Shown here piece by piece: positions 1 through 64,000 of a stretch of 64,000 nucleotides of DNA. The position numbers were made by a program, and so were the translations under genes. Position 1 is the stretch's first letter. The number at the start of each line of letters is the position of its first letter. This stretch comes from Hyphomonas chukchiensis (GTDB lineage: Bacteria; Pseudomonadota; Alphaproteobacteria; Caulobacterales; Hyphomonadaceae): assembly GCF_000682695.1 (NCBI RefSeq), contig NZ_AWFG01000063.1, forward strand, positions 1 through 64,000, in the 5' to 3' direction. The notes under the pieces were generated by a model that saw only the letters and a program-made list of their open reading frames with translations, searched no databases and was not told the origin of the DNA.

Positions 1-92
1 AGCGCGATCGGTGCGAGGGCGAAAAGCATCCCCAGGGTCACCCAAAATCGCAGGGATTTTGTCCGCAAAGTGTCTCGAAAACGTGTGTGCAT
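1..92 (-). CDS. 5' end of an unknown gene running off the window
   Basis: An ATG at 92 on the minus strand opens 30 codons without a stop up to the window edge. The peptide begins MHTRFRDTLRTK (basic) and continues into a hydrophobic stretch, FWVTLGMLFALAPIA. This is the shape of a signal anchor or first membrane helix. No clear Shine-Dalgarno sequence is visible upstream. It could be the start of a membrane sensor or an exported protein. Nothing more can be said from 30 residues. Confidence 0.4.
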   Translation of the reverse strand, partial: MHTRFRDTLRTKSLRFWVTLGMLFALAPIA

Positions 93-366
93 TTCAGAAA
101 GTGTTTCGTTTATGGTTTGGATTCCGCCCCGACATGCATAGGCAGTCAGGGTGTCCGCCTTGTTAAGCATTTGGGTGCAATTTGAGCGTTCAGTGTCCGC
201 GGCGTGCGCGAGTCGCGAGATCGGCGTCAAGACGCTAATACGTGTCCGGATCACAAGCGCAGACATTCCGTCTCGCAGCGATGCCTCTGGCCCTCGCTTC
301 CCCTGCCAAACGCGCTGGACAGGCCGGCATGGCCAGGGTGGGCCGGAACGAGCAAACAAAGCACTG

Positions 367-448
367 CCACATCCTCTCACCCACTCGATGAACAGTCTGA
401 GCGTCCGGGGCGAACCCCTGACGCGGGTCAGGCAATCCGGAAGGGGCC
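367..448 (+). repeat. Copy 1 of the block found upstream of the lasso TonB receptor
   Basis: This stretch closely matches 10730-10811, including a shared core reading GACGCGGGTCAGGCAATCCGG just before the start codon in both places. It lies directly upstream of the decayed receptor copy at 449-739. The conserved part therefore includes the leader region and probably the promoter or ribosome-binding region of the ancestral gene. Confidence 0.8.
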
Positions 449-739
449 ATGTTCAACAATAAATTATTCAAAACGCGGCTGTTCAGCGCGGCGCCAGCAT
501 CCATCATCCTGGCGTTTCAGGATGCGCAGTGTCCAGGGCGAAACGCCGGAGGGTGCGTTCATCAATGGTGCAGGCATGTCAGGCGGCGCGCAGCGGGTTC
601 GGCGCTCCGTCAAGCACGTCCATCCTGTGTTCGGAGGCGCTGGTTGCCGGGCGCGCCGCGCCGGGCCTGAACGAAACCTTCGCGCCGGACGGCGCGTGGA
701 CCACCTCGAAGGGCAGGCCATTCTGGCTATTAGGGACAA
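449..739 (+). pseudogene. Decayed N-terminus (STN domain) of a TonB-dependent receptor
   Basis: This is a broken paralogue of the first ~100 codons of the receptor at 10812. It begins MFNNKLFKTRLFSAA, where the intact gene has MFNPSLFKTRLFSAA. The reading frame then shifts. From about 592 a different frame gives GFGAPSSTSILCSEALVAG and RAAPGLNETFAPDGAW, matching the intact gene's STN stretch (FGAQSGTPILFSESLVVG, RAAPGLNGTFAPADAL). The match fades near 739, before the plug domain. No barrel follows. It is a remnant with several indels, not a functional gene. The following 740-849 stretch shows nothing recognisable. Confidence 0.8.
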
Positions 740-849
740 GGCTCACAGAGGACTGTATAGCATGTTCTGCTACGCGATTGGTTGCTTGGGGGAGGGGCCA
801 TGGATTGACAATCGATTGGTATCGGTTGGCACCTGGAACGAACTTGCTC

Positions 850-1515
850 TCAAAGCATCCTCTTCAATTCGCTGTATGCACCCCGGGCCCGCAGCGTTAC
901 GGTTACAGACAGATCACTCCGGTTGCGCCAGTACCAACCATGCGCCCCATCGAAGACAGCGGTCAGCTCGCCTGTGTCGCTGGTTTCAGCGCGCCCCTGT
1001 CGATAGCTGACTGTATTGCCGTCTGTACCATCGGTATGGAGGTCTGAGTTCAGGTTTCCCTGATCGACGGTCCATTCGTAACTGGCTGTATCGTCCTTTT
1101 TCATCACCAGTTTGATTTCTGCCGATTCCCCTGGCCCGAGCGTAAGACTGACTTCGTCACGCCAGGCTGTATTTTCAGCGTCGGTCACCGAAGCGAGTGC
1201 GGAATCCGCACAGTCGGGACTTGTGACCTGGGTCGCACTGTCCGGAACGATCTCGCCCAGCTGCGCCGCAAGCTCCTGTTCGGGTGCTTCGACAACCAAA
1301 TCCGCTGTTGCCTCGTCGGCGAGCTGCTGTTTGATTTCTCCCATCTGCGTAAGACCCAATATCCCCCCTATCCCGGTAGGGTCAACGGCATATTCTGCGG
1401 GAAGGATGACGGTAGCGAGCAGAGCGACAGCGGTGGTCACAGCGATCAGGGTAGAGCGCAAAAGCCGGGCACTACTGGGAAGTTCGGCACGCGTGGGCAT
1501 ATCTGTGTTGTACAT
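850..1515 (-). CDS. Transmembrane anchor protein of the metal-resistance operon
   Basis: 221 residues. One strong membrane helix lies near residues 15-45 (STLIAVTTAVALLATVILP), followed by a DPTGIGGILGLTQMGE segment. The rest is a soluble, probably periplasmic, domain. I recognise this as the 'transmembrane anchor protein' type often found beside HupE/UreJ and Czc-type efflux genes. Its biochemical role is unknown to me. It is the last gene of the minus-strand operon, starting 12 bases after the HupE stop, with GAGG about 8 bases before the ATG. The association with metal efflux is inferred from context. Confidence 0.65.
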   Translation of the reverse strand: MYNTDMPTRAELPSSARLLRSTLIAVTTAVALLATVILPAEYAVDPTGIGGILGLTQMGEIKQQLADEATADLVVEAPEQELAAQLGEIVPDSATQVTSPDCADSALASVTDAENTAWRDEVSLTLGPGESAEIKLVMKKDDTASYEWTVDQGNLNSDLHTDGTDGNTVSYRQGRAETSDTGELTAVFDGAHGWYWRNRSDLSVTVTLRARGAYSELKRML

Positions 1516-1527
1516 ACCTGGATCCTC

Positions 1528-2256
1528 TTATGAGACGAAGTAGCCGGTGAGTTGGTAGCCGATAAGCAGGAAGCCAGCGGCCATCACCACCATGTTCGCG
1601 GTATAGGCGTGTTTGAGAAAACTGGGTGTGCGCCGCCAAAATCCCATCACGATCAGGATCGCGCCGAGCGCCAGGAGCTGCCCCAGTTCAACCCCGACAT
1701 TGAAGGCCAGCAGGTTGGGCAAAAGACCATCAGGAGAAATCCGGTAATCAAGTATCTTGGACGATAGTCCGAGTCCGTGGCAAAAGCCGAATATCAGAGT
1801 TGCCGCCTTGGTGTTTGGCTGAATTCCGAACCAGCGCTGATAGGCACCCATATTGTCGAGCGCCTTGTACACAATCGACAATCCAATGATGGCGTCGATG
1901 AGGTAGCTGTTGATGCCGATATTGAAGTACACACCTGCCAGCATTGTCGTTGAGTGGCCAACGGCGAACAGGCTGACATAAATGCCAATATCCTTCATCC
2001 TGTAGAGAAAGAAGATGACACCGAGGAGAAAGAGGATGTGGTCATAACCTGTCATCATGTGCTTGGCGCCTAGATAGAGAAACGCGACCAGATTCACACC
2101 TGTGATCTCTTGTATGTATCCCTTGTCACCCTCTGCGACCGCATGCGCGAATGCGTCACCAATGAGGAGCGACGAGACCAGCATAACCGCAGCGACCCGA
2201 AAGAGGGATGTTCTTGAAAAGCGGCCTGGATTGATGACTTGGAGGTTACGAGTCAT
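1528..2256 (-). CDS. HupE/UreJ-family membrane protein
   Basis: 242 residues. There is an N-terminal signal peptide ending near AFAHA, a short His-containing periplasmic segment, then about six to seven membrane helices. Conserved metal-type histidines are visible in GYDHILFLLGV, AVGHSTTMLAGV and FGFCHGLGLSSKI, as in HupE/UreJ proteins, which are thought to move nickel or other divalent metals. The longer 'HupE/UreJ_2' form with a signal peptide occurs in metal-resistance operons. Its start overlaps the end of the small gene upstream by 11 bases, so the two are probably translationally coupled. The metal cannot be told from sequence. Confidence 0.85.
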   Translation of the reverse strand: MTRNLQVINPGRFSRTSLFRVAAVMLVSSLLIGDAFAHAVAEGDKGYIQEITGVNLVAFLYLGAKHMMTGYDHILFLLGVIFFLYRMKDIGIYVSLFAVGHSTTMLAGVYFNIGINSYLIDAIIGLSIVYKALDNMGAYQRWFGIQPNTKAATLIFGFCHGLGLSSKILDYRISPDGLLPNLLAFNVGVELGQLLALGAILIVMGFWRRTPSFLKHAYTANMVVMAAGFLLIGYQLTGYFVS

Positions 2257-2545
2257 TTGCGGTTTCTGGCTTTGCGTCGATTGTCTGAATGGTCGAGCGC
2301 CTGCAGATCCGGTACCGGATCTTTCGCGGAGACTCGCCGCTCTTGAGGCCGGAGACCGGATAGGGCCCGCAAGCCTGTTCTATGATTGCGGTTCGCTCGG
2401 CATTCGCCGGCTTGAGAATGTTGTTGGCAGATGTGCAGCCACCAAAACTAACCAGCGCACCGAGCAGGGCAAGCATTCCCGGGGTACATGGCACCGGGTA
2501 TTTACCGTCGGCGCGGCCATCTGGCTTTGCGGAGATGTTTATCAT
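2246..2545 (-). CDS. Small exported or lipoprotein-like hypothetical protein
   Basis: 99 residues if started at the ATG at 2545, which has AAGGAA about 5 bases upstream. A start further upstream at 2563 is possible but has a poorer site. A hydrophobic segment (PGMLALLGALVSFGGC) ends in cysteine, suggesting a lipoprotein, although the lipobox is imperfect. The mature part is short and basic, with two more cysteines. It sits in the metal operon between the MFS gene and HupE and overlaps the latter. No family recognised. Confidence 0.5.
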   Translation of the reverse strand: MINISAKPDGRADGKYPVPCTPGMLALLGALVSFGGCTSANNILKPANAERTAIIEQACGPYPVSGLKSGESPRKIRYRICRRSTIQTIDAKPETANDS

Positions 2546-2584
2546 GTTCGTTCCTTTCAACATTTTACTTCATCACAGTTTCGG

Positions 2585-3913
2585 TTAGGGCCAGCGTCGA
2601 TGGAGATCATCCAGCACAAATTCATGCACCGGTTCTCCCAACTTGTGTCCTTCGCTCAAGTGAGGGTGATCCGCCGGCAAGTCAGAATGCGCGTGGGCAA
2701 CCCTATCATCGGCGACCGACGGCCAGTATCGAAGAGCGAGTAACAGACCGGCGCCGGCAAGACCTGCGGACGCTGCGAGCGCGAAGGGTTGACCGAACCG
2801 GCTGCCAACCCACCCTGCGACTGGGTAGGTAATCAGCCAGCAAGCGTGGCTGAGGGCAAAGTGCGCGGCGAACAGGGCAGGGCGATTGTCGGGTACCGAC
2901 GACCGGCGCAGCAGGCGCCCGCCCGGTGTTATCGCCAAAGAATAGGCTGCGCCAAGTACTAGCCAACCACCCAGTACGGTTGGCCAGCTCAGGCCGCCGG
3001 GCAATGCAAATGCGGCGAAAGTCAGAACTGAAAGGGTTCCGGAAAGCAGGGCGGACGCCATTAACATGACCGTTCGATCGCTGACCCGATCCAGGAGCGT
3101 TGGAAGCAGCAACGCGACAAGCATCGATCCGGCACCATAGGCGCCGAGTGTGATGGCGTAGACTTGTTGGTCGAGCCCCAACCCGTCCTGGACGATGACA
3201 ACGGTATTGACGATTACCATGGCGCTGGCGGCGGCCGCCGACAGCGTGACGGCCAACATGCCGCGCAGACGCGGGGTGCCGAGATAGTTTCGTATGCCGC
3301 GCGTCATGCGGGACAGAACTCTTTCCTGAGCTGACACAGACCCATGTGCCGGCAGAGACGTCGTGAAGACCAGGAACGCGGAGGCCATAAATCCAATCGC
3401 TGTCCCGCTGAACAGGGCGTGGAAACTCACGACTGTCAGAAGCAGCGCTGCCAGAAGGGGGCTGGTCAGGTTCTCCATATCGTAGGCAAGTCGTGAAAGC
3501 GACAAGGCGCGTGTATAGTCCTTCTCGTCTGGCAGGACGTCCGGGATCGTTGCCTGGAAGGTCGGCGTGAACGCCGCCGATGCTGATTGCAGGACGAATA
3601 TCAGGACATAGACCTGCCAGATCTGGTCAACGAACGGCAGGCAGAGGGCAACACCCGCCCTCAGGATATCCATGGAGATGAGGAATGCCCTGCGAGGCAA
3701 ATGGTTTGCAAACGCGCCGACCACAGGGGCAATTCCAATATAGGCGACCATCTTGATGGCAAGGGCTGTGGCCAACACAGCCCCTGCATTTGCCCCGGCA
3801 AGATCGAAGGCCAGCAAACCGAGCGCAACCGTCGCAAGCCCGGTTCCGATCAGGGCGATGACCTGAGCGGCAAAGAGGTGGCGATAGGTTCGGTTGGCAA
3901 GGATGCTCAGCAT
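2585..3913 (-). CDS. MFS efflux transporter with His-rich C-terminus
   Basis: 442 residues with 10-12 hydrophobic segments, resembling the drug/siderophore-exporter type of major facilitator (N-terminal RTYRHLFAAQVIALIGTGL). The last 40 residues are soluble and rich in His, Asp and Glu (HAHSDLPADHPHLSEGH), which is not usual in this family and could bind metal at the cytoplasmic face. It lies 33 bases downstream of czcA on the same strand and is presumably co-transcribed. The transported substrate is unknown; metal or a metal chelate is an inference from the neighbours and tail. Confidence 0.8.
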   Translation of the reverse strand: MLSILANRTYRHLFAAQVIALIGTGLATVALGLLAFDLAGANAGAVLATALAIKMVAYIGIAPVVGAFANHLPRRAFLISMDILRAGVALCLPFVDQIWQVYVLIFVLQSASAAFTPTFQATIPDVLPDEKDYTRALSLSRLAYDMENLTSPLLAALLLTVVSFHALFSGTAIGFMASAFLVFTTSLPAHGSVSAQERVLSRMTRGIRNYLGTPRLRGMLAVTLSAAAASAMVIVNTVVIVQDGLGLDQQVYAITLGAYGAGSMLVALLLPTLLDRVSDRTVMLMASALLSGTLSVLTFAAFALPGGLSWPTVLGGWLVLGAAYSLAITPGGRLLRRSSVPDNRPALFAAHFALSHACWLITYPVAGWVGSRFGQPFALAASAGLAGAGLLLALRYWPSVADDRVAHAHSDLPADHPHLSEGHKLGEPVHEFVLDDLHRRWP

Positions 3914-3945
3914 GCAGTTTTATCCGACGATTCCATGAAATGCCC

Positions 3946-7131
<3,186 letters not shown>

Positions 7132-8385
7132 CTAGTGATCGTGGCTGGCGGCAGACTTGTCGATGTCCGCCTTGATGAGGAAGGAATTTTCCGTGACATA
7201 GACCTCGCCGGACCGAAGGCCGCCGAGCACCTCAACGTATTCGCCATCCCGCCGCCCCAGCTCGAGCATTCTGACCTCGTACGTTTCGTCGACCTTGGCG
7301 TAGACAACCGTAAAGTCCCGGAAACTTTGCAGGCCGGTTTCTCTCACAGCGAGCGGGACGTCGGTTTCGGCCGTTATGACCTCCGCCATGAGACGCATCC
7401 CGGGTTGAAGGCCGGATCCGGCGGGAATTTTCGCAACAGCGACACGCGTTTGCGAATTCACCCCGGCCATTGGAAGGAAGCGTGAGATCGTCGTGTCGAC
7501 GTTCAACTCGCCGCCAGCAACGCCGAGACGGACATCCTGTCCGGTCTTCACGCGTGAAACGTCTCGGGGAAAGACGTGCAGATAGGCCTCCATTTGGCTG
7601 AAGTCTGCAATCACGAACAATGCTTCAGTGCCAGCAACATCACCGAGATTGGTGTGGCGTTCGAGAATTGTGCCAGAACGTGGCGCGGTGACGGTATATT
7701 CTTGCAGACTGCTCGAGGATTCAATCCGCGCAATCGTCTGTCCGCGCTGGACGGTATCTCCGACATTCGCGCTGACGGCCCGCACGGGACCCGGATATGT
7801 CGCCCTGACTTCGGAGGTCGCCGACGGCGCAAGCGTCACCTCTCCGGACAATGTCAGGGCGTCTCGGATGGTCGCAGGTCCAGCCGCCGCAACTTCCACG
7901 CCCGCCTCGATCGAGACAGTGTCGGCAATCCTGGTGCGACCCTCGAAGGATTCAAAACGCCAGCTATGCGTTGCGTTCGCAATTCGCGCTTCCACCTCTA
8001 CGTCGAAGGAATGCGGCTCGGTTACGACGCCGTCGCCCATCAGATAGTCCTGACGTGGCGTGAAGCTGAACGTGTCTGTCATCCCGCCCAGGCGGTGGAG
8101 GCGAATCGTCAAATCCACCTTTGAAGGATCGAGCGGCTGGCCGTCCAGGAACGGGTAGATGCGATACTGTGGAGGGACACCTGTTTCAAAAATCGTTACT
8201 TCGAGTCCGTATTGACCATCCTCAAGCAGTCGTCCGCCATGCGGGCCGCGGGTGTAACCATCTTCGGCGGCTTCGGCATTGTTTCCATGGCTGGACAATG
8301 GTGCGTTCACGTTTGAGGGGTCACCGCAGGCGACCAGGGTGGCTGCCGCTATGCCGACGTAGACAAATTGCAATTGATATTTCAT
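7132..8385 (-). CDS. czcB: CzcB-type periplasmic adaptor (membrane-fusion protein)
   Basis: 417 residues. A lipoprotein signal (ATLVAC, Cys20) is followed by a CzcB-specific N-terminal region (YTRGPHGGRLLEDGQYGLE). Then come barrel-sandwich/lipoyl halves around residues 175-260 and a C-terminal beta-barrel domain, ending in the His-containing tail KSAASHDH. It bridges the CzcA pump and the CzcC channel. The ATG overlaps the czcC stop by four bases (ATGA) and has GAGGAG upstream. Confidence 0.9.
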   Translation of the reverse strand: MKYQLQFVYVGIAAATLVACGDPSNVNAPLSSHGNNAEAAEDGYTRGPHGGRLLEDGQYGLEVTIFETGVPPQYRIYPFLDGQPLDPSKVDLTIRLHRLGGMTDTFSFTPRQDYLMGDGVVTEPHSFDVEVEARIANATHSWRFESFEGRTRIADTVSIEAGVEVAAAGPATIRDALTLSGEVTLAPSATSEVRATYPGPVRAVSANVGDTVQRGQTIARIESSSSLQEYTVTAPRSGTILERHTNLGDVAGTEALFVIADFSQMEAYLHVFPRDVSRVKTGQDVRLGVAGGELNVDTTISRFLPMAGVNSQTRVAVAKIPAGSGLQPGMRLMAEVITAETDVPLAVRETGLQSFRDFTVVYAKVDETYEVRMLELGRRDGEYVEVLGGLRSGEVYVTENSFLIKADIDKSAASHDH

Positions 8386-9665
8386 TCTTGTATCTCCTCG
8401 CGGACGCCAGGTGTGTCGTTGACTGACGTCAGACGGGCCAATGCTGTTTCGCTCAAAATATAGGTTCGCAGGTGAGAGAGGCGTTCCTCGCGCAGCGCCG
8501 TCAGTGTGCGTTGCGCATCGATGATGTCGAGATAGGACAGCGCGCCGCGCGCATATCCTTCGGTCGCAAGATCCAGCGCGCGCCTGGCACCAGGCAGAAG
8601 CATCGCGTCGATCGTATCAATTTCAGTGAGCGCGCTGGCAGCAGAGCGCTGGTACTGCACGGCTCGACGTAACAATTGTTGTCGAAGGGCTTGGCTTTCT
8701 ATGTCGATCCGACGCTGCTCGGCGCGGGCCTGGGCGACGCTTGCAGCACTCCGTACATGTGCGCCGAGGGGTATCGAGGCGCCGCCGATAACCGCGATGT
8801 CATCCTCGATACCGTATTTCCTCACGCCCACGCTCCAGGTCACATCCGATTTGGCCTGGGTGCGCTCAAGTTCAATTCGGGAGATTGCCTCCATACGCCT
8901 GGCTTCAAGGCGAATGATTTCCGGTGACTGCAAGGACCCTGGATCTACACTGCGGAGGGATGTGCGGGCTTCCAGAAAGTCGGGGTCAGTCAGAAATTCA
9001 CCTTGCGCTCCCCAATAGGCCCCGAGCGCCGCAAGGAAATTGTCCGCCTGTATTGCGTAGCGTCTCGCATCCGCTTCCGCCTGCATTCTGTCAGACGCAG
9101 CGCGCGCACCGGAGAGGAGCGGGTCCCTGGCGGCATCAACCCGCTTCTTGACGGCGACTTCGCGATCGAGCGAGATTTTCACACGCTCGCAGGCGAGCGC
9201 AACCCGCTGCTGGGCGACCGCTGCTTCCACATAGAGTATCTGAACTTCTTCAGCGACGCTGTATCGGGCTGCCGCGAGAGACGCTTTGGCAACGCCCACG
9301 CCGCGCTTGGCGAGCATTTGGCGCGCTTCGCGCTTGCCGCCGCGTTCCCAGACGCGGGAAAACCGTCCCGTCACCTGAAGGCTGTCAATGTCTCCCGCTA
9401 TTCCGATCCCGGGAAAGTCCTCAATATCGAGCGCGACTGTGTCCGCCGGACGCAGCGCAGCAATCGCTGTTGCAGTATGCGCGGTGGCGATTTCGGATTT
9501 AGCGGCATCGGACCTGAGGTCAACCGCCAAGGCCAGTTGGGTGGCTTCGGGCAGTGTCAGCGTCTGACGATCAGACGTTGCTGCGCCGCACGGATTGGAT
9601 TGAGCCTGCGCGTGGGGCGCAGACCAGGCCATCGCTAACGCGAGGCCGGCATATTTGAGTGACAT
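8382..9665 (-). CDS. czcC: CzcC-type outer-membrane efflux channel (TolC family)
   Basis: 427 residues from the ATG at 9665. That start is chosen because it has AGGAGC 11 bases upstream and opens a clean signal peptide (MSLKYAGLALAMAWSAPHAQA). A start at 9731 would add 22 residues that look non-coding. The body is the repeated long-helix pattern of the outer-membrane efflux protein family (for example TLPEATQLALAVDLRSDAA early on and GARRALDLATEGYARGALSY late). It forms the exit duct of the CzcCBA complex. Confidence 0.88.
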   Translation of the reverse strand: MSLKYAGLALAMAWSAPHAQAQSNPCGAATSDRQTLTLPEATQLALAVDLRSDAAKSEIATAHTATAIAALRPADTVALDIEDFPGIGIAGDIDSLQVTGRFSRVWERGGKREARQMLAKRGVGVAKASLAAARYSVAEEVQILYVEAAVAQQRVALACERVKISLDREVAVKKRVDAARDPLLSGARAASDRMQAEADARRYAIQADNFLAALGAYWGAQGEFLTDPDFLEARTSLRSVDPGSLQSPEIIRLEARRMEAISRIELERTQAKSDVTWSVGVRKYGIEDDIAVIGGASIPLGAHVRSAASVAQARAEQRRIDIESQALRQQLLRRAVQYQRSAASALTEIDTIDAMLLPGARRALDLATEGYARGALSYLDIIDAQRTLTALREERLSHLRTYILSETALARLTSVNDTPGVREEIQE

Positions 9666-9732
9666 ATAAGTACAAGCTCCTGACAAAGAACAACAAGCCG
9701 GCCTGCTCGGAAGCAGCCAGCGACGTTCCATG

Positions 9733-10098
9733 TCAGATGCGGTCGGGGTCCGGATCTGGAGGCAATAGTGGCGCCGGATAGTCCAGAATCGCCAGACGAG
9801 ACCCCAGCTGCGATGCCGGAAACTGACGGGCTGTAGCTGGCGAAGGTAGCGTCACGCCAACAAAGTGCAGATCAGCGGCATGATCTTCGCTGTCTCCAGT
9901 CATATGGTCTTGATGGGCCGGACTGGCCCCTGCTTGGGCGTCAACAGGCATGAAGACGTGATCACTGCCGTGATCATCGTGGTTTGCCTGTTCCAGGGAG
10001 TCAGCTGCGCGTGTGTGCGCGGCGGCGTGCTCGACTGGAAGAAGAGCACCCGAGACGGAAAACATTATGCAAAAGACAAGTACCCATACCTGACGCAT
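9733..10098 (-). CDS. CzcI-like small periplasmic His-rich protein
   Basis: 121 residues from the ATG at 10098 (an upstream ATG at 10203 would extend it by 35 residues before the signal peptide). The signal peptide MRQVWVLVFCIMFSVSGALL is followed by a His/Asp-rich mature part (HAAAHTRAADSL, NHDDHGSDHVF, HQDHMTGDSEDHAADLHF) and a Pro/Asp-rich end. Size, signal peptide and first place in the czc operon match CzcI-type proteins, which bind metal and modulate the pump. The role is inferred from position. Confidence 0.7.
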   Translation of the reverse strand: MRQVWVLVFCIMFSVSGALLPVEHAAAHTRAADSLEQANHDDHGSDHVFMPVDAQAGASPAHQDHMTGDSEDHAADLHFVGVTLPSPATARQFPASQLGSRLAILDYPAPLLPPDPDPDRI

Positions 10099-10729
10099 AG
10101 GGCCATGTAGGTGAATTGCGATGATGTGTAAACAAGCAGATCTATTTCCCGTCCGGTCGTATGCAACTAGAGCATTGAACGTGTTCTTTTCAGACTTATT
10201 CATAGGAAACAGTCATAGGATCCATGATATCTTGGGAGCGAATCTCGTTTTTCCACAGGCACAATCCGGTACGTCGTCATATCCTGCGTCGGCGGGGCCT
10301 ATCACGCCAGATGCCGGGTCGTTCCACAGAACATACTCGATAAGGTGGGCTACAGTTTCCGGGCAGTCAGCGCCAAGAATCGGGCCGGCAAGCAGGGGCA
10401 ATCCATGCGATCGACGGGGGTCAGATACTCCTGGCGGCAGTTTTGCCGCTGCACCGGATTCGTCTGAATAGATTGAGTTGACCAACAATACCGGCATCCT
10501 CGAACACGTTGTCGTGGCGGTACAGGGTTCGAGCAGTGCCTTTACTCGAAGGCGAGGTCAGCCCCCTTCTGTTTGAAGGAGAGTTGCGTAGCTAAACGCT
10601 GAGACTCGAGCCCGGCATGTTCCTTTTCAAGCGTCCCATCCAACGGAGAGTATCAATTGCATCCTAAACAGATGCCCGGCGCAACGTGATCTGATTGCGG
10701 ACTTCCCCGGACAGGTAAAAACTGGACTG
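10099..10729. other. Intergenic region between the czc operon and the lasso receptor
   Basis: This gap holds the promoter region of the czc operon (just above 10098), a urocanase-like fragment at 10213-10344, and about 380 bases beyond it in which I see no gene. A minus-strand reading frame continues upstream of the urocanase match to 10497 but is not recognisable. Confidence 0.6.
10213..10344 (-). pseudogene. Fragment of the urocanase (HutU) C-terminus
   Basis: The minus-strand peptide contains [19 protein letters not shown]. It aligns with the end of the intact HutU at 46369-48033 ([19 protein letters not shown]), and both then run 20-24 residues to the stop. The conserved RH of HutU has become GP, and the tail has drifted (APKISWIL against LPAIL). 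Only about 43 residues of a 554-residue enzyme remain, so it is a relic. Confidence 0.6.
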
Positions 10730-10811
10730 CCACTTCCGCTCCCCCACTCGTTGAACAGGCTGAAGCGTCCGGGGCGATCCCTGACGCGGGTCAGGCAATC
10801 CGGAGGGGTCC
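10730..10811 (+). repeat. Copy 2 of the receptor upstream block
   Basis: Near-identical to 367-448. It ends at the start codon of the intact TonB receptor and carries the GGAGGGGTCC ribosome-binding stretch. Conservation upstream of both copies suggests that the duplicated unit included the 5' regulatory region. Confidence 0.8.
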
Positions 10812-13577
10812 ATGTTCAATCCGTCACTATTCAAAACGCGGCTGTTCAGCGCTGCAGCTTCAACCATCATCCTGTCAGCCGGCATGGGCGGTGTTAATGC
10901 CGAAACGCCAGCGCCGGGCGGTGAGGTCGCGTTCAACATCGATGCACCCATGCTCGGCGACGCGCTGCGCGCGTTCGGCGCCCAGTCGGGCACGCCCATC
11001 CTGTTTTCCGAATCGCTTGTGGTCGGGCGCGCGGCGCCGGGACTGAACGGGACCTTCGCGCCGGCCGACGCGCTGGACCGCCTCCTTCAGGGGAGTGGGC
11101 TCGAAGCCGTGAAAGGGCAGGGCCAGGCGGTTATCATCCGGAAACGAACAGACGCGCCTGAGCCGGTCGTTCCGCCTGCACGTCCGCCGCGGGAGGAAGC
11201 GCCCGCCGAGACCCTGCCTGATTCATCCCGCGCCAAGGCTGACCCCGGCACACTGAGGATCGATACAGTCACTGTGACGGGCACCAGCCTGAGGGGCATT
11301 GCGCCGGAAAGCTCGCCGCTGCAGATCTACAGCCGGGAGGATATTCTCGGGTCGGGCGTGACGACAACAGAGCAATTCATCCGCACCCTGCCGCAGAATT
11401 TCGGCGGTGGGTCGACCGAATTCACCTCGCAGGGCCTGCCGACGGACGGCAATTCCCAGCGCAATTCTACCTATGGCTCCGGCGCCAACCTTCGGGGACT
11501 TGGCTCAGGCGCGACCCTGACCCTGCTGAATGGCAACCGGGTCGCACCGACCTCCACCATCGGCGATTTCGTCGACCTGTCGATGATCCCCGTGTCGGCG
11601 CTCGAACGGATCGATGTCCTCAGCGACGGCGCATCATCGATCTACGGTGGGGACGCTGTCGCCGGTGTCATCAACCTCGTCTTGCGCGACGATTTCGACG
11701 GAGCGGAGACAGGACTGCGATATGGTGCGGTGACGGATGGCGACATGGAGGAGGTCCGGTTCAGCCAGACGCTTGGCAAGAACTGGGCGGGTGGCAACAT
11801 AATCGGGACCTACGAATATATGGACCGTGACGCCCTCGGTCTGTCGGACCGTCCGGATATTGCCGCGCCGACATTGCTGAACGGCGGTCCCATCAATGTC
11901 ATTGATGCCTTCGACCTCCTTCCCCAGCAGACCCGCCACAGCCTGGTCCTGTCAGGACGTCAGGCCCTGGGCGACCGACTGGAGATCGCATCGACGGCGC
12001 TCTATTCCGACCGCAAGGTCGAAAGTTCCTCAGTCGGTATTGCCAATACGACCTCTGTTGCGAAAAGCTGGATTGAATCGGAAAGCCTCTCGGCGACGTT
12101 TTCTGCCGACTATATGCTCCGGCCTGACTGGAGCCTGACACTGGACGGGACATATAGCCGGATCCGGAATGACAATGTCCAGCAGATCATTCTTCCCGCC
12201 GTTGCTACGCCCTCCGAGGCAAAGACGGAGTCTTCCCTCTGGTCGGTTGGCCTTCTCGCGAGGGGCGACCTGTTCGCACTGCCTGGCGGAACCATTCATG
12301 CCGCACTGGGCGGACAATTCCGCCGGGAGGACTTCGCGCTTCGCCAGGTCGGCATGTCGCCCCTGCGCGATGGCACGCGCGACATCTCGGCCGTGTTTGC
12401 CGAACTGCTCATCCCGCTTGTCGGGACGGAGAACCGGATTCCCGGAATTGACCGGCTGGAGCTGAACCTGTCTGGCCGGATAGATGATTATTCCGACTTC
12501 GGATCGACGGCCAACCCGAAGGCGGGCCTTCTCTGGGTCCCCGTCGACAGGCTCAAGCTCCGAGGGTCCTACAGTACGTCCTTTGCGCCTCCGACACTCG
12601 GGCAATCAGGTGCGAACGACCGGGCCGTGGGGGTTCTGCCCTATGACTTTATCCGCAACATACTCGCCATTCCGCTCCCCGATCCGTCACTGGCGGGCGT
12701 CAACTACATGATCACGATCGGCACGGCGCCTGATCTGGAGCCGGAAACGTCAACGACCTATACGGCCGGATTTGACTATGAGCTGATGCGCGGTCGCCAG
12801 TCGCTGACGCTGAGTGGCAGTTATTATGACATCCGTTTTGAAGACCGGCTCGGTGTGACGCCTGTCCCGGGAAATCTCAACGCGAATTATGCGCCGGGAT
12901 TCGCCTTCGCCGATCCAGGTCTGTTCCCCGAAGGAACGGTTATCTTCTTCCCGAGCGAGGCTCAAATTGCGGCCGTGATTGACTCCCTCAGCCGTCCGGT
13001 AATCTTCGCGGGCGGTGCGACGGCGTTGGAAAATATCGGCTTCATCAACAATGTATCCCTGACCCGTAATCTGGCCTCGACAGAGACAAGCGGACTCGAC
13101 CTGCAAGTGTCTTACGAGACGGACACGGATGCCGGCCACCTGTCTGCCTCGCTCAATGGCAACTATATCCTCGATTTCGTGCAGCGCGCGTCCGATACGA
13201 CGCCTGCTGTGGAAACCCTCAACACGCTCTATTATCCGGTCGACCTTCAGATGCGGGGACAGGTGGCCCTTGCGCGCGGCAATCTCACCAGTTCGCTCTT
13301 CCTCAACCATGTCGACAGCTATGCGACCGACAAGACCGCTGCGGCGAGCCGGATCGATTCCTGGACGACTGTCGACCTGTCATTGTCATGGGCCTTCGAA
13401 CCGTCAACGCCGGGCTGGCTCAGCGGCAGCGCGCTCAGCCTGTCGGTCACGAACCTGTTCGACAAGATGCCGCCCCGGACGCCGCCCCTGACAGGCTTTA
13501 CCATTACCGGGTTCGACCCCGCCAATGCCTCGCCGCTCGGGCGGTTTGTCGCGCTCGAACTGCGCAAGACCTTCTAG
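10812..13577 (+). CDS. TonB-dependent receptor with N-terminal STN domain, lasso-peptide locus
   Basis: 921 residues. Signal peptide about 1-34. An STN (secretin/TonB short N-terminal) domain covers about 40-105 (NIDAPMLGDALRAFGAQSG, LNGTFAPADALDRLLQGSG). A linker rich in Pro follows, then the plug at about 150-290 (LRGLGSGATLTLLNGNRV, DGASSIYGGDAVAGVINL), then the 22-strand barrel ending in ELRKTF with the usual terminal Phe. Receptors of this type accompany lasso-peptide isopeptidases in Caulobacterales and sphingomonads and are thought to bring the lasso peptide back in. STN domains normally signal to a FecR/FecI pair, but no fecIR genes are seen nearby. The isopeptidase ATG follows the stop codon with no gap. 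Confidence 0.93.
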   Translation: MFNPSLFKTRLFSAAASTIILSAGMGGVNAETPAPGGEVAFNIDAPMLGDALRAFGAQSGTPILFSESLVVGRAAPGLNGTFAPADALDRLLQGSGLEAVKGQGQAVIIRKRTDAPEPVVPPARPPREEAPAETLPDSSRAKADPGTLRIDTVTVTGTSLRGIAPESSPLQIYSREDILGSGVTTTEQFIRTLPQNFGGGSTEFTSQGLPTDGNSQRNSTYGSGANLRGLGSGATLTLLNGNRVAPTSTIGDFVDLSMIPVSALERIDVLSDGASSIYGGDAVAGVINLVLRDDFDGAETGLRYGAVTDGDMEEVRFSQTLGKNWAGGNIIGTYEYMDRDALGLSDRPDIAAPTLLNGGPINVIDAFDLLPQQTRHSLVLSGRQALGDRLEIASTALYSDRKVESSSVGIANTTSVAKSWIESESLSATFSADYMLRPDWSLTLDGTYSRIRNDNVQQIILPAVATPSEAKTESSLWSVGLLARGDLFALPGGTIHAALGGQFRREDFALRQVGMSPLRDGTRDISAVFAELLIPLVGTENRIPGIDRLELNLSGRIDDYSDFGSTANPKAGLLWVPVDRLKLRGSYSTSFAPPTLGQSGANDRAVGVLPYDFIRNILAIPLPDPSLAGVNYMITIGTAPDLEPETSTTYTAGFDYELMRGRQSLTLSGSYYDIRFEDRLGVTPVPGNLNANYAPGFAFADPGLFPEGTVIFFPSEAQIAAVIDSLSRPVIFAGGATALENIGFINNVSLTRNLASTETSGLDLQVSYETDTDAGHLSASLNGNYILDFVQRASDTTPAVETLNTLYYPVDLQMRGQVALARGNLTSSLFLNHVDSYATDKTAAASRIDSWTTVDLSLSWAFEPSTPGWLSGSALSLSVTNLFDKMPPRTPPLTGFTITGFDPANASPLGRFVALELRKTF

Positions 13578-16268
13578 ATGCGCGTCCCGGTCCTGTCGCG
13601 ATATCACCGGCCGCCGCGCCCCAGAATTCGGCAGCAACGCGGCGGCCGGCTCCGGCCCTGGAGTGTTCTCATCGCCGCGATCGCCGTGAGCCTGATCGGA
13701 GGGGCAGGGGCTTTGCGCGCAGATCCCGCGCCTGTCCAGCGCCACAATCTCAGGCTGGAGGATGTCCTCGCTACGGAAGGTATCGGCGCAGCGCAATTTT
13801 CCCCGGATGGGCGCTGGCTGGCCTATAACCTGGTGCCGCCTTACGCCCGGCTTTCGGATTATTCCTACTGGATGCGGGCCTATGGCCTCAGCGGACACCA
13901 GCTCTGGGTCAAGGCGATGGACAATGGCGCCGCGCCCTCCCTGCAGCTAGGTCTCGATCCGGGCGCCACCAGTTTCCTGATGGGCTTCTCGCCCGGCAGC
14001 ACGCATGTTGTCGTCCTTGAGCACAAAAGCGGCCGCTTCCGGCTGGTGGCGTGCCGCACCGGCGAGGCCAGCTGCGTCCGGTTCGATCCCATGCCGGACA
14101 TCCGGGACCGGTATGTCAGGGCAGAGGACTGGAATGCGCATCTGGTCTGGACATCGGAGGACACGTTCGTGATGCCGGTTCGCGATGACGTGCTTCCGGG
14201 TTCGGAAATGCGAAATCGTGCCGCAACCGGTACCTTTCTCTGGCAGGCGTGGAACAGGGCATGGTCGGGCCAGGGGGCGACTGCGTCCGAAGCTATCAGC
14301 ACGGGCCGCGACCGTTCGGCAGACTGGGCCGCAGGCGACCTGGTCGAATTCAGCATACGGACCGGCCGGGTGGCGATCCTCGCGGCGGGACGCTACACAG
14401 GCGTGCGGGCCTCGTCGGACGGCCGGTTCCTGCTGGCGGCGCGCGTCGCCGAGCGCGAGCGGCCCCCGGCGGACGCGCGCCCGATTGCAAGCGAAACCCA
14501 CCCGATTTTCGACAGGCACTACGCGCTGAGCCTGATCGACCGGACGCGCGGTGCGGTAAGGCAGGCGGGGCAGCCATTCAACGTGGATCCGGGCTCCCTG
14601 ACCTGGTTGGAAACGCCGGAACGCTTTGCCGTTTTTGGCTGGGACCAGGACGAAAAGCCGGAGGACGGGCGGTTTTACATTGTCGATACCGCAACACTCA
14701 ATGCGCACCCGCTCAGCCATGCCGGTCTGGCCCTTACCAACAGAAGGCAGGATCCGGATTTCAAATGGTGGCCGGGTCCGGCCCGTGCCGCCCTCCTGGA
14801 ATCGGGCCTCGCTGTTCTTGCCAGGCCGGTCGGGGACGTGCGGCAGGACTGGTACCTGTTGCGGGGCGGTGCCGCACCGCTCAACCTGTCGGCTGGGCTG
14901 GATGAGCCGTCCGGTGATCTTCTCACTGTCGACCGCAGCGGCATCACGCTCATGGCGGACGGCGCAATGTACCGGCTGACCGCCGATGGTGATCCTGCGC
15001 GTCTGACGCCGGAGGGGACCCGGTTTTCGGGTCCGGTTGCCGATGCGGCCAATCCGGCCGATGCCCGGTTCGTGGATTTCACGCCCACAGCGCCGCGGAT
15101 CGGTGAGGACAACAGCGAGGACCTGATACTGGCGCAAAGCGAATCTCGCACCGGAGATACCGGAATCTGGTTTGGCGATGTCCGGCCTGGCTCGGCCTCC
15201 TGGCGCCACTTTGCCCTGAACATGCCAGCCGCTCATGTCCTCGCAGCGTCCGGGCGGGCGCAAGCGGCCGTCATCACGGTAAAGGAGGGGCGCGCGACGC
15301 GTCTCCTGCTGATCGGCAAAGACTCAGTCTCCACCGAACTGGCCCGGATCAACGCACACCTGAATGCGGTGCATTCGCCGGGGACGCGGACAATTTCCTA
15401 CGCGCTTCACGATCCCCAGGGCGCGGCGCCGCCCCGGCCCGTGACAGCCTGCCTGCTCCTGCCGCCCGGTTATGATCCCGCCAAACGCTATCCTGTCCTG
15501 ATGGAAGTCTATCCGATCGGGATTGGCGGGAACTGTCGCACGTTCACGGATTATCCAGCACCGGGCGCCGTCGTTCCGGAGCTCTGGACCTCGCGCGGGT
15601 TCATCTATGTCCTGCCCGCAATTCCCCTCGATCTTGCAAGGACACCGGACGATCCGCTCGGCGGGCTGGGCGACCTGCTTGGCCAGACCGTAGACGCGCT
15701 TGCAGATACGGGTCCTGCCGATCCGGACCGGATCGTCCTTTTCGGCATGAGTCAGGGCGGCATCGCGTCGCTGGTTGGCGCCACCCAGTCGGACCGGTTT
15801 GCAGCCGTCATATCGATCAATGGCTGGGCAGACTATTTCAGCCACTATTTCGGGGCGCGGGGATTGATGCGCTATTTTCACCTGGATCAGAATGGGGGCG
15901 ACAACCGCTGGCGCTACGAATGTGCCCGCGAGGGGCCCAGTCATGATTGTCCGTTCGGATTCGGGGTCGCGGCACTCGCCGATCCGGAGCGCTATGCGCG
16001 CACGAGTCCCGTCGCAAAAGCCGACAGCATCACTGCCCCTGTTCTACTCGTCCATTCGGATTTCGATTATTTCGGCATGGCCCAGTATGATGAAATGTTT
16101 GGCGCGCTCTATCGGGCGGGCAAGGACGCACGCTACGTACGCTACTGGGGCGAGGGCCACGGGCCTTCCTCGCCGGCCAATATCAGGGACCTGTGGATGC
16201 GGATCGATGCGTTCCTCGCCGAAAGTGGCGTGGCCGTCTCGCAGGCGGAACCGGACCGGTCGCGCTGA
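13578..16268 (+). CDS. Lasso-peptide isopeptidase (Atxe2 type, S9 prolyl-oligopeptidase fold)
   Basis: 896 residues. A long basic leader with a signal-type hydrophobic stretch (SVLIAAIAVSLIGGAGAL, residues 29-46) points to export. A beta-propeller-like region starts near residue 60 (FSPDGRWLAYNL). The C-terminal alpha/beta hydrolase domain (from about 610) carries GMSQGG with Ser725, an Asp at 828 or 830 (VHSDFDYFG) and His861 (GEGHG), a full serine-peptidase triad. Atxe2-type enzymes open the isopeptide ring of their own lasso peptide. The gene directly abuts the TonB receptor gene and converges with the cyclase, leaving only 27 bases between stops. Placement next to a lasso cluster makes this preferable to a general dipeptidyl peptidase. 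Confidence 0.87.
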   Translation: MRVPVLSRYHRPPRPRIRQQRGGRLRPWSVLIAAIAVSLIGGAGALRADPAPVQRHNLRLEDVLATEGIGAAQFSPDGRWLAYNLVPPYARLSDYSYWMRAYGLSGHQLWVKAMDNGAAPSLQLGLDPGATSFLMGFSPGSTHVVVLEHKSGRFRLVACRTGEASCVRFDPMPDIRDRYVRAEDWNAHLVWTSEDTFVMPVRDDVLPGSEMRNRAATGTFLWQAWNRAWSGQGATASEAISTGRDRSADWAAGDLVEFSIRTGRVAILAAGRYTGVRASSDGRFLLAARVAERERPPADARPIASETHPIFDRHYALSLIDRTRGAVRQAGQPFNVDPGSLTWLETPERFAVFGWDQDEKPEDGRFYIVDTATLNAHPLSHAGLALTNRRQDPDFKWWPGPARAALLESGLAVLARPVGDVRQDWYLLRGGAAPLNLSAGLDEPSGDLLTVDRSGITLMADGAMYRLTADGDPARLTPEGTRFSGPVADAANPADARFVDFTPTAPRIGEDNSEDLILAQSESRTGDTGIWFGDVRPGSASWRHFALNMPAAHVLAASGRAQAAVITVKEGRATRLLLIGKDSVSTELARINAHLNAVHSPGTRTISYALHDPQGAAPPRPVTACLLLPPGYDPAKRYPVLMEVYPIGIGGNCRTFTDYPAPGAVVPELWTSRGFIYVLPAIPLDLARTPDDPLGGLGDLLGQTVDALADTGPADPDRIVLFGMSQGGIASLVGATQSDRFAAVISINGWADYFSHYFGARGLMRYFHLDQNGGDNRWRYECAREGPSHDCPFGFGVAALADPERYARTSPVAKADSITAPVLLVHSDFDYFGMAQYDEMFGALYRAGKDARYVRYWGEGHGPSSPANIRDLWMRIDAFLAESGVAVSQAEPDRSR

Positions 16269-16295
16269 CCCGCCTCAGGCCTGGCGACAGGGACT

Positions 16296-18116
16296 TCACG
16301 GAGCGGCGTTCCGGCGCGTCCTGCGGCCGAGCCATGCCTCAATGACATAGCAAACGAGGATCATGCGGCCGAATGTGTCGACCCCATAGGAACCCGGCCG
16401 CAAGGCCGCCTCCACGTCAGCGCGGTCAATCAGTCCGTTCGCGACAAGGGCGCCATTCATCAGCGTGTCTGCGAGCAAATCCCGGTTCGCCTTCAACTGT
16501 TCAGTATAGAAGCGGGAGGCATCGCCCTTCGATCGGCGCAGGCGTATCTGGTCAGGAAGGCGTCCGGCAAAGGCCTGCCGGACCAGACCCCGCCCGCGAC
16601 CTCCATGGCAGAGGAGATAGGCGGGCAGTTGCAGGCAGAGTTCGACCAGCGGCTGGGATATCAGGGGGTGGACGGTCTCGTCCGTGCCGGGCAGGGCGAG
16701 GCTCTCGCGTATCTGGATCATGTGCGCGAGGCCGGAGACCTGGGCGAACTTGGCCGGGGGCAAGCCTTCAGGAACGCATGCCCAGACAGGCAGGAGATCG
16801 GAAGCATCGAGCCGCTCGTGGGTCAGCCGGTTGAGCCCTGTCTGGCGCTCCCTGATGCTGCGGATCGCGGCGGTCTCACGCGGTCCTGCAACCAGGTGTG
16901 AAAGGCTTTCTGCGAGCACGTGCCAGACCGATTCGCCAGACAGGCGGGCTGCGGCGAGGAGTTCATGCGCCGCCCGCCGGCCAGGCCCGTGGCGGCGCAG
17001 ATAGTCGGCGAAGATGAGCGGGTCGCGGGTTTCGAGAAACAGGTGGTCGCCCCCTTGTCCCGTGAAGACAGTGCGGCCTGCCAGGCCAAGGGCCTGTCGA
17101 CGTTCGGCATCCGCGCGTCGCCCGAGGAATTCCCGGAAGGGCCTAGCTGAGAGCGGGTGACAGTCGGGGGGCGGTAGCGGGTCGGCAGGATCAATCAGGC
17201 ATTCCGCGAGCTCAATCCCGAGATCGCGGGCGACCGCTCGTGCCTGTGCGGCTTCCGGTGGATCGCCGCCTCGCAGGATGAAATGCACGGCGCGCATGTC
17301 CAGCGCGCCAGGTTCCTGCATCAGGCAGGCGGCGACGATTGCGGAGTCGAGACCGCCCGACAGGTTTAGCGCGAGATGCGGACACGCCTGGCCCCAGGTC
17401 CGAACGACACAGGACGTCGTCTCGCGCAGGCATGCTGCGGCCTCCTCCGGCGCGGGCTCCAGTGCGTTCCGTGCGACCTGTCTCGGATCCCAGAGCGCTT
17501 CTTTCCGCACCCGGCCGCCAGATACATGTAACCGGCATCCGCCGGCCAGCTCACGGACACCCCTGAGGCCGGATTGGCCCGGCTGGATCTTGTCATAGGC
17601 CAGAAGGTTCGCGATGAAATCCAGGTCCGGGTCGAAGCGGATCCAGTCAGGCAGCGGGCAGACTTCGAGATGGGAGAAGACGAGGGTGACGCCGCGTGTC
17701 TGGCAGTAGAAACACGGAATGGAAGAGGTCGGCTCGGTCAGCACGACCGTGCCGTCACTGCAGGCCAGGAAGGCCAGGTATGCGCCCCAATAGTCCGTCA
17801 TCAGGCTCGCGCCGCGGGAGCTGGCAATCCGCCTGCCTGCCTCCTGGTCAAGGATGGCCAGGGGCGGGACGGGGATGCGCGCGCAGGCGCGGCGAAACAG
17901 TCTTCCGAACACGGCGCCAGAGACCTCGCCGGCTGGAATGGACAGGACATGACGCCCGGTTGTACCCGAGGTAAGATCGTGGAGCACGCATCCGGCGCTG
18001 ACAGCGTGGCGGGCGGCTTCCGGCGCGCCGCGACGAACGCAACGGTCAATGTCGCTGGCGGCGGCGGCTGCGTCCGGATCGGCTGGATCCCAGATGAGGG
18101 CAAGACAGGACGGCAA
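16296..18116 (-). CDS. Lasso-peptide cyclase (asparagine-synthetase-like C protein)
   Basis: 606 residues. The N-terminal half is a glutamine-hydrolase-like fold that lacks the catalytic Cys2 (it starts MPSCL), as usual for lasso cyclases. The synthetase half has the ATP-pyrophosphatase loop SGGLDS at 253-258 and the later GQGGDHLF motif. It adenylates the ring acid of the precursor and closes the isopeptide bond. The best start is a TTG at 18116, because no in-frame ATG is near; GAGAGG lies about 10 bases upstream. The start is 13 bases after the B-gene stop, so A, B and C form one operon. Confidence 0.92.
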   Translation of the reverse strand: MPSCLALIWDPADPDAAAAASDIDRCVRRGAPEAARHAVSAGCVLHDLTSGTTGRHVLSIPAGEVSGAVFGRLFRRACARIPVPPLAILDQEAGRRIASSRGASLMTDYWGAYLAFLACSDGTVVLTEPTSSIPCFYCQTRGVTLVFSHLEVCPLPDWIRFDPDLDFIANLLAYDKIQPGQSGLRGVRELAGGCRLHVSGGRVRKEALWDPRQVARNALEPAPEEAAACLRETTSCVVRTWGQACPHLALNLSGGLDSAIVAACLMQEPGALDMRAVHFILRGGDPPEAAQARAVARDLGIELAECLIDPADPLPPPDCHPLSARPFREFLGRRADAERRQALGLAGRTVFTGQGGDHLFLETRDPLIFADYLRRHGPGRRAAHELLAAARLSGESVWHVLAESLSHLVAGPRETAAIRSIRERQTGLNRLTHERLDASDLLPVWACVPEGLPPAKFAQVSGLAHMIQIRESLALPGTDETVHPLISQPLVELCLQLPAYLLCHGGRGRGLVRQAFAGRLPDQIRLRRSKGDASRFYTEQLKANRDLLADTLMNGALVANGLIDRADVEAALRPGSYGVDTFGRMILVCYVIEAWLGRRTRRNAAP

Positions 18117-18131
18117 GGGCTTGCAAACCTC

Positions 18132-18830
18132 TCAGATCACCATGAGCGTCTGATAGTCGGCGCAGGTATCCCGCTCCTCGTTGAGGACGATACCATTGCG
18201 CGACACCCAGCAATGGGCCGCGAAGGGTGACAGGCGAACGCCGAAAATCCAGTCGGCATCGACCCCGTAATGCGCCAGGAACTGCAGGAGGAGCATGCTC
18301 CGAAGGAAGCAGGCATCGTGTATGCTGACGCAATAGGGTGTGAGGGCATGAAAGCTGCGGGCGAGATCGATTGCGCGCGCGTCAGAGCCGGACGCTTTCG
18401 CGCGAGCCGTCTGTTTCCACTGTTGGGCTGCTGTCAGCGTGGCCGCGAGGCGCCCGCCACGGACCCGTCGCGCAAGACCCCAGGCTGCCCGAAGCGCCAC
18501 GAGGGTCGCGAGATGCCTGAGGGAAGGGGCATGGCCCTGGCCGATGTCAAGATCGTAGATAGAGGCGTGCACGCCACAGGGTGGGGTCAGATGGATGGGC
18601 TGTCCCAGATCCTTGCTCCGGGTGAGGACATGTTTGTCACAGAGCCGCTCGGCAAACTGGCCGGCGAGGCCGGACATTCCCGCCTTTGGCGCCGCGGCGA
18701 TATCCGAAAACCACGCGGCTTGTGAGCCTGAGAGGTAAAGATAGCGATCAAGCGCGGTATCGAGGAGGACATAGTCGCCGCCGACAGCGCAGGCGTGAAT
18801 GCCGTTGCGAAACAGATAGTCGTCCTGCAT
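18132..18830 (-). CDS. Lasso-peptide leader peptidase (B protein: RRE plus transglutaminase-like domain)
   Basis: 232 residues from the ATG at 18830 (GGTGGAGA about 8 bases upstream). Residues 1-80 form a PqqD-like precursor-recognition domain (GDYVLLDTALDRYLYLSG). Residues 130-232 form the transglutaminase-like protease with Cys174 (HDACFLRSMLLLQFL) and His206 (SPFAAHCWV). The third catalytic position, usually Asp in a VLND-type motif, appears to be Glu218 (VLNEERD). The protein removes the leader so that Gly1 can attack. The single fused B protein is the proteobacterial arrangement. Confidence 0.9.
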   Translation of the reverse strand: MQDDYLFRNGIHACAVGGDYVLLDTALDRYLYLSGSQAAWFSDIAAAPKAGMSGLAGQFAERLCDKHVLTRSKDLGQPIHLTPPCGVHASIYDLDIGQGHAPSLRHLATLVALRAAWGLARRVRGGRLAATLTAAQQWKQTARAKASGSDARAIDLARSFHALTPYCVSIHDACFLRSMLLLQFLAHYGVDADWIFGVRLSPFAAHCWVSRNGIVLNEERDTCADYQTLMVI

Positions 18831-18892
18831 GGGCGGGTCTCCACCAGAGGGTTCCTGCTGCCCGGCGAGGCGTCCGATTTTGCGCCGCGCCG

Positions 18893-18917
18893 AAAAAGGG
18901 GGACCGAAGTCCCCCTT
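18893..18917 (-). terminator. Hairpin terminator or attenuator right after the lasso precursor
   Basis: Read on the minus strand, the RNA folds as AAGGGGGAC-TTCG-GTCCCCCTT and runs into a tract of five T residues. This is a perfect 9-bp stem closed by a stable TTCG tetraloop. It lies 5 bases beyond the precursor stop and about 60 bases before the B start. It should end most transcripts after the precursor gene and let some through to B and C. That gives far more precursor than enzyme. Confidence 0.9.
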
Positions 18918-18921
18918 CCTG

Positions 18922-19068
18922 TCAGCCGATCGGGATGAGCCGCGAGTTCGGCCCCACGGCGAATTCGGCGCCCTGGTTGAAACCGCCCCGGGTCTCTTCC
19001 GACACCGATCCCAATTCGATCGGCTCGAATGCATCATCGTCAAGATGGTCGTCTGTCTGCGTATTCAT
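18922..19068 (-). CDS. Lasso-peptide precursor (A peptide)
   Basis: 48 residues, from the ATG at 19068 with AAGGAG 8 bases upstream. The leader is 27 residues, acidic, and ends ELGSVSEETR with the hallmark Thr at -2. The predicted 21-residue core starts GGFNQGAEF, continues AVGPN and ends SRLIPIG. Gly1 and Glu8 are the only residues that fit a 7-9 residue ring, so an 8-residue macrolactam is expected. Astexin-type precursors also have Thr-Arg before the first Gly and a Gly-x-x-x-Gly start region. By hand calculation the cyclised core would weigh about 2082.06 Da (monoisotopic). The Arg16-Leu17-Ile18 region is the likeliest place for plug residues. Confidence 0.92.
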   Translation of the reverse strand: MNTQTDDHLDDDAFEPIELGSVSEETRGGFNQGAEFAVGPNSRLIPIG

Positions 19069-19076
19069 GGCATTGA

Positions 19077-19149
19077 CTCCTTTTGGTTTGAGGGTGTGTC
19101 GCTGGCCGGACGACACGTAGAAAATGCATCCTATCTAAAGTAGAGTCAA
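19077..19149 (-). promoter_or_regulatory. Probable promoter and ribosome-binding site of the lasso operon
   Basis: On the minus strand a TTGACT box (19149-19144) is followed after 17 bases by CATTTT, a weak -10. The strong Shine-Dalgarno CAAAAGGAG (around 19077-19085) precedes the precursor ATG. An AT-rich stretch (19161-19190) lies just upstream and could act as an UP-type element or a regulator site. No operator was identified. Confidence 0.5.
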
Positions 19150-19190
19150 CGGCGATAATGTTAAAAAATATATATAAAACAGATAGATAG

Positions 19191-19220
19191 CAAAGCGCCG
19201 CTTCCGCCGATCGCGCTTTG
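19191..19220 (-). terminator. Possible terminator after the TPR/LicD-like gene
   Basis: Inverted arms CAAAGCGC (19191-19198) and GCGCTTTG (19213-19220) enclose a 14-base loop. Downstream on the minus strand the sequence is T-rich (CTATCTATCTGTTTTATA), though the T run is not immediate. It could end the transcript of the upstream gene before the lasso promoter, or leave partial read-through. Confidence 0.4.
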
Positions 19221-19270
19221 CGCGGCGTGACTTAGAATCCCTCTCTCACAGGCAGTCTGGCGCGCTCAGA

Positions 19271-20659
19271 TCATGCGTCCTCCGCGTCATTGTCCGTGGA
19301 AGGGAAAGCCTCGTACTGGCCGGGAAGGTCAAGGTGGACAGGTGATTGTCGCAAGAGGGCGCGGGCCTTTGCCGGGTCACCCGTCAGCCTGCATGTGTGT
19401 GCGCGTGACAGCGCATAATAGGCCCGTACATAAGGATCGACCTCGAAGAGCGCCGGCGAACTGAGAACCGAGGCAAACCCCGTATCCGGTGTCCGCCAGC
19501 GGGGTCCATATGTCTCGGTGAGGTAGCGCTCCGGATCGTCCGGGATGGGCCATTGCCGTCCCTGAAAATCAGCGGCCCTGACATTGAAGGATGTGAACCG
19601 CCAGGCCACGTCTCCGGCAAGCCGGCCGAGCCCGCACTGAAGGCCGCCATCGCACGGCTCATAGAGGAATATGTCGACGGCAATGGCCTGGAACGTCAGG
19701 GCGAAATAGCGGTCGCCCGGACGGGCCCGTCGATCAAGCAGGAGGCCTGAGTGTTCGCGGATGACGCGGGCGAGGTCCGGCCCGCCACTCTCGTCGGCAA
19801 GGACGCCGACATCGATATCCCTGTCGTGGACCAGCGGCGCGCCGCTGCGGTGGACTCCCAGCAATGTTCCGGCCGCCAGAAAATATCGGAGGCCTGCGGC
19901 GTCTAGAATCTCCGCGATCCCGCAAAGGGCGCGCGCCGCCGCGTCGGGGCTGAACGGCGGCGGCAATGGGCTGCCGGAAAAGTCATGCTGCCCGAGAGAC
20001 AGTGCAGACCGCTTGTGCTTGAGCGCCGCGTGATAGTTACCGGTCTCGTAGAAGGCACGGGCCAGCTGGTCATGAGCTGCCCACGCGTCCTCGAACTTCG
20101 CGGCATTGCGGCGAATGAAAGCGACCGCTTCGTGGCCGCGCCGGGCGTCGAGCAGGGCCTTTGCGCAGTCTGCAAAATTACGCGGACGGTTTTGCCCGCT
20201 GCCGCATAGGCGCAGGCGCGCATCAGCCGCGCACTGGATTGCGCCAATCCGCTCATCCTCATCCGGTGTGATGTCGGCAAGGGATCCCCATGACTGCCAG
20301 GCATCGGGATGGCAGTCGACGCTCTGGCGAAAGGCGGCGAGGGCCGCTGGCCGGTCCATGAGGGCATGCAGGGCCAGACCGCGTCCGTGGAGGGCGCGCC
20401 CATCGACCGGATTGAGGGAAAGAAGCTGATCGAACCACGCCAAAGCCAGGTCTGGCGCGCCGGTGCGCAGGAAGGCCGCGCCGAGCGATTGCTGGACAGG
20501 GGCGTGCCCGGGGCGAAGGCGGTTCGCCGCCAGTAAAGGGGGCAGGGCGGCCTCAGATCGCCCGGCCGCAAGGCATTTCTGACCCGCCCGCAGGTAATAC
20601 TGCCAGGACCCGGGCGGGTATTGATCGGCCGGCAAGGATTGGGAGATGCCGGACTTCAT
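19271..20659 (-). CDS. TPR protein with a LicD/nucleotidyltransferase-like domain, upstream of the lasso operon
   Basis: 462 residues from the ATG at 20659 (GGAAG 7 bases upstream; an ATG at 20710 lacks a site). The first ~220 residues are tetratricopeptide-like repeats (APDLALAWFDQLLSLNPVDG; NYHAALKHKRSALSLG). From about residue 240 comes a domain with GTLLGVHRSG and HDRDIDVG, the metal-binding Asp pattern of LicD-like nucleotidyl/phosphotransferases. LicD proteins add phosphocholine or similar groups to glycans. Its position, in line with and 200 bases upstream of the precursor, raises the possibility that it modifies the lasso peptide or its carrier. It could also be an unrelated cell-surface enzyme. 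Confidence 0.75.
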   Translation of the reverse strand: MKSGISQSLPADQYPPGSWQYYLRAGQKCLAAGRSEAALPPLLAANRLRPGHAPVQQSLGAAFLRTGAPDLALAWFDQLLSLNPVDGRALHGRGLALHALMDRPAALAAFRQSVDCHPDAWQSWGSLADITPDEDERIGAIQCAADARLRLCGSGQNRPRNFADCAKALLDARRGHEAVAFIRRNAAKFEDAWAAHDQLARAFYETGNYHAALKHKRSALSLGQHDFSGSPLPPPFSPDAAARALCGIAEILDAAGLRYFLAAGTLLGVHRSGAPLVHDRDIDVGVLADESGGPDLARVIREHSGLLLDRRARPGDRYFALTFQAIAVDIFLYEPCDGGLQCGLGRLAGDVAWRFTSFNVRAADFQGRQWPIPDDPERYLTETYGPRWRTPDTGFASVLSSPALFEVDPYVRAYYALSRAHTCRLTGDPAKARALLRQSPVHLDLPGQYEAFPSTDNDAEDA

Positions 20660-21095
20660 GGGAGGTCTTCCGGGCCAAGCCATGAATGGGAGGCGCGCAT
20701 CCTGCGGCATGGGAATGCCGATTCAGCTGCCTCGCGTCGCACCTCGTACCGCCAGCATTCACGGGACAATTCCGGATCATGGAGTCTTGCAGGGAACACT
20801 CTGTCCTCTCGTGCCGAATGGGGGCGCAATCGTATTCGGATGCGGAGGCGTGACGCGATCGGACCAAGCGCCGAGCTCCGGGAATCCTGCGTTCAGGCTC
20901 TCGCGTCACCCCGCGTCCATTCCCGTGGACGCGCAAAAAACATGTACTTTTGAATACACACACGTTAAACCATAAGTAGGAATAAAATGCAACATTAAAG
21001 AGGATTCTGAAGGCAGTGCGGGCAAGCCATACCCATGGCCCGGGACGTGCCGGAAGGGTCAGTCAGAAGCGGTTTCCCGAACAGGAAAGATGTCC
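20660..21095. other. Divergent intergenic region between the TPR/LicD gene and luxR
   Basis: About 430 bases with no convincing gene. The stretch 20936-21000 is notably AT-rich in a GC-rich context and probably holds the luxR promoter. The other end must hold the promoter of the minus-strand gene. I found no clear inverted repeat resembling the one between luxR and luxI. Confidence 0.5.
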
Positions 21096-21824
21096 ATGCA
21101 TGATTATAACGGGTCTGCCGTGCTCCATGCCATCCGCCTGATTTCGGCGACCGCGACGAGTGCCGAGACGATCGAAGCCCTTGCCGTCTTCATTGAAGCC
21201 TATGGCTTCGAGAAAATATTCCTCGGCCAGCTCGTCAATCCGGTGAATGTTCCGCTGAAGGACATACTTTACCTCTCCAACTGGCCTGAGGAACTCAAGG
21301 CGGCCAGGCGTACCAGGGCTGCCATCCTTCACGATCCGATTGCCTTCTGCGCCGTGAGATCGAAACGGCCTTTCAGCTGGGCCGAAGCGCGCGCCCATGC
21401 CACGCGGGCTGGCCGGCGCACCGTCGACATGGTGCATGATTTCGGCATCACCCATGGCATGATGTTTCCCATGCATGCCCTCGAGAGCGTATCGGGTGGT
21501 GTCTCGCTGGGCGGCGGCGTCAAGCCTGACCTGTCACCGACCGAGATCGCGGAACTCGAAATCGTCTGCCAGGTCGCCTACTATCATCTCGAAACGATGC
21601 TGGGACCGTTTCCCTATCAGAAGGTTGCCGAACTCACGCCTCGCGAGACCGAATGCGTCCAGTTCGCCGCCGCCGGCAAGTCCAATTGGGAGATTGCCCA
21701 TATCCTGGGCATCCAGGAGGACACGGTCAAAAAGACATTGCGCCGGGCAAGGGACAAGCTTGATGCCGTGAACCGGGCGCATCTGGTCGCAAGCGCCATC
21801 GCCCGCCACCAGATTCTGCCCTGA
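21096..21824 (+). CDS. LuxR-family quorum-sensing regulator
   Basis: 242 residues from the ATG at 21096, preferred over the ATG two codons earlier because AGGA lies 9 bases from it and only 3 from the other. The N-terminal autoinducer-binding domain keeps Trp in SNWPEEL, Asp-Pro in LHDPIAF and Trp in FSWAEA. The usual Tyr between the first Trp and DP is not seen. The C-terminal LuxR helix-turn-helix runs LTPRETECVQFAAAGKSN to DTVKKTLRRARDKL. The adjacent AHL synthase makes it the likely cognate receptor. Confidence 0.9.
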   Translation: MHDYNGSAVLHAIRLISATATSAETIEALAVFIEAYGFEKIFLGQLVNPVNVPLKDILYLSNWPEELKAARRTRAAILHDPIAFCAVRSKRPFSWAEARAHATRAGRRTVDMVHDFGITHGMMFPMHALESVSGGVSLGGGVKPDLSPTEIAELEIVCQVAYYHLETMLGPFPYQKVAELTPRETECVQFAAAGKSNWEIAHILGIQEDTVKKTLRRARDKLDAVNRAHLVASAIARHQILP

Positions 21825-21828
21825 CCAG

Positions 21829-21844
21829 TCCCCTAAAGGGGACA
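21829..21844. promoter_or_regulatory. Inverted repeat between luxR and luxI, candidate LuxR site
   Basis: GTCCCC-TAAA-GGGGAC: 6-base perfect arms around TAAA, 5 bases after the luxR stop and about 55 bases before luxI. It is of suitable symmetry for a LuxR dimer site controlling luxI. It is not followed by a T run, so a terminator is less likely. Confidence 0.45.
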
Positions 21845-21899
21845 TTACCCGCACGCGCATCCGCGACATGCTCCTCATGCCCAAGGAGGAGTAGAGCGC

Positions 21900-22550
21900 A
21901 TGTTCAAGATCATCACACCGGACAACTGCCATCAGCATTCAGACCTCATCGATGAGATGCACAAGATGCGCTACCGCATCGTGGTCGGCGAATGGGGGTG
22001 GGACATACCGGGCATCGAACCGGGCTATGACAAGGACCAGTTCGATACCGCCGACACGGTCTATGTCATCGCGTTGACCGCCGCAGGCGAGCTTGTCGGC
22101 ACGTCGCGTCTCAACCCGACCGTCGGGCCGCATATGCTGAGCGAACTCTTTGCCGACTATTGCGATCTCCAGCCCTATCCGGTCGGCCGCGATGTCTGGG
22201 AGTGTTCCCGGTTCGTGACGGACCGGTCCCTGGCAACTGATCCGGTCGACGCTTTCCGCGTCCGGTGCCGGGTCGGTCTTGGCCTCACAGCCTACTGCCT
22301 CGACAATCACATATCCCGGCTCAGCTGGCTGACGCACCAGAAATTCTTCAACCTGGTCCAGCGGGTCTGGCAAACCGAGCCCCTCGGTCTTCCAAAGCGG
22401 GACGGTGACAATTGGGCCTGGATACCTGCCGTGTCGACCATCGACGAGGCGACGTTCGACCGCCAGCTTGACCGCTATCGCAATGCCGAAGCGATCGTCG
22501 CGGCAAATGGTGCGGCACGGTCAGAGGCCCGGCGGGGCAAGGTCGCATGA
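21900..22550 (+). CDS. N-acyl-homoserine lactone synthase (LuxI family)
   Basis: 216 residues, normal length. Family residues are visible: MRYRIVVGEWGW (conserved Arg and Trp), Asp pair in YDKDQFDTAD, Arg in GTSRLNPT, and WECSRFVTDRS with the catalytic Glu and the Arg. It makes an acyl-homoserine lactone from SAM and an acyl carrier; the acyl chain cannot be predicted. A strong AAGGAGGAG precedes the ATG, and the stop overlaps the phyH start (ATGA), so the two are co-translated. Confidence 0.95.
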   Translation: MFKIITPDNCHQHSDLIDEMHKMRYRIVVGEWGWDIPGIEPGYDKDQFDTADTVYVIALTAAGELVGTSRLNPTVGPHMLSELFADYCDLQPYPVGRDVWECSRFVTDRSLATDPVDAFRVRCRVGLGLTAYCLDNHISRLSWLTHQKFFNLVQRVWQTEPLGLPKRDGDNWAWIPAVSTIDEATFDRQLDRYRNAEAIVAANGAARSEARRGKVA

Positions 22551-23563
22551 GCCGCAGCGTGCGCGACAGGATAAGCGACGCCGAGCAGTCGGCTTTCGAC
22601 CGGGATGGTGTCATTTGCCTGAGGAATGTCCTGACCATGGACGAGGTGGATCACCTGCGACACGCCGTTGCAGGACAGATGAGCCGGCTCGGCCACTCGC
22701 CGACAGGCTATGATTTCGAAGCGCTTGCAGGCCAGGTCTGGGACCAGGGCCGGAGCGTCGATACCGGCGAGGCGGACCGTTTCGACATGCAGGCCATGAA
22801 GGCGCTCATCAGGTCCGACGCCGCGGCCCGACCACTGCTGGAGGCGGACCCGTCAGCCGAGACCGGCCTCTTCTTCTATGATGTTGCAGCCTGGAGGCAT
22901 GATCGCGGGGTCCGGAAGGTCGCCTTCGACTCGGCCCTCCCGCAAATTGCCGCCAGCCTGCTCGATGCGCGCTACCTGAATTTCTGGGAAGACACGACAT
23001 TTGTGAAGGCGCCCCATACGCGCCAGAAGACAGCCTTTCACCAGGATCTCGCCTATTTCCAGATCGAGGGCGACCAATGCGTGATCGTCTGGATCCCGCT
23101 TGACGCTGCAAGCCTGGACAATGGCGTCACCCAATATGTCAGAGGCTCGCACAAGTGGGGCCAGGTCTTCGCACCGAACGTGTTCGTGTCCCAGACACCT
23201 TTCCAATCATCTCCTGAAGGTCGCTGTCCCGACATAGAATTAGCGCCGGAGGACTATGACATCGTCTCCGTCGCGGTGGAGCCCGGGGATGTCATCATCC
23301 ATCATGTGATGACGGTCCACGGCGCCGGCGGCAACAGGTCCGATACCTGGCGCCGTGCGGTATCGTTTCGCTATTGCGGAGACCAGGTCCGGTACCTGGA
23401 CCGGAAAGGCGCGATCGCCCAGGTCGGGGTCACGCATGATCTCAGCGATGGCGACCGGCTCTTTTCGGCTGACTATCCCATTGTCTGGCCCAAACCCTGG
23501 CCCGGATTCTGTCTCGCCGAGGCGTTTGACGTCCTGGACGGCGACCGGACCGGCAAGGCGTGA
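22547..23563 (+). CDS. Phytanoyl-CoA dioxygenase (PhyH) family protein
   Basis: 338 residues. A non-haem Fe(II)/2-oxoglutarate oxygenase with the iron triad His165-x-Asp167 (AFHQDLAYF) and His258 (TVHGAGGNRS), and a nearby Arg for 2-oxoglutarate. It overlaps luxI by four bases. LuxI-PhyH pairs occur in other alphaproteobacteria. Hydroxylation of the acyl chain of the signal or its precursor is a plausible role but not shown. A terminator follows the gene. Confidence 0.88.
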   Translation: MSRSVRDRISDAEQSAFDRDGVICLRNVLTMDEVDHLRHAVAGQMSRLGHSPTGYDFEALAGQVWDQGRSVDTGEADRFDMQAMKALIRSDAAARPLLEADPSAETGLFFYDVAAWRHDRGVRKVAFDSALPQIAASLLDARYLNFWEDTTFVKAPHTRQKTAFHQDLAYFQIEGDQCVIVWIPLDAASLDNGVTQYVRGSHKWGQVFAPNVFVSQTPFQSSPEGRCPDIELAPEDYDIVSVAVEPGDVIIHHVMTVHGAGGNRSDTWRRAVSFRYCGDQVRYLDRKGAIAQVGVTHDLSDGDRLFSADYPIVWPKPWPGFCLAEAFDVLDGDRTGKA

Positions 23564-23630
23564 GGGGCAGGGTGCCTCCTGGACAAGTCTCCGGACCAGC
23601 GATCAGCTCAGGCAGAAGGTGCGCCTGTTC

Positions 23631-23655
23631 CTGCCCGCTCGGGAGCAGCTTTTTT
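23631..23655 (+). terminator. Rho-independent terminator after luxI-phyH
   Basis: Stem CTGCCC-GCTC-GGG(A)GCAG with one bulged A, followed by C and six T residues. It lies 68 bases after the phyH stop on the same strand. Confidence 0.7.
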
Positions 23656-23758
23656 GTCTCGCCGTACCCGGAAGGACGTGTATTCTGCGACTGGAGGCAG
23701 CATTCAGGCCTGGTCTGAATGACATCTGGTCTGCGTCCAGAAGGTCCGGGGAAAGCAT

Positions 23759-24145
23759 TTGAAGACGCCCAAGCCAACAGGAAGAGCAGCCCGGGTCGTG
23801 ACCGATGTCGACCGCCTTGTGGGCGAGAATGTGCGCCGGTTCAGGAATGCCCGGGGAATGACGCTCGCCGAGCTCAGTCTCGGGCTCGGCATCAGTCATC
23901 AGCAACTCCAGAAGTACGAGACGGGCATGAACCGTCTGAGTGCCGGCATCCTTATGGATGTGTCGAAATTGCTGGATGTTTCCCTGACCGAGCTGTTCGA
24001 GACGGGTGTCACCAAACAGGATCGCTCCCGCTCTGCGGCCGACACATCCCGGCGGATGTGCCAGGCCATTGTGAACCAGACAGAGTCCCCGGCAAAACTC
24101 GAACTGATGGCCCGGATTCTCAAAGTCATTCGCGACAGCCCCTGA
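23759..24145 (+). CDS. XRE-family helix-turn-helix regulator
   Basis: 128 residues, started at TTG (GGGGAAAG upstream). The Cro/C1-type helix-turn-helix covers about residues 20-75 (VGENVRRFRNARGMTLAELS, ISHQQLQKYETGMNRLSA). The C-terminal part is helical and of unknown function. It stands alone after a terminator and so is probably transcribed separately from the quorum-sensing genes. Its target is unknown. Confidence 0.82.
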   Translation: MKTPKPTGRAARVVTDVDRLVGENVRRFRNARGMTLAELSLGLGISHQQLQKYETGMNRLSAGILMDVSKLLDVSLTELFETGVTKQDRSRSAADTSRRMCQAIVNQTESPAKLELMARILKVIRDSP

Positions 24146-24277
24146 AATGATGAGGCGCGATCTCGAAATAGATGGTTTCAGCCGGGCGCGTGCCGCTGAT
24201 GTGCTGAATAATGTCCAACGCTCGAGGGTTCTGCGAAGTACGGGTATCCCAGTCCAAAGTTCGACACCTGGCCGGGC

Positions 24278-24790
24278 CTAATCTTGTTCGCCAAACCCGG
24301 GCACCGGTCGTGCATCCGCCTCAGCAGGTGTCGTCGCTTCACCATTTGCGCGGATGTCGTCCAGCAGCCATTTCATTTCCCTGATCTCACGACGCTGGGC
24401 TTCGATGATGCTATCGGCCAGTTCGCGAACACGCCTATCGTCGATATTGGCGCGCTCACTGGTGAGGATCGCGATCGAGTGGTGGGGGATCATGGCGCTC
24501 ATCCAGGATTCGTCCCCAATGGTCGCCTGGCTCCGGACCAGGAACAATGCGAGGATGAACACCGCCGCGCTTGTGGCGAAGATGCCGATATTCGCACGCC
24601 GGTTCTTGTACATCCCAAGCATGAAGGCGAGCATGATAGCCGCCATTGCCGCGCCCATGAGGAAGGCCATGTAAAAACGGGTCTCGCTCCAGAAAACGTG
24701 TCCCCATTCGTATGTATTGAGATACATGAGGCCCAGCATCACGACTGTTGATGTTGCGATCATGGCGCCGAATTTTGTGTAATTATTCAT
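24278..24790 (-). CDS. DUF305 membrane protein
   Basis: 170 residues. Three or four membrane helices (residues 8-25, 38-60, 70-87) precede a DUF305-type segment, MIPHHSIAILTSERA, and a charged helical tail (ADSIIEAQRREIREMKWLLD). Such proteins are common in copper and heavy-metal loci. The function is unknown; the HH pair could bind metal. GGGAGAAG precedes the ATG. Confidence 0.82.
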   Translation of the reverse strand: MNNYTKFGAMIATSTVVMLGLMYLNTYEWGHVFWSETRFYMAFLMGAAMAAIMLAFMLGMYKNRRANIGIFATSAAVFILALFLVRSQATIGDESWMSAMIPHHSIAILTSERANIDDRRVRELADSIIEAQRREIREMKWLLDDIRANGEATTPAEADARPVPGFGEQD

Positions 24791-24893
24791 TCGCTTTTCT
24801 TCTCCCGGAGTTTACGTGTGGGGCCATGCTGGCCAAACGCCTGTGCGCTCTGGGGGTTCCCTGCGGTTCCCGACACAGGTGAGCAGGACACCT

Positions 24894-25031
24894 TGCCTTC
24901 AGTTCTGCCAGGCCTTTGGCTTGGACGTGACCGGGGCAGAGATTGAATCACTTGAAGGTCAGACGGTCTTGAGTGTTCGTTGCTTCGACCGACTATGGGA
25001 CCGGGAGGGCCTCTTCCACCGGCAGCCTAGC
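24894..25031 (+). pseudogene. Fragment resembling HipA toxin
   Basis: The plus-strand peptide FCQAFGLDVTGAEIESLEGQ followed by TVLSVRCFDRLWDREGLF resembles the HipA kinase segment normally reading like LPVAEAEI...VLVVERFDR. Only about 45 residues remain, with no start of the family and no HipB partner. It is probably a relic of a hipBA system. Confidence 0.45.
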
Positions 25032-25887
25032 TGACAATCAACGAGGTGATCGAGATATCGGCGGATACATGCGGCACAGTATTTGTCGATACGACTCGTG
25101 ACGATACCGCCTTGAGGGCTTCATACGCATCACCGGCAAACAGTGCATGGACCACGACGCAGACGGGTTTGGGAAAGCCTGTCGTTTCGAAATGGCGTGC
25201 TGCTTCAATCATGGTGCGGCCCGACGAAGCGATGTCGTCGACCAGAACAGGTTGGTAGCCGGTCCGGTTCTCGAGACCCGGTGCCGTGACTTCGACATTT
25301 CGGTCACCGTGGCGGATTTTCGAAAGCACAAGGTGAGGCGCGCCAATCCGTCCGGCAACATCGGAGACCCATTGCGCGCTTTCAGAGTCAGGCCCGATGA
25401 TGAGTGGGTTTTCGACATGTGTCGTGATCCAGTCGGCGAGCGCTGGAGCGGCGTGCACGACTTTCGTCTTGATCGAAAAAACCTCGTCCAGATCATGAAT
25501 GCGGTGCAAATGCGGGTCGACTGTCACAACGCGGTCGAACGCCCCGGACAGCAGTCTTGCAAAGTGCCGCGAGGAAACCGATTCACCATCAGAGAATCGC
25601 TTGTCCTGGCGCATGTAGGCGAGATAGGGCGCAATCAGCCCGACTGACGTTGCGCCAAGTTCGCGTGCTGTATAGGCCGCGAACAGGAGTCCCGGCAATT
25701 GTGGATCGGGGTGGGCCAGTGTGCAGACCAGTTCTACGGATTTACCCGCCATTTCCGAGGCAATGCGGACATAGGTCTCCTGATCTGGAAACCGGCGCAA
25801 TTCCAGCGCACCGAGCGCGCTGTTCGTGATCTCGGCGAGTTGCGCAGCCATCGCCTCGTTTCCGGGAAGCGGAATGTAAATCGTCAT
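25027..25887 (-). CDS. prs: Ribose-phosphate pyrophosphokinase-like enzyme
   Basis: 286 residues, shorter than house-keeping Prs (~310). PRPP synthetase features: RFPDQETYVRI, RQDKRFSDGESVSSRHFA, the metal/ATP motif DPHLHRIHDL, and the PRPP loop VLVDDIASSGRTMIEA. It converts ribose-5-phosphate plus ATP to PRPP and AMP. It is the last gene of the four-gene operon (3 bases after the phosphorylase stop) and is probably a specialised second copy serving this pathway. Confidence 0.88.
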   Translation of the reverse strand: MTIYIPLPGNEAMAAQLAEITNSALGALELRRFPDQETYVRIASEMAGKSVELVCTLAHPDPQLPGLLFAAYTARELGATSVGLIAPYLAYMRQDKRFSDGESVSSRHFARLLSGAFDRVVTVDPHLHRIHDLDEVFSIKTKVVHAAPALADWITTHVENPLIIGPDSESAQWVSDVAGRIGAPHLVLSKIRHGDRNVEVTAPGLENRTGYQPVLVDDIASSGRTMIEAARHFETTGFPKPVCVVVHALFAGDAYEALKAVSSRVVSTNTVPHVSADISITSLIVS

Positions 25888-25890
25888 GGA

Positions 25891-27414
25891 TCAGTTCTCG
25901 ATGGTGAACATGTCGGCGTTGGAGATGGCATAGGCCATCGCATAAGCGATCTCTCCTGGCGCCTCTGCATGGATCGTCACAACCGGCTCGCCGAATGCAA
26001 CCTCGTCGCCAAGGCGTTTGTGGAGTATCAGCCCTGCCGCTGGCCGTGCCGGAGCTCCGGCAAGTTTGGCGAGCCGAGACAGTTTGCGATTGTCAATCGC
26101 CGACAATCTGCCGGCTCGGATTGCCGTGACGGGTACTGTTTGTTGTGCTCTGGGCGGTTCGCGCATGCCGCCCTGAGCAGCGCAGATTGCCTGAAATTTC
26201 GTCCAGGCAGAGCCGCTGTCCAGTGCCTCGCGGGCGAGCGCAACGCCTGTTCCTGGTACAGCCGTGCCAGCGAGTTCCAGGGCTGTGCCGGCGAGTGATA
26301 TTGCGCGTTCGCGAAGATCGGGCGGTGCATTCTGGCTCCTTTGCAGGACATGCAGCACGTCCCGGGCTTCGAGCGCAGGTCCGATGCCCCGGCCAACCGG
26401 TTGGAGTCCATCGCTGAATACACACCTGGTCTTCAGGCCAAATTCGCCTGCAACGATCGTCATGTGCTGGGCAAGCGCCCGGGCATCAGACTGACTGCGC
26501 AGCTTTGCTGTCGGCCCGACGGGAAGATCCAGAACCACATGGGTTGCACCGGCGGCGATCTTCTTTGACAGGACTGATGCGATGAGCTGGCCTTCCGCGT
26601 CAATGTTGAGGGCGCGTTCGATGCGGATCAGAATGTCATCGGCCGGGCTGAGCCGCACGGCGCCGCCCCAGGCCAGGCATCCGCCCTCCGCATCGACCAC
26701 CCGCCTGATCTCAGACAGCGAGAGGTCGACGGGTGTGAGCGTTTCCATCGTGTCCGCCGTCCCGGCAGGCGACGTGATTGCACGCGAAGACGTCTTCGGA
26801 ATGATCAGGCCAAGGCTGGCCAGGATAGCGACAATGATGGGCGTTGTGCGGTTGCCAGGCAGGCCGCCAATGCAATGCTTGTCCAGGACCATCTCCCGGT
26901 CCCAGTCGAGCTGCTCGCCCACCTTGACCATGGCTCCGGTCAGGGATGTCATCTCGTGAATATCGAGAGGCAGGGTCGAGCAGGTCGAGACAAAGGCGGC
27001 CAGATGCACATCAGAATACAATCCTGCTGCGACATCAGTGATGATGCGGTCAAAGGCATCGCCTGGAAGGCGCTTGCCCGTCATGCGCTGGCGGACATCG
27101 GAGAGCGAGGGTAGCGTCGGGGCATGGCTGACTTTGAGGGCCGAGCCCGGCTCCGCGCCGAGCCGTTTCCAGGCCGCTTCTGAGAGTCCCGCTTCGGTAA
27201 GGGCGAGCCACTCATCTTCAATCTGGTGCAAGGTCGCGATCACTTCCGTCTCGCCACAACCAACCAGCACGCGCGAGCGCGAGGTCAGGCCTTCTGAGCG
27301 GCAAACCGGGCAGTCGGTCCGCATCAGGATAATCGCATCATCCTGGGTATGCCATTTGAGTCGCCGGGCGGTCAGTTGACCGGGGTGTTGTGAGCGGTTG
27401 TCGCGCCCCATCAC
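25891..27414 (-). CDS. Thymidine-phosphorylase-family enzyme of AMP-phosphorylase type
   Basis: 507 residues. This is the length of archaeal AMP phosphorylases rather than bacterial DeoA (~440), because of an extra N-terminal domain of about 80 residues. Motifs: DKHCIGGLPGNRTTP (phosphate/nucleoside site), TSPAGTADTMETL, and a C-terminal barrel-like domain (LILHKRLGDEVAFGEP). Expected reaction: phosphorolysis of a nucleoside or nucleoside monophosphate, giving base plus ribose-1-phosphate or ribose-1,5-bisphosphate. It overlaps its upstream neighbour by four bases. Confidence 0.85.
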   Translation of the reverse strand: MMGRDNRSQHPGQLTARRLKWHTQDDAIILMRTDCPVCRSEGLTSRSRVLVGCGETEVIATLHQIEDEWLALTEAGLSEAAWKRLGAEPGSALKVSHAPTLPSLSDVRQRMTGKRLPGDAFDRIITDVAAGLYSDVHLAAFVSTCSTLPLDIHEMTSLTGAMVKVGEQLDWDREMVLDKHCIGGLPGNRTTPIIVAILASLGLIIPKTSSRAITSPAGTADTMETLTPVDLSLSEIRRVVDAEGGCLAWGGAVRLSPADDILIRIERALNIDAEGQLIASVLSKKIAAGATHVVLDLPVGPTAKLRSQSDARALAQHMTIVAGEFGLKTRCVFSDGLQPVGRGIGPALEARDVLHVLQRSQNAPPDLRERAISLAGTALELAGTAVPGTGVALAREALDSGSAWTKFQAICAAQGGMREPPRAQQTVPVTAIRAGRLSAIDNRKLSRLAKLAGAPARPAAGLILHKRLGDEVAFGEPVVTIHAEAPGEIAYAMAYAISNADMFTIEN

Positions 27415-28784
27415 ATGTTTCCACCCAGATCATAGGTTTTCTCGCTCTCGACGACGTCGCTGCGCCAACCAAGCTCATCCTGCATGCGCGCGCTCAGCGC
27501 ATCTGACGCGTCCGGTTCGCCGTGAACAACAAAGGCGCGTGTCGGGCGCGTTTCAAACCCATCAAGCCAGGTCATCAGTTCATCCGCGTCAGCATGGGCT
27601 GACAGGGCGGGCAGATTGGCGATCTCCGCGCCGATATGAACATCGTGGCCGAACATTTTGACCGTGTTCGCACCTTTGAGAATCCTGTCGCCGCGCGTGC
27701 CGGCGGCCTGATATCCGGCAAACAGGATCGTGTTCTTCCGGTCTCCGCCGAAGGCCTGAATATGGTGCAGCACGCGTCCTCCCGTCACCATCCCGCTTGC
27801 CGCGATCACGACTTTTGGCATCTGGTCCTGGGTGATCGCCTTGGACGCTTCGACATCTCGGGCATATGTCGCGATCGAACAGGTTTCTTTGCAAACCTGC
27901 GGTGCAAATCTGTGGTCTTCGAGATGCGCGCAGAGCAGTTCTGTCGCGTTGATCGCCATCGGACTGTCCAGATAGATTGCAACATTCTGGAACTGACCCG
28001 CCTTTTTGAGCATCCAGATGTGGTAGAGGATAAGCTGGGTGCGCCCGACGGCGAAAGCCGGAATAATAATCGTGCCACCGCGTCTGACTGTACGATCGAT
28101 CACTTCGCCCAATTGTTCCATGGGATCGACCTTTGGGTGGGTGCGATCACCATAGGTTGACTCCACGACGACATAGTCAGCTTTTCGCACGGGCTCGGGA
28201 TCGAACATGAATGGATCGCCGTAGCGTCCGAGGTCCCCGGAAAAGACGATGGTTTTGCCGCCCCAGCGCACCTCGACTGTTGATGCACCGAGAATATGGC
28301 CGGCCCGCCGCAAATGGATATCGGCACCGATGGCGAGATGAATGTCCTGATGAAACTCTATCGGCGTGAGCAGCTCTATGGCCGCCTCGGCGTCGGCGAT
28401 CGTATATAGCGGTTTGGCTGGCGTGTGCCGGGTGTAGCGGTAACGGTTGGCGCGCTCGGCGTCGCGCTCTGAAATATAGGCGCTATCACGTAGCAGGATT
28501 CCGCAAAGGTCCTTGGTCGCGCTCGAACAGAAGACCGGTCCACGATAACCTTCCCGGACCAGTTTCGGCAGGTATCCGCTATGATCAATATGAGCGTGGG
28601 TGAGTACGATCGCGTCAATCGATGCCGGATCGACTGGAAATGGCGCCCAGTTGCGTTCGCGCAAAGCCTTGTAACCCTGAAAAAGGCCGCAATCGATCAG
28701 AAGGCGCTGGCCGTTGCATTCGAGGAGATGGCGTGAACCGGTAACGGTTCCTGCGCCGCCAAGGCTGGTCAGGGTAAGGGTCAT
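27411..28784 (-). CDS. MBL-fold beta-CASP ribonuclease
   Basis: 457 residues. The metallo-beta-lactamase core has the zinc motif HAHIDHSGY near residue 65. Further conserved histidines are at GHILGAS and in the C-terminal HADADEL, typical of the RNA-specificity (Ysh1/CPSF-like) branch. These enzymes cut RNA endo- or exonucleolytically. It is embedded in a sugar/nucleotide operon with four-base overlaps on both sides, so its product may feed the pathway. Confidence 0.88.
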   Translation of the reverse strand: MTLTLTSLGGAGTVTGSRHLLECNGQRLLIDCGLFQGYKALRERNWAPFPVDPASIDAIVLTHAHIDHSGYLPKLVREGYRGPVFCSSATKDLCGILLRDSAYISERDAERANRYRYTRHTPAKPLYTIADAEAAIELLTPIEFHQDIHLAIGADIHLRRAGHILGASTVEVRWGGKTIVFSGDLGRYGDPFMFDPEPVRKADYVVVESTYGDRTHPKVDPMEQLGEVIDRTVRRGGTIIIPAFAVGRTQLILYHIWMLKKAGQFQNVAIYLDSPMAINATELLCAHLEDHRFAPQVCKETCSIATYARDVEASKAITQDQMPKVVIAASGMVTGGRVLHHIQAFGGDRKNTILFAGYQAAGTRGDRILKGANTVKMFGHDVHIGAEIANLPALSAHADADELMTWLDGFETRPTRAFVVHGEPDASDALSARMQDELGWRSDVVESEKTYDLGGNM

Positions 28785-31195
28785 AGTGCGGTCTCCTCGC
28801 GGTGAATGGGTTTTGCATGTGTCAGCACAGACGGGTTGCCGGAGCCTTCAATGGCCCGGCGCTCATCTGCAGACAGAAGGTCTGAGGGTAATTCTTTCAG
28901 AACGGTGATGGCAGCATCAACGGCGTGAGCCCAGGTGCAGTGATTGGCGAATAGCATGCCATGCACATCCAGAGTCCCGCCGCGCGAGATATAGCCCAGC
29001 GCGCGCATTTGATCCGGACCGCCGTCGATTCGCCGGAGGATGCCGGTCATCGGCTCCGGCCTGGTATGGGTCAGTAGCACGCGCGGCAGTCCGACCGGAA
29101 ACAGGGTGTGAAGCGTTTCGTCCGTTGCCGTGAAAGCGCGTTCCAGCGGGTCGCGCCCGGCGCGAAACTTGCCAGGCTCCAGGATAAGGGTGACGCAGCA
29201 TGGCAGGCCGCGATCGGTCAGGCGCCGATGTGCGGCGAGGGCTTCCTGCGCCTGATAGGCGCCGATCGCGACCAGCTGGACACGCGCCGCTGTGACATCT
29301 CCGGCAATGTGAATTGCCCCGATATCCAGGGCAGCTGCAGCTTCTTCCTGAGACAGGATATCCGGGACATCTCGTTTCGGTGTCACGAGACAGGCGATTT
29401 CGCCATGTCCGCGATAGACGACGCGCAGGGCCTGCGCAGCGCTGCTTGCGTCGACCGGAAAGATCACACGGGCAGTCTCCGACATTTCACCAAGCAAGGC
29501 TTCGGGCAGGGTCGGATCCTGATGGGATTGCTCATTCTTGGCATTCTCCCAGGTATGCGAGGTTGCAATCAGCGGGACGCTGATCCAGCCCGGAGACTGA
29601 CCAAGCTCTTTCTGGTGGCGGGCAAAGATGATCTCCTGGCGCAGCGCGCCCAGCATCTTCATCGCAAAGGCTTCATAGCTGACGGCAAGATTGAGCCCGC
29701 CCTTGTTTCCCAAGACCGCTGCAATTACCGCCTCTTCATTCAGGGCCGTAATGACACTGCCATTGACAGCCTCCGGCGTGCCAGGCTCTGGCGCGTTGAC
29801 CCTGTGCTTCAGCATTTCAAGCGTTAGCGGCATATGATTTGATCGCAGCTCATCCGGGTTTGCAACGCGGACCCGCAAGCGTGGATTGGCGCGGACAATA
29901 TCAGTGAAACAGCGGTCGATTGCGTCCATGGCGCAATTCGGGGCTGGGCTGCGCTCTGAAACCGCTGCAGGCGCGGGCAGGTCCGGGCTGGCTACATTGC
30001 GAACAGCAAGCGCGTTGTGGCTTTCAAGGGGACGGTTTTGCGCTGTGTGGACACTCAGGGTCCGGACAGCATCATCCAGGACTTCCGGCAGGGTGAAGAG
30101 TGTCCGCGCGCCTGCGTTGAAAGTCTCTCGTGCCGAAGCGTTCTCGTGTGGATGACCGTCGAGCGGAAGATTGTGCGCCCTGTTGCTGCCAGCCCCGGGA
30201 AAACCAAATCCTTTGATGCAAGGCGCGATCAGATAGGGCAGTCGCGCAGGGTAGGGGCCGTCGGTTTCGACCAGTTTTGCGAGCCGCGCCTCAGCCTCCA
30301 AAATGCCCCAGGCGTAAGACAGTGGATCATGGCCATCCACGATGATTGGGTCGAACCCGCTCAGCTCAAGATGTTTGACCAGCCAATCAAGCCCGCCCTC
30401 CTGGCTGATCTCCGTGCGCTGTTCGATCCGGCGACCGTTCAGCACCATGACGGGTATGGCGAAGCCGCTGTCGCTGGCCCGCCACCAGCGCGGCGCCCAG
30501 TCGGACCCGCGCTGCTCTTCAAACGCCCCGTCGCTCAGAAAGGCGACAAGGCGCTCGCCCGGCAAAGGCATGTGGACATACTGGAGACTGGCAAAGCCAA
30601 GATACCCGCCCTCTGACAGCCCGCCGGCCGTATTCGGGTTGACGTGACTACCCAGCGGAACACCAGGGCGGCCATCAGGGGTGATCGCATAACTGTAAAA
30701 GTCGCGGGCGAGCGCGTTCAGCCCGGCTTCGCTACGATCATAGCGACCACGCTGCGTCGCTGACACGTCACCTGTCAGCGCGTTGATGGCTTCGATGGCG
30801 GCAACGCAGTGACCCTGCCCAAGGGTCCAGGCGCGCGTATGGCCACTCAGTGCATTGGCGGCGAGATAGCCTGCAAACGCAACCGCCATGTTGAGCGATC
30901 CGCCCATATGCCCTTCAGGCGTTTGCTTGAAATCCTTGGCCTCCAGCGCCGCGCCAGTGAGGTCAAAACGGCGCGCATATGACATGTGTGCGATGAGCCA
31001 CATTGCCGCATTCGCGAGCCTGTCTGTTGCGGAGAATATGTCCGGCACGTCAGCGGGAGCCAGCGCCAGGTCTCCGCGCTCGGCAGCCTGCAAATACTCT
31101 GAAGCCGTTGCTGCGTCTCTCTGGTATGGACAATCACGCCATATCCGCTGGGCCAGTGTGCTGTCATGATCGCAGATATCCCCTTGCCAGTTCAC
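28781..31195 (-). CDS. Phosphoketolase-family enzyme (thiamine-diphosphate dependent)
   Basis: 804 residues. Features of the XFP family: GHMGGSLN, a divergent signature LSEGGYLGFASLQ, and a late motif ATSHTWENAKNEQSHQDP. Phosphoketolases split xylulose-5-phosphate (or fructose-6-phosphate) with phosphate to acetyl phosphate plus glyceraldehyde-3-phosphate. The divergence of the first signature warns that the reaction may differ. First gene of the minus-strand operon; 164 bases separate it from the divergent ATP-grasp gene. Confidence 0.85.
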   Translation of the reverse strand: MNWQGDICDHDSTLAQRIWRDCPYQRDAATASEYLQAAERGDLALAPADVPDIFSATDRLANAAMWLIAHMSYARRFDLTGAALEAKDFKQTPEGHMGGSLNMAVAFAGYLAANALSGHTRAWTLGQGHCVAAIEAINALTGDVSATQRGRYDRSEAGLNALARDFYSYAITPDGRPGVPLGSHVNPNTAGGLSEGGYLGFASLQYVHMPLPGERLVAFLSDGAFEEQRGSDWAPRWWRASDSGFAIPVMVLNGRRIEQRTEISQEGGLDWLVKHLELSGFDPIIVDGHDPLSYAWGILEAEARLAKLVETDGPYPARLPYLIAPCIKGFGFPGAGSNRAHNLPLDGHPHENASARETFNAGARTLFTLPEVLDDAVRTLSVHTAQNRPLESHNALAVRNVASPDLPAPAAVSERSPAPNCAMDAIDRCFTDIVRANPRLRVRVANPDELRSNHMPLTLEMLKHRVNAPEPGTPEAVNGSVITALNEEAVIAAVLGNKGGLNLAVSYEAFAMKMLGALRQEIIFARHQKELGQSPGWISVPLIATSHTWENAKNEQSHQDPTLPEALLGEMSETARVIFPVDASSAAQALRVVYRGHGEIACLVTPKRDVPDILSQEEAAAALDIGAIHIAGDVTAARVQLVAIGAYQAQEALAAHRRLTDRGLPCCVTLILEPGKFRAGRDPLERAFTATDETLHTLFPVGLPRVLLTHTRPEPMTGILRRIDGGPDQMRALGYISRGGTLDVHGMLFANHCTWAHAVDAAITVLKELPSDLLSADERRAIEGSGNPSVLTHAKPIHREETAL

Positions 31196-31359
31196 GCGTC
31201 AGAAATGAGGTGAACGGTTTTGATACGGCGCGTGGCGGTCAAACCCTCAGGATCAGACTGGCGCAAAATGAGCCGTCTTCCCCGCGCCTGGACCGGCGCC
31301 TATAAGCAGGAAACGGGTTGCATCTGCAGACGCAGATCATCGCCCAGAAAGGATTCGCC

Positions 31360-32640
31360 ATGAGGTGCGATGAGACCTGCGAACTTGACGGCGCCACCGA
31401 CCTGATCGCCCTCAACCAGTCCTGCTTTTGTATGACGCTTGGCAGGGCGGAACTTGATGCAGCTATTTTGGAGCATGCCGGCAATCATGAACTCGGCGCG
31501 CTGCTGGCCGCGCGGCCAAACCTGTTCGCCGCTACCGCTGTGTTCGTCTCGCCTGCAGACCTGGCCGCAATGCAGGCCCAGGTGGCGGCAATTGAAGCGG
31601 TTGCCGCACTTGCGCCGTTTCAGGACGCGGCGCTGGCTCGGTCAAGCGACAGGATTACCGGCGTTCAGACGGGCACGCGCGGTCTGTTCATGGGGTATGA
31701 TTTTCACATTTCTGAAGACGGGCCGAAGCTCATCGAGGTCAACACGAATGCGGGTGGGGCTTTCCTGGTCAACGCGCTCCAGCGTGCCGTCGCAGAACTT
31801 GCGGTAGCTTGCGGGGATGCGCGCCTCACAAGTTCAGACGCGATCGATACACTCCTGGTGGAGAGCTTCATCGCAGAATGGCAGGCGGCGGGACGAGAAG
31901 GCGGTCCGAACACAGTGGCAATTGTCGATGAGGATGCCTCTGAGCAATACCTCTATCCGGACATGTTGCTCGCCCGGGATTTATTGACGCGCAATGGTAT
32001 CGAAACCCTGATCCTTGGCCCCGAGGCGCTGACTTTCGAGAATGGCGTTCTGACCTCCGGCGGCAAGACGATCGACATGGTCTATAACAGGCTCACGGAT
32101 TTTGATCTGTCTGAGCCAGGTAACGCTCACTTGCGCGCCGCACTCCTGGAGGACGCGGCGATTGTCAGTCCGGCGCCCCGCCATCACGCGCTCTATGCCG
32201 ACAAGCAGAACCTGATCTGGCTTAGCGATGCAGATCTGCTTGAGTCCTGGAGCGCCGATGCGGCTCATCGCGCGGCGCTCTCGAAGATTCCTGGTACACG
32301 GCGCGTCACAGAAGATGTCGCCGACGAACTCTGGACCGATCGACGCGGATATTTCTTCAAACCCGCTGCTGGCTTCGGCAGCCGGGCGACTTATCGCGGT
32401 GATAAGCTGACGAAACGGGTCTGGGCGGATATTCTGGCTGGAAACTATATTGCCCAGGCCCTGATCGCGCCGACAATGCGAGCCGTCACTGTGGCTGGCC
32501 AGCGCATAACGCTCAAATATGATGTTCGGCTATATACCTATGCCGGGGAAACTCTGCTGCTGGCCGCACGCGTTTACCAGGGACAGACGACAAATTTCCG
32601 GACGAGTGGCGGCGGATTTGCGCCAGTCTATCAGTTCTGA
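31360..32640 (+). CDS. ATP-grasp-like protein of unknown function
   Basis: 426 residues from the ATG at 31360 (AGAAAGGA upstream; a TTG 42 bases earlier is less likely). The segment GYDFHISEDGPKLIEVNTNA and the C-terminal KYDVRLYTYAGETLLLAARV resemble the permuted, glutathionylspermidine-synthetase-like ATP-grasp group. These ligases join a carboxylate to an amine using ATP. No substrate can be deduced. It shares a divergent promoter region with the phosphoketolase operon, which suggests common control. Confidence 0.7.
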   Translation: MRCDETCELDGATDLIALNQSCFCMTLGRAELDAAILEHAGNHELGALLAARPNLFAATAVFVSPADLAAMQAQVAAIEAVAALAPFQDAALARSSDRITGVQTGTRGLFMGYDFHISEDGPKLIEVNTNAGGAFLVNALQRAVAELAVACGDARLTSSDAIDTLLVESFIAEWQAAGREGGPNTVAIVDEDASEQYLYPDMLLARDLLTRNGIETLILGPEALTFENGVLTSGGKTIDMVYNRLTDFDLSEPGNAHLRAALLEDAAIVSPAPRHHALYADKQNLIWLSDADLLESWSADAAHRAALSKIPGTRRVTEDVADELWTDRRGYFFKPAAGFGSRATYRGDKLTKRVWADILAGNYIAQALIAPTMRAVTVAGQRITLKYDVRLYTYAGETLLLAARVYQGQTTNFRTSGGGFAPVYQF

Positions 32641-32711
32641 TCATTCGCGCGTCGGATCGCTTCTTTCTTGAACTGAGCGCTGTAACGCCGGTACGGCTTG
32701 CGTTTCGTCAT
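32631..32711 (-). pseudogene. Possible IS transposase (OrfA) N-terminal stub
   Basis: A 26-codon minus-strand frame reads MTKRKPYRRYSAQFKKEAIR before stopping inside the end of the ATP-grasp gene. The pattern (basic start, YSAxFKxEAIR) is that of IS3-type OrfA proteins, whose helix-turn-helix follows. The rest of the element is gone. With only 26 residues this could be chance. Confidence 0.35.
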
Positions 32712-33220
32712 CTGACACCTCCAAGGGAGACGAAACTCCCGTTGCTAAGTGTCCACCAATTATGGGCAAGATCACGCGCGTCCTTGCCAATCGGCGTGGT
32801 CAGCGCCTGTTCGAACAATTCCTTTGCCCTGTGTTCATTCCCGGCACCTGACAGGAGAAGTGTCTGGGCCAGCGTGGCGGAAAAGCATTCCCGATCCAGC
32901 CGCACGGCCGTCAGCGCTTTGCGCTGGGCCTCTTTCGTGTTGCCTTCCACGGCATCGAGCACGGCCAGTGAGCCGAACGATTCCGCAAATTTGTGGTCAA
33001 TATCATGCGCCCGCTCAAACCGGGCCCGGCTGGCGTCTAAGTCGCCGGACACGAAATAGGCCCAGCCGGCAGCAATCCAGCTGCCGATATGATCGTCAAA
33101 CAGGCTCGCCCCCTGATCGAGATCGGCAATGTCAGGAGGGGGATATGCCAGAGCAGGCGCCTGATAGGATTCATCGCATGCCGGGAGCATGAAGTTGCAG
33201 AGCAATCTGACCGCAACCAT
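32708..33220 (-). CDS. TPR-containing lipoprotein-like hypothetical protein
   Basis: 170 residues. A short hydrophobic start ends in LPAC, which could be a lipobox. Two to three tetratricopeptide-like repeats follow (AAGWAYFVSGDLDASRARFE; GSLAVLDAVEGNTKEAQRKA; EHRKAELFEQAL-type helix near the end). It is probably a periplasmic scaffold. Its end touches the transposase stub, so the C-terminus may be truncated. No partner can be named. Confidence 0.6.
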   Translation of the reverse strand: MVAVRLLCNFMLPACDESYQAPALAYPPPDIADLDQGASLFDDHIGSWIAAGWAYFVSGDLDASRARFERAHDIDHKFAESFGSLAVLDAVEGNTKEAQRKALTAVRLDRECFSATLAQTLLLSGAGNEHRAKELFEQALTTPIGKDARDLAHNWWTLSNGSFVSLGGVR

Positions 33221-33268
33221 CAGCGCAGAAAATCGGGCGAATCACGAGAAAGTAAGATTCCGCCAATC

Positions 33269-33295
33269 TTGACAATGCACCATGTGCGGTACATA
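33269..33295 (+). promoter_or_regulatory. Promoter and likely operator of the toxin-antitoxin pair
   Basis: TTGACA (33269-33274) and TACATA (33290-33295) with a 15-base spacer containing the small inverted repeat GCAC-CAT-GTGC. Toxin-antitoxin operons of this type repress themselves through such palindromes. The spacer is shorter than ideal. Confidence 0.45.
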
Positions 33296-33318
33296 TCCCA
33301 CGAAGAGGACAGGTCCGG

Positions 33319-33672
33319 TTGCCTGAGACAGACAAGAAAATTGAGGTCGTGTTCTACCAATCCGCAGCAGGCAGTGAGCCTGTGCGGGACTGGTTGAAGG
33401 AAGATGTCAGTGAGGATGAGCGCAAGATCATCGGAGCCGATATCAAGACTGTTGAATATAGTTGGCCCATCGGGATGCCGGTGTCCCGACCGATGGGGAG
33501 CGGCCTACATGAAGTGCGGTCCAATCTCCCCGGAAACCGCATGGCAAGGGTGCTGTTCTGTGTGGAGAACGGGCAAATGGTGTTGCTGCACGGGTTTATC
33601 AAAAAGACCCGGGCGACACAGAAAGCAGACTTGGATCTGGCTAAGACTCGCAAAAAGGAGATTGAATCATGA
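33319..33672 (+). CDS. RelE/HigB-type toxin of a type II toxin-antitoxin system
   Basis: 117 residues, TTG start. The fold pattern fits the HigB/Gp49 group: KIEVVFYQSAAGSEPVRDWL, LHEVRSNLPGNRMARVLFCV and MVLLHGFIKKTRATQK (the conserved GFxKKxxxTP-like end). Such toxins cut mRNA on the ribosome. It is followed with a four-base overlap by an XRE antitoxin; the toxin-first order is typical of higBA. Confidence 0.88.
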   Translation: MPETDKKIEVVFYQSAAGSEPVRDWLKEDVSEDERKIIGADIKTVEYSWPIGMPVSRPMGSGLHEVRSNLPGNRMARVLFCVENGQMVLLHGFIKKTRATQKADLDLAKTRKKEIES

Positions 33673-33965
33673 GTGCACAAAAGGGCAAGGCCGGTATCGG
33701 CTCCAGCTTCGATGACTTCCTGAAAGAGGAGGGCATTTATGAGGAAGCGCAGGAGGTCGCACTTCTCCGTGTATTCGCCTGGAAAATCCGCGAGGCCATG
33801 AAAGCCAAGGCGATCAGCAAGGTCGAAATGGCCAAGCGCATGAACACCAGTCGCAGCCAGCTTGACCGGATCCTTGACCCTCAGAATGACCATGTTGAAT
33901 TGGCGACGCTGATGCGCGCGGCTGATGCTGTTGGTCACAAGCTGAGCCTCGATCTGGTCGCCTGA
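33669..33965 (+). CDS. HigA-type XRE antitoxin
   Basis: 98 residues. The helix-turn-helix (KAISKVEMAKRMNTSRSQLD) lies in the middle, flanked by an N-terminal segment that would contact the toxin. It neutralises the upstream toxin and represses the operon. ATGA overlap with the toxin stop. Confidence 0.88.
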   Translation: MSAQKGKAGIGSSFDDFLKEEGIYEEAQEVALLRVFAWKIREAMKAKAISKVEMAKRMNTSRSQLDRILDPQNDHVELATLMRAADAVGHKLSLDLVA

Positions 33966-33969
33966 AGGG

Positions 33970-34244
33970 GGCATTGTCAGGGCAAACGCCTTGAGACGCG
34001 GGGCAGGGGCGCTTAGCCTCAATTCATGTCGAAAAACTCGTTCCGGTACTTCAAGACGTCGCCCGCAATCATGCAGCTCGCCGTGCTGATGCAGGCCTTG
34101 TCAAGGGAACCAATTCGGATCGTCTCTCCTGGCCCCGTCGCCCTAATTTCAGGCGAACAATGCTTCGGCAGCTACAGCGCGGAAACGAGCAGCAGGAAAC
34201 AATCGGCTACGACACATTAGCAATGTCGTTTCTTTTGACAATGC
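33970..34244 (+). mobile_element. IS6-family remnant with internal deletion
   Basis: The ends are inverted repeats: left GGCATTGTCAGGGCAAAC at 33970, right (read inward) GGCATTGTCAAAAGAAAC ending at 34244. An ATG at 34026 opens MSKNSFRYFKTSPAIMQLAV, which is the N-terminus of IS6-type transposases. The frame then leaves the family and joins directly to right-end sequence. At 275 bases it is a deletion derivative that could be mobilised only in trans. No 8-base target duplication is visible at the borders. Confidence 0.7.
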
Positions 34245-34359
34245 CATCGCGTCTGCAAGAAAATAGTCTGCCCCATTGAAGTGGTCCGGTTTTTCGGAAG
34301 CAGGTCGCAATTTCGACGCACCCACACTTCGTGATACGAACGCATTGAGGAGTCTCAAG

Positions 34360-34605
34360 ATGATCTTTGTACGCCAACTTGTCCTTGCAATACTGGTTTC
34401 ATTCGGGCTGTCGCTCTTCTTCTGGCTGGGGCTTGGCGTGTTCAGCCTGCCCGGTTTTCTTGTGGTAAGCAGCGTGTGCGCTCTGGTCGGCGCGGCGGGT
34501 GGTTACGTCGCACACGGTAATTACTGGGTTACGGCAGGCGCAACCGCCATCATTAGGGTAATTGCATATTTGACGGCCACAGGTGGCTTCACAGGAGCAA
34601 ACTGA
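34360..34605 (+). CDS. Small membrane protein
   Basis: 81 residues from the ATG at 34360, with GAGGAG 7 bases upstream. Three hydrophobic stretches are visible (LVLAILVSFGLSLFFWLGLG; FLVVSSVCALVGAAGGYV; VTAGATAIIRVIAYLTA). No family recognised. It sits between an IS6 remnant and dsbA, converging with the latter. Confidence 0.6.
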   Translation: MIFVRQLVLAILVSFGLSLFFWLGLGVFSLPGFLVVSSVCALVGAAGGYVAHGNYWVTAGATAIIRVIAYLTATGGFTGAN

Positions 34606-34624
34606 GGGAACTCAACTATTGTCG

Positions 34625-35287
34625 CTACTGAGCAGACGACTCACGGACCGATTTGACGGCCGCTTGCAGCGTTGCCCGATCAACTGCTCCTGGGATAAGA
34701 TACGGGCCGATCAAAATGCCAGGTGTGCCGTTCAAGCCGAGCAAAGCCGCTTGCAGGCTATTCTTCGCAAGTAGCGCGTTTATCTCTGGTTCATGTGCTT
34801 CCACATCTGACTGAAGTCTAAACCAGTCCACGCCTGCTTTGACAGCTACATTTTGGATTTTGTCCGGCGTTAGTTTACCGGGAATCGACATAAGCGCTCT
34901 GTTCATTTCCTCATGCTTGCCCTGGAAGGTTGAAGCAATGGCAAGACGCGCCGCTTCCCTAGACCCTTCACCGAACAAGGGCCAGTCCCGGTAAACAACG
35001 CGCACGGCAGAATCACTGTCAATCAAACTCTGTATTTCCGGATGAATCTTTCGGCAGTATGGACATTGATAGTCGGAAAAGACAACAACAGTGACGTTGT
35101 AGGTATCCGCGTTGGCCATGGGGGCGAGTGTGTCATTCTCGATATCGGCACGAAGTTTGGCAAAATCCTCCTCTGACAGATTTCCGGCGATGCTTTGCGA
35201 CGATTGCGCAAGCGCTGGGCCTGGCGCGCTGAACATGATCAGTGCAATGCCGAGCAGTGAAGCTCTGAGGGTCTGTCTGATCGTCAT
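34625..35287 (-). CDS. DsbA-family periplasmic thiol oxidoreductase
   Basis: 220 residues. The signal peptide ends PGPALAQ. The thioredoxin-fold active site is CPYC (Cys75, Cys78), and the cis-Pro loop is GTPGILIG. It resembles the DsbA/Com1-like subgroup that oxidises or reduces disulfides of exported proteins. No DsbB partner is near. It is flanked on both sides by IS6-family remnants in inverted orientation, so it may have travelled with them. Confidence 0.9.
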   Translation of the reverse strand: MTIRQTLRASLLGIALIMFSAPGPALAQSSQSIAGNLSEEDFAKLRADIENDTLAPMANADTYNVTVVVFSDYQCPYCRKIHPEIQSLIDSDSAVRVVYRDWPLFGEGSREAARLAIASTFQGKHEEMNRALMSIPGKLTPDKIQNVAVKAGVDWFRLQSDVEAHEPEINALLAKNSLQAALLGLNGTPGILIGPYLIPGAVDRATLQAAVKSVRESSAQ

Positions 35288-35522
35288 GGGGCCTCTATCC
35301 TCTTTACCAAACGCGGGCAGCAGTATTCATGGAAAGGCAACGCGGTAACGGCAGCCTTTCAATGAATATTAAGGCGGCGTCGCAAATTGTGGAATGACTT
35401 TCGCTCGAATACCGATCACGATTGTTTCAAAATATGTGACTGAACAATTGGTGCGCCTACTGTCTGCCAGGAATTTATGGAGTCGAGATAAACGTCGGCA
35501 TCTTCAACTCCGTTCTTCAGCT

Positions 35523-35669
35523 GGCATTGTCAGCGGAAACTGAATTGGCATAAGGGGGAGCCAGTTGTTTCCTGCCGCTCGCTTTCACACTGTAGTTGCA
35601 TTGTGCTAGTTCGCCTGAAATCAGGGTGCAGAAGCCGTAAAAGGCAGTTTGATTTCGTTCCTTTGACCA
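35523..35669 (-). mobile_element. Right end of a second IS6-family copy
   Basis: Read on the minus strand, this stretch aligns over ~147 bases with 34097-34244 of the first remnant (both contain ATTTCAGGCGAAC and GCAGGAAACAA) and ends in the same terminal repeat (GGCATTGTCAGCGGAAAC on the plus strand at 35523). No transposase N-terminus remains. Its inner edge coincides with the point where the SDR gene loses family similarity, so insertion or deletion here probably broke that gene. Confidence 0.65.
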
Positions 35670-36019
35670 TACCGCGATGACGTCGTGCCAATTCTCCGGT
35701 GCCATGTCGGTTATCGGTCCTACGTCGCCGATAATGCCGGTATTGTTGAATTCGACATCGAGTCCGCCGAATGCGCACTCCGCCAGGTCGACAAGGCGCT
35801 TTGCATACTCTGCTTCCTTCACGTTCCCGACAAGTGCGGTGGCCTCGCCGCCGGTCTCGTGAATTTCATCAGCAATCCTGCCCAAAAGCTCCCGCGGTGA
35901 GCACCAAGCACCATCTTCGCGCCTTCTCTGGCAAATAGGAGTGCGGCAGCTTTGCCAATGCCGCTGATGGCACCCGCGATGATTGCGACCTTGTCCTTCA
36001 ATTGCATTCGATATCTCAT
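35670..36019 (-). pseudogene. Broken short-chain dehydrogenase/reductase gene
   Basis: It starts MRYRMQLKDKVAIIAGAISG with a Rossmann GxxxGIG (AGAISGIGKAA) and runs to VLGAH. A one-base slip near 35895 then moves it to another frame, where GRIADEIHETGGEATALVGN and GGLDVEFNNTGIIGDVGPIT continue the family pattern. The catalytic Ser/Tyr-xxx-Lys part is missing because the sequence runs into IS6 right-end DNA at about 35669. It cannot make an active enzyme. Confidence 0.75.
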
Positions 36020-36238
36020 GACGATGCGTTCCGGTGGCCATGTAGCGATCAGCCCATTCGGTCATCCACTCGATTCCCACGCCTCATGATCTGGCGTCCA
36101 ATTTTCCCTGTAGGAAGCTGGCCGGCTCGACGTGCGCGGCTGCGATGCGCGCACTGCGACGCGACCGACCAGCGCATCGAACCGTGATTAGCCAATGTCC
36201 ACACATGATGCCACCCGAGAGAAAAAATCGCGGGTGTT

Positions 36239-36697
36239 TCAGGCCCGGGAAACCCGGCGCGTGAGGACGAACGCCGCCAAGGGCAGGATTGTCCATTGCA
36301 GGAGTGGGGCGAGGCCCGTTCCAAACGGCGGCACGAGCGGCATGATATCGCGATACGCCCAGCTGCCACGTACCGATACATTCTGCCATTCACTGAACAC
36401 CGTATAGGCGACCCCGAACGCGGTTGTCGCCAGCGCCGTCGCCCAAAATCTTCGATGCGGCCATTCTCCTCGCCCGATCAGCGCATATACCAGTGCAAGT
36501 GAGGCGGCCGCGATCATGATGTCGCCGATTGTACAGTGGACTATGGCGAAGGTTTGCTCGCGAAACGAGCCCTCGAGCCAAATCTGATAGAGTGGAAACT
36601 GCGCGATTTCCCAGACGGTATTGAAACCGGCCATCAATAACATGTAAACGCCCGCTGTGCGCCATCGAGAGACCGGAACTCGAAAATTCATTGCCAT
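36239..36697 (-). CDS. Four-helix membrane protein of unknown function
   Basis: 152 residues with four hydrophobic helices (AGVYMLLMAGFNTVWEIAQF; IGDIMIAAASLALVYALIG; ATALATTAFGVAYTVFSEW; LAPLLQWTILPLAAFVLT). Conserved-looking polar residues sit inside the membrane region (WEIAQFP, HCTIGD, SEWQN). I do not know the family. It is isolated, between a scrap region and the CnrYXH-like trio on the other strand. Confidence 0.65.
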   Translation of the reverse strand: MAMNFRVPVSRWRTAGVYMLLMAGFNTVWEIAQFPLYQIWLEGSFREQTFAIVHCTIGDIMIAAASLALVYALIGRGEWPHRRFWATALATTAFGVAYTVFSEWQNVSVRGSWAYRDIMPLVPPFGTGLAPLLQWTILPLAAFVLTRRVSRA

Positions 36698-36898
36698 GGG
36701 GTCAGGCTATCGCAGATTGAGGACTGATCCCAGCGTGTTGAACGATCATACCGGTTCAGATGTATCCAGCAGCGCGCCAATTGCAGTTTGTCTTGATGAG
36801 CCCTAGACAAGTCTGACTCTTTTTTGAGGGCTAAGCGCAGGCCGGGCGTACCACGCAATACGCAATGATACCTAACGTTTGTGATATGAGGTGAATAC

Positions 36899-37216
36899 AT
36901 GTCCAAAGATCTCGACCAATTGCTCGCTCGGCTTAAATCAGGTCCCGTTGACAGGGACCTGCGCAATGTTGAGCCTCAGGTCTGGGACCGGATAGATGCC
37001 CGCCAGAAAGGCGTGTTCGCAGAGCTGCCCGCTTCTTTTCCTGCCGGCGGCGGTTTGATGGCCGCGCCCCTGATGAGCCGAATTGGCGCGATGACCCTCG
37101 CGGTCGCTATTGGACTTTCTGTCGGTATATTGGCCGCCCCATCGGGCCCGCCAGCCTCTGGATTTGAAGTATTTTCGACGCAGGCACCGTTTGCGCCATC
37201 GGGTCTCCTGGGATAA
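36899..37216 (+). CDS. CnrY-like membrane anti-sigma factor
   Basis: 105 residues. A short cytoplasmic N-terminus (MSKDLDQLLARLKSGPVDRD), one membrane helix around residues 58-80 (MSRIGAMTLAVAIGLSVGIL) and a short periplasmic tail. Sequence similarity to CnrY is weak, but size, topology and the order anti-sigma, sensor, sigma match cnrYXH of Cupriavidus. It would hold the sigma factor at the membrane until metal binds the sensor. GAGGTG lies just upstream of the ATG. Confidence 0.7.
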   Translation: MSKDLDQLLARLKSGPVDRDLRNVEPQVWDRIDARQKGVFAELPASFPAGGGLMAAPLMSRIGAMTLAVAIGLSVGILAAPSGPPASGFEVFSTQAPFAPSGLLG

Positions 37217-37226
37217 TCACAGGCGG

Positions 37227-37661
37227 ATGAAGCTGGAACACTGGATTATCGTCGCCTTCATCGCTCTATGCGCGGGCATGACGGGAGTATTTTTATCGGG
37301 ACCTCTGAACAATGCCCGTCCGTCCAGCTCAGCGGCGGGACTGCATGATCTGGTCCATCACGACCTGAACCTGAGCAAGGATCAGGCAGGGAAACTGGAC
37401 GTGATTGAAGACAGGTTTGCGATCCGCAAATCCGAGCTAGAAGCCCGGCTCAAGGGAGCAAATCGGGCGCTCGCAGAGGCGATCAGCGCAGACAAGACAA
37501 ACTCGCCGAGGGTTCAGGCGGCAATTGAGGAGTTTCATCAGGCAATGGGGGAATTGCAGAAATTGACCATCGAACATGTATTTGAAATGCGAGAACTGCT
37601 TACAGAGGAGCAGGCGGCAGTCTTCGATGCAGAAGTCGTTCGGGCACTGACGGGGGACTAG
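37227..37661 (+). CDS. cnrX: CnrX-like periplasmic Co/Ni sensor
   Basis: 144 residues from the ATG at 37227. One N-terminal membrane anchor (IIVAFIALCAGMTGVFLSG) precedes a helical hairpin domain. The metal ligands known for CnrX (His42, His46, Glu63, His119, Met123) all appear here with a constant offset of two: His40, His44, Glu61, His117 and Met121 (LHDLVHHDL; VIEDRF; EHVFEM). This strongly suggests a Co/Ni-sensing site. It would relay metal binding to the CnrY-like protein. Confidence 0.88.
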   Translation: MKLEHWIIVAFIALCAGMTGVFLSGPLNNARPSSSAAGLHDLVHHDLNLSKDQAGKLDVIEDRFAIRKSELEARLKGANRALAEAISADKTNSPRVQAAIEEFHQAMGELQKLTIEHVFEMRELLTEEQAAVFDAEVVRALTGD

Positions 37662-37671
37662 GCTTAGCCAG

Positions 37672-38241
37672 GTGCATGAAACCGAGCGAAACGACGCGGA
37701 GCTTGCTCTAGCCGCAGCAGGGGGCGACGAGCGCGCCTTCACCGAACTCATGCGCCGGTATAAAGAACCTCTCTATCGCTACATACATCGTTGCATGCAG
37801 GGGAGTGACGACGCTTATGACGTGCTGCAGGATGCATTCGCGGCTGCCTGGAGCGGTCTGGCCCGTTACGACCCTTCGCGTAAATTCTCGACATGGCTCT
37901 ACCATATCGCGCTCAACAAGGTGCGCGATCATGGTCGTAAACGCGCTGTGCGCAGCTTCTTCTTTACCGCCGCGCCGCTTGATGGGCCTGATCGCCCCGA
38001 CATCGCCGACCCTTCGCAAAATATTTCGGAGGAATATGAACGTCGTGACGAGCTGGCAAGGGTAAGTGCCCTGATTGACGCGCTTCCGGGAAAGCTGAAA
38101 CAGGCTTTCACACTGCAAGTTCTGCAGGACTTGCCCCAGAGCGAAGTCGCCGACATCCTGGGTGTATCGGTCAAGACCGTTGAGACACGCGTTTATCGCG
38201 CCCGGAAGAGTCTTCAGAGCCAGGTCAATGCCGATAATTAA
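37672..38241 (+). CDS. cnrH: ECF sigma factor, CnrH-like
   Basis: 189 residues, GTG start. Region 2 (FTELMRRYKEPLYRYIHR, DDAYDVLQDAFAAAW, FSTWLYHIALNKVRDHGR) and region 4 (LPGKLKQAFTLQVLQDLPQS, GVSVKTVETRVYRARKSL) are intact. It is freed when the upstream pair senses metal, and directs transcription of resistance genes. Its stop overlaps the convergent EamA gene by four bases. Confidence 0.9.
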   Translation: MHETERNDAELALAAAGGDERAFTELMRRYKEPLYRYIHRCMQGSDDAYDVLQDAFAAAWSGLARYDPSRKFSTWLYHIALNKVRDHGRKRAVRSFFFTAAPLDGPDRPDIADPSQNISEEYERRDELARVSALIDALPGKLKQAFTLQVLQDLPQSEVADILGVSVKTVETRVYRARKSLQSQVNADN

Positions 38242-39143
38242 GACGCAGGCGGTGTCAAAGCAGAGCGGGATCGCGATTTTCGCGGACGCGAAGCGAGGTA
38301 CACGCCAATCGCGGCGAAGATCACTCCACTTATGACGCTTGCGGTTAACGGCTCGCCGAAGAAGCCGGCACCCAGGCTGACGCCAATGATCGGGACCAGG
38401 AAACTGAAAGCGGCCGCCTTTGAAACATCAAGTGACTTGAGAGTGGTTTGCCAAAGCCAATAGGCTAGAGCCGTTCCGGGCAATGCGAGACCAAGCAGCG
38501 AAATGATGAAAACGGGCGACCAGTTTATTGCTGAGGGTGTTTCAGTTACCAGGGCCAGAAATGTGATCGGAAGCGCCCCAACAAGGAGTTGAAGGCCCAT
38601 GGCCATGGCGGCATCGACTTCGACCGACAGCATCTTTATTGCAATATTGCCGATAGCGACACCGCTCGTTGCGAGAACGACAAAGCCAATGCCAAGTGCT
38701 GTAGAGGCGCCACCAGGCGCAAAAATGCGCGGGCCGGCGATAAGTACGACACCAATAATGCCAAGGACAAGGCCAAACCACGCCGCCGGGCCGAGCCGTT
38801 CGCGCAAGAACACGATCGCCAGCAGCGAAGCCAGCAGGGGCTGGAGGCTTTCAATCACCGTTGCGAGGCCTGGCGACAGGAAGTCGGCGGCATGAAACAT
38901 ACCGAAATAGCCAAAAGTCGTCATGCTAAGGCCCGCCAGGATAATCCAGCCCCAGGCGGCAGGCGTACGGGGCAGGGGCGCGTGCTTGAGCCCGGCTACA
39001 GTGATCAGTACGGTGCCGGCAATTATCGCCCTGAGGGCTGCGAAGGTCAGATGTGGTGCGTCATCAAGTCCCAGCGTGATCAGTGGATAGCATGACGCCC
39101 ACAGAACCATGACAATTGCGGCGAGCAAACGGGGGTCGAACAT
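38238..39143 (-). CDS. EamA/DMT-family transporter
   Basis: 301 residues from the ATG at 39143 (AAGG upstream; a longer frame to 39281 has a non-membrane, unlikely start). Ten membrane helices in two EamA repeats (MFDPRLLAAIVMVLWASCYP; LGIIGVVLIAGPRIFAPGG; SLGAGFFGEPLTASVISG). It is probably an exporter of a small metabolite. It is convergent with the sigma-factor gene and divergent from the Met/His-rich protein. Confidence 0.88.
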   Translation of the reverse strand: MFDPRLLAAIVMVLWASCYPLITLGLDDAPHLTFAALRAIIAGTVLITVAGLKHAPLPRTPAAWGWIILAGLSMTTFGYFGMFHAADFLSPGLATVIESLQPLLASLLAIVFLRERLGPAAWFGLVLGIIGVVLIAGPRIFAPGGASTALGIGFVVLATSGVAIGNIAIKMLSVEVDAAMAMGLQLLVGALPITFLALVTETPSAINWSPVFIISLLGLALPGTALAYWLWQTTLKSLDVSKAAAFSFLVPIIGVSLGAGFFGEPLTASVISGVIFAAIGVYLASRPRKSRSRSALTPPAS

Positions 39144-39262
39144 GGTTTGCCTTTTGAAGAATTGTGCAGGGAGCTGCATCTGGTCCTGAGGGTGCTGCGC
39201 GCGAGCTGCGTAATACGTAGCAACCGCCCGATACCCCTTGGGCGGCAACCTGAAAAAAGAGG

Positions 39263-39670
39263 ATGACATCAATGAAACCAATCTGGATTACCGCCGTCGC
39301 TCTATTCGCCTTGTCGCCCGCAGCACTCGCGCAGGAAGGTCACGCCTCACACGACCATGGTGATAAACCTGCAGTCGAAGCCCCGGCCGACGCGGCGAAG
39401 TCCTGCATGCCAGGACAGGACGGATCAAGCGATTGCATGGCAGGCATGAAGGAGAAAATGGCTGATGGTCACATGATGGAACACGGTGAAGGCGCAGGTC
39501 ACGAAATGGGCGATGCGACGATGGGTGAGATGATGGACCATGGCAGCATGATGGATCATGACAAGATGAACGCCGAAGACTGCCAGGCCAAGCATGAGGC
39601 CATGGGGCACAACCCCGACGACTATTGTTCGATGATGCCTGATGGCAAGGACACCGCTCAAACTGAATAG
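39263..39670 (+). CDS. Periplasmic Met/His-rich metal-binding protein
   Basis: 135 residues. The signal peptide (IWITAVALFALSPAALA) is followed by HASHDHGDKP and repeated Met/His/Asp/Glu clusters (DGHMMEHGEGAGHEMGD; MMDHGSMMDHDKM). Three or four Cys are spread through the rest. Such low-complexity Met/His proteins bind copper or silver, or buffer metal, in the periplasm. It may be a target of the sigma factor nearby, which is inference. Confidence 0.75.
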   Translation: MTSMKPIWITAVALFALSPAALAQEGHASHDHGDKPAVEAPADAAKSCMPGQDGSSDCMAGMKEKMADGHMMEHGEGAGHEMGDATMGEMMDHGSMMDHDKMNAEDCQAKHEAMGHNPDDYCSMMPDGKDTAQTE

Positions 39671-39708
39671 GGCGGATGCCCGGCATCCGTTACGGGTGTC
39701 GCCGCCCT
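39669..39708 (+). terminator. Stem-loop after the Met/His-rich gene
   Basis: AGGGCGG (39669-39675) pairs with CCGCCCT (39702-39708), with partial pairing inside. There is no strong T run. The rest of the gap to 39955 holds no gene that I can support. Confidence 0.4.
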
Positions 39709-39955
39709 TGGCTCGGGGCCTTCATTGTGTAGCCCTCCCTTCCCCCTCAATGAGGGTCCCGAGCCAGAACCAAACCGATGAGTGCCTATTCGGACAGGGC
39801 GAGAATGTGTTCCCCCGCCTTCTCGCTCTGGCTCCGCAGTGCTGTCGCGCGTCCCCCGAATATCGGCGACGCGCTGCGGAGCCTTAGTCCGGCACGCAAC
39901 CGAAGACGCCCTCCGGGGTCAGCTCAAGCGTCCATGAAAGACAGGGTAATGTCCC

Positions 39956-40510
39956 ATGACAGATTTATCTTCTCCAGATAGCGAACGCCGCAACTTCATC
40001 TTCATTGCGACGGGAGCCTTTGCTTTCGGAGGGGCTGTCATGGCAGCCTGGCCCCTTGTCGACCAGATGAACCCGGCCGGCGATACACGGGCTTCGAGTT
40101 CGCTCGACGTGGATATTTCAAAATTGGAGGCAGGCAGTGAAATCCGGGTGCTGATCGGTGGCTTGCCCTGGTTCATCCGTCGCAGGACCGACGCGGAGAT
40201 TGCAGCAGCGCGCTCTGTGAACGTTGAACGCCTCCGCGATCCTGAAACTGACGAGGCCAGACTGCGTCCCAAACCCGATGGGACGCTAAACCCCCATATT
40301 CTGATCACGTCTGGTATCTGCACCCATCTTGGTTGCGTACCGCTTGGTCCGAATCAGGGAAATGTTGGCGCATATGGCGGCTGGTATTGCCCCTGTCATG
40401 GCTCGCAATACGATATTTCCGGAAGAATCAGGGAGGGCCCGGCACCGCTCAACCTGCCTGTTCCCGATTACGTCTACGTGACCGACGACCTGGTAACGAT
40501 TTCGATTTGA
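39956..40510 (+). CDS. petA: Rieske iron-sulfur protein of bc1 type, orphan
   Basis: 184 residues. The N-terminal twin-arginine-like anchor (RRNFIFIATGAFAFGGAVMA) precedes the Rieske fold with CTHLGC (Cys122, His124, Cys127) and CPCHGS (Cys145, Cys147, His148). These are the four cluster ligands and the bridging disulfide of cytochrome bc1 Rieske proteins. The cytochrome b and c1 genes are not beside it, although petABC normally form an operon. It is a second or relocated Rieske subunit; one possibility is replacement under metal stress. Confidence 0.9.
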   Translation: MTDLSSPDSERRNFIFIATGAFAFGGAVMAAWPLVDQMNPAGDTRASSSLDVDISKLEAGSEIRVLIGGLPWFIRRRTDAEIAAARSVNVERLRDPETDEARLRPKPDGTLNPHILITSGICTHLGCVPLGPNQGNVGAYGGWYCPCHGSQYDISGRIREGPAPLNLPVPDYVYVTDDLVTISI

Positions 40511-40710
40511 GCGTCAGATTCGCTCTAGAGGCGCTCTGTCACAAGACCAATTGTCCTTCGTCAAACCGGCCGGGGGATGCTGACGACCGACAATTACGAA
40601 TGCACCTGGGATCTGTTCAGGACCATTCCGGCGCCTTCAGTCGGTTCTTGACCGGATATGTGCTCGAGTGGTGGTAGGCGCAGAGTATTCCACCTGAAGC
40701 TAAAGTTGAT

Positions 40711-41412
40711 TCAGATTTCCGTATCAATGCGGTACCCTGGGGCAAAGATGAGCCGAACTGTCGTGATTGTCCGTTCGTTGTTACGGGTCGTCCGGTCAAT
40801 GACGAACGAAGCCGCCCCCAATTCGCACCCGAGCAGGGCTGCCTCAAACGCGCCTGCAGATATGGCCGAAAAAGCAATGTCGCCTGCAGTGAACGGGACA
40901 TGAGTGACGAGCCATTCATTGGGACTAAGGTTGGCAAAGTTGACCATATCGTCGGGCGAAACCCAATCAGAACTGATCCAGCGATCCTCAATAACATAGG
41001 GTGTGTCATCTGCCGAATGAACGCAGACAATATGAATAACGCCGGCGCGTGGCGCCAATCCCATCAGAGCTGCAACGTGGGGGGGGGGCGTACTGCGCTC
41101 CGAAGAAATCAGGTCGTATCCATAAGCGCTTCCCCTCGCGATGATCTCATTGCGAATCACGGGAATCGACATTGTCGCCTTGCGCACCGGATGCATTGCG
41201 ACGCGTGTGCCGGCCTTGCGCCGGCGATCAAGCAAACCGTCGTCTGCGAGGTTTTGCAGCGCGCGGTTCACTGTGGACCGGGCGCAGCCGAACTCCTGTG
41301 CCAGGTCGGCTTCATTGGGTATGAGTTCTCCGGGCTTCCACTGTCGCGAATGAATCCGGTTGAGCACTTCCTTGCGCACCGATTGCCAGTTTTTGAGCGT
41401 CTCACGTTTCAT
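40711..41412 (-). CDS. hutC: HutC histidine-utilisation repressor (GntR family)
   Basis: 233 residues. N-terminal winged helix (GELIPNEADLAQEFGCARST, VNRALQNLADDGLLDRRRKA) and C-terminal UTRA ligand domain (YVIEDRWISSDWVSPDD; GCELGAASFVIDRTTRNNE). HutC proteins release DNA when urocanate binds. The gene overlaps hutF by four bases and is co-transcribed with it. The gap 40511-40710 downstream shows no gene. Confidence 0.93.
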   Translation of the reverse strand: MKRETLKNWQSVRKEVLNRIHSRQWKPGELIPNEADLAQEFGCARSTVNRALQNLADDGLLDRRRKAGTRVAMHPVRKATMSIPVIRNEIIARGSAYGYDLISSERSTPPPHVAALMGLAPRAGVIHIVCVHSADDTPYVIEDRWISSDWVSPDDMVNFANLSPNEWLVTHVPFTAGDIAFSAISAGAFEAALLGCELGAASFVIDRTTRNNERTITTVRLIFAPGYRIDTEI

Positions 41413-42773
41413 ATTGCGTCTCCGAGTTCGCGCATGATCTCGCGGTAACGCCCGGTTATCTGGTCATGATCCCGGTGGCGTCCGTTCTGCACCAGATGCC
41501 GACCTGCAGACCAGACATCCGTCACGAGACGATCATCACCGGCAAAGATATAGCTGTCGAGCAGCGCATCTCCCGATCGGCTGTCCAGACAGGTACTTTC
41601 ATCATCGAGCGCGACAAGGTCAGCCAGGACACCTTCCCGGATCTCTCCGCTATTTCGGCCGGCGGCGATCGCCGCGCCCTGATTGACAAGCTCGAACAAA
41701 TGGCGGCCGGTTGACTGAGGCGGTGCTGCGAGCGCCGCACGGGAGTGATCCCGAAGACGCTGGGAATACTCCAGCGCGCGCAGTTCTTCGGTAAGCGATA
41801 TGCGGATATTCGAATCCGAACCAATCGCCAGCGCGCCGCCGGCGCCGAGCCAACCGGTTGCATTGAAGATACCATCTCCCAGACTGGCCTCAGTCACCGG
41901 GCAGATACCAGCCACGGCGCCGGTCCGGGCGAGCCTTTCTGTTTCTTCGGCTTGCATCTGGATGCAGTGGATGAGGCACCATCTGGGTCCTGCATTACAA
42001 TTATCCAGGAACCAGGTTACGGGGCGTGCGCCGTAGCGGGCGATCACTTCATCGACTTCGGCCTGTTGTTCCGACAGATGCATGTGGATGGGCCCATCGC
42101 CCGCCAGTCGCTCGACCGACTGAATGTCCTCGGCGGCCACGGCTCGCAGGCTGTGGGGCGCTACGCCGGTTCGACAGTCGGCTGGCAAGCTGGAAACGGA
42201 TTTTGCAACATCTTCTACAAGACGTGCATATCGGTCGAAGTCGTTTCCGAAGCGGACCTGGCCGGGCCCAAGTGGGCGCTTGTCGCAGCCGCCATATTGA
42301 TAGTGAACGGGCAGGAGGGTCAATCCGATTCCGGTTGTCGATGCGGCCGCAATAATGCGGTCCGACATTTCTGCAAGTCTGTCATAGGGAGCACCGCCTG
42401 GCTGATGATGCAGATAGTGAAACTCGACATTGGCCGAATAACCTGCCTCAAGCATTTCCATTTGGACAAAGGCAGCGATGCCCTCGACATGGTCCGGATT
42501 CAGTCGATCGAGAAAGCGAAACATCAGTTGCCGCCAGGTCCAGAAAGTGTCCCGCGGATCGGGGCCCCGCCTTTCGGTCAACCCTGCCATGGAACGCTGG
42601 AACGCGTGCGAATGAATGTTGGCTGGCGACGGAAGCAGTATGCCGACTATCTGTCCCTGGGGAGACGTATCTGCGGTGACAGAACGGATTATTCCATCGA
42701 GGCTGGTTTCGATACGAACCGCATTGGCCCAGCCGTCTGAGAGAAGCGCTGTCCGAGCCCAGATTACGGCCAT
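41409..42773 (-). CDS. hutF: Formimidoylglutamate deiminase
   Basis: 454 residues from the ATG at 42773 (AAGGAAG upstream). Amidohydrolase fold with the zinc-type motif HSHAFQRSMAGL, the later HMHLSEQQAEVDEV, and GICPVTEASLGDG with SDSNIRIS near the end. It converts N-formimidoyl-glutamate to N-formyl-glutamate plus ammonia. It is the signature of the two-step (HutF/HutG) branch of histidine breakdown. Confidence 0.94.
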   Translation of the reverse strand: MAVIWARTALLSDGWANAVRIETSLDGIIRSVTADTSPQGQIVGILLPSPANIHSHAFQRSMAGLTERRGPDPRDTFWTWRQLMFRFLDRLNPDHVEGIAAFVQMEMLEAGYSANVEFHYLHHQPGGAPYDRLAEMSDRIIAAASTTGIGLTLLPVHYQYGGCDKRPLGPGQVRFGNDFDRYARLVEDVAKSVSSLPADCRTGVAPHSLRAVAAEDIQSVERLAGDGPIHMHLSEQQAEVDEVIARYGARPVTWFLDNCNAGPRWCLIHCIQMQAEETERLARTGAVAGICPVTEASLGDGIFNATGWLGAGGALAIGSDSNIRISLTEELRALEYSQRLRDHSRAALAAPPQSTGRHLFELVNQGAAIAAGRNSGEIREGVLADLVALDDESTCLDSRSGDALLDSYIFAGDDRLVTDVWSAGRHLVQNGRHRDHDQITGRYREIMRELGDAI

Positions 42774-42796
42774 TATGTTCTTCCTTGACTCATTTT

Positions 42797-42810
42797 TATG
42801 TACGCACATA
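42797..42810. promoter_or_regulatory. Candidate HutC operator in the hutF/hutI divergent promoter
   Basis: TATGT-ACGC-ACATA, 5-base perfect arms in an AT-rich context, midway between the divergent hutF and hutI starts. HutC and other GntR-type repressors bind such symmetric sites. One site here could shut both arms of the pathway. Confidence 0.55.
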
Positions 42811-42843
42811 TAAAATGGCTGACGACAACAGGCAACAAAAATC

Positions 42844-44040
42844 ATGTTACTGACCCATGCTACGCTTGCGACTCTTGATGGAGACGCGCCTTACGGTCTT
42901 GTCCCTGACGGGGCGGTCTGGACAAGGGGGGACCGATTGGCTTGGGTCGGTCGGATGGCGGACATTCCCGAAGATGCACGCGAGGTTGACGCTTTAGATA
43001 TGGAAGGCCGTCTGCTCACGCCGGGTCTCGTCGATTGCCACACGCATATTGTGCATGGCGGTAATCGTGCCAGCGAATTCGATATGCGTCTGCAAGGCGC
43101 GAGCTATGAAGAAATTGCGCAGGCTGGCGGAGGTATTGTTGCGACCGTTGCTGCGACACGCACGGCAAGCGAAACGAGCTTGCTGGAATCAGCTCTGAGG
43201 CGGGTAGACGCGCTCATCGCTGAAGGAATGACAACGATTGAGATTAAGTCCGGCTATGGACTGGATGTCGAGACCGAGCTGAAAATGTTGCGCGTGGCCC
43301 GAAGGATCGCGACGCTTCGCCCCTTACGCGTGCGCACGAGCTTTCTCGGCGCACATTCGGTTCCGGAGGAATATGTCGGTCGCAGCGACGCGTATCTGGA
43401 TGAGGTTTGCCTGCCTGCCTTGGACGCCGCCTATGATGAAGGACTTGTGGATGCGGTCGATGGGTTTTGCGAGGGCATAGCTTTTTCGACTGAGCAGATT
43501 CAAAGGGTTTTCGAAAAAGCCTGTTTGCTTGGGGTGCGGGTAAAATTGCACGCGGAACAATTGTCCTGGCTGGGAGGCGCCGCGCTTGCCGCCAGCTTCG
43601 ATGCCCTGTCATGCGATCATCTGGAATACGCGACACCGGCTGATGCCATCGCAATGGCACGCTCGGGCTCGGTCGCCGTGCTGTTGCCCGGCGCCTTTTA
43701 TTTCCTGCGTGAAACCAAATTGCCTCCCCTGGACGCCTTACGCGCGAACGGTGTAGCCATGGCGCTTGCCACCGACTGTAACCCAGGATCGTCACCCCTG
43801 ACGTCGTTATTGCTGAGCATGAACATGGCCTGCACTCTGTTCAGGATGACACCGCAGGAAGCCCTTGCCGGTGTAACGATACATGGCGCGCGCGCACTGG
43901 GGCTTGCCGATGTCGGACAAATCAAATCCGGCCAAAAGGCAGATCTGGCCGTGTGGGATGTCGCGCACCCGGCAGAACTGTCATACCGCATCGGTTTCAA
44001 TCCCTTGCACCTGCGCATGTTTGAGGGAGAGATCACATGA
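42844..44040 (+). CDS. hutI: Imidazolonepropionase
   Basis: 398 residues, typical length. Amidohydrolase with [41 protein letters not shown] and [13 protein letters not shown], all diagnostic for HutI. It hydrolyses imidazolone-5-propionate to formimidoyl-glutamate. First gene of the plus-strand hut operon; overlaps hutH by four bases. Confidence 0.96.
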
Positions 44041-45575
44041 TTGTTCTGCAACCTGGAACAGCATCATTGGCGCTCCTGGAAGAGATATGGCGACAGGGCA
44101 GGCCGGCCCGGCTGGCTGAGACGGCGCGCGGGCCTGTGGACCGCGCCGCAGAGCTTGTCGCAAGGATTGCGGCCGGGAGCGCCGCCGTCTACGGGGTCAA
44201 TACCGGGTTCGGCAAACTGGCGAGCATCAAGATCGACCCGGCCGACACTGCGACACTCCAGCGCAACCTCGTCCTGTCGCATTGTTGCGGGGTCGGCGAG
44301 CCGCTGGATATCGCAACATCACGGCTCATGATGGTCCTGAAACTGTTATCAATCGGTCGGGGTGCGTCAGGTGTTTCATGGCCCGTCATTGCTCAGATCG
44401 AAGCCATGCTGGAAATGGATGTGACGCCGGTCATTCCCGTCCAGGGCTCCGTTGGAGCGTCGGGCGACCTTGCGCCGCTGGCCCATATGGCTGCGGCCCT
44501 GATCGGACAGGGGGAAGTCTTCTTCGGGGGCGAACGCATGCCCGCAAGCCAGGGCTTGGCTGCTGCGGGGCTGTCGGCGATCGCGCTCGGTCCCAAGGAG
44601 GGGCTGGGCCTGATCAACGGAACGCAGTTTTCGACAGCCTGCGCACTCGTCGGACTTTTCGAAGCCAAGACCAGCGTTCTGCAAAGCCTCGTCTCGGCCA
44701 CCCTCTCGACGGACGCCATTATGGGATCCACGGCGCCCCTGCTCGCTGAAATTCACGAACTGCGCGGACATCGCGGGCAGATACGGGTTGCAGGCGCAAT
44801 GCGACAGATAATCGAAGGCTCGCAAATACGCGAAAGCCACAAGGTCGGTGATGCACGCGTTCAGGATCCTTACTGCATAAGGTGCCAGCCACAGGTGACG
44901 GGGGCAGCTCTTGACCTGCTGGACAGCGCGGGGCGAACCCTGGAGATTGAGGCGAACGCCGTATCGGACAACCCGCTCGTGCTCGTGGAGCGGGGCGAGA
45001 TTGTGTCCGGCGGGAATTTTCATGCCGAGCCGGTTGCCTTCGCGGCGGACCTGATTGCTCTGGCCATCGCGGAAATCGGCGCCATCGCGCAACGGCGCGT
45101 AGCGGTGATGGTGGATCCGACCTTGTCCTTTGACCTGCCGCCCTTCCTGACCTCGGCTCCGGGTCTCAATTCGGGCATGATGATTGCCGAAGTGACGACC
45201 GCCGCCCTGATGAGCGAAAACAAGCACCTGGCCAATCCCTGTTCCACCGATTCCACGCCGACATCTGCGAACCAGGAAGACCACGTTTCCATGGCGGCGC
45301 ACGGTGCGAGGCGGCTGGTCCGGATGAACCAGAATCTCAGCATGATCCTGGCTGTGGAGTTTCTTTGCGGCGCACAAGGCGTCGAGTTTCGTGCGCCGCT
45401 GAAGACCAGCCCGGCCTTGCAGAATGTCGTCAGAGCAATTCGTCAATCGATCATGCCTCTGGATATTGACCGCTTCATGGCGCCTGATCTTGAGCGCGCA
45501 TGTGCCCTGGTAAAGGGCGCCGTACTTTCCCGGGCCGCAGGACTGCCAGACAGTGTCGATGCGGTGACACTGTGA
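44037..45575 (+). CDS. hutH: Histidine ammonia-lyase
   Basis: 512 residues. The MIO prosthetic group forms from Ala141-Ser142-Gly143 in [14 protein letters not shown]. Other lyase landmarks: [36 protein letters not shown] and SADxxxxQEDHVS-type [11 protein letters not shown]. It removes ammonia from L-histidine to give urocanate, which is also the likely inducer of HutC. Its TGA overlaps the hutG GTG. Confidence 0.97.
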
Positions 45576-46369
45576 ACCCCGTTGATGTCAAACGGGGGCA
45601 GGGACCGATCGTCCTTGGAATTCCCCATAGCGGTACATTTATTCCGCCGGATGTGTTCGCGCGGCTCACGCCGATCGGCCAGTCGCTCGCCGACACCGAC
45701 TGGCACGTGGACCGGCTTTATTCGGATATCCTGCCAGGAGCCACATCTGTGCGGGCAAACTTTCATCGCTACGTGATTGATGCGAACCGCGATCCGTCCG
45801 GCGCGAGCCTTTATCCTGGTCAGAACACGACAGGCCTGGTGCCTGTGACAAGCTTCGAAGGTGAGCCCATCTGGACGAACGCGCCCGGCACCGAGGAGAT
45901 CGAAGCGCGCCGGGTGCGTTGGCACGCGCCGTATCACGCTGCGCTGGCAGGCGAACTCGAGCGTGTCCTGGGGATGCATGGCGTGGCCGTGCTCTACGAT
46001 TGTCACTCAATTCGTTCCAGAGTGCCGTTTCTGTTCGAGGGTCGCCTTCCGGATTTCAATATCGGGACGAATTCCGGCCGGGCGTGCGATCCGCGTCTCG
46101 CCGATGGCGTGGAGGATGTCTGTCGTCGGGCGCCGGGCTATACAATGGTGCGCGATGGCCGCTTTCGCGGCGGCTGGACGACGCGTCATTATGGGCGGCC
46201 TGCGCAAGGCGTGCACGCGATTCAGATGGAGTTGGCGCAATCGACTTATCTCGAAAGCGAGACGGCTCCCTTCCAATATGATGCCCGAAAGGCCGACAAT
46301 TTGCGTGAGCATATCGGCGCGGTTCTCCGGGCAATAGAATTCATGACGATCAAACTGGAAAGCAGGTAA
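45572..46369 (+). CDS. hutG: N-formylglutamate deformylase
   Basis: 265 residues starting at GTG 45572, which overlaps the hutH stop (GTGA). A start at 45500 would overlap hutH by 70 bases and is unlikely. Motifs: [33 protein letters not shown] and [11 protein letters not shown]. It hydrolyses N-formyl-glutamate to glutamate and formate, completing the pathway with HutF. Confidence 0.95.
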
Positions 46370-48033
46370 TGATAAACAACCGACACAACCTCAGAGACAT
46401 CTATCCCGCGACGGGTTCAGAGATTACCGCGAAGAGCTGGCTCACCGAAGCGCCGATGCGTATGCTGATGAATAACCTGCATCCGGACGTGGCCGAGAAT
46501 CCGCATGAACTGGTTGTCTATGGTGGCATTGGCCGTGCGGCACGGACATGGGCCGATTTCGACAAGATTGTTGCAAGTCTCAAGGATCTGGAGCTGGATG
46601 AAACGCTGCTTGTCCAGTCCGGCAAGCCGGTCGGCGTGTTTCGCACACATGCCGATGCGCCCCGTGTCCTGATCGCAAATTCCAATCTTGTGCCCCATTG
46701 GGCAACATGGGACCATTTCAATGAGCTGGATCGCAAAGGTCTGGCCATGTACGGCCAGATGACCGCAGGGTCGTGGATTTATATCGGCTCCCAGGGGATC
46801 ATTCAGGGAACGTACGAAACCTTCGTTGAGGCCGGGCGCCAGCACTATAAGGGAAATCTCTCGGGACGTTGGATATTGACGGGCGGCCTCGGCGGCATGG
46901 GAGCAGCGCAGCCGCTCGCGGCCGTGATGGCGGGGGCCTGCTGCCTGGCTGTGGAGTGCGATGAGACCCGTGTCGATTTTCGGATACGCACGGGCTATGT
47001 CGATGCCAAAACGGATTCCCTCGACGAGGCGCTGGAAATTATTGCAGACTGGACCGCGGCAGGTGAAGCGAAATCGGTTGCGCTTATCGGCAATGCGGCT
47101 GATGTTTTTCCCGATATTTACAGGCGCGGTGTCCGCCCGGATATCGTAACCGACCAGACCAGCGCGCATGATCCGTTGCATGGCTACCTGCCGCAAGGCT
47201 GGAGTCTGGCCGAATGGCGCGAGAAGCAGGAATCCGAACCAAAGGTAGTGGAGCTGGCGGCGCGTGCCAGCATGAAAGTGCACGTCAAGGCCATGGTGGA
47301 TTTCTGGAACGCAGGCGTGCCGACCCTCGATTATGGCAACAATATCAGGCAGGTCGCCAAGGAAGAAGGACTTGAAGATGCCTTCGCTTTTCCCGGATTC
47401 GTGCCAGCCTATATCCGCCCATTATTTTGTCGCGGCATCGGTCCGTTCCGCTGGTGTGCGCTGTCGGGAGATCCTGAAGACATCTACAAGACCGATGCGA
47501 AAGTCCGCGAACTGGTCGACGATCCGCACCTTCACAAGTGGCTGGACATGGCGCGCGAGCGCATTGCCTTCCAGGGACTGCCCGCACGTATCTGCTGGGT
47601 CGGCCTTGGTGTGCGCCACAAGCTCGGCCTGGCTTTCAACGAGATGGTGAGGACGGGCGAATTGTCCGCACCTATTGTTATCGGGCGCGACCATCTCGAT
47701 TCCGGCTCGGTTGCATCCCCCAATCGGGAGACGGAATCCATGAAGGACGGCTCTGATGCCGTATCAGATTGGCCACTCCTCAATGCTTTGCTCAATACCG
47801 CGTCGGGGGCAACCTGGGTTTCAATCCATCATGGCGGCGGTGTGGGTATGGGATTTTCTCAGCATTCCGGCATGGTGATCTGTTGCGACGGAACAGCGGA
47901 CGCAGACCGCCGGATCGCTCGCGTCCTTTGGAATGACCCGGCGAGCGGTGTGATGCGCCACGCTGATGCCGGATATGAAACTGCCATTGATTGTGCTCGT
48001 GAACACGGTCTGAATCTTCCGGCAATATTGTGA
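46369..48033 (+). CDS. hutU: Urocanate hydratase (urocanase)
   Basis: 554 residues, normal length. NAD-binding loop [14 protein letters not shown], the active-site region [17 protein letters not shown] with the conserved Cys, and the C-terminal [17 protein letters not shown]. It converts urocanate to imidazolonepropionate with tightly bound NAD. Last gene of the operon, with a TAATG overlap to hutG. A fragment of a second copy lies at 10213-10344. Confidence 0.97.
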
Positions 48034-48154
48034 AGGCGATCGGCAATAGTTGCTCAGGATCTGCCTGTGATCCAGGCCCACGGTGGCACCATCCGGTCGG
48101 ACGATGGCCTGAGATTCGAATGGTCGGAATGACAGGTTTGCAGCGCTCGGCCTG

Positions 48155-48859
48155 TCAGGACGTCGCCAGACGGTCCAGGAACTCATATCGAGATCCTGGA
48201 TAAATCATGCGGGCGAACGAAACGATTCGGCGACAGCTCCAGGTTCGGCGAAGCAGCAAAAGGCAGGGCTCGGTTTTGTTTATCTTTAATAGCTTGCGCG
48301 ACTCTGCATCAGGAATGATGGATCTGACCCTATGCTCAAATTTCTGAAGCGGCGCGTTCTTCATCAGATACTCGTTCGGTGTCCCCTTGCTGAAATCCAG
48401 TTCTCCGTAGCCAGGCAATATGGCCTGGGGCACGAAGCGTTCCTCGAGCTGCAAGGGCAAGCCATTCTCCTCATGTATGACGATCGAATGGAATACTTCG
48501 GAACCCGGTTCGATTTCGAGCTGCTGTGCAACGATGCGAGATGCATGCTCAAGAGAATTTTGAACCATGATTGCAGAATACGAACTATTCCGACCGCGTA
48601 TTTCGTCGGCGATATTATTGACGGTGATAAGCTGGCCGCGTGACTGCGCCTCGGCGACAAATGTTCCGACCCCTGCTATCCGCAATACTACGCCGGAATC
48701 CTTCAGCTCCTTGATAGCGCGGTGTACGGTCATTCGGGCTACCTTGAATTCGGCAGCCAAATCTGTTTCCGACGGAACGCGATCATTCGGCTTCAACTCA
48801 CCAGTTTCGATGAGGCCCGTAATATGACGCTTGATTTGTTCGTAAAGAGGGGCTGGCAC
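48155..48859 (-). CDS. Second GntR/HutC-family regulator (UTRA domain)
   Basis: 234 residues, GTG start. Winged helix (ELKPNDRVPSETDLAAEFKV, MTVHRAIKELKDSGVVLRI) and UTRA domain (HEENGLPLQLEERFVPQAIL; RVRSIIPDAESRKLLKINKT). It is distinct from the HutC at 40711. It lies between hutU and the TonB/PepSY locus and converges with hutU. A GTCTAGAC-centred palindrome upstream of the TonB receptor at 56472 fits the HutC-subfamily consensus, so this regulator may control that locus rather than hut. Confidence 0.9.
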   Translation of the reverse strand: MPAPLYEQIKRHITGLIETGELKPNDRVPSETDLAAEFKVARMTVHRAIKELKDSGVVLRIAGVGTFVAEAQSRGQLITVNNIADEIRGRNSSYSAIMVQNSLEHASRIVAQQLEIEPGSEVFHSIVIHEENGLPLQLEERFVPQAILPGYGELDFSKGTPNEYLMKNAPLQKFEHRVRSIIPDAESRKLLKINKTEPCLLLLRRTWSCRRIVSFARMIYPGSRYEFLDRLATS

Positions 48860-49106
48860 GCGTGATCTATCCTCAATGAATGTCTTAAACAGTTGTATCG
48901 TGTCGAAATAAATAAGGTCGCAATGATCTAATGCTATGGCGGATTGAATCGGCCAGAAGGAACGTCTGGTCCATTTATCGGAAGATTGAGTCGCGGCGCA
49001 CCGAATTTTGTTCCTTTCCGGGCGAACGGATCAAAGCTGAAATGTCGATATCTCGCATGGTGGGGCAATTTCAAGACAACTTCAGCAGCTCCACCGATCT
49101 GTCATG

Positions 49107-50948
49107 TCAATTGCCAAAGTCGTCGAATGCAATCCTTTCTTCAGAAACGCCAAGCGAATTCAGCAGCATCAGGACCGCTTCAAGCATCGGTGGTGGACCG
49201 CACACATAGAAGCGGCACTGAGCGATATCGGGATGGGATGCGAGATACTGGTCACGCACAATTTCGTGAATCCACCCGCGCTTTCCGGTCCAGGCATCGG
49301 TTTCGTTCAAGTGCGAAAGCGCGACATGCCAGGAAAAATTCGGGCAATTGTCTACGATGTGCTCGAATTCTTCCTTGTACACAATATCCTCTTGTGTCCT
49401 GGCGCCATACCAGAACGACACTTTCGACGTCCTGCTTCGCGATACCAATTGGTCGTGGATCATGGATCGTATGGGCGCGATGCCGGCGCCGCCCCCGATA
49501 AACACGATCTCAGCGCCATCGTCGTAAACATGAAAGTCTCCAAACGGCCCTCTTAACCGGACTGTATCGCCCTGACGAAGCGTGGACAGGTAGGCAGAGC
49601 CAATGCCGACAGGAACGCCCGACGTGTCGGGCTTCGCAAGCGCGAGACGGATGTTCAACAAAATATCGCTCCCGAGTTCGCCGGGAGAGTTGGCAAGTGA
49701 ATATGTTCGATGGAGTGGTGTATCGGTTCCGAACGCTTTTGCCGTCCCTGACGCCTGCCACTGACGCCTGACTGTGTCAGGCAGGTCCAGCTGGTCCAGA
49801 TGCGATCTGAAAGGCGGAATTTCCACCTGAACATAGCTCCCCGCCCTGAATGCGAGAGGCTCCGGTAGCGCAATTCGAAGTTCGTACATGTCAGGAGCGA
49901 TAAACTCAGATGACACAATTGTCCCAGTAAAGGTTTTCGCGTCGAGCAGACCGTGAGGAAGTATGACTGAAAGGGCTGTGTCGACCCGGTGCTGGCAAGC
50001 CAGACGGTATCCCGAATCAAGCTCCGATTCCGGGATCTGTCTGCGATCAGCAGGCGTGATGGGCGTTTCAGGACTGATCCTCACCCTGCAAAGGCCGCAC
50101 GTGCCGCCGCCTCCGCATGAGGAGGGGAGGGGATAGCCTTGTTCTTCCATAGCGGCATACAAGGATTGCTGCGGCTTTGCATCGAACGCCCTGACCGCTC
50201 CGCCTTCACTGTCGGTAAGCGACAGAGTGAGACGTTTCTTGCGGTTGCGCCATTTTGCAACCAGATTGAAGTCGTGGCGCCGGAAACTGTCCCACCACAG
50301 GACTATCCCGCTCAATCCCAACCAGAACACAACAAGCGCTGATATCACGACAAGCGGGTTGTTGAAATTGGACCGGTTCTGGTAGTCCATGATATGGAGC
50401 ATCCACAAGGTGTCGAATGTTCGCCAATAGTGGTTGCGCCTCTCCAAGACCTGCCCGGTGGCGGCGGAAACATAGATGCTTGTACGCTCAGGATCATTGA
50501 AGTTGATCCGCCAGGCAGGGGCGGCGTGATTTCGGATTGCCAGCGTGGGAGTTGCTACATATATGGCTTTCGAAATTCGTCCCGGTCCGGAATAATCGCT
50601 ACGCGCAATTTCGATTGCAAGCGCTTCGTCTATGACGATGGGTCGTCCGGTCTCAGCATCCAACAGCGAGTTGCCGTCAGTGGCGACGATCTCGTACACA
50701 GGCCGACCATTGAAAGTCCGGAGCCGAATCTGACGGACAGCGCGGTCATCTACTTCTGGCAGGAACCTGACCTGATCCCTTGTTGATTCAAGCGAGGCTG
50801 TTTCGGCATGTTCTGCCTTGCGGTGCTCCCCGGAGACCTTGTCATGGGGCAGAATTGCCATACCAAGCCCGCTGAGCATCCAGAGAGCGAGCTGGAAGCC
50901 CAGAACGAGGCCAATCCACTTGTGCGCCTGTCGAACGATCCCCATCAT
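49107..50948 (-). CDS. PepSY membrane protein fused to a ferredoxin and NqrF-like flavin reductase
   Basis: 613 residues. Residues 1-220: PepSY-associated membrane module (helices near 10-32 and 196-220). Residues 240-330: plant-type 2Fe-2S domain with Cys278, Cys284, Cys287 and Cys318 (SSCGGGGTCGLC). Residues 335-613: ferredoxin-NADP reductase module like NqrF, with the FAD motif RTYSLANSP, the NAD motif FIGGGAGIAP, YVCGPPPML and the terminal FDDFG. Electrons from NAD(P)H would pass through FAD and the cluster to something at or across the membrane. The other Nqr genes are absent. A ferric or other metal-chelate reductase is the likeliest role. Its start is directly behind the PepSY gene. 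Confidence 0.87.
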   Translation of the reverse strand: MMGIVRQAHKWIGLVLGFQLALWMLSGLGMAILPHDKVSGEHRKAEHAETASLESTRDQVRFLPEVDDRAVRQIRLRTFNGRPVYEIVATDGNSLLDAETGRPIVIDEALAIEIARSDYSGPGRISKAIYVATPTLAIRNHAAPAWRINFNDPERTSIYVSAATGQVLERRNHYWRTFDTLWMLHIMDYQNRSNFNNPLVVISALVVFWLGLSGIVLWWDSFRRHDFNLVAKWRNRKKRLTLSLTDSEGGAVRAFDAKPQQSLYAAMEEQGYPLPSSCGGGGTCGLCRVRISPETPITPADRRQIPESELDSGYRLACQHRVDTALSVILPHGLLDAKTFTGTIVSSEFIAPDMYELRIALPEPLAFRAGSYVQVEIPPFRSHLDQLDLPDTVRRQWQASGTAKAFGTDTPLHRTYSLANSPGELGSDILLNIRLALAKPDTSGVPVGIGSAYLSTLRQGDTVRLRGPFGDFHVYDDGAEIVFIGGGAGIAPIRSMIHDQLVSRSRTSKVSFWYGARTQEDIVYKEEFEHIVDNCPNFSWHVALSHLNETDAWTGKRGWIHEIVRDQYLASHPDIAQCRFYVCGPPPMLEAVLMLLNSLGVSEERIAFDDFGN

Positions 50949-51662
50949 CTATCGGTCTCCCTGGCGGCGCTTGAAGCTGAACCAGAGCAACCACAATCCC
51001 AGAATTGACAGGGACAGGCCTAGTCCCGCTGCAATTCGCAGGAGATTGTTGTTCACATCGGCGCGCTCCTTGTAGTCCATGATGTGCAACATCCAGGCAA
51101 AATCGAATACTCGCCAATAGGTATGCCGCCGCGTGATCAGGGAGCCGTCGTCTGGAGACACATAAAAAGACGTCGAACCAGCGTCAGAAAAATCGATCCT
51201 CCACAAAGGCAGTTTCCGGGATTGAATTTCACTCGGAGCCTCGGCGTCATTTTCCAGCAGTGTTGCTGCACTGACCTCACCAGACCGCGCATAATGATAG
51301 CGCGCTACGGAGATCGCATCAGCTTCTCCGAGAGGGGACTGTTCGTTCCCAGTCTCTGCGTTGACGAGATGCGCGCCCGCAGGCGAATATATCCTGTAGA
51401 AGGGTTTCCCAATCCAATTCGTCAAAACGATCTCATTGGCGTCCGGATGCCCAGCAAGGACATCCGAAAATGTAATTCTGGGCTCATAGCCACTGGAAAT
51501 TGTGTCTGACATGTTCCGAACCAGATGGTCGCCATGTATGAAGTCGAGGTTCATGACGACCATATAGAGGCCGCTTGCTAACCAGATCATTGCCTGCGCG
51601 CCAATAATCAAGGACACCCATTTATGCCACTGCCGAACTCTGAACGCGATCATTCTGGTCAT
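50949..51662 (-). CDS. PepSY domain membrane protein
   Basis: 237 residues. Two end helices (WVSLIIGAQAMIWLASGLYM; LLRIAAGLGLSLSILGLWLL) flank a periplasmic PepSY region with the typical WRIDFSDAGSTSFYVSPDDG and RVFDFAWMLHIMDY. It is paralogous to the first third of the next gene (both have WxIxF..., FDxxWMLHIMDY). The two genes abut without a gap. It is probably a partner subunit of the reductase. Confidence 0.88.
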   Translation of the reverse strand: MTRMIAFRVRQWHKWVSLIIGAQAMIWLASGLYMVVMNLDFIHGDHLVRNMSDTISSGYEPRITFSDVLAGHPDANEIVLTNWIGKPFYRIYSPAGAHLVNAETGNEQSPLGEADAISVARYHYARSGEVSAATLLENDAEAPSEIQSRKLPLWRIDFSDAGSTSFYVSPDDGSLITRRHTYWRVFDFAWMLHIMDYKERADVNNNLLRIAAGLGLSLSILGLWLLWFSFKRRQGDR

Positions 51663-51681
51663 CTGTCACTCTCTGTAATGG

Positions 51682-51711
51682 TGGCTCTCATGGCCGAAGG
51701 CCGCAGAGCCA
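51682..51711 (-). other. Intercistronic hairpin
   Basis: TGGCTCT and AGAGCCA arms with an inner GGCC-GAA-GGCC stem, lying between the zincin and PepSY genes on the same strand. No T run follows on the minus strand. It may act in mRNA processing or stability rather than termination. Confidence 0.5.
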
Positions 51712-51742
51712 GGAAGCAGGTCCACGAGCGCCTCACAAATTA

Positions 51743-52723
51743 TCATTCGAAGGCAATCGTGTAGTCTCCGTAAAGCGGGTCGTAGTAAAATCCTCCCGCT
51801 TCATAATCGGCATTCCATATCTGCTTGCCGGTCTTGTCGAGGCGATAGAGATAAGGGGAAAGCAACAGACGTTCCTGATGCCAGCGTCCCTCCTTTCCCG
51901 ACGGGATCTGGGATCCAGAACCGTAAAGCATCAAGCCTTCATCGGAACGTATCTCGTGCTGCGGACCAATCGCCTTGTATTCATGACTTACATTGATCAG
52001 CTTGTGTCCAAGCTCATGGGCGATCGTAAGCTTGTTCTTTGAGTCATGCTTTGTGAGCGTTATGACTCCACGGATGCGATCCGGGATGGTGTCCCCGTAC
52101 ATGTAGGACGGAAATGAAAGTCCGGACGTATTGACAACCTTGGGCGCCCAATTGCGTCCGGTATCATCCAGATTCTCGAAAAAGGTCATGTAAACGTTCT
52201 GCAATGCAAGGAGGTAAACCGTCCTGCTATTGTTGTCGGCTGGTTCGATAATGCCTTCGAAAGCCGCAAGCGCGCCGTCCGACAATTCCGAGGGCGTTTG
52301 GCTGCGTTGGACATACAAGTTGCCATAGCCGCCTGAAGGCATTTGCGAACGGTCGCTCGTTGAGTTGATAGCGAGAAAGCCCGGATCGACTGTGCCGGTC
52401 TTTAGCCACAGGAGATTAAGTTGGATTCCCGTCGGCTCGAAGACCCGCTTCGCGTTCGCAAATTCCTCCAGGAGCCCTTCCAGAGGCAATATGGCTCTAG
52501 CATCCTCATGAAGATTGGACGGGTAGTATAGTCCGACATCCACTGTCGGTTTCCCGGCCTGCAAGTCAGCGTTCAGGGCGGCGACCTCTGCCGCTTTAAT
52601 GGTTGTCCAGATAATCGTCCGGGGTTCAGCTATAACGTCCGTTGGAGGCGGGGACACAGATGGTGACGTACATCCCGACGAAACCCCGATCAGCATCACA
52701 GCGCATATCAATTTATTGATCAT
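51743..52723 (-). CDS. Zinc-metalloprotease-like lipoprotein
   Basis: 326 residues. Lipoprotein signal (MLIGVSSGC). A zinc-binding HExxH is seen in TIAHELGHKLINVSHEY around residue 235, followed by more His residues. I do not recognise the family. The lack of other peptidase motifs leaves open that it is a non-catalytic zincin fold. It sits in the TonB receptor cluster, so a role in processing a ligand at the cell surface is possible. Confidence 0.75.
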   Translation of the reverse strand: MINKLICAVMLIGVSSGCTSPSVSPPPTDVIAEPRTIIWTTIKAAEVAALNADLQAGKPTVDVGLYYPSNLHEDARAILPLEGLLEEFANAKRVFEPTGIQLNLLWLKTGTVDPGFLAINSTSDRSQMPSGGYGNLYVQRSQTPSELSDGALAAFEGIIEPADNNSRTVYLLALQNVYMTFFENLDDTGRNWAPKVVNTSGLSFPSYMYGDTIPDRIRGVITLTKHDSKNKLTIAHELGHKLINVSHEYKAIGPQHEIRSDEGLMLYGSGSQIPSGKEGRWHQERLLLSPYLYRLDKTGKQIWNADYEAGGFYYDPLYGDYTIAFE

Positions 52724-52773
52724 GGGGACTTCCTAATCAAAGTCACGAATTGTGCGTATCAAGAGCGGTCCTG

Positions 52774-53499
52774 TCATTCGACAGAGACTGTCCTGGATGC
52801 TTCAACCAGTTGATCGAATTCAGGATTGTGCTGCCTGGCAAATGCTATGGCAGGGTGATCGGCGTCGAGCTGGTGATAATAGAAAGTCTCACCCTCATTG
52901 TACTGTCTATCCAGATCCGCCGCCAGCGCGTGCATGCCATCGGTGAAGGATCGATAATTTTCACCTTCCCGCTTCTTTTTGAAAATCAATATCTCTGCGC
53001 CCTCTGGAAACGCGGCTTCCCATCCTGTCGGCATGTTGGAACCGAAGTGAAAAATCGAGCCGGCCTGCATGACTTGCCGCTTGCCTTCGCTGCTGAGGAC
53101 CCATCGCCCTGCCATCGTATAGACAATGCTCTCGGTAGGGTGGGGATGCTCGGAAAGGAACATTCCGGGTTCAAGCCGCAAAGTATATGCGCGCAATTCT
53201 TCTCCGAAGAGCAGTGGGCCAAAAAATCCTTCATGGGTGAACGTGCTGCTGGCGTTCTGCATCGCCTCGGCAACGTCCTCGATGATCTCGACATTATTGG
53301 CCAGTTGAATATAGGCCGGCGCGTCATGTGTGGCATCCACAAGCCGCGCGTCCTGCACTTTCGAGCCAGAATGCCCATCGGCATCAGGCATCGCCTCGGA
53401 CCCATGCGAATGACCATGGTCGTCATTGCGCTCAGGATGGGTTGCGCAGGCCGCCAGCGCCAACACGGATAGAGTCAAAAGCAGATGCTTCGTATGCAT
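52774..53499 (-). CDS. Cupin-domain lipoprotein
   Basis: 241 residues. Lipoprotein signal (LALAAC), a His-rich linker (ERNDDHGHSHGSEAM) and a cupin-type core with FLSEHPHPTESIVYTMAGRW and GSIFHFGSN, where the histidines and Glu could hold a metal. Periplasmic or outer-membrane. It is the first gene after the TonB receptor in the minus-strand set. Function unknown. Confidence 0.78.
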   Translation of the reverse strand: MHTKHLLLTLSVLALAACATHPERNDDHGHSHGSEAMPDADGHSGSKVQDARLVDATHDAPAYIQLANNVEIIEDVAEAMQNASSTFTHEGFFGPLLFGEELRAYTLRLEPGMFLSEHPHPTESIVYTMAGRWVLSSEGKRQVMQAGSIFHFGSNMPTGWEAAFPEGAEILIFKKKREGENYRSFTDGMHALAADLDRQYNEGETFYYHQLDADHPAIAFARQHNPEFDQLVEASRTVSVE

Positions 53500-53693
53500 A
53501 AATATCTCCCAGCTGAATTGGTCCGTTTCGGACGAAGGTGATGCTTGGACCAGGTTCTTGCTATTGGCCAGCGAGGCAGACCCGCCCCCGAACGCGGTGA
53601 CCTGGCGCGTCTGCGTAGCATCGTTTCTGGTCTCGCCCTCCTCGTTTGCCCGGAGGATTGAAAACCGAAAAAGTTCGATTCCAGGGAGCGTCG

Positions 53694-53722
53694 CTGCGGA
53701 CAGGCGAGAGGCCTGTCCGCAG
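53694..53722 (-). other. Perfect 12-bp hairpin after the TonB receptor gene
   Basis: CTGCGGACAGGC (53694-53705) and GCCTGTCCGCAG (53711-53722) form a perfect 12-bp stem with a GAGAG loop, 14 bases after the receptor stop. No T run follows on the minus strand. It may stabilise the receptor mRNA or work as a Rho-type or weak terminator. The next gene (cupin) starts about 200 bases downstream, a gap with no other feature seen. Confidence 0.75.
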
Positions 53723-53736
53723 AATACGCCCTCGGC

Positions 53737-56472
53737 CTATTTCCTGTAGCTCAGTCTTATGTAACCGCGACGGCCAAGCAGGTCATAGGTCATCGTGTCC
53801 GTGTTTCCATCTGTCCAGCTGGCGACGAAAGGTGGGTCATTCTGGAAGATGTTGTCCACTCCGGCGGTTACCCGGAAGGCTTCAGTTACATCGTAGGAAA
53901 ACTGCGCATTGTGATAGAATTGCGCCGGAATATGAGAGCCCGGTCCTGATGTCGCATAGAAATCGTCGCCTTCGCCGATCATCTGGACAGAATAGGTTCC
54001 CGACCACTTGCTCGATGTTGTTGTCCAGGAGCTTATTGCGCGCCACTCCGGGTACCCCCCATTACCGCCGCCGATATAGCCTGCGATCATTGTGGGGTTA
54101 TCGCCCTCAAAAGCGACAGTTTCATACTCGGACAGATAAGTGGCGTTGAAATCAATCGAATGGTCGAGACCGAATTTCTCAAAACCGTAAACCACGCCGA
54201 TATCGAGGCCTTTCATTGTCTCGCTGCCAGTGTTCGCATTCTGCGTCGACAGATAGTTGACATCACCATTCAATGGGTTCCGGGTATGATGCTCGGGAGC
54301 ACAGAACTGGTGGGACAGGTTTGACGATTCATAGCAGAGTGACAGTTTGGTCGATCCCGGGGTCGTCCGTATGGCATTGTCAATCTTTATGTCGAAGTAG
54401 TCGAGCGTAACAGACAGTCCCTCGATGGGTTGAAGCACTGTGCCGATGGTGAATGATTCCGACGATTCCGGCTCAAGGTTCGGATTGCCACCCGCATCTG
54501 TCAGGACTGTATTGCCAAGCTGGATATAATTGGTCGGCACGCCGGCCGCCTGGCAGTTCAGGTAGATGTTGCTTGTCGGCGAAAGGGATGCCCATCCAGA
54601 GCATGGGTCGACCGTCGTCAGATTGCCCTCCGACACGCCGCCAAACAATTCCGGAATGTTCGGGATACGGAAAGCTGTCGTAAAGGTACCCCGGAGCTTG
54701 ACCCCGTCATTGATGCGCCAGTTCAGTCCGGCCTTGTAGTTGGTGTCGCTTCCGAACAGATCGTAGTCGGAATAGCGAATAGCGCCATCGAAATCCAGTG
54801 ACTGGACAAGAGGCATGTCCTTGACAAGAGGGACGCTGACTTCGGCAAAGACTTCTTTCGCTTTGGTTGCTCCAGAAATCGGATCCTGCTGGTTTCCGAG
54901 CGCGAGACCTGCGACCGACAGGGAATCCGGATTGCGCCAGCCCTTGTCTTCGCGCCATTCTGCGCCGAACGCGACACCAAGCATTCCGGCGGGAAGCTGA
55001 TACACTTCACCACTCATGCTGGCGCTGATCGCTTTTTGTTCATTGCCGCCAAGGCCCGTCTCCGTGAACACGATATAGTCGAGTACCTCTTGTGTGACGT
55101 CCCCGTATCCAAACAGGTCAGCACACGGGATGCCGCCCGTGCCGCACAAGGCCGGATCGAGGGCTTGCGCCAGGCGTCCGGTATTGATGTTGTTCAGGAT
55201 GGAATCGGAGCCGGTGTTACGTCCCCAGTTCAGGGAAGCCTCGTAGCTCCAAATGTCTCCGAGCGTTCCCTTGAGCCCGGTCACAATCCGGAAAGTGTCT
55301 GTCTCCTGTTCGAATGTGCGCGCACCATTTTCGAGCAGTCTGCGACGCTCCAGGACGAAATCGACGCCTGTTGGGTTGGTTGGGTGCGATGCATCAAACC
55401 CAATATTGACCAGCGTGGCCGGAGAGGCCGGCTGCGTCGACCAGCGCTTTGTGTACAGGAGTTCGGCAAACAGGTCGGCGCTATCGGTCAGGTGATAGGT
55501 GCCAAAAGTCGCGAAGCTGAGACGCTCAAGGGGGTTGGATGCGTTGAAATACCGGTTGTAGTTGAAGCCATCGCGATTGCCGTCGTATATCTGGAAGGAA
55601 TCGCCGTCGCCGCCGAGGGTTTGATTGAAGTTCACTCGGGTCGGTCCGGTCAGGACTGTTCCATCGGGCATGACATAGCCGGCTGGCAATGTGCCTCTTC
55701 CGCCAATGGTCGATGAGCTCAAACCGTCACACACAAATCCATTGGGGCCCGGCGTGCCTGGGCAAGGTGCACGGCTCTCGTCCCAGAGAGGCGCTGCGCC
55801 CGAGTCCTGATAGCTCATATTGAACATGACATCGCCCTTGGAGCTCGTCACTCCCCAGCTCAAATCCAGAAGCAACTCCTCGCCGTCACCTTCATCCGTC
55901 ATGCCATATTTGGCAGATGCCTCGAACCCGTCATAGCCTTCCTTGGTGATCAGGTTGATCACGCCAGCAACTGCATCGGCGCCATAGGTTGCAGACGCAC
56001 CATCCTTGAGGACTTCGACGCGCGACACCAGAGACATCGGGATCATGGACAGATCGACAGCGCTATTCGCGCCGGTGCCGCCATAGACAATCCTGCGGCC
56101 GTTCAGAAGGACCAGGGTTCTGTTGACACCAAGACCGCGCAAGTTGATTTGCGGCGTACCCCAACCATTGGACACCCAATACGCACTGCTCGAGTTGCCG
56201 CCGAAGCCTGCCGATGACGGGAGGCGCTGCAGAAGCGTTTCGAGATTTGTTATCCCGGTCTGTTCGATCTGTACGCTGTCAAGGACAGTTACGGGGCCAA
56301 CGCTGGTGAGATCCTTGCGCTTGATCCGGCTACCGGTAACCGTGATCGTATCCTCGACTTTGGCCGCATCATCTGCGGGCGCTTCCTGGGACGCCGCCGG
56401 CAATGAGGTCAAACAAAACGCGAGAGGAACAAGCGCTGCACTCATCAGGATACTGTTCTTAAGAGATTTCAT
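53737..56472 (-). CDS. TonB-dependent receptor
   Basis: 911 residues. Signal peptide (SAALVPLAFCLTSLPAASQ), TonB box region (DTITVTGSRIKR), plug (NLRGLGVNRTLVLLNGRR; DGASATYGADAVAGVINLI) and a barrel ending GYIRLSYRK. It has no STN domain. The ligand is unknown; the neighbours (cupin, zincin, PepSY/reductase) suggest a metal complex or peptide, and the HutC-type regulator suggests an imidazole-like or other small effector. Confidence 0.93.
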   Translation of the reverse strand: MKSLKNSILMSAALVPLAFCLTSLPAASQEAPADDAAKVEDTITVTGSRIKRKDLTSVGPVTVLDSVQIEQTGITNLETLLQRLPSSAGFGGNSSSAYWVSNGWGTPQINLRGLGVNRTLVLLNGRRIVYGGTGANSAVDLSMIPMSLVSRVEVLKDGASATYGADAVAGVINLITKEGYDGFEASAKYGMTDEGDGEELLLDLSWGVTSSKGDVMFNMSYQDSGAAPLWDESRAPCPGTPGPNGFVCDGLSSSTIGGRGTLPAGYVMPDGTVLTGPTRVNFNQTLGGDGDSFQIYDGNRDGFNYNRYFNASNPLERLSFATFGTYHLTDSADLFAELLYTKRWSTQPASPATLVNIGFDASHPTNPTGVDFVLERRRLLENGARTFEQETDTFRIVTGLKGTLGDIWSYEASLNWGRNTGSDSILNNINTGRLAQALDPALCGTGGIPCADLFGYGDVTQEVLDYIVFTETGLGGNEQKAISASMSGEVYQLPAGMLGVAFGAEWREDKGWRNPDSLSVAGLALGNQQDPISGATKAKEVFAEVSVPLVKDMPLVQSLDFDGAIRYSDYDLFGSDTNYKAGLNWRINDGVKLRGTFTTAFRIPNIPELFGGVSEGNLTTVDPCSGWASLSPTSNIYLNCQAAGVPTNYIQLGNTVLTDAGGNPNLEPESSESFTIGTVLQPIEGLSVTLDYFDIKIDNAIRTTPGSTKLSLCYESSNLSHQFCAPEHHTRNPLNGDVNYLSTQNANTGSETMKGLDIGVVYGFEKFGLDHSIDFNATYLSEYETVAFEGDNPTMIAGYIGGGNGGYPEWRAISSWTTTSSKWSGTYSVQMIGEGDDFYATSGPGSHIPAQFYHNAQFSYDVTEAFRVTAGVDNIFQNDPPFVASWTDGNTDTMTYDLLGRRGYIRLSYRK

Positions 56473-56953
56473 AGTCCGACTCCCGCCATGTCTGATTGTC
56501 TGGGTTTAGATGGTTTCTTAGGTTTAGTATGTACCTGTCTAGACAACCTGTCCGGTGTGGGTCAACCCCGTTCTTAAACTATTCGTTATCTTTCGAGCGT
56601 GCAGGTCAAAATACAGGCGCGCTGGTCAAGAATTGTGCGGGTGAAACGTGTCGGCGCTTGGGGCGTTACGTTTAAGGTGGCCCGGAAAGTGCGTGCGGCA
56701 TGCCAGCGCCGTTGTCGACGCACATCTGCCCAGTGTGATCGACCGGACCGAGTCATTTGAGGCCTGGTCCTGACGGGCTTGTCATCAGCGGACTTTCCAT
56801 TCCATCTTCGTCTTTCCGTTTCAAGAAAATCGAGGCGTTTGTCTGGCGAGCTACGTTTCACGTGTACCCGTGATCGGAGCCAGACACGTCGACCCTCACT
56901 CTCGAACGCGACGCCTGCTGCGGTCGAAACGCAACTCGAAGACGGCGTCCGCA
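56473..56953. other. Intergenic region between the TonB receptor and the FAD oxidoreductase
   Basis: It holds the receptor promoter region with the palindrome at 56536-56545. From about 56590 to 56953 I see no gene or repeat. Confidence 0.5.
56536..56545. promoter_or_regulatory. Candidate HutC-subfamily operator upstream of the TonB receptor
   Basis: Perfect palindrome TGTCTAGACA, containing GTCTAGAC, which fits the GTMTAKAC core I know for HutC-subfamily GntR regulators. It is 64 bases upstream of the receptor start. A TTGACC on the minus strand (56565-56560) lies 17 bases before CTAGAC, so the site may overlap the -10 region; the -10 match itself is poor. The obvious candidate regulator is the protein at 48155-48859. 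Confidence 0.6.
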
Positions 56954-58099
56954 TCACCATTGCGCCACCATGGTGCTGGTCTCGTGTTCGCCGTGTTGGC
57001 ACCAGACACAATCGCAATTTTGATGATTGCAGCTTGGATCGTTCAGCTGTCCCCGATAACGATGACGCGCCAGCGGAAACAGAAGTCGCTTTGGCACTGA
57101 AGAACTGTATGCACGGGCAAGCATGCCGCCAGTCTCTGAGCGTCCCAGCTGCCTGATCAGAAAGTCAATGCCGCGCCGACCTGCGACATTGAACAGGAAG
57201 CGGTTGACCACGCCGGTACGAAGGCCGGGTCGAAGCGCTTGCTGCCAGGCATCGGCATAGCTCGTCCCATTGATCAGGCTTTCGGCAGCCAGTCGTCCGG
57301 ACCGAATGGCATAGCGCAAACCAAACCCGGCGAGTGCATCCTGAAACCCCGCATGCTCGCCGATCACAGGATAGCCGCCTTGCACGGCCGTGCGTGGCAG
57401 GCGGATATTGCCGAAGCCGCCGAATGGCCTTGGGTTTTGCATGCGCAATCCGGCATGACGTTCGAAAAAAGCCAAGGTGGCCGCGAGGTGTTCCGCCTGG
57501 TCGCGGAAGCCAGAGAACATGCAGCTCGCCACCGTACCGCGACCTTCATGAACCAGAAGATAGGCGTATCCTTTCGGCGCCAGTTCAGACCCGAAGGCAA
57601 GCCAGGCGCCGTCCTCCATGTCGGTATCGAAGATTTTCCCCACTGCAATGATGTCGGCGCGGCGCGGTCCACCAGCAAGAACCATTTCGCTGGACGTCGA
57701 CGTCACACGGTCATTAAAGCGAACCTCGACACCCGCACCAATTGCCTGGTCGAGCAAGGCACGATCCAGCGTGCCATCGCCAGCGCCACGTCGCAACAGG
57801 TAGAACAAGGGTCGCTCGCCGTGGACACGATGAGGTTTGGCCTGACTGTCAAAAACGACGCCTTCGTTCATTCCGTGATAGGCGAACCCGGTTGAAATGC
57901 CGCTTGAAGCCAGTTCGTCGAGGGCATCCATAGGGTTAGTCCAGTTCTCCAGACCCTGAAAGTCATCATGAAACCGGTGGCCGATATCGGCGTGCCACTC
58001 GCGCACCATTACCTTTTTTCCAGCCTGCGCGAGCACAATTGCGCACGTCAGGCCAGCCGGTCCGGCGCCAACAATGGTGATGCCCTTGTGGTTCGCCAT
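56954..58099 (-). CDS. FAD-dependent oxidoreductase with Cys-rich tail
   Basis: 381 residues from the ATG at 58099 (GAGGAC upstream). The N-terminal dinucleotide fold (GITIVGAGPAGLTCAIVLAQ) and overall pattern fit the geranylgeranyl-reductase-like flavoproteins (HAGFQDALAGFGLRYAIRSG). The C-terminus ends in a cluster CNHQNCDCVWCQH, with four Cys and two His, suited to bind metal. It overlaps or abuts the desaturase gene upstream and is co-directional. The substrate is unknown; saturation or oxidation of a lipid is possible. Confidence 0.82.
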   Translation of the reverse strand: MANHKGITIVGAGPAGLTCAIVLAQAGKKVMVREWHADIGHRFHDDFQGLENWTNPMDALDELASSGISTGFAYHGMNEGVVFDSQAKPHRVHGERPLFYLLRRGAGDGTLDRALLDQAIGAGVEVRFNDRVTSTSSEMVLAGGPRRADIIAVGKIFDTDMEDGAWLAFGSELAPKGYAYLLVHEGRGTVASCMFSGFRDQAEHLAATLAFFERHAGLRMQNPRPFGGFGNIRLPRTAVQGGYPVIGEHAGFQDALAGFGLRYAIRSGRLAAESLINGTSYADAWQQALRPGLRTGVVNRFLFNVAGRRGIDFLIRQLGRSETGGMLARAYSSSVPKRLLFPLARHRYRGQLNDPSCNHQNCDCVWCQHGEHETSTMVAQW

Positions 58100-58109
58100 A
58101 TCGCCGTCC

Positions 58110-59174
58110 TCAAGGCTTGACTGATCGGGGCGCCGCGTTTCTCCGCAGGGCCCGCGCGGCTTCAAATGTTACAAGGCGCCGACCGAGCGTATCCCATAAT
58201 TTCAACCGGGTTGTCTTGAAGCTCTCGCCGAGCGTCATGCGCCCTGTGCCTGCCAGGCGGGGATGATCCCGCAATACGTCAGGCAACCGGTAGAAGGGAA
58301 TGCGGCTATAGAGGTGATGGACATGATGGATGCCGATATTGGCAGTCATCCAGCGCAATGGCGGCGGCAGGTCATAATATGAGCTGCCATAAAGCGCGGC
58401 CTCGTGAAGCTGCCAGTTGTCGCTTGTGTCCCACACAGTGTCTTCAAACTGGTGCTGCACATAAAACAGCCAAACGCCGATAATCGCAGCCAATGAGGTG
58501 ATGAACAGATAGGTAACCAGAAACGGCAGCCAGCCCAATGCAACGATCCCCGCAATCAGGAGTATGGCGATAGCGATGTTCGTACCCATGGCGCTCACCC
58601 AATACTTGAAACCGGCGCGCAGGAATCCAACCGGCAGGCGATGGTGGATCAGGAAAATGAAGATCGGACCGACCCCAAAGAGAACGAAGGGATTGCGATA
58701 GAGCCGATAGGCAAGGCGTCCTGCGAATGTGCGGGCATTGTACTCATCCACGGTCAAAGTCAGGATGTCCCCGACGCCGCGCTGATCGAGATTTCCCTGA
58801 GCGCTGTGATGCACAAGATGTGAGCGTTTCCAGAGATCATAGGGTGTCAGGGTCAGAATGCCGATTAGTCGGCCGGTCCAGTCATTTGCCCGGCGCGATT
58901 TGAAAAATGCTCCATGCGAGCAATCATGCTGGATCATGAACAATCGCACCAGAAAACCTGATGCGATGACGCTGATCGGGAGGGTCAGCCAGTAGCTGAC
59001 AGAGGTCGACCAAACCGCAGCGCCCCATAACAGTAACACAGGAACCAGTGTCACCGTCAATTCGAACAGGCTACGGATCGTAGAGGGGTGCCGATAGGCG
59101 GCCAAAATCCTTATCCAATTGCGAGCCGGGGCTTCTGGCGAGCCGGAGTCCTGCGCCCTATAGGCATAAGTCAT
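58110..59174 (-). CDS. Membrane fatty-acid desaturase family protein
   Basis: 354 residues with four membrane helices and the three di-iron His boxes: HDCSH (83-87), HLVHH (119-123) and a late IHHVHHLY. This is the acyl-lipid desaturase/hydroxylase pattern. It sits 10 bases upstream of the oxidoreductase start, so the two probably act on the same lipid. Placement in a metal cluster suggests membrane remodelling under metal stress (inference). Confidence 0.9.
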   Translation of the reverse strand: MTYAYRAQDSGSPEAPARNWIRILAAYRHPSTIRSLFELTVTLVPVLLLWGAAVWSTSVSYWLTLPISVIASGFLVRLFMIQHDCSHGAFFKSRRANDWTGRLIGILTLTPYDLWKRSHLVHHSAQGNLDQRGVGDILTLTVDEYNARTFAGRLAYRLYRNPFVLFGVGPIFIFLIHHRLPVGFLRAGFKYWVSAMGTNIAIAILLIAGIVALGWLPFLVTYLFITSLAAIIGVWLFYVQHQFEDTVWDTSDNWQLHEAALYGSSYYDLPPPLRWMTANIGIHHVHHLYSRIPFYRLPDVLRDHPRLAGTGRMTLGESFKTTRLKLWDTLGRRLVTFEAARALRRNAAPRSVKP

Positions 59175-59243
59175 GAATTGGTCCTCGCCGGTCGTCGTGA
59201 AGCGGAATGGACTGCTCCAACAGTATGGTACAATATAAGCCGA

Positions 59244-60119
59244 TCATTGCGCGCTCACGACTTGCAGGCTTTCGCAGACGGGCGTCAGAAGCGTTTCCAG
59301 TCGGGGTGCAGCACGTCGGACGGCGGCGACACCGGCAGCGATGCAGCGGCGTTTGTGTGCAAAGTCCAGCACCCCGACCGATACGCCATAATCGGGCCTG
59401 AGAACCAGGTCTGCCTCCTTGTCGCGCGATCTCGAAAATGCGTTATGGGTCACTTCAATTGATCTGAAAAACACGTCCAGACCGTTTTTAGGGGACTGGT
59501 CGACCTGTCGTTGGCCCGGATCGATTGTTATGACGCAATCAACGCCCGCCTCTCGTACCAGATCGACTGGCGAACTGTCTGAGTACCCGCCATCGATCAG
59601 GAGGTGAGGCCCATCTTTGAAGGGCGGCAGGATGCCGGCCAGGGCCGAACTTGCATAGACCGCATCGACGGCATTGCCACGTGTCTTGACGACCCGCTCG
59701 CCGGTCAGAATGTCGGTAGCGGTAATATACGTCCGAACACGTCCGGAACCGAGATCCTTGCCAAGTGTCAGCTCCTCGATGACAGAGCGGCCCCAGTCGA
59801 CGGTATGCTCGCCGGCGCCCCAGCCAAAGGCAAGCGCGCGCAGTTCGCGTCCAGCGATCGCGAAGTTCTTGATTCTGTCCAGCATGTGCCGTGCCCTGAG
59901 ATCAGGTACAGCAGGAAATCCCGACACGTCCATTGCGACCAGATCCCGGTACCAATCCCTGTTCAAAGAGTAGGTTGCCGCAATCAGCGCGCCTATCGAG
60001 ACGCCTGCGATCGTATCCGGATAATAACCAAGATGATTGAGCGCCTTGAGCACACCGACATGGGCCATGCCCCGCGCGCCGCCGCCAGCGAGTACGAGTC
60101 CGAAGGGTTTGTGGTGCAC
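59244..60119 (-). CDS. Patatin-like phospholipase
   Basis: 291 residues from a GTG at 60119, chosen because AAAGGA lies 8 bases upstream; an ATG at 60161 has no site. The catalytic dyad is intact: oxyanion hole GGGARG, nucleophile GVSIG, and Asp in LLIDGGYSD. It hydrolyses acyl chains of membrane lipids. It is in line with the desaturase and oxidoreductase genes. Confidence 0.9.
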   Translation of the reverse strand: MHHKPFGLVLAGGGARGMAHVGVLKALNHLGYYPDTIAGVSIGALIAATYSLNRDWYRDLVAMDVSGFPAVPDLRARHMLDRIKNFAIAGRELRALAFGWGAGEHTVDWGRSVIEELTLGKDLGSGRVRTYITATDILTGERVVKTRGNAVDAVYASSALAGILPPFKDGPHLLIDGGYSDSSPVDLVREAGVDCVITIDPGQRQVDQSPKNGLDVFFRSIEVTHNAFSRSRDKEADLVLRPDYGVSVGVLDFAHKRRCIAAGVAAVRRAAPRLETLLTPVCESLQVVSAQ

Positions 60120-60221
60120 GATAGTTCCTTTCGAACAAAGGGTTGAATGTCCCCGATACAAATTCGTTAGCTGTCTTTCAGTGAGGTGCCGCCAACGCGC
60201 GACGCTGTCCTACCGATACGA

Positions 60222-60899
60222 CTAGAGGCCTGGGCCAGAAGCATTTCCAGAATGGGATGGCCGGCGCCAGCGCGGCCAGAAGCGCGGGGTATTAGCCGCA
60301 TAGGCGCGGTATTCCTCGCCAAATTGAGCTTCGGCGTCCTTTTCCTCCCGAAGGGCGAGGCGCACGTACATGAAGACCAGGACCGGGAACATGACCAGAG
60401 TCAGAATGGTCGGCCATTGCACCAGAAAGCCGAACATGATCAGCACGAAACCGGCATATTGCGGATGGCGCATCCGTGCATAGATGCCGGTCGTCGCGAG
60501 TTTGCCCGAGCGCAGCGCGCCATGAAGGACCGGCCAAGCCGACGATAACACGCTGAAGCCCAGGAAGATAAAGGCCAAGCTTATAAAGTGAAACGGGCCA
60601 AAATGAGGATTGTCCTTCCAGCCAAAGATCATCTCCCAGAAGTGTCCTGAATCGTGGGCAAACCAATTGATGTTCGGGAATTGGGATTCAAGCCAGGGCG
60701 ACAGGAAATATATCGACAGGGGAAAGCCGTACATTTCTGTAAAGAGGGCAATGACGAAAGCACTGAACGCGCCGAAAGATGTCCAGTCCTTTGATTTGGA
60801 TGGTTTGGCAAAGCTGAACGCGAAAATGATGAAAATTGCCGAGTTCAGAATGACCAGAAACCAGAGACCGTATTCAGAATGAGCCATCTCGCCCTTCAT
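60222..60899 (-). CDS. Isoprenylcysteine carboxyl methyltransferase-like membrane protein
   Basis: 225 residues with about five helices. The C-terminal half has the ICMT/PEMT SAM-binding pattern GIYARMRHPQYAGFVLIMFG and EEKDAEAQFGEEYRAYAANT. Bacterial members of this family often sit in heavy-metal loci with unclear substrates. The ATG overlaps the stop of the DUF2933 gene by four bases. Confidence 0.87.
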   Translation of the reverse strand: MKGEMAHSEYGLWFLVILNSAIFIIFAFSFAKPSKSKDWTSFGAFSAFVIALFTEMYGFPLSIYFLSPWLESQFPNINWFAHDSGHFWEMIFGWKDNPHFGPFHFISLAFIFLGFSVLSSAWPVLHGALRSGKLATTGIYARMRHPQYAGFVLIMFGFLVQWPTILTLVMFPVLVFMYVRLALREEKDAEAQFGEEYRAYAANTPRFWPRWRRPSHSGNASGPGL

Positions 60900-61156
60900 T
60901 GGGGTGTTCCTTGATCTTCATCGTCGCGGCTTGCGCCATGACCGCCATGGGCTCCATGCCCGCCATGCATGAACAGGTGCATGCCACCGCACAAAAGCAG
61001 GAACCCTGCAGCGAAGACGAGATTGCCGGGGATGTGAGCCCTGTGCTCATACAGAAGCAGGAACCCAATGGCTGCGGCGAAGGCAATGACCGGCCACCAA
61101 TACCTGCGCCCTTTGGGCTGGTGCTCGTCGTGACTGGAATGGTTGTTATTGTGCAT
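60896..61156 (-). CDS. DUF2933 small membrane protein
   Basis: 86 residues. His-rich start (MHNNNHSSHDEHQPKG), two helices (WWPVIAFAAAIGFLLLYEHR; GNLVFAAGFLLLCGGMHLFM) and a His-rich end (HGGHGAHGGHGASRDDED). The DUF2933 type is common in copper islands. It probably binds metal at the membrane. Confidence 0.85.
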   Translation of the reverse strand: MHNNNHSSHDEHQPKGRRYWWPVIAFAAAIGFLLLYEHRAHIPGNLVFAAGFLLLCGGMHLFMHGGHGAHGGHGASRDDEDQGTPQ

Positions 61157-61183
61157 TGCACGAAACCTTCTTGTTGTGTGTTG

Positions 61184-61402
61184 CTAGCGGCTTGACCTGG
61201 GCGAGGTTGCGTCATGAAGAATTCGCCGGCAGGTCACGACCAGTCCGAGAATGAGGCTCGTAAAAACGAAGCCCGAAAAGACCCAGTCATCCCAGCGAAA
61301 ATGCTGATAATGATCGATCGCGAGCAGCAGCATGGCTGCGATCCCAAACGGGCGAGTGTAAAGCTCGATAACAGTCCAGAAACCCGGTTTGGCGCCATTC
61401 AT
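61184..61402 (-). CDS. Small two-helix membrane protein of the copper cluster
   Basis: 72 residues from the ATG at 61402, which overlaps the ATPase stop (ATGA). Two hydrophobic segments (YTRPFGIAAMLLLAIDHYQH; WVFSGFVFTSLILGLVVTC). No family recognised. The overlap indicates co-translation with the ATPase. Confidence 0.65.
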   Translation of the reverse strand: MNGAKPGFWTVIELYTRPFGIAAMLLLAIDHYQHFRWDDWVFSGFVFTSLILGLVVTCRRILHDATSPRSSR

Positions 61403-63447
61403 GCCGAGACGTCCTTCCGGTTCAGTTTGAGGAGCTGGGCGTTGACCGCGCAAATCACCGTGCTGGCGGACATCAACACCGCGCCAACCGCCGGCATCAG
61501 GATCAGGCCCCAGGGGAAGAAGACCCCCGCAGCCGCAGGGATAGCAAACGCGTTGTAGCCGGTCGCCCAGACGAGGTTCTGCATCATCTTGCTATAGGTC
61601 GCGCGGGCAAGTCCGATTATTGCCACAACATCGGATGGGCTCGACCTGACAAGGATGATATCGGCCGTTTCGATAGCGACATCCGTACCCGCGCCGATCG
61701 CGATCCCGACATTGGCCTGGGCGAGGGCAGGGGCGTCATTCACCCCGTCGCCGATCATCGCAACGATCAGACCGCGTGACTGGATTTCCCGAACCTTTTC
61801 CGCTTTCTGTTCAGGCAGGACTTCGGCGATGACTTCGTCGAGTCCGATTTCCTTGGCGACCCAATCAGCGACCTGCTTGTTGTCGCCTGTGAGCATAATA
61901 CACCGAATGCCCATTGCCTGGAGTTGAGAGATGGCGCTTGCTGATTCTTCACGGATTATATCTGCAAGAGCGATAGCGCCGATCAGCTTTTCTTCGATCA
62001 GCACAAAGACCACGGTCTTGCCTTGTGCGCTCAGGGTCTCAAATCGCGGATCGTCCATGACCAGTCCCTGGTCACGCAGGTAACCCGGGCTCACGACCTT
62101 GACATTCCGGTCCTTGACGACGCCTTCAGCGCCCTTGCCGGGGATCGCCTTGAACTTGTCGACCGGCCAGGTCTCCGGCGCGTCCCGGACGATCCCTTGA
62201 GCTATCGGATGTTCGGAATGGGCTTCGATCGAGGCGGCATAGGCGATGACCTCGTCTTCGGTAAACGCCGTGTCGAACACGAGTGTATCGGTGATCCCGA
62301 ACTCGCCTTTGGTCAGCGTCCCGGTCTTGTCGAAGATGATCGCGTTGATCTTGCGCGCCTCTTCAAACGCGGTCCGGTCGCGGATGAGCAGGCCATTGGT
62401 CGCTGCAATAGCGGTTGAGCGTGCCACGACCAGCGGCACGGCAAGTCCCAGCGCATGCGGGCAGGCAATGACCATGACCGTCACTGCGCGGGCCATTGCG
62501 AACGAGAATCCCTGACCCGTGAACAGGGTCCAGAACAGAACGGTCGAAAGGCCTCCACCAAGCGCAATGAAGGTCAGCCATTTTGCGGCTGTATTTGCGA
62601 GATCCTGTGTCTTCGACTTGCTGGCCTGGGCTTCCTGGACCAGTTTGATGACACTCGACAGAAATGTTTCGTCGCCGGTCTTGTCGACTCGGATGGTGAG
62701 CGAACCTTCTCCATTGATCGAACCGCCAATGACTTCTGCATCAGCCCCCTTGAAGATGGGCTTGGACTCACCGGTCAACATGGATTCGTTGAGCGAAGAC
62801 TCGCCTTTGATGATGATCCCGTCTGCGGGGACTTTTTCGCCCGGCTTGATCAACAAATGCTCGCCGCCGGTGAGGGTCGAGACGGACACATCGCTTACCG
62901 AGCCGTCTTCTGCCACAAGGTGGGCTTCGTCTGGCATCAGCGCTGCAAGTTTCTCGAGCGCCCGGCCGGCGCCAAGGACCGATTTCATTTCGATCCAGTG
63001 CCCGAGCAGCATGACTGCGATCAATGTCGCCAGTTCCCAGAAGAAAGTCTCGTCGCTTCCGAGTGCAACCATGCCCATCGAATAGGCATAGGCAGCGGTG
63101 ATCGCGACAGAGATCAGCGTCATCATGCCGATATCGCGGGTGGTAATCTCTCGCCAGAAGCCTTTCAGGAACGGCCAGCCGCCATAGAAAAACACGAGGC
63201 TTGAGAGCGCCGCCAGCACGTATCGGTCACCCGGAAAACGCAAGACGTCTGTCAGCCCAAGCCAACCCTGTATCATTGGCGCGAGCGCAAGAATTGGCCC
63301 GGTCGCAGCCAGGACGACCCAGAAGCGCTTGCGATATTCCGCGATCATGTCGGTATGGTCATGACCGCCATGCGCGCTGGGCTTGGTTTGCGGCCCTGAA
63401 ATCGTCGCCGCAGGATCGGATTGATGGGTGTGGGCGGAATGGTCCAT
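61399..63447 (-). CDS. copB: CopB-type P1B ATPase (copper/heavy-metal exporter)
   Basis: 682 residues. The N-terminus is His-rich (HSAHTHQSDPAA; HGGHDHTDM) instead of carrying a CxxC ferredoxin-like domain. The ion channel motif is CPH (Cys329-Pro-His331, VIACPHALGLAVPL). Actuator TGES (residues 225-228), phosphorylation site DKTGTLT (Asp373) and GDGVNDAPAL are intact. CPH plus a His-rich tail is the P1B-3 (CopB) pattern, linked to Cu(II)/Ag export. First large gene of the module, followed by small membrane genes. Confidence 0.94.
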   Translation of the reverse strand: MDHSAHTHQSDPAATISGPQTKPSAHGGHDHTDMIAEYRKRFWVVLAATGPILALAPMIQGWLGLTDVLRFPGDRYVLAALSSLVFFYGGWPFLKGFWREITTRDIGMMTLISVAITAAYAYSMGMVALGSDETFFWELATLIAVMLLGHWIEMKSVLGAGRALEKLAALMPDEAHLVAEDGSVSDVSVSTLTGGEHLLIKPGEKVPADGIIIKGESSLNESMLTGESKPIFKGADAEVIGGSINGEGSLTIRVDKTGDETFLSSVIKLVQEAQASKSKTQDLANTAAKWLTFIALGGGLSTVLFWTLFTGQGFSFAMARAVTVMVIACPHALGLAVPLVVARSTAIAATNGLLIRDRTAFEEARKINAIIFDKTGTLTKGEFGITDTLVFDTAFTEDEVIAYAASIEAHSEHPIAQGIVRDAPETWPVDKFKAIPGKGAEGVVKDRNVKVVSPGYLRDQGLVMDDPRFETLSAQGKTVVFVLIEEKLIGAIALADIIREESASAISQLQAMGIRCIMLTGDNKQVADWVAKEIGLDEVIAEVLPEQKAEKVREIQSRGLIVAMIGDGVNDAPALAQANVGIAIGAGTDVAIETADIILVRSSPSDVVAIIGLARATYSKMMQNLVWATGYNAFAIPAAAGVFFPWGLILMPAVGAVLMSASTVICAVNAQLLKLNRKDVSA

Positions 63448-63469
63448 GGCGGCGATCTTTTCCTACTGG

Positions 63470-63679
63470 TCAGGTCTTGTGAGACGAAGGATCGGGGGAG
63501 GCGGCGACAGGACGGGTCCGTGGCGGCAGACCGGGGTCGCCATAGCGGCGCGGATTGGACTTGAAGACCTGATGGCACCGGCTGGAACAGAAAAAATAGG
63601 TCCATCCTGCGTACGCCTCTGACGCAGCCGCTTCTTCCAGCGCAATCATGTTGCGGCAGACGGGATCTTCGACAGTCAT
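63470..63679 (-). CDS. YHS-domain metal-binding protein
   Basis: 69 residues from the ATG at 63679 (GGAGCG upstream). The YHS/TRASH-like pattern is clear: VEDPVCRNMI and YFFCSSRCHQVFKSNPRRY. These small Cys-containing modules bind Cu or other soft metals and commonly accompany CopA/CopB ATPases. 22 bases upstream of copB. Confidence 0.85.
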   Translation of the reverse strand: MTVEDPVCRNMIALEEAAASEAYAGWTYFFCSSRCHQVFKSNPRRYGDPGLPPRTRPVAASPDPSSHKT

Positions 63680-63817
63680 CGACGCGCTCCAATATTCAAT
63701 GCGGCACCATGTCGCCGATTTGGAATCCAGCATCGGCAGGGACGATTTCACCGGTCACGCCGGTCTACAAAGCGTTCGCGCGATGCGGAGACGTTTTTTC
63801 GGTCAGATCGCGATCAG

Positions 63818-64000
63818 TCATGCGAGAACAGCTTCTTGAGTTCTAATACGCAACGAAGCCGGTCGCCCCTCATGAAAGTGCGCAGAGGCGCCCGTTCCAG
63901 CCTGCAGGCGCAATGAGACGGCGCTGGCCATGATCAGGAGCGGCATGGGATTCGAGACGCCGGGCGACCCAAACCGCAGCGCAAGACCGTAAGCGAGCGC
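63818..64000 (-). CDS. 3' end of an unrecognised gene at the window edge
   Basis: An open minus-strand frame enters from the edge and ends with TGA at 63818. It gives 60 residues including LAYGLALRFGSPGVSNPMPL and SLRLQAGTGASAHFHEGRPA. It could be the tail of a membrane or metal protein upstream of the YHS gene, but the coding status is uncertain. Confidence 0.3.
   Translation of the reverse strand, partial: ALAYGLALRFGSPGVSNPMPLLIMASAVSLRLQAGTGASAHFHEGRPASLRIRTQEAVLA

Follow-up and report, generated by a model that had tools for sequence, protein, structure and literature searches.

A duplicated lasso peptide unit of the isopeptidase kind with acyl-homoserine-lactone genes and a LicD-type enzyme in Hyphomonas chukchiensis

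What lasso peptides are used for when a receptor and an isopeptidase are encoded next to them has been called enigmatic (PMC9266682, a 2022 review), and the same question is raised by a locus of Hyphomonas chukchiensis. The window analysed here, a stretch of 64,000 nucleotides (contig NZ_AWFG01000063.1, positions 1 to 64,000), carries a lasso locus of the isopeptidase kind together with genes of acyl-homoserine-lactone (AHL) signalling and an enzyme that combines TPR repeats with a LicD domain (TPR-LicD); the arrangement is duplicated in the genome, and its cores seem exchangeable. On balance, the evidence leans towards a nine-gene unit, one of a paralogous pair, that makes a class II lasso peptide of the isopeptidase type tailored by the LicD enzyme and tied to AHL quorum sensing. 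An earlier report linking lasso peptides to quorum sensing, luxI or LicD was not found in the literature searched, and quorum sensing is absent from PMC9266682 as well as from a 2026 review.

A preliminary description of the locus had placed the genes for precursor, B protein and cyclase on one strand, with a receptor and a peptidase facing them, and all five were found there, in the families claimed, by Pfam and NCBIfam models. The gene for the TonB-dependent receptor (10812–13577, forward strand; Pfam STN 41.4, Plug 50.1 and barrel 130.9 bits) is followed by that for an S9-family peptidase (13578–16268, forward; Peptidase_S9 57.6 bits) in the position of a lasso isopeptidase. The reverse strand encodes the C protein, an asparagine-synthetase-like macrolactam cyclase (16296–18116; Pfam Asn_synthase 86.4 bits), the B protein or leader peptidase (18132–18830; lasso_biosyn_B2 63.5 bits, cut-off 33) and a lasso precursor of 48 amino acids (18922–19068), which consists of MNTQTDDHLDDDAFEPIELGSVSEETR and GGFNQGAEFAVGPNSRLIPIG and has an AAGGAG ribosome site ahead of it. 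Since this gene order and homologous precursors recur in about 25 other loci, the lasso locus is not a product of chance. It had been regarded as complete, which turned out to be too narrow: four further genes and a second, paralogous unit had been missed, and the unit reaches position 23563. Upstream of the precursor, the TPR-LicD gene (19271–20710, reverse; Pfam TPR and LicD matches) is divergent from a gene for a LuxR-type regulator (21090–21824, forward; Autoind_bind 75 bits, GerE 50.7 bits), followed by genes for a LuxI-type AHL synthase (21900–22550, forward; Autoind_synth 77.9 bits) and a PhyH-family Fe(II)/2-oxoglutarate oxygenase (22547–23563, forward; PhyH 112.8 bits), the last two overlapping by 4 bases.

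The reported absence of an ABC exporter was borne out, as no ABC transporter was seen among the genes scanned at 7.1–23.6 kb, and the lasso peptide would leave the cell through an exporter other than an adjacent ABC transporter. Beside the receptor, at 7132–9731, lie genes for a HlyD/CusB-like fusion protein and an outer-membrane efflux protein, which probably form a metal efflux operon and may also serve lasso export. On the other side of the unit, consecutive genes for PRPP synthetase, a thymidine/AMP phosphorylase-like protein, a beta-CASP hydrolase and phosphoketolase (25027–31195) possibly constitute a nucleoside salvage cluster.

Thr at leader position -2, Gly1 and an Asp or Glu at core positions 7–9 mark the gene product as a lasso precursor; the preliminary description was right about this Thr and about Glu8 being the sole acid of the core GGFNQGAEFAVGPNSRLIPIG. 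With the benenodin-family model NF033522 it reached 23.1 bits, below the cut-off of 33. In homologue alignments, Cys174 and His206 of the B protein are invariant, as are S253, G254, G255, D257 and S258 of the SGGLDS motif of the cyclase, which is asparagine-synthetase-like by its Pfam score and lies below the curated cut-offs for lasso and ikarugamycin-type cyclases (NF033561, 101.9 bits, cut-off 300). By homology, the B protein would cut the shared leader after EET-R and the C protein would close Gly1 on Glu8, so that the predicted ring is G1–E8. The mass given for the unmodified lasso was reproduced on recalculation (2082.065 Da; 1042.04 for the 2+ ion). The core had also been proposed to be new; no match was found in the literature searched, but an identical core occurs in Hyphomonas oceanitis SCH89 and the peptide is therefore not unique to this genome.

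No lasso peptide system has been described with an enzyme of the TPR-LicD type. The protein of the window has 479 residues, in which TPR repeats are joined to a LicD domain (Pfam LicD, 29.1 versus 22.6 bits), and D296, D298, D300, D346, G281 and T282 are invariant in 24 homologues. The DxD metal-binding motif of LicD and FKRP (D298, D300) and the corresponding fold are both present; in an AlphaFold model with a pLDDT of 86, the best PDB folds include FKRP with Mg/CMP for the catalytic part and the TPR of O-GlcNAc transferase for the TPR part. A TPR-LicD protein was present in 20 of 105 genomes of the family, and wherever enough contig lay alongside, its gene adjoined lasso genes, with the exception of one contig-edge case. 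Units of this kind are shared by Hyphomonas, Henriciella, Marinicaulis and Glycocaulis, with Hyphomonas oceanitis, H. jannaschiana, H. atlantica, Henriciella, Marinicaulis flavus and Glycocaulis profundi as named carriers. In Marinicaulis flavus, two LicD-lasso units with different cores (L129, L130) stand in tandem. Another such unit (L062) is found on a contig whose label names a gammaproteobacterium, Luteimonas sp. XNQY3, which may reflect transfer or contamination. Some lasso-like loci (L113, L114, L116) have the B gene on the strand opposite to the cyclase and precursors on the far side of the cyclase.

A hydroxyl residue in the tail of the core is correlated with this enzyme. Each of the 27 distinct LicD-linked cores has Glu8 together with Ser or Thr at core position 14–16, usually within NSR. 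Such a hydroxyl residue at 14–16 is found in only 4 of 25 cores from loci without LicD, a list that is approximate as some of its precursors were chosen by motif from short frames. The pair Ser/Thr-Arg/Lys occurs in 24 of the 27 versus none of the 25; given the relatedness of the loci, Fisher p-values are not interpreted as probabilities. In the window, the residue is Ser15 in the NSR motif of the core tail (codon TCG, 18943–18945, reverse), the predicted modification site. Over 29 loci, the tail hydroxyl is encoded by TCN in 19, AGY in 6 and ACN in 4, and selection for the hydroxyl accounts better than common descent for this use of three codon families. TPR-LicD, if it works in the manner of FKRP and O-GlcNAc transferase, would most likely modify the Ser15 hydroxyl, to which it would add a group from a nucleotide donor, probably in phosphodiester linkage. 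If so, this would be a new tailoring chemistry for lasso peptides, and a search for the unmodified mass could give a false negative and miss the real product.

The same pattern has been weighed against an ordinary lasso peptide of the isopeptidase type, in which Ser/Thr-Arg/Lys in the tail serves as a plug or is recognised by the receptor or the peptidase, and LicD acts on another target, for instance a surface glycan or lipid. Plug residues can be Arg or Lys, and glycans are the classical targets of LicD enzymes. The cyclases of LicD-linked loci form one group (support 79 including the long branch of L120, 100 for the rest), with family-profile scores above 700 bits, whereas all others reach at most 376, the exception being L120 with about 306. 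The correlation of LicD and Ser is therefore a single evolutionary event, which is no proof of a causal link and speaks for the motif reading, as do the LicD-linked cores of L062 and L073, which keep the Ser without the basic neighbour. What this explanation leaves unaccounted for is that TPR-LicD is confined to lasso loci, that the hydroxyl survives switches between Ser and Thr and between codon families while its neighbours vary, and that the motif is absent from LicD-less loci that have receptor and peptidase. It is considered rather unlikely. The distant locus L120 is LicD-linked and has an unusually long putative core at about 5128–5352 (33 amino acids with three Cys). It was considered as an independent acquisition of LicD and rejected; its cyclase groups with the LicD-linked ones, but the branch is very long and weakly supported.

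A connection to quorum sensing was suggested by gene linkage. The whole genome has two luxI genes, both inside the two lasso units; in the genus Hyphomonas, 19 of 21 luxI genes lie inside LicD-lasso loci, and all Hyphomonas genomes with luxI also carry the lasso cyclase. Elsewhere in the order, luxR and luxI were found within a few kilobases in 6 of 17 lasso loci without LicD, all from other families (L118, L119, L121, L122, L123, L127); the lasso loci flanked by these genes differ in cyclase clade. In the three of these that were read for phyH (L119, L122, L127) it adjoins luxI each time, and a GntR-type regulator is near the precursor in the LicD-less loci read, including L119 and L127. Both Lux proteins of the window exceed the Pfam cut-offs for the autoinducer synthase and autoinducer-binding domains. 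LuxI keeps Arg24 and Trp34, whereas Phe28, described as absolutely conserved (PMC3704786), is replaced by Val in all aligned homologues; LuxR lacks two of the usual aromatics of the ligand pocket, again like all aligned homologues. Both deviations weigh against the favoured interpretation, and the AHL signal may be unusual.

From this linkage, AHL control of the lasso genes is inferred, by which LuxI and LuxR would adjust lasso production to population density. A different view is that luxR-luxI-phyH is an independent neighbour, linked by inheritance as a block, and that the lasso genes are not under AHL control. It fits with luxI-phyH being known from Novosphingobium, where the pair was reported as a separate unit in sphingomonads without lasso genes (PMC3704786), and with the precursor having its own sigma70-like promoter, a TTGACT-N17-CATTTT element immediately upstream (19121–19149, reverse) that emerged when the upstream regions of 23 loci were aligned. 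No palindrome common to the loci was seen upstream of luxR, and no lux box was recognised at the target promoter. Several LicD-lasso loci have neither luxR nor luxI, and AHL control is thus not obligatory. Mere neighbourhood is harder to reconcile with the 19 of 21 Hyphomonas luxI genes in lasso loci, with luxI being retained in both units of this genome and with its presence beside lasso loci of different cyclase clades, and this view is considered rather unlikely. Under the favoured interpretation of AHL-linked units, the linkage suggests a signalling use of the lasso peptide. As nearly every AHL synthase gene of Hyphomonas is in such a locus, the question of lasso function becomes directly testable there.

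How the product might be perceived depends on the receptor and the peptidase. The receptor carries an N-terminal STN signalling domain. Surface signalling through FecI/FecR was considered for it and discarded, as the single FecR of this genome is encoded elsewhere, on contig C74. The peptidase had been described as an AtxE2-type isopeptidase; an S9 peptidase in the same position is indeed present, but membership of the AtxE2 family was ruled out by a score of 36.5 bits with NF033523, for which the cut-off is 400. AtxE2 was matched only through a profile search (4.4e-8) and was not returned by a single-sequence PDB search with the window peptidase, and the match of the fold to SpI-IsoP (8.6e-23) ranked below other S9 enzymes. 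By comparison, a relative without LicD (L123) encodes a clear AtxE2 homologue (349 bits). The model of the window peptidase (pLDDT 74) has the S9 fold with a beta-propeller and a putative Ser725-Asp830-His861 triad, and S725, D828, D830 and H861 are invariant in 16 homologues. It is a probable isopeptidase, and its N-terminus resembles a signal peptide by eye, from which a periplasmic site would follow. Synteny and fold point to the cycle proposed in the preliminary description, in which the lasso peptide would be made, exported, bound by the STN-type TonB receptor, taken into the periplasm and opened there by the S9 peptidase. The position of the unit next to the only quorum-sensing signal genes of the cell suggests that lasso peptides of this class are used for cell-to-cell communication.

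Further insight came from the second full nine-gene unit (L003), which shares the gene order of the first, is located on contig C29 (461–13257) and has a precursor at 8715–8584 with the core GQPNGLIELFGQNSRN. Identity between the two units is uneven: 86% for LuxR, 79–82% for LuxI, 76% for PhyH and 62–63% for LicD, compared with 39–40% for the peptidase, 44% for the cyclase and 35% for the B protein. Within the receptor, the first 350 amino acids are 82% identical and the remainder 53%. The leaders of both precursors are identical in DNA save for the last (-1) codon, while the cores differ; promoter, 5' UTR and leader (window 18988–19149) are nearly identical in L003, and the similarity ends at the border of leader and core, a pattern suggestive of gene conversion or of an exchanged core. 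The peptidase, receptor barrel, cyclase and B protein of the window are closer to Henriciella than to the C29 paralogue, whereas its LicD is closer to Hyphomonas units, with which LuxR and LuxI are also shared. An exchange of specificity genes within a conserved frame would best account for this uneven identity.

Between units, the core, receptor barrel, peptidase, B and C vary, while the leader, the STN/plug half of the receptor, LicD, LuxR and LuxI form the conserved frame; this is as expected for a pherotype-like or self/non-self signal. This may be extended to a two-layer, strain-specific system, in which AHL reports density, the LicD-modified lasso is an identity tag that needs a matching receptor barrel and peptidase, and swaps of core and specificity genes create identities; this extension is speculative and considered unlikely. 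Diversification of core and specificity genes with the frame kept is also seen in toxin-immunity loci, and receptor and peptidase might instead provide uptake and self-protection against a narrow-spectrum toxin of related strains. Narrow-spectrum activity was shown for astexin-1, but all other lasso peptides of the isopeptidase type were without antimicrobial activity (PMC9266682). Together with the lack of an exporter-type immunity gene nearby, this makes an antibacterial role improbable.

Compared with known systems, the locus resembles the astexin/AtxE2, benenodin and sphingopyxin clusters in that A, B and C face a TonB receptor and an S9 peptidase without an ABC exporter, and the leader is related to theirs (LGSVSEET). 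In isopeptidase clusters, the precursor is near-constantly preceded by a gene for a GntR-type regulator, and the receptor accompanied by sigma/anti-sigma genes (PMC9266682); this GntR and FecI/FecR architecture does not apply to the window, which has TPR-LicD and luxR-luxI-phyH instead, no FecR near and a peptidase far from AtxE2. In Sphingomonas BPH, the sphingocin locus likewise has A, B and C facing an isopeptidase and a TonB receptor without an exporter, and its leader contains DLGSVTEETK; its core GPGFINNDGVGGKLPFAGLSDD, unlike that of the window, has no NSR motif, and LicD or luxI are not mentioned in the section consulted (PMC11006600). The luxR-luxI-phyH units of Novosphingobium comprise the same three genes, and lasso genes were not reported there (PMC3704786). 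Lasso peptides of the paeninodin/pseudomycoidin type (PadeK/PsmK, PsmN) share the principle of a conserved hydroxyl residue and a co-encoded transferase, PsmN being annotated as a nucleotidyltransferase. Their target is the C-terminal Ser, once a kinase has phosphorylated it (PMC9266682), whereas in the window the residue is a Ser/Thr inside the tail, no kinase gene was seen and the enzyme has the TPR-LicD architecture. Of the two parts of that enzyme, the TPR domain is like that of O-GlcNAc transferase, whose glycosyltransferase domain is absent from it, and the catalytic fold is like that of human FKRP, a LicD-fold ribitol-phosphate transferase, with about 22–24% identity over the aligned part.
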